Virus record (IMG/VR): IMGVR_UViG_3300028027_000140
Coordinates: 1-34,422 of that record
Origin: a virus
Length of the DNA stretch: 34,422 nt
Reading direction: 5' to 3' (one strand)
Below the pieces are notes generated by a model that was not told the origin of the DNA, ran no database searches, and saw only the letters and a program-made list of their open reading frames with translations. This document shows positions 1-34,422 of the stretch, one piece after another. Both the position numbers and the translations under genes were made by a program. Positions within the stretch are counted from its first letter, which is position 1. Each line of letters starts with the position of its first letter.

Positions 1-15
1 ATGCGTCTCACTCAT
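1..15 (-). CDS. possible start of a downstream leftward gene, cut by the window edge
   Basis: An ATG at 15 overlaps the TGA of the glycosyltransferase gene (stop 8-10) and reads M-S-E-T-H before leaving the window. Short stop/start overlaps of this kind occur at most junctions in this operon, so another gene probably follows. Only five codons are visible and no function can be given. Confidence 0.35.
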
Positions 16-871
16 TAGGTTGCCTTTTTTTGTAGTCTTCGGACAATATACGAGGCACAGTATTACGCCATGTAATTTGATGATGAATTCGTGAGTTCTT
101 ACTATTTAGGACACTTACACGCACAGATGATGGGTGAAACATCACGCTGTAGAACGACTTCACATAAGTGCCATTGTCCTTGTAATTCTCAGTCATTCCC
201 CCTTTATTCTGCTGTGTTTGTTTTTGCTGAATCGCCAAATTCATTAGCGTCAGGAACAAATGGCCACGAGAACCTAGAGTCGTGTATGTAGTCACATCGT
301 CATTGACCTTACCGAAAAACTTAAACGGCCTATGCACCGAACATATAAAAGTGTTCATTGCCTTGCGTTTAGGCTTTTTCCACGCATTACCCATCTTACC
401 GCCTACAAAGTCTCCGCCTTGAGCCATTGCAATCGACAGCGCAGGGATTGATTTGTAATATTCCAGCATCGCATCAAAGACAGCGTCCAGATTCAAGATT
501 TTTTTATCAACGTACTCGTCTTTGTGGTTTTTCTTGTGCCTGAAATCCGTGTAATCGTCATCCAATTGAATAAAGTACTCGTAGCCCAACTCTTGAGCAA
601 TAGAAAAGTTGGCATTGCGAGCATAAATAATCGCCCGTCTATCATCGAAATTGTCACCCTCGTCAGTCTGTGTTGCCCAATATTTCTTGTCGAATACATA
701 AACTTGGGCGCCAAATGTCTTGCGATAGTCCTCGACAGTTTTGTCCTCGTTATCTACCAGCAGGACAATCGCCCCCGTGTATCCGCTTTTTCGTAGGCTT
801 TTGTAGGTGTAAACCCTATCCGCACGACCATGAGTCAAAATGAATGCACAGAACTTCTCATGCTTCATCAT
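8..871 (-). CDS. TET-associated-type glycosyltransferase (TAGT), putative DNA base modification
   Basis: About 287 residues. The N-terminus (CAFILTHGRADRVYTYKSL) and the acidic motif FIQLDDDY, a DxD-type nucleotide-sugar/metal site, match the TET/JBP-associated glycosyltransferase family of phages, which is thought to add sugars to modified bases in DNA. The gene directly follows the ParB-like gene, overlapping its end by 14 nt. The reading frame is open up to 943, but I choose the ATG at 871 because a GAGGG ribosome site lies 8 nt before it; the ATG at 868 is a second option. No TET-like dioxygenase or dCMP hydroxymethylase is visible, so the acceptor base is unknown. The family is recognised from memory of its motifs. 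The DNA-modification role is inferred from the family. Confidence 0.7.
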   Translation of the reverse strand: MMKHEKFCAFILTHGRADRVYTYKSLRKSGYTGAIVLLVDNEDKTVEDYRKTFGAQVYVFDKKYWATQTDEGDNFDDRRAIIYARNANFSIAQELGYEYFIQLDDDYTDFRHKKNHKDEYVDKKILNLDAVFDAMLEYYKSIPALSIAMAQGGDFVGGKMGNAWKKPKRKAMNTFICSVHRPFKFFGKVNDDVTTYTTLGSRGHLFLTLMNLAIQQKQTQQNKGGMTENYKDNGTYVKSFYSVMFHPSSVRVSVLNSKNSRIHHQITWRNTVPRILSEDYKKRQPNE

Positions 872-1652
872 CGTCAGCACCCTCGTATGTATCGAAATAA
901 ATTCCCTCGAGTTGTTTAGACATAACAACGTAGCCGTTCTCAATAGCCTTTTCGAAGTCGATAATAACGAGTGCCGATTCCTCCATTAGTTCCTGCATTT
1001 CAATAGAGGCGTGACAGTAATACTCAGCAATCTGATGATAGTCAAAGACTATATGCCTACGAGCCGCATTTAGCAGAAATTCTTTTTCTTCGTCTTTTAG
1101 TGTCGACTCGCAAATTTTATGAGCCATCAATTCGAACTTAGAAGTGTCCACCATCTGAGCGAACTCAGGTTTGTCACCCTTAGGAGTATATGTCGGGGTA
1201 TTTATCTTTTTGGAATACTCTAGGTCGTCAGTCTCACTATCGCCAACGCCTAAAAGGTCGCGCAATTCATCTTTGCTAAAACCAATTAGAGACACATCAA
1301 AGCCGACAGACTTCAAGCCCTCCAACTCAATACGCAATAGACTTTCGTCCCAGCCGGCATTGAGCGCCAGTTTGTTATCAGCAATGACGTAGGCTTGCTT
1401 TTGCTCGTCCGTAAGGTCTGCCAGCATAATAGTTGGAACTTCACTTAAGCCCAACTGTTTAGCCGCCTCCAGGCGTCCGTGACCAGCAATAATGACATTG
1501 CCTTCGTCAATCAGAATCGGATTAGTAAACCCGAACTCTTTAATACTAGCCACCAACTGATCGATTTGCCCCTCAGAGTGTGTACGGCTGTTATTACCGT
1601 AGGGGCTTAAATCTTTGGTCTTGTAATATCTTATCTCTATCGGTCTTGTCAT
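858..1652 (-). CDS. ParB-like N-terminal domain protein with phage-specific C-terminal domain
   Basis: 264 residues. Residues 1 to about 110 are a ParB/Srx-type domain: LSPYGNNSRTHSEGQIDQL, then the signature GHGRLEAAKQLG, then a DLTDEQKQAYVIADNKLA segment. In phages such domains occur alone or fused to DNA methyltransferases and can have nuclease or CTPase-like activity. No methyltransferase motif follows here. The C-terminal half (about 150-264) instead carries a conserved-looking block, RRHIVFDYHQIAEYYCHA, then a segment ending ESALVIIDFEKAI, which I associate with other phage ParB-like proteins but cannot name. It lies between the DUF5856-like gene and the glycosyltransferase. It is not likely to be a plasmid partition protein, because no ParA is present. 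Confidence 0.75.
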   Translation of the reverse strand: MTRPIEIRYYKTKDLSPYGNNSRTHSEGQIDQLVASIKEFGFTNPILIDEGNVIIAGHGRLEAAKQLGLSEVPTIMLADLTDEQKQAYVIADNKLALNAGWDESLLRIELEGLKSVGFDVSLIGFSKDELRDLLGVGDSETDDLEYSKKINTPTYTPKGDKPEFAQMVDTSKFELMAHKICESTLKDEEKEFLLNAARRHIVFDYHQIAEYYCHASIEMQELMEESALVIIDFEKAIENGYVVMSKQLEGIYFDTYEGADDDEA

Positions 1653-1664
1653 ATCTTGTCGACT

Positions 1665-2153
1665 TTATTTTAAGAACTTCAGTTTGTAAACGACCGTGTT
1701 TATCAAGTCAGCAATTTCATCGATTTGATTTTGAATCTCTGTGTCCTCGGGCATCTCGTTGCGATAGTCGCGCACATACTTTTGCAGACTAAGCATGTAT
1801 GCCAGAGGTTGAGCATCGCCAGCGCCAAACATAGAAGGGTATGGGTCAACAATATCGCCATACGCACCCTGAATCGACTCGACTAACTGATCTACTAAAT
1901 CAGGAATCATGTCGTAATAGCCAGCCAATGCCACATGCTCAGAATATGACGTTGTTTTAAAGTGCATGAGGTGAGTCAGAGTCGCAGAGTGCAACAAAGT
2001 ACTGACAAACACACCGATTGTTTTATTCATGATTTCGCCCTCTTTAAATCCTGATGCGTGAGCCGCCTGACCCACTTGAATTGCTTTTTGCTTAGTATCG
2101 AACGGACCTTTCGACCCCCAATACCAGCCGTCTGATTTTTTACTAATTGGCAT
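1665..2153 (-). CDS. DUF5856-like phage protein with N-terminal WYWGSKGPF module
   Basis: 162 residues. Residues 1-40 form a compact module (SDGWYWGSKGPFDTKQKA) that I associate with the ends of various phage structural proteins. From about residue 42 a helical domain begins (MNKTIGVFVSTLLHSATLTH, then HFKTTSYSEHVALAGYYDMI and DLVDQLVESIQGAYG), which matches DUF5856, a phage family with a ferritin- or Dps-like helical pattern. Function is unknown. The start at 2153 has a clear AGGTG site 5 nt upstream and follows the stop of the preceding gene directly (TAAATG). An internal ATG at M42 could give the helical domain alone. Confidence 0.65.
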   Translation of the reverse strand: MPISKKSDGWYWGSKGPFDTKQKAIQVGQAAHASGFKEGEIMNKTIGVFVSTLLHSATLTHLMHFKTTSYSEHVALAGYYDMIPDLVDQLVESIQGAYGDIVDPYPSMFGAGDAQPLAYMLSLQKYVRDYRNEMPEDTEIQNQIDEIADLINTVVYKLKFLK

Positions 2154-2405
2154 TTATTCACCTCGCATATATTGTCTGCGTTTGCAAGACTTAGTGCAAC
2201 CACAATGGGGTTCGATTTTCCACTCCGGCACTTCCCCCCATTTTCTAAGCATCTTTGCCAGAGTTTCACGCTTTAACTTACAGACCTCGCTTTGTAGCAG
2301 TCTGTCACGACACCTAAAACACTTGAAATTGTATCCACCATGAAACTGCTTTTTTTCAGCATAAATGCAGTCCCTACACACTTCGCCAATTTGATTTGAG
2401 GTCAT
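2154..2405 (-). CDS. small cysteine-rich protein, possible zinc binding
   Basis: 83 residues. Cysteines come in pairs: VCRDC near residue 10, CFRC near 30, a single C at about 42, and CGCTKSC near 68-74, which suggests one or two zinc knuckles. The rest is basic (KLKRETLAKMLRKWG; KRRQYMRGE), as expected for a nucleic-acid-binding protein. The start overlaps the stop of the upstream winged-helix gene by 4 nt (ATGA), so the two are translationally coupled. No family is recognised. Confidence 0.6.
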   Translation of the reverse strand: MTSNQIGEVCRDCIYAEKKQFHGGYNFKCFRCRDRLLQSEVCKLKRETLAKMLRKWGEVPEWKIEPHCGCTKSCKRRQYMRGE

Positions 2406-2644
2406 ACTGTTGTGGGAGGTAATCGAACTTTATGGAATGTGTACAGCCAAACTTTTTTGCGCCCAGAAGTCTGCACATTAGAAATTTGTTCTCGCGTCAT
2501 ATATCGCTGACGCATGAAATAGCACAGAGCCATCGACACTTGATTTGACTTTAATTCAGGCAACGCATTACGAATGTCTGCCAAAGTCATCTGCCCATCG
2601 TGGTCAGAAAAAATTGCTCGAATCTTTGAAACTGCGTTACTCAT
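2402..2644 (-). CDS. small winged-helix-like DNA-binding protein, candidate regulator
   Basis: 80 residues from the ATG at 2644. The frame is open further upstream to 2716, but the 2644 ATG has a GAGGG site 7 nt before it and the family-like sequence begins here. The pattern KIRAIFSDHDGQMTLADIRN, then ALPELKSNQVSMALCYFMRQ and RYMTREQI, has the helix, turn, helix spacing of a winged-helix domain, followed by a short beta-wing (RKKVWLYTF). It is the first gene of the left operon and sits behind a hairpin that contains its ribosome site. It is the only small DNA-binding candidate of this shape in the window, so it may control the palindromic sites near 3200-3800; that link is inference. Confidence 0.55.
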   Translation of the reverse strand: MSNAVSKIRAIFSDHDGQMTLADIRNALPELKSNQVSMALCYFMRQRYMTREQISNVQTSGRKKVWLYTFHKVRLPPTTV

Positions 2645-2673
2645 AAAAAAACCCTCATGTATTAGACGAGGGT
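2645..2673 (-). terminator. intrinsic terminator or attenuator before the winged-helix gene
   Basis: On the minus strand ACCCTCGT, loop CTAATAC, ATGAGGGT form an 8-bp stem (one G-U pair) followed directly by seven T. It ends the cassette whose last gene stops at 2698. The 3' arm GAGGGT is also the ribosome site of the gene starting at 2644, so the element could also act as an attenuator or translation switch. Confidence 0.6.
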
Positions 2674-2690
2674 ATGATAACCGATTTGTA
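2674..2690 (-). promoter_or_regulatory. degenerate fourth copy of the repeated promoter motif
   Basis: The minus strand reads CAAATCGGTTATCATA, resembling the AATC-CGTG-TTATAATAC core of the three better copies. A -10-like TATCAT is followed immediately by the hairpin at 2645-2673. No convincing -35 is visible, so promoter activity is uncertain. Confidence 0.3.
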
Positions 2691-2697
2691 ATATCTT

Positions 2698-2865
2698 TCA
2701 CCGAATAAACATACATTCGTTTTGGTGAACACGGCCTTTAGAGTCGGTATATGTCTCGCCACAGCCCGACATGTACTCCACAAGGAACAAAGCCCCCCCA
2801 ACAACAAAAACCAAGCCGAGAACGCCTTGCAAGAACCAGACACCGAGTTGTTTAAGAATGTTCAT
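2698..2865 (-). CDS. small single-pass membrane protein, 55 aa
   Basis: 55 residues from an ATG at 2865 with a strong AAGGGGG site 5 nt upstream. The sequence is MNILKQLGVWFLQGVLGLVF, then VVGGALFLVE, forming one hydrophobic helix (about residues 8-29), then a polar tail with two cysteines (SGCGETYTDSKG and HQNECMFIR). The tail could form a disulphide in the periplasm if oriented outwards. It follows the 97-residue gene after a 9-nt gap and precedes a terminator. It may be a small envelope-modifying or superinfection-type protein, but no family is recognised. Confidence 0.6.
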   Translation of the reverse strand: MNILKQLGVWFLQGVLGLVFVVGGALFLVEYMSGCGETYTDSKGRVHQNECMFIR

Positions 2866-2874
2866 ATTGCCCCC

Positions 2875-3168
2875 TTAAATTTTTGTTGCCAAGATAAATT
2901 TGCCACAGCAGTTGTACACCTCGTAGCCTTGAAACACGCCATCGTTGTACGCAGTAAAGTAATCGCGGGATTGACCAACAAACCAAGCACCATGCACACC
3001 GTGTGTATTAGAGATGTGGCGCTCAGTAGGCAAAGCCTTGTCAAAGCCATTATTTTCGCTAGCCACCACGCAGTCAACCATACCGTCAAAGCGTGAACGC
3101 TCATTGATGTAAAGGTCAGGAGTTTTGCGGATGAAGGCTTTAACAGTTGCCAGAGTGATTTTTTTCAT
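2875..3168 (-). CDS. conserved hypothetical phage protein, 97 aa
   Basis: 97 residues, starting MKKITLATVKAFIRKTPDLY, with later motifs RFDGMVDCVV and GVHGAWFVGQSRDYF. I recognise this as a recurring early-region phage protein but know no function for it. The start has a clear AAAGGAA ribosome site. A full promoter copy lies immediately upstream (3198-3249), so this gene opens a two-gene cassette with the 55-residue membrane protein. Confidence 0.65.
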   Translation of the reverse strand: MKKITLATVKAFIRKTPDLYINERSRFDGMVDCVVASENNGFDKALPTERHISNTHGVHGAWFVGQSRDYFTAYNDGVFQGYEVYNCCGKFILATKI

Positions 3169-3197
3169 GATTCGTTCCTTTAAGATGTTTAAAAATT

Positions 3198-3249
3198 ATG
3201 GCTGGTTGCCATGAGAAGTATTATAAACACGGATTTCGTGGTTTTGACA
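3198..3249 (-). promoter_or_regulatory. promoter copy 2, with downstream inverted repeat
   Basis: The minus strand has a perfect -10 box TATAAT (3220-3225), extended to CGTGTTTATAATACTTCTC, and a weak -35 TGTCAA (3244-3249) 18 nt upstream. Seven nt after the -10 comes ATGGC-AACCA-GCCAT (3198-3212), which would place a small hairpin at the 5' end of the RNA. It drives the gene starting at 3168. Confidence 0.6.
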
Positions 3250-3257
3250 TACTTCTC
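3213..3257. repeat. nested inverted repeat around promoter copy 2
   Basis: GAGAAGTAT (3213-3221) and ATACTTCTC (3249-3257) are perfect 9-bp inverted repeats. Inside them lies CACG-GATTT-CGTG (3228/3229 to 3240). The outer arms flank the -10 and -35 boxes, as expected of a paired operator. Similar AGTAT/ATACT arms with the same spacing occur at promoter copy 3. Confidence 0.55.
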
Positions 3258-3267
3258 GTAAATATTT

Positions 3268-3378
3268 TTAAAAAGGGGCAGTCGGCCATTTGGCTCGCTG
3301 TTCCTCTTTGTACTTTTGCTTTTGTTTAGCAGTCCAAGGAATCGGACCACCAGGCGGAGGAAATGGCCATACAGTCAT
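3268..3378 (-). CDS. proline-rich micropeptide, 36 aa
   Basis: 36 residues: MTVWPFPPPGGPIPW, a basic, lysine- and glutamine-rich middle (TAKQKQKYKEEQ), and the end KWPTAPF. Its ATG overlaps the TAA of the 65-residue gene by one base (TAATG), typical of translational coupling. The ordered Pro/Trp ends around a charged helix suggest a real, conserved peptide rather than chance, but no function is known. Confidence 0.5.
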   Translation of the reverse strand: MTVWPFPPPGGPIPWTAKQKQKYKEEQRAKWPTAPF

Positions 3379-3575
3379 TATGCAAACTCTGGATTGTTCA
3401 TTTCCCAATAGGCTTGAGCGTCCTCTGCTGTAGCGGCTTCCCACTCACGGCAAATAGCAACTTCTTGGTCGTTACTAAAAACTGCAATCCAAGCGCCTGG
3501 AATTGTTGCATTAACCCGATGATTGAAATACTCAGGCTTAAGATAAATTTCTGTGATTTTGTTTTGTTTACGCAT
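3378..3575 (-). CDS. hypothetical protein, 65 aa
   Basis: 65 residues from the ATG at 3575, which has an AAAAGGGAC ribosome site. The frame is open to 3761, but that part crosses the promoter and is not plausible coding sequence. The protein starts MRKQNKITEIYLKPEYFNHR, continues with IPGAWIAVFSNDQEVAI and ends EDAQAYWEMNNPEFA. No family is recognised. It is the first gene of a two-gene cassette with the 36-residue peptide, behind promoter copy 3. Confidence 0.6.
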   Translation of the reverse strand: MRKQNKITEIYLKPEYFNHRVNATIPGAWIAVFSNDQEVAICREWEAATAEDAQAYWEMNNPEFA

Positions 3576-3596
3576 GATTAGTCCCTTTTCTAACAT

Positions 3597-3649
3597 CATG
3601 GCGACCTTGCCATGAGAAGTATTATAACCACGATTCTTGCATGATTGTA
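3597..3649 (-). promoter_or_regulatory. promoter copy 3, with downstream inverted repeat
   Basis: The minus strand has TATAAT (3621-3626) in the context AATCGTGGTTATAATACTTC, with a weak -35 TTACAA 18 nt upstream. Six nt after the -10 lies a perfect inverted repeat, CATGGC-AAGGTC-GCCATG (3597-3614), placed at the likely transcript start. It drives the gene starting at 3575. Confidence 0.6.
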
Positions 3650-3672
3650 ATACTAGGACTTTCCCTAATACT
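3618..3672. repeat. AGTATTA/TAATACT repeats flanking promoter copy 3
   Basis: AGTATTA (3618-3624) is inverted as TAATACT at 3648-3654 and again at 3666-3672. The outer edges of the first pair span 37 bp, the same span as the AGTAT/ATACT pair at promoter copy 2 (3217-3253). This is consistent with paired binding sites for one regulator. Confidence 0.45.
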
Positions 3673-3774
3673 TTTGCCTTGCAAATGTTAAAAGTGAAAA
3701 CCCCTGTATTCAAGACGAAGCATTGACTATGATTCAGAATAAAGATCAAACAATTTGCCATAAGACCAAAATGT

Positions 3775-3790
3775 TTGCCTAATTAGGCAA
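3775..3790. promoter_or_regulatory. perfect 16-bp palindrome, candidate operator
   Basis: TTGCCTAATTAGGCAA is a perfect palindrome in the control region between the SSB terminator and promoter copy 3. Nearby TTTGCC half-sites occur at about 3673 and 3754. The form suits a dimeric repressor. No regulator has been shown to bind it. Confidence 0.45.
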
Positions 3791-3835
3791 CTACCACGGG
3801 TTAAAACTGGTAACGCTAGTGCGGGATGGGGTTAC

Positions 3836-3866
3836 AAAAAAAGGGGAACATCTTTCGACATTCCCC
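3836..3866 (-). terminator. intrinsic terminator after SSB
   Basis: On the minus strand GGGGAATGTC, loop GAAA, GATGTTCCCC form a 10-bp stem with two G-U pairs and a GNRA-type tetraloop, followed by seven T. It lies about 50 nt after the SSB stop and ends the leftward recombination operon. Confidence 0.85.
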
Positions 3867-3916
3867 CTAGAACAAAGAGCGCAATGGCAACCGCACTCCA
3901 AGTCATTCTGCCCTAA

Positions 3917-4327
3917 TTAAAACGGAATGTCATCATCCATATCGTCAAAGCCACCAGCCTGAGGTTGCTCTGTAGATTGTCTAGGCTTACTTTCACCCTC
4001 AGACTTACCCGACAGCATTTCCATTTTTTCACCAATGATTTTTGTCGTGTAGCGGTCAACGCCATCTTTGGAATACTTCTCCGTTTTCATCTTGCCCTCG
4101 ATATAGACCTTAGAGCCTTTTTTTAAGTACTCCCCTGCTATCTCAGCCAACTTGCCAAAGAACGCCACATTCACCCATTCGGTGACCTCTTTAGCCTCTC
4201 CAGACTTGTCCTTGTATTTCTCGCTGATAGCAATACTGAAATTGCACACCGCTTTGCCATCAGGCATGAAGCGCATTTCAGGGTCGCGCCCCAAATTACC
4301 AATGCCAATGAATTTGTTTACAGCCAT
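3917..4327 (-). CDS. ssb: single-stranded DNA-binding protein
   Basis: 136 residues. An OB fold covers about 1-105: [52 protein letters not shown], and [23 protein letters not shown] flexible Gln/Ser-rich linker follows, then the acidic tip DMDDDIPF, the partner-binding tail of bacterial-type SSB. It protects single-stranded DNA and recruits replication and recombination proteins. An AGGAG site overlaps the stop of the exonuclease gene, so the two are co-translated. It is the last gene before the operon terminator. Confidence 0.95.
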
Positions 4328-4330
4328 GTT

Positions 4331-4957
4331 TTAGACTCCTAGTTTGATGATTAAATTTTCGACTTCATCCAAGAATTTGAGTGTCTCGGCTTCCATCTCT
4401 GAAATGAGACTTTCGTCTCGCTCTGTCCTGACAATCAGTAATTGATTGCGCTTAGGCAGTCGGGGGTCGTAGGAAACAAAGTCGCACCATTGGCGGCCAG
4501 TCACCCATAGTTGACATTGAATCTGTTTGAAGTAATCCGTAGGGATTTTGTTTTCGAACAAATAGCCAAGGTGTGTCGTTGTATTAGGGCATTTGACTTC
4601 GATGAGCCCCTCGTGACCGACCAGGCGGTCAGGTGACACCCCTAACCACTTAATGTCAGGGTGCAACCAAAAGCCAGTTTTGTCAGTCAGCACATTATTT
4701 GCCGCTTCGTATTCCATAGCCGCAAACTGCTCCTGCTCAACGCCCCACTCCATAGCCGCATTTGAGAACGACTCAGACGCTGTTTGTGTCAGCCTCTCAG
4801 CCACCAGTCGGACTTTATATTTATAACGCCCTATCGCCTCAGCAGACCCTTTGCCCTTAGACATAACGTCAGCCATATTGCTAGCGGTCACATGACCCAG
4901 ACGAGCAACTTTCCACTCGTCCGACCCTTGCTCAATGTTTATGTACGGCTGATTCAT
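4331..4957 (-). CDS. YqaJ-type (lambda exonuclease-like) recombination exonuclease
   Basis: 208 residues. The nuclease core carries LGVSPDRLVGHEGLIEVKCP, giving the catalytic triad D110, E120 and K122 of the YqaJ/lambda exonuclease branch of the PD-(D/E)XK fold. The N-terminal QGSDEWKVARLGHVTASN is also typical, as is the later QIQCQLWVTGRQWCDFVSYD. Such enzymes resect double-strand ends to give 3' overhangs for an annealing protein, here the DUF1071 protein two genes upstream. The start overlaps the upstream stop (ATGA). Confidence 0.92.
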   Translation of the reverse strand: MNQPYINIEQGSDEWKVARLGHVTASNMADVMSKGKGSAEAIGRYKYKVRLVAERLTQTASESFSNAAMEWGVEQEQFAAMEYEAANNVLTDKTGFWLHPDIKWLGVSPDRLVGHEGLIEVKCPNTTTHLGYLFENKIPTDYFKQIQCQLWVTGRQWCDFVSYDPRLPKRNQLLIVRTERDESLISEMEAETLKFLDEVENLIIKLGV

Positions 4958-5340
4958 TCTTGCCCCTTAAATTTCAAACCATGCAAAACCATTGCCTCTT
5001 TGACAAATTGCAACCCTTTTATGCCTAAATTTGGAATCCGTCTCATTTCTCGTTCAGTCCAGTTGCACAGGTCTTGCTTCATTAAGATTTGCTCCGAAAC
5101 CAAGCAACGGTGATACCTAATCGGCAAATCAAGGTCTTTAATGTCAGAGTTTTGTTGTTTGTGTTGCATTTCCTGCTCTTTTTGCCACTCTCGCAAAATA
5201 CGCTCTCTATGCTCTAGCATTTCTACTGCCATGCGATAAGCGGTTTGAGCCGTAGAAAATGGATTTGTAATGCCCATTTTTTCAATTTGAGCCTTCATTG
5301 CGTTAACCGCAAAATGATCTAGCATTTCTGTTTTAGTCAT
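4954..5340 (-). CDS. protein with RNA polymerase alpha-CTD-like C-terminal domain
   Basis: 128 residues. The N-terminal half (1-64) is helical and charged, with no recognised fold. Residues about 66-125 resemble the C-terminal domain of bacterial RNA polymerase alpha: DLDLPIRYHRCLVSEQ, then DLCNWTEREMRRIPNLGIKG, then FVKEAMVLHGLKF. The alignment keeps the positions of E. coli alpha R265 (R75), N294 (N104), G296 (G106) and K298 (K108), which contact UP-element DNA; N268 is replaced by R78 and S299 by G109. The alpha N-terminal assembly domain is absent. It could bind DNA or act on transcription, or the helix-hairpin-helix could serve recombination. It is coupled to both neighbours (TAATG upstream, ATGA downstream). 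Confidence 0.7.
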   Translation of the reverse strand: MTKTEMLDHFAVNAMKAQIEKMGITNPFSTAQTAYRMAVEMLEHRERILREWQKEQEMQHKQQNSDIKDLDLPIRYHRCLVSEQILMKQDLCNWTEREMRRIPNLGIKGLQFVKEAMVLHGLKFKGQE

Positions 5341-5894
5341 TACTGCACCTTTACTTCCGGAGGCATCAATTCGGCTTTGCGCGCGTCTTTAGTTGCTTCC
5401 AATTCACGCATTGCAGTCTGATTGCCTTTGGCAGTCTTGACAGTAGCGATATACACCTCACGCAGTTCGTCAAGAGTCTGTGCCGCCCAGATAGACTGCA
5501 ACATTGACTCGAGGTCTAACGGCTCTGCTTCTTCGTGCGGAACATCCTCTCCGGCATACACATATAGACCAATTCCGAAACACGCAATGCACTTAGCGAG
5601 GCATCGCATCATTGCGTCTGATACTTTCCTAGCGTCAGGATTTTTGACAGCATTGTTTTTGTTATCCATCACGGGGAGGTGCATAGTCATCGACTTGCCC
5701 ATCGCGTGAACGGTACAGAACACCATCATCGTTTCGCCAAATGCCCTAGGCTCGGCAAATTCCCAATGTGCGCTTGAGTCATTTTGCAACAGAGTGTCAA
5801 CAGCCCACGCCCATGACAGATATGACAAATTGCCTTTTTTCTCAATGTGTTCGTTTACATTGATTTTTCTAAGTTCGCTGAATGTTTTAGTCAT
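5340..5894 (-). CDS. single-strand annealing protein, Sak/DUF1071 family
   Basis: About 184 residues from the ATG at 5894, which has AGGA 6 nt upstream; the ATG at 5897 has poor spacing and the longer frame to 5933 overlaps the upstream gene. The hallmark is KKGNLSYLSWAWAVDTLLQN near residues 18-37. DARKVSDAMMRCLAKCIACF and GIGLYVYAGED follow. This matches DUF1071, a Sak-like annealing family that coats resected strands and pairs homologous DNA. It works with the YqaJ exonuclease and SSB of the same operon as a Red-type recombination system. Confidence 0.85.
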   Translation of the reverse strand: MTKTFSELRKINVNEHIEKKGNLSYLSWAWAVDTLLQNDSSAHWEFAEPRAFGETMMVFCTVHAMGKSMTMHLPVMDNKNNAVKNPDARKVSDAMMRCLAKCIACFGIGLYVYAGEDVPHEEAEPLDLESMLQSIWAAQTLDELREVYIATVKTAKGNQTAMRELEATKDARKAELMPPEVKVQ

Positions 5895-5905
5895 CATGAT
5901 TCCTG

Positions 5906-6229
5906 TTAAATAAAGTCTTTGATTGCTTCGCATTGTTTTTTAGCATCGTGTTTTGCCAAACCATCGAGGTATCGATAAACAGCGTCCCAAACTACTTTGC
6001 CAAGTTTGTCGTACCCACTTTCACCTTCGGCAATTGCTTGCGTCAATTCCTTTGCATAAGTTTGCAAGTCACACTCGTAGAGTGCATCCATAAAAACTTC
6101 GAGGGAATGAGGGTTGTATTTATGATTCATCAGGTGTTCGTGCGCTTCTTCGAACGCGTACTGATAATCATTGTTTGCAGGGTTGTTATCGTCTAACCAC
6201 CTGTCGTATGCTTGTCCAAATCCAGTCAT
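5906..6229 (-). CDS. hypothetical protein, first gene of leftward early operon
   Basis: 107 residues, starting MTGFGQAYDRWLDDNNPANN; mostly helical, acidic and rich in aromatic and His residues (AFEEAHEHLMNHKYNPHSLE). The end DAKKQCEAIKDFI is basic. A GGAG site lies 5 nt before the ATG. It opens the recombination operon directly downstream of promoter copy 1. No family is recognised. Confidence 0.65.
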   Translation of the reverse strand: MTGFGQAYDRWLDDNNPANNDYQYAFEEAHEHLMNHKYNPHSLEVFMDALYECDLQTYAKELTQAIAEGESGYDKLGKVVWDAVYRYLDGLAKHDAKKQCEAIKDFI

Positions 6230-6249
6230 GTTTACTCCGTTTTCTCATA

Positions 6250-6300
6250 CATCACAAAAGCGTGATGAGGTATTATAAACACGATTTGACGAACTATGAC
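6250..6300 (-). promoter_or_regulatory. promoter copy 1 of the leftward early operon, with operator-like inverted repeat
   Basis: The minus strand has TATAAT (6272-6277) within AAATCGTGTTTATAATACCTC and a weak -35 TGTCAT 18 nt upstream. Five nt after the -10 begins CATCAC-GCTTTT-GTGATG (6250-6267), a perfect 6-bp inverted repeat over the expected start of transcription. It lies in the divergent region facing RusA. The rightward promoter is not clear; TATTAT at 6271 is a weak candidate. Confidence 0.6.
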
Positions 6301-6661
6301 AGAAAAGATGATAAATATTACAATTCCGTTTCCGCCCAGCGTTAACACCTATTGGGGTTTTAAAGGCTCGCAGAGATTCCTTACCTCTAGGGCGAAGATT
6401 TTTAAACAGGCAGTTGCCAGCGAATTTATCCGCGAAGGTTTTGAACCTTTAGGGTCAGTCAGACTTAAAGTTGAAATCGACCTTTACCCTCCAGACCGAA
6501 GGATTCGCGACATTGACAATGTAGTCAAATCCACTTTAGACGCACTATGTCAGGCAGGAATTTTTGATGATGATGGCCAGATAGACGTCCTAATTGTGAC
6601 CAGGCGTAATGTCATCAAATGGGGCGCGGCAAAAATAATTTTGACAAAACTAGAAATATGA
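6296..6661 (+). CDS. rusA: RusA-family Holliday junction resolvase
   Basis: 121 residues. The protein opens INITIPFPPSVNTYW, then shows the RusA active-site signature RDIDNVVKSTLDAL (D72, D74, with K78) and a second acidic cluster, GIFDDDGQID (D91-D93). RusA dimers cut four-way junctions made by recombination or replication fork regression. It is the first rightward gene, divergent from the recombination operon. No strong ribosome site precedes the ATG at 6296; an in-frame ATG at 6308 (MINITIPF) is an alternative start. Confidence 0.93.
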   Translation: MTEKMINITIPFPPSVNTYWGFKGSQRFLTSRAKIFKQAVASEFIREGFEPLGSVRLKVEIDLYPPDRRIRDIDNVVKSTLDALCQAGIFDDDGQIDVLIVTRRNVIKWGAAKIILTKLEI

Positions 6662-6678
6662 CAAACTTGATGTAATAA

Positions 6679-6691
6679 TTGTTTGAAACAA
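6679..6691. promoter_or_regulatory. 13-bp inverted repeat upstream of the initiator gene
   Basis: TTGTTT-G-AAACAA is a perfect inverted repeat in the 119-nt gap between RusA and the initiator-like gene. It could be an operator or part of a replication control region. The same gap holds a 23-codon open frame (6709-6780) without good support. Confidence 0.35.
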
Positions 6692-6780
6692 CGGCTAGGT
6701 CTGAAGTCATGAGCAGACCGAAAAGGATTCCCACTTTTTCCCTGCCGTATGTTTCTTTTGTTTTAAGTGGCTTTTTATAA

Positions 6781-7515
6781 GTGGCAAAAATTATGCTTTT
6801 ACAGCCTAAGAATTGGGCAGTCTTTCAACATTACAAAGACCGTTGCCCTCCTTGGATAAAACTTCATAGAGACATTCTTAACGACCGCACTTTTATGCGC
6901 TTGCCAATTGCTAGCAAAGCACTAGCACCAATGCTTTGGCTTCTTGCAAGTGAATCAAAAAACGGGGTTTTTGATGGGTCACTAGAGGAGTTAATTTTTA
7001 GACTACATATTACAGAGAAAGATTATCGAGACGGGCTTAAGCCATTGATTGATAACGGTTTCTTTGTTAATGCTAGCAACACGCTAGCAGATTGTCAGCA
7101 GTTTGCTATCCCAGAGACAGAGAGAGAGACAGAGACAGAGAGAGAACAGAAAGCGCCTAAAGTCGCTACACCTGACGGTGTTTCTGATTCTGTTTGGCAA
7201 GACTTTAAAGCCATACGCAAAGCCAAACGCGCACCAATTACACCCAGAGTTTTGCAAAGCCTAAAAGCCGAGGCAGACAAAGCAGGATGGCCACTAGAGA
7301 AAGCCTTAGCGGAATGTTGTGTAAGAGGCTGGCAAGCCTTTAAAGCCGAATGGCTAGCCCCCAAGACAAACATTGTAGATATTGCCAGAGTCACAGTTCC
7401 AATGTCCAACACCCCAGATCCTGCGTTAGCCAAAATCAAAGCAGACGAGAAAACCACCAGACCCCCAACCCAAGCCGAGCGTGAAATGCTGGCATCTTTA
7501 AAAAGGAAATCATGA
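6781..7515 (+). CDS. phage replication initiator / replisome organiser-like protein
   Basis: 244 residues, starting with GTG at 6781; an ATG at 6793 is an alternative. The N-terminal domain (about 10-110) is winged-helix-like: PPWIKLHRDILNDRTFMRLP, then SKALAPMLWLLASES, then EKDYRDGLKPLIDNGFF, as in phage replisome organisers. A low-complexity linker (ETERETETEREQ) follows. The C-terminal part has a helical block (VWQDFKAIRKAKRAPITPRV, then RGWQAFKAEWL) seen at the ends of other phage replication proteins. It probably binds the origin and recruits host helicase; no phage helicase or polymerase is seen. Confidence 0.65.
   Translation: MAKIMLLQPKNWAVFQHYKDRCPPWIKLHRDILNDRTFMRLPIASKALAPMLWLLASESKNGVFDGSLEELIFRLHITEKDYRDGLKPLIDNGFFVNASNTLADCQQFAIPETERETETEREQKAPKVATPDGVSDSVWQDFKAIRKAKRAPITPRVLQSLKAEADKAGWPLEKALAECCVRGWQAFKAEWLAPKTNIVDIARVTVPMSNTPDPALAKIKADEKTTRPPTQAEREMLASLKRKS
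7112..7150 (+). repeat. GA-rich repeat tract inside the initiator gene
   Basis: Repeated AGAGAC/AGAGAG units encode the ETERETETERE linker between the two domains. The tract is nearly all purine on the plus strand apart from a few C. Lambda-type phages keep their origin inside the initiator gene at a similar inter-domain position, so this tract could be part of an origin. Confidence 0.45.
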
Positions 7516-7727
7516 TGAGCAAAGTATTGAAATTAGCCTACTGCGACTATATCGCCAGCCTAATACACCAGACACTCTTAAACAAAGACAGCGAACACCT
7601 AATCGACCAAGTGAGCAAAGTCCAATTTGACCTTGGCGAATTTGGTGAGTTTTGCTCTACCGCCAAAACCATAGATGTTTTAGACATGCAGGGCAAACAG
7701 TACCGAATCACAGTACAGGAGTTATGA
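7512..7727 (+). CDS. hypothetical protein, 71 aa
   Basis: 71 residues, starting at one of two adjacent ATGs behind an AAGGAAATC site that lies within the end of the upstream gene. Helical N-terminus (LKLAYCDYIASLIHQTLLNK), acidic middle, and a beta-like end (LDMQGKQYRITVQEL). No family is recognised. It is coupled to the initiator gene by a 4-nt overlap. Confidence 0.6.
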   Translation: MMSKVLKLAYCDYIASLIHQTLLNKDSEHLIDQVSKVQFDLGEFGEFCSTAKTIDVLDMQGKQYRITVQEL

Positions 7728-7919
7728 ATGTTTGACCCTATTAGCCTCGGACAATCTACACCCGTCCACCAATTAAAGTTTTGCAACGGCTGTGACTGCG
7801 AAAAGCCTCCAGAGGGCGGAATCCAAGTTAACGCCAAGTGGCTTTGCCAAATCTGCTGGAATCGCAAAATCAGCGGTCGTAACCTTAAACAAAACAGACA
7901 AAACAGGATAGCAAAATGA
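7728..7919 (+). CDS. small zinc-ribbon-like protein
   Basis: 63 residues. Two cysteine pairs, FCNGCDCEKP and WLCQICWNRK, are about 20 residues apart, a typical zinc-ribbon layout. The C-terminus is basic (RNLKQNRQNRIAK), suggesting nucleic-acid binding. The ATG follows the upstream TGA without a gap. Confidence 0.6.
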   Translation: MFDPISLGQSTPVHQLKFCNGCDCEKPPEGGIQVNAKWLCQICWNRKISGRNLKQNRQNRIAK

Positions 7920-8248
7920 ACGAAGACATTTCCCCATTTAAGGCGCTAGACTTTATCCGCGATAACGCCAAGGATTACGCAGAAGCCAAAGCCCATGTCG
8001 TTTATATGACTGAGTACCGCAAGACAGTCAAAGCCACGCTGATGGCCTCCAGTAGCGAGAAAACAGAGTCAGCCAAAGAGACATACGCCTATTCGCACCC
8101 AGACTACAAATTACACCTTGCGGCACTTGCTCAGGCAGTCAACGAATGCGAGAGACTTCGTTGGCTTATGGTCGCGGCAGAGGCAAAAATTGAGGTATGG
8201 CGTAGCCTAGAGTCCAGCGCTAGGGCAGAAGGCAGGGCAACGCAATGA
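7916..8248 (+). CDS. conserved hypothetical phage protein, 110 aa
   Basis: 110 residues, helical throughout. The pattern EYRKTVKATLMA, AYSHPDYKLHLAALAQAV, then LRWLMVAAEAKIEVWRSLES, ending RAEGRAT, is one I associate with a widespread family of small phage early proteins of unknown role. The gene overlaps its upstream neighbour by 4 nt (ATGA). Confidence 0.7.
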   Translation: MNEDISPFKALDFIRDNAKDYAEAKAHVVYMTEYRKTVKATLMASSSEKTESAKETYAYSHPDYKLHLAALAQAVNECERLRWLMVAAEAKIEVWRSLESSARAEGRATQ

Positions 8249-8400
8249 TGAATTACCTTAGGTGCAAACCATCGCACCCAGATGCAAAATGTGCCAATTG
8301 CAAGCGACCATTGTCACAGCATAAAACCACCGTGCATGTAATAAATAGCAAAGACAAGGCTTGCATTTACATGCCCATTTCTTTACAGGTGAAAACATGA
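8245..8400 (+). CDS. cysteine-containing micropeptide, 51 aa
   Basis: 51 residues from an ATG overlapping the upstream TGA by 4 nt; its own TGA overlaps the next ATG by 4 nt (8397). Cysteines at 7, 16, 19 and 40 (YLRCKPSHPDAKCANCKRPL) could bind zinc. The perfect fit between its neighbours argues for a real gene, though no family is recognised. A second ATG at 8248 would shorten it by one residue. Confidence 0.6.
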   Translation: MMNYLRCKPSHPDAKCANCKRPLSQHKTTVHVINSKDKACIYMPISLQVKT

Positions 8401-8633
8401 CCAATGATGAAATTATTAACTTGGCGATAAAAAATACCATTCATGGTTTGAAGTTTGATGAGGAAGGTTTATTACGCTTTGCCAAGTTAATAGCACAGAA
8501 TGAGCGTGAGGCGTGTGCTCAGATATTGGCAAATACGGATTTGAGTGGGTTAAGAGACCACCCATTACAAAACTGGGTTGGGGGTATGTTGTTTGAGTTT
8601 ATCAAAGCCATCCGAGCAAGGGGACAAGCATGA
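8397..8633 (+). CDS. hypothetical protein, 78 aa
   Basis: 78 residues from the ATG at 8397, which has AGGTG 7 nt before it; the frame is open upstream to 8361 but that part lies inside the 51-residue gene. Sequence: MTNDEIINLAIKNTIHGLKF, then FAKLIAQNEREACAQIL. The middle segment resembles the short helix found in many small phage proteins (RFAxLIAxxEREAC). Role unknown. Confidence 0.65.
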   Translation: MTNDEIINLAIKNTIHGLKFDEEGLLRFAKLIAQNEREACAQILANTDLSGLRDHPLQNWVGGMLFEFIKAIRARGQA

Positions 8634-8812
8634 CAGATGAAGACAAAAAACCAAAAAGTAGCGGGATGGACTGCTGTACCTATGACTGCATCCAAGGTCG
8701 TGATTGTCCAGTACGAAAAGCCACACTAGAGGAGGTTGCCAAGCATTTTGACAGGATGCCATTTGGAGACACCGCCCAAAGTTTTGCACAGTTTGTAAGG
8801 AATCTCAAATGA
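8630..8812 (+). CDS. small cysteine-rich phage protein, 60 aa
   Basis: 60 residues. The motif MDCCTYDCIQGRDCPVRK has four cysteines and may bind metal. The rest is short helices (LEEVAKHFDRMPFG, FAQFVRNLK). I associate the CCTxxCxQGRDCP pattern with small phage and prophage proteins of unknown function. It overlaps both neighbours by 4 nt. Confidence 0.65.
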   Translation: MTDEDKKPKSSGMDCCTYDCIQGRDCPVRKATLEEVAKHFDRMPFGDTAQSFAQFVRNLK

Positions 8813-9096
8813 ACATTTTTGTATATACAAAAAAGGGATGCCCAAACTGCGTAGCGGCCAAGAATTTATTGAAGTCAAAAAACCTTAAATTCATCGAGTG
8901 CGACATGAACATTGCCAGCGTCAGAGAATCTTTTTTCTTTGCATACCCAGACGCCAAACAGATGCCCCAGATTTTCATTAACGACCAACGAGTCGGAGGT
9001 CTAGCAGGACTTCAAGCCGCACTTAAGCAAATCGAAAACGCATTAGACAAAAAAGCAGACAACGCTCGCAAACTAGGTTTGGACTATGAACCATGA
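8809..9096 (+). CDS. glutaredoxin-like protein
   Basis: 95 residues with the thioredoxin-fold order of glutaredoxin: NIFVYTKKGCPNCVAAKNLL (active site CPNC), then KQMPQIFINDQRVGG with the cis-proline and the GG glutathione-site motif. It would reduce disulphides. Phage glutaredoxins often serve ribonucleotide reductase, but no nrd gene is visible here, so it may work with host NrdAB or another target. A C-terminal extension of about 20 residues is charged. Confidence 0.9.
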   Translation: MNIFVYTKKGCPNCVAAKNLLKSKNLKFIECDMNIASVRESFFFAYPDAKQMPQIFINDQRVGGLAGLQAALKQIENALDKKADNARKLGLDYEP

Positions 9097-9548
9097 GAAA
9101 ACAAACTAAACGCAAAGTCTGGAAACTCATCGACCCCATTCGTCACGCAATTCTCGGGGCTGGCATTACTCAGGAACATCTACTAGACAAACTTAGGATG
9201 ACCGAACTCACCGCCCTAGACGCAATGATAAAAGGGTTTGGCACAGTACAGGATTGGCAGGAACTAACCGACATGATGAACATTTCCGAGGTCATGGCCA
9301 TCGAGGGCATTGGTCCAGAAGTCCTACCCTACTGCCAACAGGCACAGGAGGCGCTAGAACAAGCCGCCCTGCGTTATCAATCCACAATGAGGATGGGTTT
9401 ATCAGGAACAGGAATAAAAGCCTTACGCGAGGTTTTTGAGTACCACGACCTCCAGCGCAGAAGCATCCCCAGAAGTCAATACGAAAAGATCATTATTAAA
9501 ACCCGCCAGCGAATCCAAAGCAAAGCCAAAGAGGTTGTAGAAATATGA
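9093..9548 (+). CDS. conserved hypothetical phage protein, 151 aa
   Basis: 151 residues. The motifs WKLIDPIRHAILGAGITQEH, IEGIGPEVLPYCQQAQEAL, VFEYHDLQRRSIPRSQYEKI and the end KEVVEI are ordered and look conserved; I have seen this type of protein in early regions of other phages but know no function. It is highly helical with no membrane segment. It lies between glutaredoxin and a nuclease-like gene, with 4-nt overlaps on both sides. Confidence 0.6.
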   Translation: MRKQTKRKVWKLIDPIRHAILGAGITQEHLLDKLRMTELTALDAMIKGFGTVQDWQELTDMMNISEVMAIEGIGPEVLPYCQQAQEALEQAALRYQSTMRMGLSGTGIKALREVFEYHDLQRRSIPRSQYEKIIIKTRQRIQSKAKEVVEI

Positions 9549-10039
9549 TTGGCGTAACACTATCCGGCACAGAATACCGAATCCTACGAGGCATCGGCAA
9601 ACTGAGACATGAGAAAACCTCAGAACAGACAGTCGAGAACATTCAAAGCCAAAAAGACCCCATCGAAATCGCTATTCAAGGGGTCATCACAGAATACGCA
9701 GTCGCCAAGTTTCTAAACCTCAACTTCGACCTTGATTGCGATTACCGAACATTTGGGGCAGACCTTATTGGCCATCGAGGTACGCTTATCGAGGTCAAAT
9801 CTACCGAGACAGTTGGCGGCAATCTGAACGCTGTAAAAAAATCTCTCTCAAAGCCATGCGATGTCTTTGTCTTAACTGAAATTCATTCCACTCATGTCGC
9901 CATTGTCGGATGGATACAACGGGAGCGTTTCCTTGTAGAAAAAAATATTCGCCAAGGTCGTCTTGGACCTTATTATTCGGTTTCTCAATCTGAGTTGTAT
10001 CCATTTTATGAACCAAGCGACAAAAAAGCATTATGGTGA
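9545..10039 (+). CDS. PD-(D/E)XK nuclease-like protein
   Basis: 164 residues. The motif order fits a PD-(D/E)XK fold: GVITEYAVAKFL (E50), then FGADLIG (D73), then TLIEVKST (E83, K85). Such small enzymes include restriction-type and repair endonucleases; the substrate cannot be told. It has a final basic and aromatic segment (RLGPYYSVSQSELYPFYEPS). The gene overlaps the start of the HNH gene by 32 nt. Confidence 0.65.
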   Translation: MIGVTLSGTEYRILRGIGKLRHEKTSEQTVENIQSQKDPIEIAIQGVITEYAVAKFLNLNFDLDCDYRTFGADLIGHRGTLIEVKSTETVGGNLNAVKKSLSKPCDVFVLTEIHSTHVAIVGWIQRERFLVEKNIRQGRLGPYYSVSQSELYPFYEPSDKKALW

Positions 10040-10286
10040 AATCGCGAGTCTTGGTTGTATCCTCTGCCAATTTTTACAGTACGGAGCCACACCTTGCGAA
10101 ATCCATCACATTCGTCGTTTTGGAGGGAGACGTAATTCCGCACCCGTCATTGGGCTTTGCCCTGAACATCACCGAGGAAACACGGGTGTGCATGGACTTG
10201 GACACAAAGGTTTTGAAAAGCGTTACGGTGTCAGCGAACACGATTTGCTCGAACTAACCGACCAGGCGCTTAAGCGAACAACCTAG
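10008..10286 (+). CDS. Ref-like HNH endonuclease
   Basis: 92 residues from the ATG at 10008; a longer frame back to 9963 lies in the upstream gene. The motifs are GCILCQF, CEIHHIRRFGGRR, APVIGLCPEHHRGNTGVHGL and KGFEKRYG. The zinc-cysteines, the HH pair and the final histidine-asparagine block match the P1 Ref/RecA-dependent nuclease type of HNH protein. Ref cuts DNA at RecA-bound displacement loops. It fits with the other recombination genes here. Its end overlaps the end of the endolysin gene on the other strand by 17 nt. Confidence 0.82.
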   Translation: MNQATKKHYGEIASLGCILCQFLQYGATPCEIHHIRRFGGRRNSAPVIGLCPEHHRGNTGVHGLGHKGFEKRYGVSEHDLLELTDQALKRTT

Positions 10287-10698
10287 TCCCTTGTTTATCA
10301 ATAATCAAAGCATGTTTACGAGGTTGACCACCAGCAGAATTAGGAATGCTGATATGTGTCCAGCGGTCAAACTCCCGAATCACTTGATCAAATCCTAAGT
10401 CTGAAGCAATCACAGCCCTAACCACCTCGTCAGGAGTCATACCTGGAACTCGTATATCAGCCGCACAGCCGACTCTATGTTGAGAGGAGTCCTTACTCCC
10501 CACGGCATCGTTTACCGCTTTAGAGCGGAACGCAGAGTTAACCATAACCGGTTTGCCGCCAAGAACGGTTTTGACACCCTCCAAGAATTCAGCCAGTCTT
10601 TGAATGTTTGCGAGTTCAGTTTCATTTGGGGTATTGTCCAATGTTCGATGATCGGTGTGCGTGAGTTCTTCTAAAGTGAAATGCGTAGTCAGATTCAT
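10270..10698 (-). CDS. endolysin, peptidase M15 family
   Basis: 142 residues. HFTLEELTHTDH at the N-terminus, the zinc motif SSQHRVGCAADIRV (H74, D81), and QVIREFDRWTHISIP (likely catalytic E109 and zinc H115) define a peptidase M15_3 domain. It would cut peptide cross-links of peptidoglycan. It has no signal peptide, so it depends on a holin. It is the last gene of the lysis cassette and overlaps the three-TM holin gene by 4 nt. Confidence 0.93.
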   Translation of the reverse strand: MNLTTHFTLEELTHTDHRTLDNTPNETELANIQRLAEFLEGVKTVLGGKPVMVNSAFRSKAVNDAVGSKDSSQHRVGCAADIRVPGMTPDEVVRAVIASDLGFDQVIREFDRWTHISIPNSAGGQPRKHALIIDKQGTRLFA

Positions 10699-11102
10699 TT
10701 TTTAATCCTATCTGCAATTTTTTCCATAGTCCTACCGCCAAAATAAAATGACATGACCAGCATGCCCCATTGCCCGAGGAGTTCAACATACGCGCCACGT
10801 GTCTCGTATTCAAAAATTGAGGCAATAGCAAAGCCAGAATATGCCACCAGCAGGAATATAAGCGTCATGGGGCGAATGTTTTTAGACATCCAAGAATCAC
10901 TAGCCATGTCAGCCTGAACACGCTGTGTCAGGTTGTTTTGCTCAGTCTCGTAAAGTTTTGTCTCGTTGGCCATCTTAGCCAGTTCGCCATCCTGAGCCAT
11001 CTTTTGCAGTTCTAACTGCGCCTTGGCTTTAGCCTCAGGGTCAGGAATAAGTTTGTCGATTAGTTTCCCACCGACATTGAGTAGTGCATCAAGTCCAATC
11101 AT
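10695..11102 (-). CDS. three-TM family holin (GTA-type)
   Basis: 135 residues. A helical, charged N-terminal half (IPDPEAKAKAQLELQKMAQD, then ETKLYETEQNNLTQR) is followed by SDSWMSKNIRPMTLIFLLVA and two hydrophobic stretches, ending FYFGGRTMEKIADRIKK. This is the pattern of the Holin_3TMs family found next to endolysins and in gene transfer agents. It would open the inner membrane to the M15 enzyme. It overlaps neighbours by 4 nt on both sides. Confidence 0.85.
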   Translation of the reverse strand: MIGLDALLNVGGKLIDKLIPDPEAKAKAQLELQKMAQDGELAKMANETKLYETEQNNLTQRVQADMASDSWMSKNIRPMTLIFLLVAYSGFAIASIFEYETRGAYVELLGQWGMLVMSFYFGGRTMEKIADRIKK

Positions 11103-11374
11103 TTGCTGTCCTTTTTAGAATCTTCGTTTTGCATTAGTTTGATGCCAGACAAAAAGCCAATCATGCCACCTATAAGAGTGCTAAAGGCAGGGCTAATCAT
11201 TTTGAATATTTCCGCATTGTCGACCTCTTTAGCCCATAGACCAAGCATAAAAGCAAACACCATAGACAAAACAGAAATGCAAAGCGTAGTGCTAACCATT
11301 AAAGTGACCCACAGAGTCAGTTTGTCTTTTGTGTCAGGCACGGGTTGTTTGGGTCTGCGTATCGGTTTGTCCAT
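11099..11374 (-). CDS. two-TM membrane protein of the lysis cassette
   Basis: 91 residues. A basic, proline-rich N-terminus (MDKPIRRPKQPVPDTKDKL) is followed by two hydrophobic helices (LWVTLMVSTTLCISVLSMVF and FSTLIGGMIGFLSGI) and a lysine-rich tail. The topology suits a holin, antiholin or pinholin. It is placed between two other lysis genes, but its exact role is not known. Confidence 0.6.
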   Translation of the reverse strand: MDKPIRRPKQPVPDTKDKLTLWVTLMVSTTLCISVLSMVFAFMLGLWAKEVDNAEIFKMISPAFSTLIGGMIGFLSGIKLMQNEDSKKDSK

Positions 11375-11380
11375 ACATCC

Positions 11381-11617
11381 TCACACAAAAATTTGAAATC
11401 GTCTGCGATTTTCAAACGAACCAAGTTCTATTGTGTTTTGTCTTGCACGCTTATCGTAGAGTTCGAGTTCCATCTCAAGCGTTTTCCATTCCAATTTGTT
11501 AGCCGCAATTGCGTAGTGATATTCCTCTTGCACTTTTTCAACTGCCTTATCGAAAGCCAATTGTGCCGCTGTGTGTGTAGGTCTTACCAAGCCATACCAT
11601 TTGTCAAAGGTAATCAC
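11381..11617 (-). CDS. hypothetical coiled-coil protein, 78 aa
   Basis: 78 residues, soluble and helical: AFDKAVEKVQEEYHYAIAAN, then KTLEMELELYDKRARQN. No signal peptide and no membrane helix. It overlaps the upstream secreted-protein gene by 4 nt. It could be a spanin-like or regulatory lysis component, but there is no sequence proof. Confidence 0.55.
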   Translation of the reverse strand: MITFDKWYGLVRPTHTAAQLAFDKAVEKVQEEYHYAIAANKLEWKTLEMELELYDKRARQNTIELGSFENRRRFQIFV

Positions 11618-11901
11618 TTTTTTTCCCTTTCCATTGCCCTAGCGTAATAAAACAAAATCTTCTGTCTTATCTCTGCGCTATCAGCAACCCCTGCCCACAT
11701 CGCAAGGTTGTTCCAGATACTCACTAACTGTTCTGTACTGCAACTATCACCATTTGTTGTTAACCATTCAGAAAGCCGCTGATGCCTCTCTGATGGGTTG
11801 TGCAAATTAGACAGCCCATAAAAATCACTTATCAAACATTTGGTTTGTGCTGTTGCCCAAAACACTAGCGAAATGAGCAACAAGGCAAACCATTTAGTCA
11901 T
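11614..11901 (-). CDS. secreted protein of the lysis region, 95 aa
   Basis: 95 residues. MTKWFALLLISLVFWATAQT is a clear signal peptide or anchor; cleavage after ATA or AQ would release a small periplasmic protein with two cysteines (C22 and C54), which may pair. There is no canonical lipobox. Further motifs are DFYGLSNLHNPSERHQRLSE and IWNNLAMWAGVADSAEIRQK. The role could be in lysis timing or envelope disruption. It overlaps the HP1-like holin gene by 8 nt. Confidence 0.6.
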   Translation of the reverse strand: MTKWFALLLISLVFWATAQTKCLISDFYGLSNLHNPSERHQRLSEWLTTNGDSCSTEQLVSIWNNLAMWAGVADSAEIRQKILFYYARAMEREKK

Positions 11902-12112
11902 ATCCCGCTTCTTTACGCGCCAACTTCAAATGTTGATGCTTAAAGTAAATGTTTGCAACTAAACCAATGACACCAATAATCACACCGCAGATTGCACCAA
12001 ATTCATTAGCCGTTAAGCCAAAGAAGATGGCACTACCCGCGCCACCATAGGTTGCTACAGATGATGCTTTAGTCGCCAATGCTGTTGCGGCTTCTGCGGT
12101 GTGTTCGTTCAT
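11894..12112 (-). CDS. HP1-type holin
   Basis: 72 residues. A Thr/Ala-rich start precedes two hydrophobic segments (TYGGAGSAIFFGLTANEFGA and ICGVIIGVIGLVANIYFK), then the basic end HLKLARKEAGYD. This matches the Phage_holin_2_3 (HP1) family. Together with the three-TM holin it makes two recognisable holins in one cassette. Confidence 0.85.
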   Translation of the reverse strand: MNEHTAEAATALATKASSVATYGGAGSAIFFGLTANEFGAICGVIIGVIGLVANIYFKHQHLKLARKEAGYD

Positions 12113-12331
12113 TTACTTTGCCTCTACATCTGCAATTTCGAGTTTGCTTTTCAGCATAGAAAAGAAAGCATCGCGACCCACTTGCAACTGTTCGACATTG
12201 AACCTAGCAGACGCTAGTTTTTTGTCCAAATCAGAAACATGAGAAATCAATACTTGCTGTTCTTGTGTCATATCTTCAAAGAAGTATTCCACGCCATCAA
12301 TGCTCAATGAGGTTTTTGTGTTGTTGCTCAT
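12113..12331 (-). CDS. DUF6447-like small protein
   Basis: 72 residues. The pattern is SLSIDGVEYFFEDMTQEQQV, then HVSDLDKKLASARFNVEQL and VGRDAFFSMLKSKLE. I associate it with DUF6447, a phage family found next to tail fibre and lysis genes; function is unknown. It is soluble, with a coiled-coil-like middle. Confidence 0.65.
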   Translation of the reverse strand: MSNNTKTSLSIDGVEYFFEDMTQEQQVLISHVSDLDKKLASARFNVEQLQVGRDAFFSMLKSKLEIADVEAK

Positions 12332-12383
12332 TTTGCTTTCCTTTTAATGTGCCACCAAAATCGGGTGGTGGCTTCCCGTTAAC
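12332..12383 (-). other. short intergenic hairpin without U-tract
   Basis: The minus strand carries GCCACC, a 10-nt loop, and GGTGGC (12351-12372) between the fibre-linked gene and the DUF6447-like gene. No U-run follows, so it is not a standard intrinsic terminator; it may be an RNA processing or stability hairpin. A ribosome site (AAAGG) for the next gene follows. Confidence 0.35.
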
Positions 12384-12725
12384 TTATGCCGCCCAAGGCA
12401 ATGGCGGCTGAATGATTGGCGGATTGATTTGGTTATCAATTTGAGATTGCACAGCCGCTTCTGTAGCGGTCTGGTCAACGCCATTAGCCCAACACCAACC
12501 CAACACTTGTTCTTGCGTCAAATCAGCGTATGGCGTGAACTGACCTTCTGCGGGCATAGGGAATGAGCAAGTGCCATAAACAGTTGCTGTGTAGTCAACA
12601 GGTGGTGTGCCAGATGCTTCCGCACCATTGCAACGCCATCCCGCAGTTACTACTACATCTGTCAATGAACCCTCTGTAGGTTTGCATTGCATCCATTCAA
12701 TTACCCAAGTAATAGTTGCTGACAT
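12384..12725 (-). CDS. hypothetical protein downstream of tail fibre, 113 aa
   Basis: 113 residues. TITWVIEWMQCKPTEGSLTD begins a beta-rich, cysteine-containing domain (WRCNGAE, YGTCSFPMP). A helical end follows (TQEQVLGWCWANGVDQTATE) and a proline-rich tail. I recall similar short proteins next to tail fibre genes, perhaps as a fibre tip or virion surface component, but cannot name a function. Confidence 0.6.
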   Translation of the reverse strand: MSATITWVIEWMQCKPTEGSLTDVVVTAGWRCNGAEASGTPPVDYTATVYGTCSFPMPAEGQFTPYADLTQEQVLGWCWANGVDQTATEAAVQSQIDNQINPPIIQPPLPWAA

Positions 12726-12743
12726 GATTTTCCTTTCGGTTGA

Positions 12744-15700
12744 TTAGGGGTGAGATGCTTTGTAGGCATCAAATTCTGCTTTAAGTTCTTGAATAGCCGC
12801 TGTTAATGTAGCCACCAAAAATGATGTGTCAATGCCTTGATAGTCAGGCTTTCCGTTTTCGTCCACAGCATCTTTTTCACCAGTAACGGCTTGTGGCATA
12901 ACTTCAGCAAGTTCATGTGCAATAAAACCTTCGCCACTAGAACCATTGCTTTTCCATGTGTATGTGCATGGTTTTAGTTGTGCAACCTTTGCCAAAGCGC
13001 CTGTCATTGGCGCAATGTTTTCTTTTAATCGATAATCAGACGATGTTGCGTAGGTAGTAGATGTGCCGTTACCAATAATAGAACCAATTGATGTGCCCGC
13101 ATATCTAAATACATTGAAATATTGTGTAGAGAATGTATGGTTATTAACAATCAACCAACTCGAAATATCACATTGAACCCAGATATTTGTATCGTATGAA
13201 TTGGTCGTTGTGCGGTTCATGTAAAAAACACCATCGCTTGTAATGCGAGCGCGTTCTACTGGATAAAAAGCAGTATTAGCAGTTACTCCAGTACCGCCAT
13301 AAAATGTGGTTACTCCACCACCAAAAGTTGTAGCGGCATAACTTGTTTGCGGTGTTTTCCAAGTTCCAGAATTTTCATAATACATATCTCCAATATATGA
13401 ATAATCATCAACAACAGCGCCACCAAAAAGCCGTTTAGCGTATGAACTCATGCCCCCGCTAAAAGCGGTAAAATAATATGGGTTAACAGTAAACCTGTTA
13501 GATGAACCTAAAACATCCAATCTTCCTGTTGGTGAAGATGTACCAATACCTACATTACCGCTTGAGTCTATACGGGCGCGTTCTGAACCATTTGTAGTAA
13601 AACGAATTGGCCATGCACCATCAACTTTTAAGTTTGAGCCATTTGCATCTGTAATGAGATAAGAAGTTGTAACTCCTCCTTTACTTGATGCCACATACTG
13701 TTCTGCTGATGTACCATCCGCAATAATTTGCCCTGTGGCTGTAATATTACCAACTACAGTCAATCGTTGACTTGGATTTGTAGTGCCAATACCTACATTG
13801 CCACCATACGGGTTAATTATTAGTTTGTCATAAGTGCCTAAAGAATTAGCACGGGTCGCTTGAATCCAAGCAGTATCTGTGCTTTCATTAACACCCATGT
13901 CAAGAACATTGTATAAACCAGTTCCACCAGTTAAGCGAAGAACCCCTGTTTGTGTTGTTCCTGATGTTGCGGGATAACCAGTTGCACCTAACGCAACTAA
14001 TTTTAATCCTGCAAGTGAAGTTGTGCCAATACCAACATTACCACCACCACGAACCAAATAAACGCTTCCACTATCAGTTGCCAAATCAGCGCCAATAGTG
14101 GATTGAATTTGTCCAAGACCTGATGAACTACTGCGACCAACAAGTAATTCACCGCTTGAAGTTATACGAGCGCGTTCACCACCAATGTTAAAAAACTGTA
14201 TGTTGTCAGCATTGTCTGCGCGAATTGTCACATTGCTTACTGTGGTTGCGCCATTGCTAACCAGAAACTGTAAGCCAGAACCATTTGCCGCATTTGCAGT
14301 ATTAGAAATAGCAATTCTTGTGACAGCATCGCCACTTGAGACTTCTAACTTTTGTCCGGGGTTTGTAGTGCCAATACCAAAGTTACCAGATGCATTTATG
14401 CGTGCTTTTTCCCCAGAATTTGTGCCAAAAATTATGTTTGAATTTTCATAATTAAATATGTATGCGTCAGCACCAATGTTGCCAACAATTAGACCATCGT
14501 TTGAATTTGGTCCGGTTGTGCCATTTGTGTAATGTGATATAGCCCATCCATCAGTTGCTGAATTATTTACATGAATAACTCCTGCAGTAGACCCGCCATT
14601 TGAATTTGGCGATGTTGTGCCAATCCCAAGTTTCCCAAAAACATCCAAAGTCATTGTCTGACTATTGGATGGATTAAACCATTGATGCTGAGTTGCGTAA
14701 TATCTAAGAATATTGTATGCACCAAAGCCAGTAGTTGTAGAACTGATAGTGTTGTTTGCACTAGATGGCGTAAATGTCAAACGACCACCGCCAGTACCGC
14801 TATCAATGTTTAGTTCTGAACTTGCGTTCAAACTCATTGCCTGAGTAAAGGTAATAGCGTTTCCTGCTGTACCTGATGCGGCTGTTTGCCAAGAATGAGC
14901 GCCAGACAATTGACGATATTGTGATGCTGTGCCATTACCAACATATCGCCATGCTCCACCATCAAAATATGCATTAGAAAATACAGCAGTATCAGCGTCT
15001 GCATAACTTGCCAATGCGCCCCAACCAACTTGATAAGCCTTATATACTGCCCAAGCACTAGGAGTAACTCCCAAGCCTAGATTGCCTGAGCCGTCGATAC
15101 GCATCCACTCAGTTGTAACTGCGCCAGTTGCGCCAGATGCTTGACCAAAAATCATTGCACCATAAGCGTCACTTGCTGTACCGATTCCAAGATAACCAGC
15201 GCCAACATGATTCCAAACCCATCTGAACTGAGCAGTATTCGTAGAATTTCCACCGAGGAACACAGTATCAACTAAACCTGTTGCTCCTCCTGTACCAATT
15301 TGCAGTTTTGCACTAGGACTACTTGTACCAATACCAAAATTTCCTGCCGAATCTATGCGAGCGCGTTCTGTACCACCACCACCAACTGATGTAGCAGAAG
15401 AACCACCAGTCCAAAAACGAACAGCACCAGAAGCGCCTGTTGCAAATACATTGAAATGATTATTGCCACCATTTGTACCAATGCCATAATCATCGTTACC
15501 TTTTGATGTTATGTTTCCCGCAAATGTAATGACAGAATCTGGGCTTGAAGTACCAACACCTAATTTTGTACCATCAAAAACAAGCGCAGAACCAGTAGCC
15601 AATGCGCTAGTGCTAGAAGCATAGACAACACCATTGGCAGTAAACGATGTAAGCCCTGTACCACCACTAGTTGTAGGCAAAGCAGTACCTGACAAACCAA

Positions 15701-16610
15701 ATGCCAATGTGCCACTTGTTGTAATAGGTGAACCGCTGATAGACAAGAACGATGGCACAGTTGCCGCAACGCTAGTCACAGTACCTAATGGGTTTGTTGC
15801 CCAAGATGTGTCAGTTCCATCTGTAGTCAGATACTTACCGCTGTTGCCTGTCTGACTAGGTGCAAGCGCATTGAATGCCGCATTAGCCGTAGTCTGTCCT
15901 GTACCGCCATTAGCAATAGCCAAAGTGCCGCCAAGGGTCAATGTACCGCTAGTCGTGATTGGGCTACCAGTGAATGTCAATCCTGTAGTGCCGCCCGAAG
16001 CCGCAACGCTTGTGACCGTGCCAACATTGATTGAACCGCCAAGGCTTGTCGATGTGCCGTTGATTGTGATTGCTGAGTTTGTCAGGGCGCTGTTAGCAAC
16101 ATTGCTTAATGTGCCGCCCAAAGTCAAACTGCCAGAACTTGTAACCGTGCCCGTTAATGTCAATCCGTTAACCGAGCCTGTACCGCTTACGCTAGTGACA
16201 GTACCACCACCATCCGTGACCCATTCCAACGCTGTAGCGCCTGAATTAAGCCCCAGGCGTTTGCCTCCATTACCCGTGTACGAAGGCAACAAATTCTGAA
16301 TAGCACCAGCCGCAGTCGTAGCATCCGTACCACCCGAAGCAATTGGCACAGTAGACAAAGAGATAGTGTTGCCAACAATTGTTATCGGTGCAGTCGCTGT
16401 GTACGCTGTACTTGTCAGCGGTCCAACATCCTGCACCGTACCATTGGTGTAAGTAATTCGCAGATATTGAAAAGTCGAGATTGTCACAGGGACAATACTT
16501 ACGATTCCATTACCCGCTACACCCCTGTCGATAACAATAATCTCAGGCTGAGGAGGAGTTACCTCGCAGACAATATTGTTTGCGTCTGTGACTGCTACAT
16601 TGATTTGCAT
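12744..16610 (-). CDS. long tail fibre with S74 intramolecular chaperone domain
   Basis: 1288 residues. The middle is a long run of Gly/Thr/Ser-rich beta-repeats, including about ten variants of ERARIDSSGNVGIGTSSP and many GTVTSVAASGG-like units, as in trimeric beta-helical fibres. The last 98 residues are a peptidase S74 chaperone domain: SDYRLKENI, with S1191 and K1196 at the catalytic spacing, GFIAHELAEVMP, then a terminal coiled coil (LTAAIQELKAEFDAY). The chaperone drives trimerisation and cuts itself off before S1191. The fibre is probably the receptor-binding part of the virion. Confidence 0.92.
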   Translation of the reverse strand: MQINVAVTDANNIVCEVTPPQPEIIVIDRGVAGNGIVSIVPVTISTFQYLRITYTNGTVQDVGPLTSTAYTATAPITIVGNTISLSTVPIASGGTDATTAAGAIQNLLPSYTGNGGKRLGLNSGATALEWVTDGGGTVTSVSGTGSVNGLTLTGTVTSSGSLTLGGTLSNVANSALTNSAITINGTSTSLGGSINVGTVTSVAASGGTTGLTFTGSPITTSGTLTLGGTLAIANGGTGQTTANAAFNALAPSQTGNSGKYLTTDGTDTSWATNPLGTVTSVAATVPSFLSISGSPITTSGTLAFGLSGTALPTTSGGTGLTSFTANGVVYASSTSALATGSALVFDGTKLGVGTSSPDSVITFAGNITSKGNDDYGIGTNGGNNHFNVFATGASGAVRFWTGGSSATSVGGGGTERARIDSAGNFGIGTSSPSAKLQIGTGGATGLVDTVFLGGNSTNTAQFRWVWNHVGAGYLGIGTASDAYGAMIFGQASGATGAVTTEWMRIDGSGNLGLGVTPSAWAVYKAYQVGWGALASYADADTAVFSNAYFDGGAWRYVGNGTASQYRQLSGAHSWQTAASGTAGNAITFTQAMSLNASSELNIDSGTGGGRLTFTPSSANNTISSTTTGFGAYNILRYYATQHQWFNPSNSQTMTLDVFGKLGIGTTSPNSNGGSTAGVIHVNNSATDGWAISHYTNGTTGPNSNDGLIVGNIGADAYIFNYENSNIIFGTNSGEKARINASGNFGIGTTNPGQKLEVSSGDAVTRIAISNTANAANGSGLQFLVSNGATTVSNVTIRADNADNIQFFNIGGERARITSSGELLVGRSSSSGLGQIQSTIGADLATDSGSVYLVRGGGNVGIGTTSLAGLKLVALGATGYPATSGTTQTGVLRLTGGTGLYNVLDMGVNESTDTAWIQATRANSLGTYDKLIINPYGGNVGIGTTNPSQRLTVVGNITATGQIIADGTSAEQYVASSKGGVTTSYLITDANGSNLKVDGAWPIRFTTNGSERARIDSSGNVGIGTSSPTGRLDVLGSSNRFTVNPYYFTAFSGGMSSYAKRLFGGAVVDDYSYIGDMYYENSGTWKTPQTSYAATTFGGGVTTFYGGTGVTANTAFYPVERARITSDGVFYMNRTTTNSYDTNIWVQCDISSWLIVNNHTFSTQYFNVFRYAGTSIGSIIGNGTSTTYATSSDYRLKENIAPMTGALAKVAQLKPCTYTWKSNGSSGEGFIAHELAEVMPQAVTGEKDAVDENGKPDYQGIDTSFLVATLTAAIQELKAEFDAYKASHP

Positions 16611-16619
16611 GATTTCCCC

Positions 16620-17102
16620 TTAAACAACAACAATACCGTCTGAACGAACTAAGAACATCAAGAATATGATGCCATCGTCAGCAGGATTGCCACCACCAGC
16701 AGGGAATGAAATCTTGATGCGACCAGAGAAGCAAGCAGGATTGACAGCATTAATGTCCAACTCAGGGTCACTTGAAATTAAAGACCACACCGAATCGTCA
16801 ATCACCAATGTGAAAGAGCCGTTTGCATCAATACGATTTGAAATAGTCAGGTTAACAGGCGTAGGCGTAGGCTCGTAGTTGCCAATGCTAAAAGACAAAC
16901 CATTTCGCGTGTCTTGCAGATTGCTTACAGTTCTACGGACAATCTGTGCGTTAATTGTTGCACCAGTCAGGTTTACTGGTGAGCCGTTTGAGTTAAAAAC
17001 TAAGTTCCAGTAGGTCGATTGGTTGTAAACCAACTCACCCGTAATCAGAGGATTATCGAATCCGCTGACTTGCGTAATAGTATTCTGGCTAAAAAGTGCC
17101 AT
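16620..17102 (-). CDS. putative tail/baseplate-associated protein, 160 aa
   Basis: 160 residues, beta-rich. ITGELVYNQSTYWNLVFNSN, LTGATINAQIVRRTVSN and FTLVIDDSVWSLI resemble the N-terminal domain of BppU-like or fibre-adaptor proteins that attach receptor-binding parts to the tail. The end IFLMFLVRSDGIVVV is hydrophobic but short. It sits between the tail chaperone and the main fibre. The assignment is by position and fold pattern only. Confidence 0.5.
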   Translation of the reverse strand: MALFSQNTITQVSGFDNPLITGELVYNQSTYWNLVFNSNGSPVNLTGATINAQIVRRTVSNLQDTRNGLSFSIGNYEPTPTPVNLTISNRIDANGSFTLVIDDSVWSLISSDPELDINAVNPACFSGRIKISFPAGGGNPADDGIIFLMFLVRSDGIVVV

Positions 17103-17191
17103 GATGATTTCCTGTACTCAGGTTATTGACGCTCCCTGCGTACTCGCGGGGGACGAAATCTTGTCATGTCTTGCGGCAATTATGCCCCAAA

Positions 17192-17602
17192 TCAAGTCGG
17201 AGGTGTTGGCCAAATTACATTGAACGGATAGCCAGACTGAGCAGGAATGTCCCTCAGTTCTTGCCTATAAGTCGCCCAGGCACTTTGTTGCGCAGTAGTC
17301 AACGGACCATTTGGAATTTGTGTCCAGTCGCTTGCGTATAGTAATTTTTGCCGTTTTAAAGTTACATCCGACACCGCCATTGTTTGATTTTGAACCCATT
17401 GCTTAGTCGTAAAATCAAACACCGAATATTGGTCAGGTTGTGCAGGAATAGCCACCGCCACACCATTTGCGATGTAATAGGCTAAATCATCTATAGACCC
17501 CTCAAGATAACTTTCGTCACTTTGTATTTGAGAGTCAATATCTGTTGTCTGAACAACTCGCAAGATTTGTCCAGTAGTCGAGGAATAAATTGTGTAGTTC
17601 AT
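17192..17602 (-). CDS. tail fibre assembly chaperone-like protein (Phage_tail_APC type)
   Basis: 136 residues. The C-terminal half, LKRQKLLYASDWTQIPNGPL, then QQSAWATYRQELRDIPAQSG, then YPFNVIWPTPP, matches the Phage_tail_APC family, which helps fold or attach tail fibres. The N-terminal half is a short beta-domain (YTIYSSTTGQILRVVQTTD). The gene overlaps the tail-tip gene by 4 nt. Confidence 0.8.
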   Translation of the reverse strand: MNYTIYSSTTGQILRVVQTTDIDSQIQSDESYLEGSIDDLAYYIANGVAVAIPAQPDQYSVFDFTTKQWVQNQTMAVSDVTLKRQKLLYASDWTQIPNGPLTTAQQSAWATYRQELRDIPAQSGYPFNVIWPTPPT

Positions 17603-20600
17603 CGTTTTGTCTCGATTGCAAATAAGGAACGATTAGAAATTCCCGCCAACTCAAGAGGCATTGAGTATGGCTCGCTATACACTTGAAGCCTGTATGTATA
17701 AGTTGCCGCTGTTGGCAAATCGCTATAACTCATGGCGGGGTTTCTACCTCCGTTCATCAAAACAGTAGAACCTCTAACAAGCCTAAATTCAGGAATAATT
17801 GTGGCAATATTTTCTCCATCAATAGCAGACCCATTTAGAGGACTACCTGATGATGCAATATAAATTTGACTGCCATTAGCCACGATTGTTATTGTTTGAG
17901 CATCAACCCATGTACCTTGTGTTGAAGGTCTAAAAACTGCACCAGTAAACGCACTAGCCGTTAAAGTCACCGCATTAGCATTGATATTTGCAGTAGCAAC
18001 CACATTGCCGTTAAGCGTCATTTGTGTGTTGTTGAAAGAAATATTTGTAGTCGAATTACCAATAGCAAATGTGCCGTTTGTATTGATAACCGCACCCGAG
18101 CCACTCATGCTAGTGCCAGAAACAGCAGGGGCAGAACCCACCGTCAGCGATGTACCGCTAATTGAGCCAGCCGTAATCGTTCCCAAGTTTGCGCTAATTG
18201 CAGACAGACTGCCAACTTTTAAGTTCGACAAATACGGGACATTCCAAACAGTCTGGGTTGTTGCAGGGTTAAAAATACCATCCGATTGAAACAAAGCCTC
18301 ACCCGCAACAATAGACGGAGGAGTCGCTTGCCAAACCTCAGAGCCTCCCCAAGTATTTGTCGGAGGAAACGCGCCCACACCCGTAGTCGTATAAGTAGCA
18401 GGAGTAGAGTTAAGCGATGTTGAGGTTGACTTAGCGTAGCAAATGCGCGAAGACAATCCGTCAATTCCGTTTGCTCCATTAGAACCGTTTGTACCATTCG
18501 TACCATTTGCACCATTAGCACCAGCCGCACCCACCGCATACGCAGTCGATGTAGACCAAGTGACCGTGCTAGTTGCAGTTGTTAAATCATCAGCATACGC
18601 AACCTGACACCCGTACAAAGTAAATCCAGCACTAGACGCACCCGGCAATAGCGACCAGCCATTAGCAGTCGAAGGCGCAGTAAAAGAACCATTAGCCCAT
18701 GTATATGTTGAAGTTCCAGATGGGAAACTTGTAGGCGTAGTAGCCGACCATCGGTACACCTCCAACAACGCTGTCCTTGTGCCGTTAGCACCGTTAGCCC
18801 CTGGAGAGCCAGTCGCACCATTAGTTCCAGAAGCGCCAGCCGCATAAGCCGCTGTAGCACTCCATGTGATGCTAGTCGTAGCAGTCGTATTTGAATCCGC
18901 ATAAATAGTTCTGCAAATCCACAGCGTCTGTCCAAGTACCGAAGCAGGAGGCGTTAGCGACCAACCATTAGTTGCCGCTGGCGCAGTAAATTGACCAGTC
19001 GCCCATGTGTAAGTTGAAGACCCACTAGGAAACGTAGTCGGGGCAGAAGCCGCCCATTGATACATCTCCAAAATTGCCGTGCGAGTCCCATTAGTCCCGT
19101 TAGTCCCATTTGTACCATTAGCGCCATTAGTTCCAGCATACCCAGACGCGACAATGCCAGCCAATCCCCAATTGATTGAGGTCGTTGTAGCCGTAGCCGT
19201 GTCCGAAATATTTACCGTTGCCGCCCACAATGTGTAGCCAGCACTAGGGGCAGAAGTAATCGTCTGACTCCACCCCGAAGGGTCAGGAGTAAATGAGTTA
19301 CTTGCCCATGTATAAGTCGAAGTCCCAACCGGACCAGCAGGAATTGTGATTGCCCATTTATAGACCGTAGGACGAGCCGTTTGCAAACCATTAGCACCAT
19401 TAGTGCCGTTAGTACCATTTGAGCCGTTAGCACCGTTTGTAGTCAACGAGGAAATTGTGTAACCAGTTGTCCAAATTACAGTTGAAGTCGCAGTTCCTAC
19501 AGTCACCACAGTCGGAATGATTGCAGTCCAAAGTTGCAACCCAGCCGTACCTGGATTAGAAGGAATCGTAGTACTCCAGCCACCCCCGCCCGTGTAAGCA
19601 GAATTTGTAGCAGTCGCCCATGTATATGTTGATTGACCGCTAGGATTTGACGGAGTAACTGTCGACCATTGATATAGAGCAACATCCGCAGACTGATTGC
19701 CATTTGTACCAGGCGTACCCGTTGCACCTTGATCTACAAACACAAATTGCAAATTAGCCGTAGCCGCTTGCGACACAGTACCTAGAGCAGACTTATAACG
19801 CACCGGCACAATCAGATTTGCAGGAGACGAACTCATTGCCGTAGGAATACCCCATTCGGCAAACGTACCACCATCCGTAGGACTAGGCACAGACAAACCA
19901 CCAGAAGTTGTAATGTCTCCATAACCAGTTGTGGATGATGCGCCAATACGCCATGTGTTATTTGTAAATGCCGCATCCGAATCGTTTTGCGATGGTACGA
20001 AGTCAATAGCACCACCAGCCGCAGAACCATAAAGTTGCGTTATCAACCCAGTAAACGAAGGAACAAGCGAGGAATTCCTCGGCACTTGCATAACGATAGG
20101 CGAGAAAGTTGCCAAGAAAGTACCAGCCACAGCCGAAGTCGTAGGATTAGGCGACCAACTAAAGCCTGTAGAGATAGCAGACAGCGCAGACGCACCAGAC
20201 TCGTTAGCCACCTTGAACGAAAAGTAATAGGTGTCAGTCGGCAGATTCAAATCGGTAAACGCCAAACTGGTCGAAGGCACAAAAGGCTGTGAGTTAGAAG
20301 CCGTCTGTGCGCCCCATGTTTTCCAATCAGCAGTCGTAGGACTAGAAACATTGGTGTAGAACAAAGTTACTTCCGTGACACGACCCGTAGCAGGAATTCC
20401 GCACAGCACATCGAAGTGAGGAATAGTTGCAGTCGGGTTGATATTAGTCACCGTAGGCGCTGTCAGATTACTAAAGAAATTTGGGTTTGACAAATTACTA
20501 TTAGGCGCAGGAGAGTACGCAGTAATAGAAGCATCGTCATACACTTGAGAGTTGTATTCGTTCAACTCCAAAGCCGCACCCAAATTTCCATCGGGCAAAG

Positions 20601-21975
20601 ATGCCTCGGAAACCTTAATGACACGGAACAACTTATTAGTCCAGCCGTAGGCAGAATTTGTAACGCTAATCACATCGCCAGCGTCAACCTGAATGCCGTT
20701 ATAAGTCGTAGAGAATGTGACAATCAAATCCTCACGCGCTTGCTCTAACATCCTATTTGCTAGATATTGAGCCTGAACCGAATCATTCACCAGACTTAAG
20801 TCGACTGAATATTTGTTAACAGGCTCGTTTGCAAACAACAAACCAGAAGGCGTATTCAGAAACACATAATCCGACTGGTCACGGTTTAACTTACTAGGAA
20901 ATTGCGCTTGAACCTGATTGATGCTTGAAGCAATATCAAATGCACTAACGCGAATCTCTCCAACAATATTTGAGTCGTCAAACGCAAACGAGGCAGACTC
21001 AGCCTTATTGATAACGATAGACCACTTACCAGTTGCCGCATTGTATTGATTCCAAGAATCGCAAGCCAACATAATCTGATCGAGATTTGCCAATACATTC
21101 TGACCAGTATCCATTACACCGTTAATGCGATACCGAGCCTGAGTAGCACTACCACCACCAGAGGGTGTATAAGTTATCAGTTGGTCAGAATAACTATTCA
21201 ACGCAGTTGCTGTCGTGGCATCCACGATGTTTGTGTCCATCGCACAGCCATACTTTGTGTTTGTAATGTAGTCATACCAAACATCGCCTGGCTTTGCCAC
21301 ACCCGCACCATTAAGATAATGCGAAGCCCTAAATGTCACGGGTTGCATTTGCGTAGTGCCAGCATCCCTGTTGTAAACCATTTTGATAACGGCAAACGCC
21401 AAACCATTCATCTGCCTACCGCTAGATGGCCATCTTTGCCCCACAGCAATGTCAGAGCCACCCATTACAGAACTAGGCAACGCTGTGCCATTCAAAGCCG
21501 TTATAACGCCAGCCTCGTTTGACTTGTAAAGGTTTATGTATAGGTTTCCAGAAATCTTAGTTTGAACATTACCAGCGCCATCGGTCAGACTTATTACTTT
21601 AGTCGGGTCTGAGCCATCAAAACCAATTGCTTGATCTTGCCAGTACATCTTTGTCGTATCAAATGAGAATTGGCCATTAGGACTAATCTGAGAGACAGCC
21701 ATAACGTAATACATTGTCTTTTGGTCAGTCGACAAAACAGCGTCAACAAAGATGCCACCGAGGTACGCATCACCATAAACAATTGGTATGCTATTTGTAG
21801 TAGCAGGAGGCACTTGCTGACGAACGCCATTGTCTACGGCTTGATTAGCACCCGATGACGTAAACACGCGAGTCACAATCATAGAGACCGCAAAGTTAAT
21901 AGCAAACCTTGCCGCAAGCAATGTCATGCCCGTTAATTCAAGCCCCATTGCGGCTAATACGAGTGTCGATGGCAT
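17599..21975 (-). CDS. tail tip attachment protein (gpJ-like) with collagen-linked repeats
   Basis: 1458 residues. The N-terminus has a long hydrophobic segment (about 3-38). Next comes a J-like hub region (NSIPIVYGDAYLGGIFVDAV, GDVWYDYITNTKYGCAMD, NQYNAATGKWSIVINKAE). Residues about 750-1150 are four tandem units of about 100 residues, each with YxWS-P-SG-STYTWA, a GWS segment, W-containing strands and a collagen-like NGTNGTNG linker; a diverged fifth unit follows. The C-terminal part has an AISANLGTITAGSISG segment, as in central fibres of J proteins. It builds the tail tip and carries receptor-facing domains. Confidence 0.82.
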   Translation of the reverse strand: MPSTLVLAAMGLELTGMTLLAARFAINFAVSMIVTRVFTSSGANQAVDNGVRQQVPPATTNSIPIVYGDAYLGGIFVDAVLSTDQKTMYYVMAVSQISPNGQFSFDTTKMYWQDQAIGFDGSDPTKVISLTDGAGNVQTKISGNLYINLYKSNEAGVITALNGTALPSSVMGGSDIAVGQRWPSSGRQMNGLAFAVIKMVYNRDAGTTQMQPVTFRASHYLNGAGVAKPGDVWYDYITNTKYGCAMDTNIVDATTATALNSYSDQLITYTPSGGGSATQARYRINGVMDTGQNVLANLDQIMLACDSWNQYNAATGKWSIVINKAESASFAFDDSNIVGEIRVSAFDIASSINQVQAQFPSKLNRDQSDYVFLNTPSGLLFANEPVNKYSVDLSLVNDSVQAQYLANRMLEQAREDLIVTFSTTYNGIQVDAGDVISVTNSAYGWTNKLFRVIKVSEASLPDGNLGAALELNEYNSQVYDDASITAYSPAPNSNLSNPNFFSNLTAPTVTNINPTATIPHFDVLCGIPATGRVTEVTLFYTNVSSPTTADWKTWGAQTASNSQPFVPSTSLAFTDLNLPTDTYYFSFKVANESGASALSAISTGFSWSPNPTTSAVAGTFLATFSPIVMQVPRNSSLVPSFTGLITQLYGSAAGGAIDFVPSQNDSDAAFTNNTWRIGASSTTGYGDITTSGGLSVPSPTDGGTFAEWGIPTAMSSSPANLIVPVRYKSALGTVSQAATANLQFVFVDQGATGTPGTNGNQSADVALYQWSTVTPSNPSGQSTYTWATATNSAYTGGGGWSTTIPSNPGTAGLQLWTAIIPTVVTVGTATSTVIWTTGYTISSLTTNGANGSNGTNGTNGANGLQTARPTVYKWAITIPAGPVGTSTYTWASNSFTPDPSGWSQTITSAPSAGYTLWAATVNISDTATATTTSINWGLAGIVASGYAGTNGANGTNGTNGTNGTRTAILEMYQWAASAPTTFPSGSSTYTWATGQFTAPAATNGWSLTPPASVLGQTLWICRTIYADSNTTATTSITWSATAAYAAGASGTNGATGSPGANGANGTRTALLEVYRWSATTPTSFPSGTSTYTWANGSFTAPSTANGWSLLPGASSAGFTLYGCQVAYADDLTTATSTVTWSTSTAYAVGAAGANGANGTNGTNGSNGANGIDGLSSRICYAKSTSTSLNSTPATYTTTGVGAFPPTNTWGGSEVWQATPPSIVAGEALFQSDGIFNPATTQTVWNVPYLSNLKVGSLSAISANLGTITAGSISGTSLTVGSAPAVSGTSMSGSGAVINTNGTFAIGNSTTNISFNNTQMTLNGNVVATANINANAVTLTASAFTGAVFRPSTQGTWVDAQTITIVANGSQIYIASSGSPLNGSAIDGENIATIIPEFRLVRGSTVLMNGGRNPAMSYSDLPTAATYTYRLQVYSEPYSMPLELAGISNRSLFAIETKR
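18480..19740 (-). repeat. 300-nt tandem repeats with collagen-like linkers in the tail-tip gene
   Basis: Collagen-like Gly-X-Y blocks recur at about 18480-18540, 18780-18840, 19080-19140, 19380-19440 and 19680-19740, a steady 300-nt period. Between them lie related beta-domains. Period and order suggest growth by in-frame duplication. Confidence 0.75.
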
Positions 21976-21978
21976 TTT

Positions 21979-22425
21979 TTAGTCCCTAAAGAAAGTCGCT
22001 TCGAGAGGCGTGTAACCTCTCTTTGTGTAATCTATCAAAGGCGAGTTTGCCATAACCGTAGTACAAACAAAATCGACCCGCTTATTGTTTAACATTTCTT
22101 GCGCAAGTTCGTCAAACTTTATCCACAGTCTGCCGCCTATTGACTTGCCCCGATGCTTTGGCATCACCCACCAAGCCAATTCGCGCAGTTCCAAAATCTT
22201 TGGACTCCAGACATTTTGTGTAACGATAGCCGCAATCATTCCCCTATGGTCATCGTCAATCAAAATAAACCCCCGACCACTTAACATTTGAAAAATCAAA
22301 TGCCCTACATGATCAGCGTCATGCGTTTCTGGATTGGATAAAACAGGGATAGGCGCTTCTTTTGCATATTCCCGCATCATCCACACCAAAACTGGAATAT
22401 CGTGTCTTGTAGCCTGTCTTATCAT
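21979..22425 (-). CDS. GNAT-family acetyltransferase in the tail module
   Basis: 148 residues. The order of elements fits GNAT: MIRQATRHDIPVLVWMMREY (strand, helix), GRGFILIDDDHRGMIAAIVT, then LRELAWWVMPKHRGKSIGGR with the acetyl-CoA pyrophosphate loop (Q/R-x-x-G-x-G/A type, here HRGKSIGG), then TKRGYTPLEATFFRD. It lies between two tail-tip genes, with gaps of a few nt. The target is unknown; it could modify a tail protein or a host protein. Confidence 0.82.
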   Translation of the reverse strand: MIRQATRHDIPVLVWMMREYAKEAPIPVLSNPETHDADHVGHLIFQMLSGRGFILIDDDHRGMIAAIVTQNVWSPKILELRELAWWVMPKHRGKSIGGRLWIKFDELAQEMLNNKRVDFVCTTVMANSPLIDYTKRGYTPLEATFFRD

Positions 22426-22427
22426 GT

Positions 22428-23072
22428 TTACATACCATCGCTAGCGTAACCAGAATCAGAGGGTGCATTAGTAGCCGACTGACTACCCTGAACAGGAGGC
22501 GCACCAAAATCAAAATAAGTTGAGGCAATTACAGGCACTCTGTCCATGCTTGTATCGTTAGGATAAAAGTTTTTCCATACCGATGGATTTGTTTTTAATC
22601 CGCTAATTCGGTTTTGCAGGATAGTCCTAAACGATGAACAACTAATAGAGCATGTCGCCACCCGACTCCGCATTTGCTCGTTCCAATCCTCCGTCACCGA
22701 GAAGTTGCCAACATATCCCTGATAGCGTTTAAAGAACTGCAAACTTGGCGAAGTAATAATTTGGTTGTTTGAGTCAAAGAACCCCCGCCAGACCTCTACC
22801 AAAGAACCCTTAATATCCGCACCAAGGATAACGGCCACATTAGCACCGTCAACGCCAGTCAGAGAGATTGTTAAATCACCGCTAGTCGCTTTTGTCTCAC
22901 GCTTAATGTCACCAATACTTAGCAGACTTCCCAAGTTACTGTAAGTAGTTCCACCAACAGTTATTGGAGAAGCGGCATTACAAAAGGTGTAAGTCGCACT
23001 AGCCGTAGTCAGTTTGACAAACTCGCCATAGTTAATCGAAGGGCTTGCGAGAGCCGCAATTGTTGTACTCAT
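22428..23072 (-). CDS. tail tip/hub protein, DUF2163- or gpL-like
   Basis: 214 residues. The block GDIKRETKATSGDLTISLTG, then KGSLVEVWRGFFDSNN, then FFKRYQGYVGNFSV, resembles the N-terminal domain of BR0599/DUF2163 tail proteins, the gpL-position hub component. Two C-terminal motifs (RTILQNRISGLKTN and YPNDTSMDRVPVIASTYFDF) fit a hub with a disordered tail. The start overlaps the previous stop by 4 nt (ATGA). Confidence 0.65.
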   Translation of the reverse strand: MSTTIAALASPSINYGEFVKLTTASATYTFCNAASPITVGGTTYSNLGSLLSIGDIKRETKATSGDLTISLTGVDGANVAVILGADIKGSLVEVWRGFFDSNNQIITSPSLQFFKRYQGYVGNFSVTEDWNEQMRSRVATCSISCSSFRTILQNRISGLKTNPSVWKNFYPNDTSMDRVPVIASTYFDFGAPPVQGSQSATNAPSDSGYASDGM

Positions 23073-23719
23073 CCTATGATGTCCTCACGAAACACGAACG
23101 GAGAATCCCATTGAACAAACGCACCATTCGTCATCGGGTTAAGTGTATATGTAGGGCAGGATTCTGCCAACACATAGAAAGTGCAAGCACTACCAACCGC
23201 AGTCAAAGTTCCGGTGCTAGGCGTACCAATCACAGGGCGATGCAAAGTCACAGAGACAGTCGAAGCAGAACCTCGCAAAACGTTCTCTGTCACTTTGTAA
23301 GGGTACAGACCCAACTGCAAGAAATCACCCGCCTTGAACACGAAATCACTTGACGACACCGATGGCAAATTGCCCACAGTAATTGTCGTAGCGTTAGCCG
23401 CAGGCACAGCGGCCAGAGTCAACGCATTTGCTTGAACAGTTGACAAACTTCCCTGATAAGCAGTAAACCAAGAAAGAGTCGTACTAGCGAACGAGATAGT
23501 CTCAGGCAATTGACGGTCTTTATTGTCAATCGCTTGAATGACATTACGCACTTGCGGATAGTACAAATAATTGTGCGGCTGTACAGTAAACACCCAAGGC
23601 ACAGAAGTGAGATATTGAGCAACACGAACTTGACCCGAACGACTGACTTGCTGTCCCACAGTCCTTCGGTTATTCACCGTCAACGATTGTTGAATATCAA
23701 AAATAGTTTGAAACGACAT
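23069..23719 (-). CDS. distal tail protein, minor tail component after tape measure
   Basis: 216 residues, beta-rich. FTVQPHNYLYYPQVRNVIQA, AAVPAANATTITVGNLPSVS and FKAGDFLQLGLYPYKVTENV resemble tail-tip proteins that follow the tape measure gene in gpM position. It shares a single base with the upstream tape measure stop and overlaps the next gene by 4 nt. The role at the tail tip is inferred from position and composition. Confidence 0.6.
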   Translation of the reverse strand: MSFQTIFDIQQSLTVNNRRTVGQQVSRSGQVRVAQYLTSVPWVFTVQPHNYLYYPQVRNVIQAIDNKDRQLPETISFASTTLSWFTAYQGSLSTVQANALTLAAVPAANATTITVGNLPSVSSSDFVFKAGDFLQLGLYPYKVTENVLRGSASTVSVTLHRPVIGTPSTGTLTAVGSACTFYVLAESCPTYTLNPMTNGAFVQWDSPFVFREDIIG

Positions 23720-25689
23720 TACGTCCTCCCGTAATTTGTAGCGAGGTTTTTCTCACCGTATTTATTAGCCGCCCAAATAGCAGTCGAACTACCCAACAGC
23801 CTGTCCTCGAAAGACTTAGTGTCAATAGCATTGATGTAGTTATTAGTGACATTAGTTGTGCCACCAACACCAGACAAAGCGTGATTAGGAACAATAGTCC
23901 CCGATGTGCGAGGCACGAACAACTCCGGACCTCTTTCACCCACCACGCTAACTTGACCGACCGCAGGACTACCGCCATTGGCATACCCTGGCATCCCCAT
24001 GACAGCGGCTGGCTGTGACATATCGCCACCAAACAACGAAGCCAAAAACCGACTGGCCATTGCTTTCATTTGCATTGCAAGAATGTCTTGAATGATGCTC
24101 TTTGCCAAGTCTTTAAAACTAGCCTTGCCCGTGCGCACGAACTTATCAATAGCAGACTCCATATTGCCCATTAAAGAGTCAAACGCCTTTGCTCCCATCT
24201 CTAATTCCGTAGGCATATCACGCAAGAATCTTTGAGCCTGTTTAGCCATACCGTCTTTGTAAGTCCCATCACGCTGTGCTTTAACCGCCTGATTTTGCGC
24301 ACGCAAATAACGCTCTGTAGCATTAGCCAATTCGTTTTCTTTATCCACTAAATATTTTTTAGTCTCAGCATCCAACAAAGTATTGCGTTGTATCTCTTGC
24401 ACATTCTCCGCACGCTTTTGTTCTGCCAAATACAATTCTTTTACAAGCGCAATATCCTCAGACCTCATGTCTTTAGTTGCTATCTCGATATTTAAAATAT
24501 CCTCTTTAGTCTTTAAAGCCCTTGCGTCACTTTCAATACGCAAAACTGTATCGACAAAAGACTCAGCCTCTTTTTGCGCCCACTCAGTTCGTATTTTGTC
24601 CTCTTTTTGCAATTCTCTACGATAACGCTCTAAGGCTCGCAGTCTTTCCTTTTCTGCCGCCTCTGCTTTTCTCTGACGCTCTTTTTCTCCAGCATCTGTA
24701 ACCGCACGACCAGCACGAGGAGGGGCAGAACTGCTAGGTGTAGAAGCCGATGACGGATTCATCACGCTAGCCTCAAACGCATCTAATGCCGCACGCTCCT
24801 TGATAGTCTTTTTAATATAGGCATCGTTCTCAGCCTGAGCCGTTGCCCAATTTTTATTGATTAAGTTATCAATGTATTTGCCGATTGCATATATCTCACC
24901 AAAAATAGTTTTGACAACATACAAAACATTAGCGGCCACCACGGCAACAGTTTGAAACACAATCTTAAACGCATTGCCAAAATCGTTAGTCTCACCGTTC
25001 AATTCTTTAATGTAATCAGCGAAAGCCTTAAGAGTCGGACCTACTTCCGTAGCAATAACCAGCATTGCATTACGAGCGCTTTGTGCCAGCACATCGTACA
25101 TTTCTGCCGCATTTTTAATTGCTTCCTCTTGTTCTTTAGTGATCTTATTGGCTTCTGCCATAGCCTCACCAAAGCCCACCATGTCCACACCCTTGGCGGC
25201 CTTAGAGAAAACCTCCATCGACTTTGCACCGCGAGTAATAGGGTCTTCGACTGCGGCAATATTTTTGACAAATTTATTGAGCAATTCGTCTTGCGACAGC
25301 GTGCCGAGGTCTTTTAAAGTAACGCCCAACTTTGCCGCAGTCTTTTGCGCTTGCTCAGAACCGCCAGCCGCATCGTCAATAAACTTTGTAAACGCAGACA
25401 GCATCTTGCCAGCGTTATCAGCCTTACCGCCATTGTTAGCCAAAGCGTCAGACAGTTTGAGAACAGTACCAATCGCCACCTCATTGGCTTGCGCTACATC
25501 TGCCAACTCGTCAGCATATCTAACAGCCGCCACAGTAGCCGCCACCAATGCAGTAGCACCAATCTTGCCCGCCTTTTCAGCGGCTTCGCTAAACTGTTCT
25601 AGTTTACGACCAGCCGCTTCTAAGCCTTTACTAAACTCCGCAGAATCTAAGCCTAGAACCACGCCCAGGCGAGCAATCATGTTAGCCAT
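23719..25689 (-). CDS. tail tape measure protein (lambda gpH-like)
   Basis: 656 residues. Helical, Ala-rich N-terminus (LGVVLGLDSAEFSKGLEAAG); a hydrophobic segment near 241-263 (FQTVAVVAANVLYVVKTIFG); long charged coiled coils near 330-450; a gpH-like C-terminal block (GNMESAIDKFVRTGKASFKD) near 500; then a Gly-rich tail with VGERGPELFVPR. The protein sets tail length and enters the host at injection. At the usual rough 0.15 nm per residue the tail would be near 100 nm. It starts 8 nt inside the end of the second chaperone frame. Confidence 0.93.
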   Translation of the reverse strand: MANMIARLGVVLGLDSAEFSKGLEAAGRKLEQFSEAAEKAGKIGATALVAATVAAVRYADELADVAQANEVAIGTVLKLSDALANNGGKADNAGKMLSAFTKFIDDAAGGSEQAQKTAAKLGVTLKDLGTLSQDELLNKFVKNIAAVEDPITRGAKSMEVFSKAAKGVDMVGFGEAMAEANKITKEQEEAIKNAAEMYDVLAQSARNAMLVIATEVGPTLKAFADYIKELNGETNDFGNAFKIVFQTVAVVAANVLYVVKTIFGEIYAIGKYIDNLINKNWATAQAENDAYIKKTIKERAALDAFEASVMNPSSASTPSSSAPPRAGRAVTDAGEKERQRKAEAAEKERLRALERYRRELQKEDKIRTEWAQKEAESFVDTVLRIESDARALKTKEDILNIEIATKDMRSEDIALVKELYLAEQKRAENVQEIQRNTLLDAETKKYLVDKENELANATERYLRAQNQAVKAQRDGTYKDGMAKQAQRFLRDMPTELEMGAKAFDSLMGNMESAIDKFVRTGKASFKDLAKSIIQDILAMQMKAMASRFLASLFGGDMSQPAAVMGMPGYANGGSPAVGQVSVVGERGPELFVPRTSGTIVPNHALSGVGGTTNVTNNYINAIDTKSFEDRLLGSSTAIWAANKYGEKNLATNYGRT

Positions 25690-26035
25690 GTTTTACCTCA
25701 AACTTTGATTTGTCAAACCCCTGAGCCTGAGTCATAAACGCCAACAGGCTGTTGCTTACTGCTTCTTTTTGTATCTCAGGAGGCAACGGAGGATATATGT
25801 AATCATACGCACTTCCGAGGATATTGGCTAACTTATACGCAGGAGAATTTGCCGCCCTCATATAGTTAAAAACTCCATTAGTCAGCGTAGCAATTTGCGT
25901 CAGCAATCCGTAATTGCCAATCAACCCGTCCGCATACATTGTCTGAATGTTAGCCATCGTTACATCATCAAGTTCGGAGATAGTTTCTAAAGTATGCCCG
26001 TTGAAAATCATTGCCGCCACACATTGACTTTTCAA
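25682..26035 (-). CDS. tail assembly chaperone, second frame (T part of a G/GT pair)
   Basis: 117 residues if started at the TTG at 26035, but this is a poor start with no ribosome site. The frame is open back to about 26061 and is in -1 relative to the upstream gene, so it is most likely made only as a fusion of about 281 residues after frameshifting at 26047-26053. The sequence (CVAAMIFNGHTLETISELDD, then NIQTMYADGLIGNYGLLTQI) is helical. In lambda the GT fusion binds the tape measure and tail tube proteins for tail assembly. It overlaps the tape measure start. Confidence 0.8.
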   Translation of the reverse strand: MKSQCVAAMIFNGHTLETISELDDVTMANIQTMYADGLIGNYGLLTQIATLTNGVFNYMRAANSPAYKLANILGSAYDYIYPPLPPEIQKEAVSNSLLAFMTQAQGFDKSKFEVKHG

Positions 26036-26043
26036 CGAGCCGA

Positions 26044-26526
26044 TTAGTTTCCCCGACTTTCCTTATAAGTAGGACTAATAGCCTCGCCAATCTTTTCTAC
26101 GATTTGCATCTGCACCGACATAGGGAATTCGTCCTCAATGTCTTTGTAGGTCAAATCCTCCAGACTAGCCCCCTCCAACTCAGGCACAAGCAATTTAAAG
26201 AACTCCGTAATACGAGCCTCTGTAATAGCCTTATTTTTAGCCGCCTCACGCATCGAGCGACCATCGACCAATATGTCACCTTCAACGAATCTAAACTCCT
26301 CCGTCTGACTACTTTCAAACTGCATCAGGGGTTTAGTCAGTTGCTCATAAATTCTTGCGATTGTCTCGTCATCAGGGTTTGTCACTTTTGCATAAATTGC
26401 ATCGGACTCAGCCAGCAAAGGAATGCGCACCTTAAAAATATGGCCACCAAGTTCGAACGAACGAATCAGCAGGTTTTTTTTATTCGTTTGATATTTCTCA
26501 CCAAACGCTGAACTAAATTTTGTCAT
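26044..26526 (-). CDS. tail assembly chaperone, G-like
   Basis: 160 residues. IRSFELGGHIFKVRIPLLAE, then NPDDETIARIYEQLTKPLMQ, and AITEARITEFFKLLVPE fit the size and place of lambda gpG, the tape-measure chaperone. The last codons CGG GGA AAC TAA hold a slippery heptamer. It lies between the HK97 gp10-like gene and the second chaperone frame, and overlaps its upstream neighbour by 4 nt. Confidence 0.8.
   Translation of the reverse strand: MTKFSSAFGEKYQTNKKNLLIRSFELGGHIFKVRIPLLAESDAIYAKVTNPDDETIARIYEQLTKPLMQFESSQTEEFRFVEGDILVDGRSMREAAKNKAITEARITEFFKLLVPELEGASLEDLTYKDIEDEFPMSVQMQIVEKIGEAISPTYKESRGN
26047..26053 (-). other. programmed -1 frameshift slippery heptamer GGGAAAC
   Basis: On the minus strand, G GGA AAC in the chaperone frame is followed directly by TAA (26044-26046). 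Slipping back one base gives GGG AAA and opens the downstream frame (CTA ATC GGC TCG). Lambda uses GGGAAAG at the matching G/GT place. X-XXY-YYZ form, phase and position all agree. Confidence 0.88.
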
Positions 26527-27089
26527 TTCTGTTTTGCCTTGTATTGAAGTAACCGCCTACCGATAATATCCCCAAGCCGTTTAGCGGTGTCAGCGGCTTG
26601 AGATTCCATTGCTGTACGCAGAAAAGGATGAGCAGAATTATGAGCCGAGCCAAACTCTTGCGCTATAGCCCGTGCATCGCTCTCTATGCCCTTAAAGTTA
26701 TGCGCCCTGTACGCACCCACATGACCATCGCTCTCCATCCCCGAAAGGCGTTTCTTAGCCCTTAATAGACCTTTACCCTCACTCATTTGCGCGAGTTTTT
26801 TACCAGACGCAGTTGTAACCGCACCAATCACGGTGTCCGTAGGCGTAATATATTTTGAGCGTCTATCAGACTTTGTAGGGCGTCTAGCCTCAATCTGTAG
26901 CGACAGCCTCAGTCCGCCAGTATTTACAGGGGCACGAGCCACCGCTTGCGCTAATACAGGCTTCATCGCCTCCCGCACAGCCGGCACTAATACTTTGCCC
27001 GTGGCTTTTTTGTCGCCAATCTCTACTGCCAATTCCTCGAAAGCGGCTAAGACTTCTTTCAAACCTTCAATTTTGAAAGATGCCTTCAT
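26523..27089 (-). CDS. HK97 gp10-like tail completion/neck protein
   Basis: 188 residues. ASFKIEGLKEVLAAFEELAV, KVLVPAVREAMKPVLAQAVA, RAPVNTGGLRLSL, and AQEFGSAHNSAHPFLRTAME are all typical of HK97 gp10 family proteins at the head-tail joint. Family members usually sit before the tail tube gene; here the gene is after it and two small genes. It overlaps the chaperone gene by 4 nt. Confidence 0.85.
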   Translation of the reverse strand: MKASFKIEGLKEVLAAFEELAVEIGDKKATGKVLVPAVREAMKPVLAQAVARAPVNTGGLRLSLQIEARRPTKSDRRSKYITPTDTVIGAVTTASGKKLAQMSEGKGLLRAKKRLSGMESDGHVGAYRAHNFKGIESDARAIAQEFGSAHNSAHPFLRTAMESQAADTAKRLGDIIGRRLLQYKAKQK

Positions 27090-27091
27090 AG

Positions 27092-27316
27092 TTAATTCGC
27101 CTTGATGATTTTGTGAAATATTAGATGATTGACTTGCAACGCATAATCAACAACTTCCTCAGGCGTAAGTTTGTCAGCGTGCTGTTGAGCAATTTGATGC
27201 GCTAGTGTGACCGCAGTCATTCTCTGTTGAGAAAAGCCAAACCAATCCTTGCGAGATTCGGCTTGGCTTACTAGGAAACCCAAAAGGTCGTTGCTATCTT
27301 TTATTGTCGTAGTCAT
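27092..27316 (-). CDS. hypothetical protein, 74 aa
   Basis: 74 residues, helical: LLGFLVSQAESRKDWFGFSQ, then RMTAVTLAHQIAQQHADKLT and VDYALQVNHLIFHKIIK. No membrane segment. It sits between the tail tube and gp10-like genes, only 2-3 nt from its neighbours. No family recognised. Confidence 0.6.
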   Translation of the reverse strand: MTTTIKDSNDLLGFLVSQAESRKDWFGFSQQRMTAVTLAHQIAQQHADKLTPEEVVDYALQVNHLIFHKIIKAN

Positions 27317-27319
27317 ATC

Positions 27320-27517
27320 TTATTTTTCAATTGTTTTTGGCGCCACATAAGGGAAACGTGCCGCTAAAAATTGCAAGACGGTTTCTTCTTCCGTATCAGG
27401 AGTGGTTTTTGCCAGAGCGTCCGCCACTTCCTTTGCATCTAACTCCATGCCCCTGACCATTACGTCAAAGGACATGTAGGTGCTACTCAATATGTCTATC
27501 GCGTCTTTAAGTGACAT
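27320..27517 (-). CDS. hypothetical protein, 65 aa
   Basis: 65 residues, acidic and helical: SLKDAIDILSSTYMSFDVMV, then KEVADALAKTTPDTEEETVL. It follows the tail tube gene after 2 nt. A tail-linked role is likely from position, but no family is recognised. Confidence 0.6.
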   Translation of the reverse strand: MSLKDAIDILSSTYMSFDVMVRGMELDAKEVADALAKTTPDTEEETVLQFLAARFPYVAPKTIEK

Positions 27518-27519
27518 GA

Positions 27520-28014
27520 TTAGGTGCTGGCAGACCAGCCGTATTGATTACCACGGGGGTGAATGGTGAAAGTTACCTTGGCTTCAGCACCAGGCGCTGA
27601 GTCAATATCCCATTGGCTAACGCGACCGTTGAAAGCGTAGTTAACAATGCCAGTTCCGTCAGTAGCAGAAATAACAAAAGTACGGTCAATCGTACCGTTG
27701 TAAGCATCGCCACGCAACAACAACAACACGGTGTCGCTAGGATTCCAAGCGGCTGTGATAGTCATACTAGTCGGGGCAGACTGCACAGGAATCTTGTCCG
27801 ACTGACGCGAGCCAGCAACAGAGAAAGATGCCACAGCATCGTCTTGACCGAACGGAGGAATTGCCTCGACTGGAACTAAGTTGCCAGAAATTGCCAAAGC
27901 AGAAACAGTTGCGTAGGTTGACAAAGCAGAAGTTGTCAAAGCGGTTGGAGTTGCACTAGGCTGTGCATAAAGTGTCGCACTAAAGCCGGGCAAAATTTTG
28001 GTTGGTAAAGCCAT
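27520..28014 (-). CDS. major tail tube protein
   Basis: 164 residues, beta-rich. ALPTKILPGFSATLYAQPSA, SVAGSRQSDKIPVQSAPTSM, NPSDTVLLLLRGDAYNG and KVTFTIHPRGNQYGW fit a gpV-like tail tube monomer. It is at the usual place after the tail terminator and before the chaperones. An AAAGGAAAC ribosome site precedes the ATG, as expected of a highly made protein. Confidence 0.82.
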   Translation of the reverse strand: MALPTKILPGFSATLYAQPSATPTALTTSALSTYATVSALAISGNLVPVEAIPPFGQDDAVASFSVAGSRQSDKIPVQSAPTSMTITAAWNPSDTVLLLLRGDAYNGTIDRTFVISATDGTGIVNYAFNGRVSQWDIDSAPGAEAKVTFTIHPRGNQYGWSAST

Positions 28015-28048
28015 TTGAGTTTCCTTTAAAGAGTTGAAAAATCGTGTC

Positions 28049-28471
28049 TTATGTTGGAATATCTATTGTGCAATCAATAAAGACTTGCGCCAACTTGTTT
28101 TCGTTGTCATAACTGTTGTACAGCCATTGGCAATCCGCTTTTGAGATATAAAACCCACCATTAGCAATATCGCCCAGCACACCGCTATAACCGTGTAGCG
28201 ATTGTAGTACTTGATTCGAAATTGTGAAACCGTCCTCAATCTGCTGAGTAAAAATACTTATCTGAAACACAGGGCGGTCGATACCCTTTACCGACTGATA
28301 CGAACCCGTATAAACCTCTTGATGCACATTCCTCAGCATCCAAGTAATAAACTTTGGCTGTGTTGCAAAATTGCGATTGAAAGCCGCATAAACAGGCACA
28401 GGCGTAACAATCTGTGCCAGTTGATACTGTATCGCCTTGCCGTAGTTAACAACATTTGTCTGAGTCGTCAT
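28049..28471 (-). CDS. tail terminator-like protein
   Basis: 140 residues. NYGKAIQYQLAQIVTPVPVY, FATQPKFITWMLRNVHQEVY and RPVFQISIFTQQ, then YNSYDNENKLAQVFIDCTID, fit the size and order of tail terminator (gpU, DUF3168-like) proteins. It overlaps the head-closure gene by 4 nt. Assignment rests mainly on place and size. Confidence 0.65.
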   Translation of the reverse strand: MTTQTNVVNYGKAIQYQLAQIVTPVPVYAAFNRNFATQPKFITWMLRNVHQEVYTGSYQSVKGIDRPVFQISIFTQQIEDGFTISNQVLQSLHGYSGVLGDIANGGFYISKADCQWLYNSYDNENKLAQVFIDCTIDIPT

Positions 28472-28812
28472 ACAGCCACCACAGGGTCGTTACGAACGCA
28501 CAAAAATCTAACAGTCATTCTGTCATCCGATTCGCGCACACTATCCACACGCCAGTCAAAGTTTTTCCACCTAATTGAATACGCATTTTGATTGTCAATA
28601 ATCAATTTTGTGTTTGGCGTGTAATTTAGGGTCAACTCCACAATGTCCGAGTAAACGCGATACTTATCAGCGATACGGACACTATTTGCAACAGAACGAA
28701 CACGAGCGCGAGTATCAAACCACTTCGTTATCGTAGTCGATTGTTCACCAAACGAACTACTGCCGAAAGTCAGTTGATTGACCGTGATATTTTCGAACCG
28801 TGCGATACCCAT
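28468..28812 (-). CDS. head-tail joining (head closure) protein
   Basis: 114 residues. TITKWFDTRARVRSVANSV and DKYRVYSDIVELTLNYTPNT, then YSIRWKNFDWRVDSVRESDD, match the beta-barrel pattern of Phage_H_T_join (SPP1 gp16-like) proteins, which seal the portal after packaging. It abuts the connector gene and overlaps the terminator gene by 4 nt. Confidence 0.78.
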   Translation of the reverse strand: MGIARFENITVNQLTFGSSSFGEQSTTITKWFDTRARVRSVANSVRIADKYRVYSDIVELTLNYTPNTKLIIDNQNAYSIRWKNFDWRVDSVRESDDRMTVRFLCVRNDPVVAV

Positions 28813-29481
28813 TTACATCACCAAAGGTTTGTAAGGACGAAGCAATGTTGCCACACCAAACGGGATTTCGCGCAACAAAGCGTCCGATGTATTAGACCGG
28901 TTGTTATAGATGTGAGTCAACAACATTAAACCCGCTTGCTTAATTACAGGGTATGTAGCCAAGAACGCAGAGTTCTGGGTGTACGTCACCATAATCGGAT
29001 TTGCCACCTCTTGATTGAGCGTGTTTGGGATAGTGTTAAGAATCACACGATTGCCCGTAGGGTCGTATGAATAGTTTGCAGGGTCAATCACTACAGGCGT
29101 GACATTAGAAGTCGAATAGAACGCAACCTCGTTAATCACAATGCTTGCAGTCTGCCCAGTTTGATTCGGATACTGCACCTCGGGCAAATCCAAAAACACC
29201 GAAGTGTTATACAGACCAAAGTTTGGATAGTAGATTTTCCAAGTCGTAGGCAGAATAGCCGCGCCAAGATAATCCTCTATGGCCATACGAGTCGCCAACT
29301 CCAGCGACTGCACATAGGTGTCCTGACTTTCATCATCGAACAAGTTTAATTGATTCGTGATTTCGTCCAGCGTCAACCAATGCGTAGAAACATCCCGCGC
29401 AACCTGCTCAATTTTGGCGTAGTTGTACGGATTCCTTTGATTGGAATAAAAAGGCGCGAGTGTTTGATTCTCAACTGCCAT
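28813..29481 (-). CDS. head-tail connector, phiE125 gp8 family
   Basis: 222 residues. The N-terminal third contains THWLTLDEITNQLNLFDD and LELATRMAIEDYLGAAILPT, typical of gp6/phiE125 gp8 adaptors; the middle is beta-rich (VFLDLPEVQYPNQTGQTASI). The C-terminal helix (VIKQAGLMLLTHIYNNRSNT) completes the pattern. It would form the ring beneath the portal. Confidence 0.85.
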   Translation of the reverse strand: MAVENQTLAPFYSNQRNPYNYAKIEQVARDVSTHWLTLDEITNQLNLFDDESQDTYVQSLELATRMAIEDYLGAAILPTTWKIYYPNFGLYNTSVFLDLPEVQYPNQTGQTASIVINEVAFYSTSNVTPVVIDPANYSYDPTGNRVILNTIPNTLNQEVANPIMVTYTQNSAFLATYPVIKQAGLMLLTHIYNNRSNTSDALLREIPFGVATLLRPYKPLVM

Positions 29482-29491
29482 TTATAACCCC

Positions 29492-30508
29492 TTAGGTTGC
29501 TGTAGAACGAACGCCAGCGAACGGGTCGAGGACAGTACTAGCCAAGCGTTTCTCTGCGTACAGAGTCACAAAGCCTGGGGCTGTTTGCTCAAAAACTTGA
29601 ACGGTAAATTCCTCAACGTCAGCAATCGTCATGAATCGTTCCCAGTTTGCCAAGTAAACGGGATTAGTCGCTGGCAAATACGGGTTAACAATCACAGGGA
29701 AACCAAACACGTGTGTCAACGCACCAGCATTGTCTGCACCATTTTCAACAAACGCATAACTAGCCTGATTAGTACCGCCATGAACATAGTCACGCAATTC
29801 TTGAATAGCCGCAGGTGTCATCATCCAAGCCGCACCGTCCCAATATTGACCAGGCAATGCACTAGCCATAGCCGACAAAGTTTCATGGTCCAAATCGCCA
29901 GTTGTGAAGTTGACGTTAGCGATTGTGTGAATACCATTAGTAATAGCCGTACCGCTAGTGCCGAAAGCCGCAGAGCCGCTAGCGTACACACCCAGACCAC
30001 GCAAACCATAAGTGCCACCAGTAGTCGTAGTAGTCGAGCCAGACTGGTCGTTGTTTGCACCCATAGAAGCCGCCTCTTGCTGGCTAAACTCCAACGCAAG
30101 GTCTTTCATCACAGCATCTTGCAATCCGTTAATGTCGTCCAAAGCGGCAATACGAATGGGCAACTGAGCGTTAATGATTCGCGTAGGCATCACCCAATAC
30201 GAGGTCGCAGTATTAGGCGAGCCAGTATCAGGCGTAGCGTTAGGATTCCAAGGATTCGCACCAGTCGAATTACCAGTCTTGGCCACAAACTGCACAGCCG
30301 AAGAATTAGGCGTCTTGATATTACGAGCCACCTTGCGGAACGGGTTTGCATAACGCAACGCAGTAAAAGCATCATCGAAATAAGTACGGCCACCAATGCC
30401 ATCGCCAGAGCCTGTAAGAGTTGACGCCTCGCGGAGGTCAATCGTAACTTTGCCGCCTTCATTCAAGGCTTGCTTAATACCGTCTAGGATTTTTTGGTTT
30501 GCACTCAT
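29492..30508 (-). CDS. second major capsid protein paralogue, without delta domain
   Basis: 338 residues. From residue 28 it is collinear with the upstream capsid protein: EASTLTGSGDGIGGRT, IRIAALDDINGL, EFSQQEAASMGANNDQSGST, GLRGLGVY, and EQTAPGFVTLYAEKRLASTV. It lacks the N-terminal scaffold-like region (about 80 residues) of the first copy; instead it begins with a short helix. It is a full HK97-fold capsid domain, so it should assemble. It might form pentons or a minor capsid subunit. An AAGGAA ribosome site precedes the ATG. Confidence 0.9.
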   Translation of the reverse strand: MSANQKILDGIKQALNEGGKVTIDLREASTLTGSGDGIGGRTYFDDAFTALRYANPFRKVARNIKTPNSSAVQFVAKTGNSTGANPWNPNATPDTGSPNTATSYWVMPTRIINAQLPIRIAALDDINGLQDAVMKDLALEFSQQEAASMGANNDQSGSTTTTTGGTYGLRGLGVYASGSAAFGTSGTAITNGIHTIANVNFTTGDLDHETLSAMASALPGQYWDGAAWMMTPAAIQELRDYVHGGTNQASYAFVENGADNAGALTHVFGFPVIVNPYLPATNPVYLANWERFMTIADVEEFTVQVFEQTAPGFVTLYAEKRLASTVLDPFAGVRSTAT

Positions 30509-30536
30509 TTTGATAATTCCTTAAAGATTAAAAGAC

Positions 30537-30554
30537 GGGGAGCCGAAGCCCCCC
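30537..30554 (-). terminator. UUCG hairpin between the capsid genes
   Basis: Minus strand: GGGGGGC, loop TTCG, GCTCCCC, a 7-bp stem with one G-U pair, followed by GTCTTTTAATC. The tetraloop and stem are strong and the U-tract imperfect, so partial termination or RNA stabilisation is likely. It begins 16 nt after the stop of the first capsid gene. Confidence 0.75.
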
Positions 30555-30569
30555 ATCATTTTTTTGCTA

Positions 30570-31913
30570 TTAAGCGCCTGTCGCTGTAGAGCGATAACGG
30601 ATGATAGCGTTGGGATCGACCACACTTGAGCAAAGGCGTTTTTCGCCAAAGAATGTGATAAATCCTGGGGCTGTCTGTTCGTAGCGACGCAGAGTCATGC
30701 TCAAGCGGTCCACGATTGTATGACCACGAGAGAAATCACCGAAGTACATTGGGAACAACGAAGTTGTACCAGCAGAACCACCAGCAGATGTAGGTGCAGA
30801 GCAGTACGAGTTAACGTACACATCAAAGCCCAACAACTTACCAACGATACCGTCATACACCAGAGGAGACATACGCTCGAACACAGGAGTGCCGTTGTTA
30901 TCTACCAAGCCACGGATGCCAGCAAGCATGATGGGGTTGATAACGAAGCAGTTACTTGCAGACCAATATTGCTGTGGCAAATTGTGAATGAATTGAATGA
31001 TGTCAATGTACTTCACGTTATTTGCAGAAGCAAAACCATTTGTAGTGGTTTGGTCATAAGTAGCAATACTGTGCAAACCGTCAGTAGAAGCAGTACCGCT
31101 TGAACCGAAAGCCGCGGCAGAGATAGTGCCACCGGTGTAAGTAGAGTTAGAGCCTGGGTAAGAATTCAAACCACGCAAGCCCGATGTACCACCGTATGCA
31201 GTAGTCGTAGAACCTGACTGGTCGTTATTCAAAATCATCGACAAGCCTTCTTGCTGACTGAATTCTTGCAACATGTCGTCAACGACATTTGCCTCCAAGC
31301 CATCAATGTCGTCCAAAGCCGCAGTACGGATTGGGAACTGAACGTTAATGTCTTGCAAATTCAATTGCCAGATGCTGGTTGCTTCAGTAGTAGCAGAACC
31401 GTTGTTTTGAATTGCATAGCCCCAAGCCGCGCCAGCGTTGCCCGTTTTTGCACGGAACTGGTATGTAGAACCATCTGTAGCCACATTACGTGACACACCG
31501 CGCATTGGGTTAAGCAAACGCAGTTTGTGGAACACGGGGTCATAAGCAGTACGGCCACCAATACCAGCGCCAGAACCGGTGAGGGTCGAGGCTTCAGTCA
31601 GGTAAGCAGAGTGCTGATCGTCAGACTCCCACAGTTTTAACTCTGTGTGAACGCGATTGCTACCCTTAGCGAAAGAAGCGAGTTGCTCCTTAACACGACG
31701 ATTAACATCACCGCGAACTGTCTTAGCAGGGGCTTTGATGAACTCAGGGATTTGAATTGCAGATACTTTGGCTTCCAAAGCCGCGAACTTGTCATTCAAT
31801 TCGGCTTTTGCAGATTCCACAGTAGTTGCGACTTCGCTTTTTACAGCGTCAATTTTGGCTTCGTTAGACACAGCAATAGCGTCAACTTTTTCCAGTACTT
31901 TATCCATAGACAT
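30570..31913 (-). CDS. major capsid protein, HK97 fold with N-terminal delta domain
   Basis: 447 residues. Residues 1 to about 105 are a helical, coiled-coil scaffold (VLEKVDAIAVSNEAKIDAVK, then FAALEAKVSAI), the usual HK97 delta domain cut by the prohead protease. The capsid domain follows: TEASTLTGSGAGIGGRT, FPIRTAALDDIDGL, EFSQQEGLSMILNNDQSGST, GLRGLNSY, and YEQTAPGFITFFGEKRLCSS. AGGAAA precedes the ATG at 31913. A second, shorter copy follows directly. Confidence 0.95.
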   Translation of the reverse strand: MSMDKVLEKVDAIAVSNEAKIDAVKSEVATTVESAKAELNDKFAALEAKVSAIQIPEFIKAPAKTVRGDVNRRVKEQLASFAKGSNRVHTELKLWESDDQHSAYLTEASTLTGSGAGIGGRTAYDPVFHKLRLLNPMRGVSRNVATDGSTYQFRAKTGNAGAAWGYAIQNNGSATTEATSIWQLNLQDINVQFPIRTAALDDIDGLEANVVDDMLQEFSQQEGLSMILNNDQSGSTTTAYGGTSGLRGLNSYPGSNSTYTGGTISAAAFGSSGTASTDGLHSIATYDQTTTNGFASANNVKYIDIIQFIHNLPQQYWSASNCFVINPIMLAGIRGLVDNNGTPVFERMSPLVYDGIVGKLLGFDVYVNSYCSAPTSAGGSAGTTSLFPMYFGDFSRGHTIVDRLSMTLRRYEQTAPGFITFFGEKRLCSSVVDPNAIIRYRSTATGA

Positions 31914-31924
31914 GATGTTTTCCT

Positions 31925-32722
31925 TTAAATGCGTTTTTCAAGTGCCTTTGCCAACTCACGCGCTTCGAATGCGGCAAGTAGTGCATCGGCTTCGTTTACC
32001 ACCGCCTCAGACTCACTCTGATTTGGTAGAGACTCAAGTGGCTTTTGAACTGCCTCACGCTGTTCTAATGCGCTCTTGAATACCAAAGATGCGGTGGTCG
32101 CATCCTTACGAGTAAGACCCGCCTCACGCAGAGCCTTTTCGACTGTACGAATGTTCATTACACCCTCAGGCGAGAACATTTCTAATTTGTTAATTTCAGC
32201 ATTAGGGTTGTTTGGGTACATCACGACAGACACCTCACGCAAACCGCCCTTTGTAATCTGAAAATATGATTCTTCATCATCATCGTCACCGCTAACCATC
32301 GGCACGCCCTCAGCATTAACCCAGCGAGCCTCCTCAGCATACGCGCCAACAGACACACCGCCAAACATCTTAGGCGATTCTTTTAGGATTTGATAGAGGT
32401 CATTGCCGCCCACAGTATTTGTGTACAAACGGCCTTTTGCAGTCATGCCCGTATCATCGAACTCAAAAGAGTTCCACTCACCCATCGGCATACCGAGGTC
32501 ATTGTGATTGAGAAACATTGGCAAAGGTTTGTCGCCAGAATTGAACTCTTTAGCCCAATCCATAAAACCTTCAGGTTGATAATTGAACTTTCGTCCGTCA
32601 GCGCCTTCCCTAGCGCCCCAAGTTGTTACTCGGGCTTCCATCATTCCCGATGGATTCTGTGCTTCGTTTGCGCCAGTCGCCAGTTGGACTTGCGCTTCGC
32701 AAATTAGCGTCAAATTCTTCAT
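31925..32722 (-). CDS. HK97-type prohead protease (S78)
   Basis: 265 residues. RVTTWGAREGADGRKFNYQP, LPMFLNHNDLGMPMGEWNSF (with the conserved H of the catalytic site), KMFGGVSVGAYAEEARW (with the catalytic Ser), then GLREVSVVMYPNNPNAEI, give the order of the prohead protease fold. The C-terminal third is helical. It would cleave the delta domain of the capsid. A GGGGTG site precedes the ATG. Confidence 0.9.
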   Translation of the reverse strand: MKNLTLICEAQVQLATGANEAQNPSGMMEARVTTWGAREGADGRKFNYQPEGFMDWAKEFNSGDKPLPMFLNHNDLGMPMGEWNSFEFDDTGMTAKGRLYTNTVGGNDLYQILKESPKMFGGVSVGAYAEEARWVNAEGVPMVSGDDDDEESYFQITKGGLREVSVVMYPNNPNAEINKLEMFSPEGVMNIRTVEKALREAGLTRKDATTASLVFKSALEQREAVQKPLESLPNQSESEAVVNEADALLAAFEARELAKALEKRI

Positions 32723-32855
32723 TTATCACCCCATTGTGGATAGATTGATTATCGTCTCTTATCTTGTGGGGCTTCTCTCTTGCCGCGAGTGTAACACTAC
32801 TCCGCTTAATTTGTGAAGCCATTATTGCAAGCATTTTTTCAATCGCTTGCTTCAT
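32610..32855 (-). CDS. possible small gene between portal and protease, 81 aa
   Basis: An ATG at 32855 overlaps the portal TGA by 4 nt, like genuine junctions here, and begins a helical, basic sequence (KQAIEKMLAIMASQIKRSSV). However the frame runs 113 nt into the protease gene, far more than other overlaps, and the end (RSASPTGDWRKRSTES) looks like out-of-frame sequence. Only the first 45 residues occupy otherwise empty DNA. Weakly supported. Confidence 0.35.
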   Translation of the reverse strand: MKQAIEKMLAIMASQIKRSSVTLAAREKPHKIRDDNQSIHNGVINEEFDANLRSASPTGDWRKRSTESIGNDGSPSNNLGR

Positions 32856-34246
32856 GTAGTCCCAATATTCATTTTGCGCTTTTGACTACCACCACCACCG
32901 CCCGTGTCCTGCGGTGAAGTGCCTGGCAGAGGCTTATCAGATGAGCCACTAGAAACCAACTCATCGCCACCGTCAATCGTAGCCATGTTCAAATATTCCC
33001 GCGCTTCGTTAGGCGTCATTATGCCCGCTTTCACAGCCGCTGTAACAAAATTCATCTGATCTAGCGGAGCGCCCTTTAAAAAGTCCTTAGTGTCAAAACG
33101 AACACATAAGTTTGGATAACCCTTAAACAGATGCTGTTTTAACTTCTGCTCCAGACTAATAACGGTCGGATACATCACCGTTTTATAAAACTCGTCCAGC
33201 ATCGTCTGAGTATTGTTGTATTTTTGGTCTGCAATACCTAGCATCGCTGGCGGTACACCAAACAGACCACAAATCCGCTTCATCGTTTGCTCTTTTAACT
33301 TAGCCGCATCCGCATCCTGCAAGTTAAGCATTTGCACAGATTCGTAAGTCATACCTTGGTCGAGCAACATACCCTGACCAGCCTTCGAGGGGTCAGTCGC
33401 CCTTCCACCCGTCATTTGATTCCAAGTCTCTTTAATCCGAGCCGCAATTTCTTTGTATTTAGCGTCAGGAATTACTTGATCGGTCTTGAATATGCCCGAT
33501 GGTTTAGCACCATTCTGCATAATGAAGTTCGCATAGATGTCAATGTCCTGATCTAACGCAATCAATTCCGTTGCCAGAATTCCTTTGTTAAAACCAGACG
33601 AACCCTGCCATGCCGCCTCTTTCACGTGCATGACTTGATGAGCAGACAAAGGCGTATCTTTACTAAAACCATACGAGGGCGAACTCAGCACATACGCAGG
33701 ATAGTTACCAGCAGTCAATCGCACAGTAATCAGCGTAGCATCTAAGTTGAACATTTCAATTGGAGTCTGCACAGGGTCTTTTTGGTCTTTTCTCCACCAC
33801 AGCGTAAAAGACTCACCCGCAAGGTCTTGCCACATCATCCATTGATACCAGAATTCGTAGGCACTTTGAAAGTTATTAGGGTTTTGCAACAAAGACAGCA
33901 CTTGCTTTGCCTTCGCCTTATCGCGAGTCCCAACATTAGGGTCGGTCACAGCATCCGTGAATGTCCCGTCATCATTCTTCGACATAATCGAAATGCCGCA
34001 TTGAGACAGCGCCCTAGCCTTAACTCCTACGCACCCCATCACAGTTGAGTTGCGAGTCAGCGCAGACATATCCAACACACGACCAGCAGTCGTAGTGCTA
34101 GAAGTCGTTACATATAAAAGTTGCTGAGAGGGCTGTTGTTTATTCTGCCCCATGATGACTTGGTTGCCCAATTGCAACTGACCAAGCACCGTATTCGACT
34201 CGTTTTGAACGCTCTTTTTTCTACTAAAAACATCCAAAATGCCCAT
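32852..34246 (-). CDS. portal protein, HK97 family
   Basis: 464 residues from the ATG at 34246, which has GGAGA 7 nt upstream; the longer frame would start with TTG at 34258, upstream of that site. TRNSTVMGCVGVKARALSQC, EFWYQWMMWQDLAGESFTLW, and IKETWNQMTGGRATDPSKAG, then GMTYESVQMLNLQDADAAKL and MKRICGLFGVPPAMLGI are the standard portal signatures. The C-terminus is Gly/Ser-rich. The portal is the ring for DNA entry and exit. It directly follows terminase. Confidence 0.95.
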   Translation of the reverse strand: MGILDVFSRKKSVQNESNTVLGQLQLGNQVIMGQNKQQPSQQLLYVTTSSTTTAGRVLDMSALTRNSTVMGCVGVKARALSQCGISIMSKNDDGTFTDAVTDPNVGTRDKAKAKQVLSLLQNPNNFQSAYEFWYQWMMWQDLAGESFTLWWRKDQKDPVQTPIEMFNLDATLITVRLTAGNYPAYVLSSPSYGFSKDTPLSAHQVMHVKEAAWQGSSGFNKGILATELIALDQDIDIYANFIMQNGAKPSGIFKTDQVIPDAKYKEIAARIKETWNQMTGGRATDPSKAGQGMLLDQGMTYESVQMLNLQDADAAKLKEQTMKRICGLFGVPPAMLGIADQKYNNTQTMLDEFYKTVMYPTVISLEQKLKQHLFKGYPNLCVRFDTKDFLKGAPLDQMNFVTAAVKAGIMTPNEAREYLNMATIDGGDELVSSGSSDKPLPGTSPQDTGGGGGSQKRKMNIGTT

Positions 34247-34276
34247 GATTTTCTCCAAAGTTTTACCAATGCTACA

Positions 34277-34422
34277 CTAAAACGTCCTAAATCCAAAACT
34301 ATCCGACACAAACGGATTGTCCAAGGAACAATGAGCCGCAATAATCAGCGAAATAATGCCGTCAACCTTAGCGGCCTTGTCTGCCTCATTTTTACGCACC
34401 TTAATATTGCCGTTTACATCCG
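34277..34422 (-). CDS. terminase large subunit, C-terminal end only
   Basis: Only the last 47 residues are in the window. The sequence RKNEADKAAKVDGIISLIIA, then the tail VSDSFGFRTF, has the ADKxxKVDGI motif at the end of the nuclease domain of Terminase_1 (HK97-like) large subunits. It ends 30 nt before the portal start. The rest lies beyond the right edge. Confidence 0.8.
   Translation of the reverse strand, partial: DVNGNIKVRKNEADKAAKVDGIISLIIAAHCSLDNPFVSDSFGFRTF

Follow-up and report, generated by a model that had tools for sequence, protein, structure and literature searches.

What does a virus do with a small protein that resembles the C-terminal domain of the RNA polymerase alpha subunit (alpha-CTD) and that is encoded between two recombination genes? 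Bacterial RNA polymerase uses this domain to read UP elements, the A/T-rich DNA beside promoters, and to make contact with many activators. The protein is encoded at positions 4954..5340 (−) of the window, the term used here for the whole stretch of DNA that was analyzed, a 34,422-base virus record from IMG/VR. Its 128 residues comprise a phage helical module (residues 1-52, 5185..5340, −) fused to an alpha-CTD-like domain (residues 64-128, 4957..5151, −; Pfam match at 4990-5181). The reading frame begins with an ATG at 5340 that is preceded by a Shine-Dalgarno-like aaggtg (5346..5351, −) and overlaps the stop codon of the upstream neighbor, a Sak-type single-strand annealing protein (5340..5933, −), whereas its own stop codon overlaps the start (ATGA) of the downstream neighbor, a YqaJ-type exonuclease (4331..4957, −). 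A single-strand DNA-binding protein (SSB) is encoded at 3917..4327 (−), and all three of these genes were assigned with Pfam and PHROGs. On the basis of the ATG, the Shine-Dalgarno-like sequence, the overlaps, and conservation at the protein level, the reading frame is a real gene.

Several other genes of the window were also read. The operon is headed by a 107-residue reading frame (5906-6229, −), copies of which with 31-85% identity occur in several relatives sharing the recombination context, and which gave no convincing family match in Pfam, PHROGs, or NCBIfam. A ParB-like protein (TIGR00180, 3.3e-11, below the cut-off) is encoded downstream of the recombination genes (858-1652, −), and a glutaredoxin gene (8809-9096, +; Pfam 1.1e-11) lies in a rightward operon.

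The resemblance to alpha-CTD, which a first-pass annotation had proposed, was borne out by profile, sequence, and structure comparisons. The Pfam model RNA_pol_A_CTD (PF03118) matched residues 54-117 at 2.7e-12 (46.7 bits, cut-off 23.8), and the same model was matched in 13/13 and 8/8 of the related IMG/VR records searched. All 44 matches of a PDB sequence search at E ≤ 10 were RNA polymerase alpha (best 5.9e-8). The NCBIfam rpoA models matched the protein by its C-terminal part only and far under their cut-off, and by these models the alpha-NTD, which dimerises and assembles the core enzyme, is absent. An AlphaFold2 model calculated from 18 input sequences (mean pLDDT 89.4, pTM 0.61) contained a helix at residues 3-21, a long helix at residues 27-63, and the domain from about residue 64-67 onward; given the pTM of 0.61, the predicted placement of the two halves relative to each other is unsure. 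RNA polymerase alpha chains accounted for all of the best 50 Foldseek matches listed (top 2.8e-4), and the predicted model was superposed by VIA-align on the solved alpha-CTD 1z3e_B with a Z of 11.8 and an rmsd of 1.4 Å over 62 residues. The first proteins other than alpha in the VIA-align comparison were Dmc1/Rad51, which contain helix-hairpin-helix (HhH) domains and scored about three Z units weaker (Z about 8-9). Chance similarity to alpha-CTD was rejected in view of the Pfam score, the uniformly alpha PDB matches, and the structural Z. Membership in a generic HhH family was likewise rejected, since the window protein had no Pfam match to HHH families at E ≤ 1 and Dmc1/Rad51 were structurally weaker; the profile search did not group it with unrelated HhH proteins. 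One relative, L063, scored 20.1 bits against HHH_5 (cut-off 27). With a pI of 8.7 versus 7.1, the domain is a little more basic than its E. coli counterpart.

To see which contacts of alpha-CTD are retained, 19 diverse family members were compared residue by residue with 22 RpoA sequences, using E. coli numbering from the K-12 gene. The window protein is identical to E. coli RpoA at 22 of 59 residues, and the alignment equates R75 (codon 5116..5118, −) with R265, N104 with N294, G106 with G296, and K108 (codon 5017..5019, −) with K298. The positions compared (e.g., 258, 261, 265, and 298) presumably carry the DNA, sigma, and activator contact roles of alpha-CTD. Residues 265, 268, 269, 296, 298, 299, and 302 are commonly given as the DNA-binding determinant of the E. 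coli domain, and position 265 is described as exposed to solvent and required for contacting DNA, not for folding. The window protein keeps four of these seven residues (R265, C269, G296, and K298), with N268, S299, and E302 replaced, so the earlier statement that most UP-element contact positions are kept is only just true: R75, G106, and K108 align with R265, G296, and K298, whereas N104 aligns with N294, outside the seven. Across the family, R265, C269, N294, and G296 were kept in 19/19 members and K298 in 17/19 (one Arg and one Thr otherwise), position 268 was Arg in 14 members and Asn in five, and position 302 was mostly hydrophobic, with Glu in a single member; the fractions kept at the seven positions, in the order given above, were 1.0, 0.26, 1.0, 1.0, 0.89, 0, and 0.05 (n = 19). 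All 19 members have Gly in place of S299, Tyr in place of S266, and Trp in place of R284. At the edges containing D258, E261, and V287, which we take to be those used by activators and sigma on alpha-CTD, D258 was replaced by Lys or His in 19/19 members, E261 by Asn (12), Asp (6), or Gly (1), and V287 by a basic residue (Arg, Lys, or His) in 19/19. The DNA-facing residues are thus better kept than the sigma-facing ones, part of the sigma-contact edge being altered, and the pattern is suggestive of a kept minor-groove contact together with a weakened sigma edge. Invariant positions made up 3 of the 7 determinant and 9 of the 52 other positions, a difference that was not significant (Fisher p 0.14, n = 19); R75 and K108 are therefore suggestive only.

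These substitutions bear on the possibility that the protein is an alpha-CTD decoy, which would occupy the host transcription factors or UP elements with which alpha-CTD normally engages and so dampen host promoters during take-over. The fold is the same as the host target surface, the family-wide Tyr266, Trp284, and Gly299 could form a new partner surface, and the strong purifying selection described below is as expected for binding to a conserved partner. The edges used by activators and sigma are nevertheless partly changed, with D258 and V287 basic or His throughout and an acidic residue (Asp) at position 261 in only 6/19 members, and we consider a decoy unlikely.

The alpha-CTD domain recurs with unrelated fusion partners. 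The BFVD protein A0A6J5MNY7 of an uncultured Caudovirales phage has 128 residues like the window protein, is 56% identical to it over 128 columns, and is probably its ortholog; it bears only the automatic name "RNA polymerase, alpha subunit, C-terminal". Several other phage proteins in BFVD/UniProt carry similar alpha-CTD names, so the domain in phage proteins has already been named automatically. The "RNA polymerase subunit alpha" of Bacillus phage vB_BmeM-Goe8 (QDP42789.1, 78.1 bits) and the "DNA binding protein" gp24 of Microbacterium phage Morrill (UQT01709.1, 42.7 bits) each have a C-terminal alpha-CTD with an equivalent of R265 as aligned by eye; these two phages belong to other groups than the window virus, and the N-terminal halves of their proteins are unrelated to that of the window protein. 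Among phage-type alpha-CTD proteins with unrelated N-terminal halves, Arg was seen by eye at position 265 in L094, L095, L088, and L093. A second, different alpha-CTD protein is encoded on the contig of relative L027 (495-869, −; Pfam 30.7 bits), with the domain at its N-terminus and a WIGLTEEE tail behind it. Aligned by eye, this protein shows Met at position 265, so loss of the Arg does not prevent the fold from persisting in these phages. Such a loss, and the replacement of three of the seven presumed determinant residues in the window protein, would agree with reuse of the fold for protein-protein contact alone, unconnected with the binding of DNA or RNA polymerase. Against that stand R75, invariant at a position that we take to contact DNA, and the nearly invariant K108, and we regard such reuse as quite improbable.

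Two genomes provided further examples. Genome G091, which also has a normal rpoA, encodes a protein (L091:602-1333, +) in which a zinc-ribbon-like start and then a coiled coil precede a near-standard alpha-CTD (85.2 bits). In genome G111, two different alpha-CTD proteins (L097:2931-3479 and L097:10102-10575, −; 51.3 and 43.6 bits) are encoded about 7 kb apart on a 21-kb contig (C355) that looks phage-like by eye, with primase/helicase, nuclease, and methylase reading frames. A literature search over titles and abstract openings, with most subscription journals outside its coverage, found no phage-encoded alpha-CTD protein; the Rac paper (PMC7552054) is about a phage enzyme whose action results in alpha being cleaved and not about an alpha-CTD encoded by a phage. 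What the present analysis adds is the identity of the N-terminal module, the non-fixed nature of the recombination location, and the residue-by-residue survey of contacts.

The N-terminal half, correctly described at the outset as helical and unlike alpha, is not an orphan; by homology, it is a widespread phage module of the phrog_2201 type (LRDYFAAKAMQ...AY..ADAMLKAR). When the N-terminal 57 residues were compared with INPHARED by tblastn, zero matches were obtained even at E 10, and the relation surfaced only through a stand-alone copy on the L027 contig, where a separate 87-residue reading frame ends in the motif LRDYFAAQALQG...YADAMLKARE and matches phrog_2201 at 1.1e-21. A 52-residue query from this reading frame matched 60 INPHARED records, and 12 fetched copies were aligned with the L027 copy (n = 13). 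Comparison by hhalign of these 13 modules with residues 1-52 of 21 family members gave a score of 45.1 (prob 96.6; 92.7% for the same pair under another option string), whereas 200 column-shuffled controls gave a mean of 9.1, an s.d. of 2.0, and a maximum of 15. An HMM built from the 13 modules matched the window reading frame at 7.6e-4 and other members down to 6.4e-6; its strongest matches (L027, L022, L025, and L039) were stand-alone module copies elsewhere in those loci. The phrog_2201 family was matched by 13/18 family members at E ≤ 1 (best 0.0022), and phrog_30599 ("transcriptional regulator") ends in a related module (9.1e-6). A phrog_2201 profile search of the window itself returned no match, though hmmscan gave 0.077, and the module homology therefore rests on the hhalign comparison and the 13-module HMM. 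The 13 aligned copies lie in small proteins that, unlike the window protein, have no alpha-CTD.

Scans of IMG/VR recovered 29, 30, 33, and finally 46 distinct loci besides the window as the query was widened, with identities to the window protein from 98% (partial) down to 55%. Pairwise NG86 comparisons with the window (n = 19) gave dN of 0.02-0.23, dS of 0.67-2.6, and dN/dS of about 0.02-0.19; the family is under strong purifying selection. When the whole protein and its C-terminal part were each compared with INPHARED by tblastn, only weak alpha-CTD matches and no family member were obtained; the whole-protein search returned 13 records, four annotated as RNA polymerase alpha and nine without annotation, and the candidate H72/L096 from the C-terminal search was rejected because it reads as a bacterial rpoA region. 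Megablast of window positions 1-24000 against INPHARED gave no match. Two scans of genome contigs likewise found no family member, a weak absence since short exact peptide patterns were used, and their single match (L053) was rejected as a true rpoA. When 398 genomes of one phylum were searched with profile A5, 383 had a match, and the matches listed were mostly rpoA-sized frames; among those listed, three genomes (G091, G111, and G228) had more than one, and seven loci were read. At L039:5800-6258 (+), the C-terminal half of the family follows, in frame, a different N-terminal sequence (glutaredoxin-tail-like and WVGLNEED), which reflects either a deletion that fused the two naturally or an artefact of assembly.

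Flanked by Sak and YqaJ and overlapping both at its ends, the gene raises the possibility that its product is a recombination or replication accessory in which an alpha-CTD fold, a relative of HhH, brings the Sak/YqaJ/SSB machinery to DNA. Placement in the recombination operon, also part of the first-pass annotation, holds at the window locus; as a family property it does not. A Sak/ERF-like gene directly upstream or a YqaJ gene directly downstream was found at 22/47 loci, including the divergent L055, L056, and L063, and neither was found at 25/47, a count that omits the window, includes L024 and L029 as two ends of one contig, contains some loci with short flanks on one side, and uses "ERF-like" as a reading of the L007 query protein rather than as a profile result. 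We therefore rejected the gene as a fixed part of a recombination operon. At the other loci its operon is another one, in which small Zn-finger-like and HNH-like proteins, as well as unknown ones, were seen by eye. The window also encodes a phrog_20828 protein (9093-9548, +), relatives of which were seen by eye near the alpha-CTD gene at many of the loci with other contexts. In a tree with 43 rows, 30 of them different, with L066 unlabelled and the partial loci L024, L026, L029, L030, and L039 left out, the two contexts required nine changes, at least three of them forced by well-supported branches. Shuffling of the context labels gave a mean of 13.0 changes, and 6-8 of 500 shuffles were as low as the observed nine, indicating that context is in part inherited. 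In its behavior the gene resembles a one-gene cassette whose neighbors change. An alpha-CTD protein was found in 0/3 phages with a related Sak (Venkman, ctkAd229, and ctnlZ23), each of which has an exonuclease and/or SSB annotated beside it. The presence of Dmc1/Rad51 N-terminal domains as the next structural neighbors and the siting of the two G111 proteins among replication/recombination-type genes (by eye) are in keeping with an accessory role. With recombination neighbors at only 22/47 loci and no such protein in the three similar-Sak phages, however, a dedicated role of this kind is weakened, and we judge it improbable.

The reading that we tentatively prefer, while placing it somewhat short of an even chance, is that the gene encodes an early DNA-binding adaptor of the phage, one that recognizes A/T-rich sites and changes promoter use by host RNA polymerase. 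The C-terminal half would act as an alpha-CTD detached from RNA polymerase and would probably dock in A/T-rich minor grooves via R75 and K108, whereas the N-terminal module would probably hold a partner or a second copy. Made together with the early genes, the protein would most likely bind A/T-rich, UP-like sites in promoters of the phage or the host and change their use by host RNA polymerase, as either an extra UP-element reader or a competitor. The Pfam match, the exclusively alpha PDB sequence matches, the fold, the invariant R265, G296, and C269, the nearly invariant K298, the slightly more basic domain, and the Arg in other phage proteins count for a DNA-binding adaptor; the uniform Gly at 299, the mostly hydrophobic residue at 302, the p of 0.14, and the Met at 265 in the second L027 protein count against it. 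The variety of neighborhoods, with 22/47 loci adjacent to recombination genes and at least three (most simply nine) context changes, fits a function that is not tied to Sak/YqaJ.

A bolder form of this proposal, possible but doubtful in our estimation, is that the detached and mobile alpha-CTD serves as an independent UP-element reader, positioned on A/T-rich promoter DNA although not part of RNA polymerase, and that the shared module lets it either direct host polymerase toward the promoters of the phage or close UP-dependent promoters of the host. Whatever the function, the family links a phage module lacking a known function to a recognizable domain. If the recombination role were true, the alpha-CTD fold would have been put to a new job; if the adaptor reading is true, a phage family under strong purifying selection that retains only the alpha-CTD and couples it to a module common to many phages would represent a new way of steering host transcription.

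Follow-up and report, generated by a model that had tools for sequence, protein, structure and literature searches.

Two HK97-type capsid genes in tandem

The window, a virus record of 34,422 bases, carries on its minus strand a head gene cluster in which the portal, prohead protease, MCP-A, MCP-B and head-tail adaptor genes follow one another leftward (Table 1). Past the adaptor lie the genes for the completion, tail terminator, major tail and tape-measure proteins. A gap of 61 bases (30509-30569, minus strand) separates MCP-A from MCP-B and contains a Shine-Dalgarno-like sequence for the second gene, and the adaptor gene starts 10 bases past MCP-B without a terminator between the two.

Table 1. 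Positions in the window of the head genes and of the features discussed in the text
Feature	Position	Strand	Remarks
Portal protein	32852-34258	minus	PF04860, 1.3e-60
Prohead protease (Peptidase_S78)	31925-32722	minus	PF04586, 7.6e-10; expected to cut the MCP-A scaffold
MCP-A	30570-31913	minus	ORF of 447 aa, transcribed before MCP-B; proposed hexamer subunit
MCP-A residues 3-52	31758-31907	minus	Long AlphaFold helix, low confidence (48-60); proposed tower, absent from MCP-B
MCP-A residues 66-83	31665-31718	minus	AlphaFold helix; proposed match to the HK97 helix-turn-strand
Intrinsic-terminator-like hairpin	30534-30557	minus	GATGGGGGGC-UUCG-GCUCCCCGUC, then UUUUAAUCUU; between MCP-A and MCP-B
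Shine-Dalgarno-like AAGGA of MCP-B	30518-30522		Inside the intergenic region
MCP-B	29492-30508	minus	ORF of 338 aa, apparently without tower; proposed penton subunit
MCP-B residues 3-24	30437-30502	minus	AlphaFold helix 3-17 and strand 20-24; sole scaffold-like segment left
MCP-B axial (A-)domain core, residues 195-290	29639-29926	minus	Discrete alleles recombining between phages
Head-tail adaptor (gp6-like)	28813-29481	minus	PF05135, 1.1e-05; phrog_442, 1.7e-12

BLASTP aligned the two capsid proteins with 150 of 348 positions identical (43%, 220 bits, E = 7e-73), values at which their likeness reflects homology rather than chance, and the alignment is collinear from L.EASTLTGSG through RSTAT. 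Both proteins score above the 24.2-bit cut-off of the PF05065 Phage_capsid profile (MCP-A 101.9 bits, 5.4e-29; MCP-B 71.4 bits, 1.1e-19), and both match the phrog_10 major head protein (MCP-A 2.6e-26). An earlier note on this DNA had proposed tandem paralogous HK97-type capsid genes at 29492-31913 that are collinear from STLTGSG to RSTAT; the reading frames, the identity and the Pfam matches bear out the pair, and the BLASTP alignment its collinearity. Foldseek matched the predicted models of MCP-A and MCP-B with a probability of 1.00 to 6tb9 and 1ohg, the capsid proteins of RcGTA and HK97. Since the entries matched by the two models are identical, this search was discarded as a means of telling penton from hexamer conformers.

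The pair is conserved throughout a family of relatives

The earlier note had proposed a search for other phages with the same pair, and such phages were found both in culture and in every IMG/VR contig with room for the two genes. The cultured Methylophilaceae phage P19250A (KX815270) carries the same tandem pair, in the same order and with a hairpin in between, its MCP-A and MCP-B being 58% and 54% identical to the window proteins. Its record labels the first 'gene transfer agent capsid protein' and the second 'hypothetical protein' and does not recognise the pair. A search of 50,697 phage records for either protein at E <= 1e-5 gave P19250A as its only match. Searches of viral contigs provided 36 loci with MCP-B and the best 80 of 597 loci with MCP-A, and further hundreds of loci came from searches with relatives. 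In the distribution sample of 217 IMG/VR loci, among which some contigs are present twice, both genes occur in the same order wherever the contig has room for them, and at loci with one gene of the pair the contig ends at most 0.3 kb from that gene. Because the sampling was seeded by MCP-A and MCP-B, it may have passed over a distant relative with a single gene. The pair was also found on bacterial or archaeal MAG contigs (L222-L226), and five weakly similar outgroup phages (L228-L232) have one MCP each in the stretch examined.

Two candidates were rejected during this survey. A MAG contig that resembled MCP-A without MCP-B (L227, 1-300) continues from within the hairpin as unrelated, bacterial-looking DNA and is most likely a chimeric assembly. 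The Methylophilales phage Venkman (L221, MT375522), which has been reported in the genus-level cluster of P19250A (PMC8163748), was considered as a second cultured carrier of the pair; its head module (30815-32827) is of quite another type, in which a single MCP is accompanied by a separate scaffold protein. At one locus (L207, 5307-5980) the gap between the two genes is about 0.67 kb, compared with the usual 60 bases or so.

A tree of 32 MCP-A, 32 MCP-B and 5 outgroup capsid domains placed all MCP-B sequences on one side of a branch with a support of 100 and all MCP-A sequences on the other; at the root the MCP-A sequences do not resolve as a clade. The topology agrees with one duplication that preceded the diversification of the family. 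The earlier note had named inactivating changes in the second gene of related phages as evidence that would count against it; none were found. All 199 complete loci have an intact MCP-B, and dN/dS was 0.03-0.27 for MCP-B and 0.02-0.18 for MCP-A. That MCP-B is a decaying or redundant duplicate would be in keeping with its lower conservation, which was observed in 89% of comparisons (mean identity 0.61 versus 0.69 for MCP-A, 138 distinct pairs). However, decay or a recent origin is contradicted by the intact genes, the dN/dS values and the age of the duplication, leaving this explanation exceedingly improbable.

A terminator-like hairpin follows MCP-A

No other site on the coding strand of 17000-34422 is as strongly terminator-like as the hairpin between the two genes. 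Counting a hairpin where the stem has at least 6 pairs, at least 4 of them G-C, and is accompanied by a U-run, such an element follows MCP-A in 118 of 123 unique regions, and in 4 of the remaining 5 the U-run sits within a longer stem. The regions after MCP-B, which served as an internal control, contain a hairpin with a U-run in 12 of 126 cases. With 74 different stem pairs among the relatives, the sequence turns over while the element stays.

HK97 resembles this family in its capsid fold, in the S78-type protease and portal genes upstream, in a scaffold fused to the MCP, which is a predicted one here, and in an annotated putative terminator directly after the MCP gene gp5, but it employs a single MCP for both hexamers and pentamers. 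The shared position of the terminators places MCP-A where gp5 stands and MCP-B downstream of a putative attenuator. By this analogy MCP-A is the putative major subunit, and MCP-B is probably made in smaller amounts, with the hairpin presumably lowering its expression. The terminator alone would fit any lower-copy role of MCP-B.

MCP-B has a short N-terminus and seems to lack the scaffold tower

The STLTGSG motif is preceded by about 105 residues in MCP-A and by 28 in MCP-B, and the median distance from the N-terminus to the GG motif is 117 and 37 residues, respectively. In the earlier note only MCP-A had a scaffold and MCP-B began almost at the capsid domain. The first part holds in that the long N-terminus belongs to MCP-A alone, and the second in that few residues precede the motif in MCP-B; nevertheless, these residues form a conserved arm (consensus M....IL.GIK.AL.EG..TVDL.EAS.LTGSG) in which a helix-turn-strand is predicted.

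Structures were predicted from alignments that left out the P19250A row, and overall pLDDT was 63 for the MCP-A model and 75 for the MCP-B model, the helices of the former being of low to moderate confidence. The long N-terminal helix of MCP-A has a heptad-like spacing of hydrophobic residues (I21, V24, V28, V32, A35, L39, F43, L46, V50, I53). Profile alignment matched MCP-B residues 1-20 to MCP-A residues 66-83 with low per-residue confidence; alignment of HK97 to MCP-A failed and to MCP-B was weak, so that HK97 domain borders are approximate. In HK97 Prohead I (PMC10275583) the helix-turn-strand (residues 76-103) lines the inside of every capsomer, and the portal is bound by coiled-coil towers (residues 2-66) that belong to the five hexons around it. 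By comparison MCP-B seems to keep the helix-turn-strand without the tower, the match between MCP-B, MCP-A and HK97 being of low confidence, and the part missing from MCP-B would correspond to the portal-binding tower. Because the towers of HK97 bind the portal from hexons, a subunit found only in pentons would not need one.

In several groups of relatives MCP-B carries an extra N-terminal domain of about 95 residues (L108, 5946-6245; L145-L154, L160-L168 and L179-L191). A conserved internal ATG in these long genes would yield the short form, making two products possible. For the L108 clade, the idea that the extra domain is a delta domain was rejected, as its approximately 95 residues match phrog_2859 (function unknown) and not a coiled-coil scaffold.

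The axial domain of MCP-B is exchanged between phages

In the HK97 fold the axial domain lines the centre of the capsomer and contacts neighbouring subunits of its own capsomer (compare the gp24-bypass sites). That of MCP-A is about 30 residues longer than that of MCP-B, in three extra stretches. Among 60 relatives of the window (1,770 pairs), the axial core of MCP-B occurs as alleles that are about 40% identical between types. The core is less than 60% identical while the rest of the protein is more than 80% identical in 84 of the 1,770 MCP-B pairs, and in 0 MCP-A pairs. The correlation with MCP-A is 0.20 for the MCP-B core and 0.53 for the rest of MCP-B, and core alleles about 40% identical co-occur with MCP-A proteins that are 93-99% identical. 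The allele of the window is shared with L004, L006 and L060, although L060 and the window have MCP-A proteins of only 82% identity.

Exchange is also visible in the DNA. Over 8 kb, L004 and L041 share approximately 96-100% of their bases, the exception being the MCP-B capsid domain with an identity of about 70%, and the whole of MCP-B has been swapped between phages that are about 98-99% identical elsewhere. Drops limited to the MCP-B axial core, or strongest there, were detected for L043 versus L044-L046, for L124/L140 and L139/L142, and for L208/L210. When pairs were picked by their flanking genes rather than by MCP-A, MCP-B was discordant in six (one lineage group) and MCP-A in one (L166/L168). 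This last pair, within L165-L168, represents the reverse exchange: MCP-A is 82% identical, and MCP-B and the flanks are 93-97% identical. Separately, L043 and L045 differ in a downstream gene (11000-11800), where DNA identity is 68-85% against about 99% elsewhere.

Contacts confined to the capsomer, together with free exchange of the MCP-B core, fit capsomers built of MCP-B alone, in which the axial domain would touch only other MCP-B subunits. The main alternative, in which MCP-B co-assembles with MCP-A inside capsomers as mixed hexamers or an irregular tiling that tunes stability or surface, is unlikely. Paralogs of the HK97 fold can form shells of variable composition, as in two-component encapsulins (PMC12407261), and MCP-B keeps the full fold. 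Furthermore, the penton model predicted that MCP-B would be more conserved than MCP-A at inter-capsomer surfaces, and this prediction failed: divergence of MCP-B relative to MCP-A is 2.0x in the E-loop, 2.4x in the spine, 1.9x in the P strands and 1.3x in the axial core, which gives no pointer to a fixed contact between the two proteins. However, axial domains within a mixed capsomer would touch, yet strongly divergent MCP-B alleles are paired with nearly identical MCP-A proteins and entire MCP-B genes are replaced in otherwise near-identical phages; the terminator also favours unequal amounts of the two subunits.

An exposed domain that evolves fast and can be exchanged would also suit a protein outside the lattice, either displayed on or decorating the vertex or acting as a decoy for capsid-sensing host defences. 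This is highly improbable, since the invariant residues of MCP-B are mostly found in three parts of the HK97 fold, namely the N-arm, the E-loop and the spine, for which a decorating protein would have no use. With homomeric MCP-B pentamers, a further and more tentative step would be that the corners are interchangeable caps, that is, pentons whose exposed axial domain is an allelic cassette that recombines under diversifying selection; we consider this possible but doubtful.

A model for a head built from two capsid paralogs

Taken together, sequence, structural models and analogy lead us to propose that MCP-B forms the pentons and MCP-A the hexamers of an HK97-type head, a reading that we regard as fairly likely. 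According to the model, two ancient, co-inherited paralogs would build the head, with MCP-A as the major subunit making hexamers. Its N-terminal scaffold, consisting of the coiled-coil tower and the helix-turn-strand, would drive assembly and hold the portal, and would then be removed by the S78 protease. The intrinsic terminator would cause less MCP-B to be made, and MCP-B, with only its helix-turn-strand, would form homomeric pentamers at the non-portal vertices. The HK97 genome of 39.7 kb, packaged in a T=7 head, provides a yardstick: genomes of 34-39 kb lead one to expect a T=7 head, in which there would be 11 x 5 = 55 copies of MCP-B and about 360 of MCP-A. Two traits of vertex proteins are found in MCP-B, namely that it is a paralog of the MCP in the same genome and that its N-terminal region is shorter than that of the hexamer protein. 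The model would place it in the virion, at the 11 non-portal pentamers. The earlier note had left a penton protein, a minor subunit and a capsid-size variant side by side; the terminator, the apparently missing tower and the independently swapping axial domain favour the first two.

The comparison with T4 gp23/gp24 made in the earlier note holds for paralogy and for the shorter N-terminus of the second protein, but not for descent. In T4 the vertex protein gp24 loses 10 N-terminal residues and gp23 loses 65 (PMC9958956); the parallel lies in an MCP paralog that has a far shorter N-terminal region and a proposed role at the vertices. However, the scaffold core of T4 is a separate component and its myovirus head is prolate, whereas in this family the putative scaffold is fused to MCP-A; the identity between gp24 and gp23 is about 20%, against 43% for the two proteins of the window. 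A search of the MCP-B profile against the PDB matched only the RcGTA MCP and 9gyi, and not gp24; with no detectable sequence relation, membership of the gp24 family by descent was rejected.

A direct precedent in an HK97-type shell is Ccm of the Staphylococcus satellite SaPIbov5, a homolog of the HK97-type phi12 CP (24% identical) that occupies pentamer positions only, the CP forming the hexamers, and that has a shorter N-terminal domain (87 versus 128 residues) (PMC8569155). Ccm is encoded by a satellite and turns the prolate head of its helper into an isometric one, whereas MCP-B, with about 25-28 residues before the capsid domain, belongs to the phage itself, adjoins MCP-A and is universal; its position inside the head operon of the phage, with MCP-A on one side and the adaptor on the other in every relative examined, led us to reject a Ccm-type satellite homolog. 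The effect of Ccm on phi12 heads (PMC8569155) nevertheless raises the question of whether MCP-B, likewise a CP homolog with a reduced scaffold, determines size or shape, such that the T number with MCP-B would differ from that with MCP-A alone. This role, which overlaps with the penton model, is improbable: MCP-B is universal and intact and shares its operon with tail genes, and the lengths of the larger contigs are concentrated at 34-39 kb, with no sign of two genome sizes. Family 2B two-component encapsulins also combine two co-assembling shell proteins of the HK97 fold (PMC12407261), but these are cellular nanocompartments with irregular mixed tiling and neither portal nor scaffold tower.

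In the literature searched, mostly outside subscription journals, we found no description of tandem HK97-type MCPs of this family and no phage-encoded dedicated penton in an HK97-type siphovirus. The idea of a vertex protein is already known; the setting appears new, in that an HK97 head with a presumably fused scaffold is combined with a universal pair, a conserved putative attenuator and swapping axial alleles.

HK97 is the textbook case of one protein, with its scaffold fused, serving for both hexamers and pentamers. If the penton model is true, dedicated pentons arose in HK97-type heads too, beside T4 and a satellite, and the conserved terminator suggests how the stoichiometry of MCP-A to MCP-B is set. 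Such a division of roles between paralogs in a widespread phage group, one with the full scaffold and one almost without it, would provide a natural experiment on the function of the scaffold tower, be it at the portal vertex, in the hexamers or in curvature. Were the corners indeed interchangeable caps, near-identical phages would differ mainly in their capsid corners, with selection exerted, for example, by capsid-sensing defences or for binding to particles or cells. The recombining axial alleles amount to chimeras made by nature, and with P19250A a phage and its host are available in culture for direct tests of these proposals.
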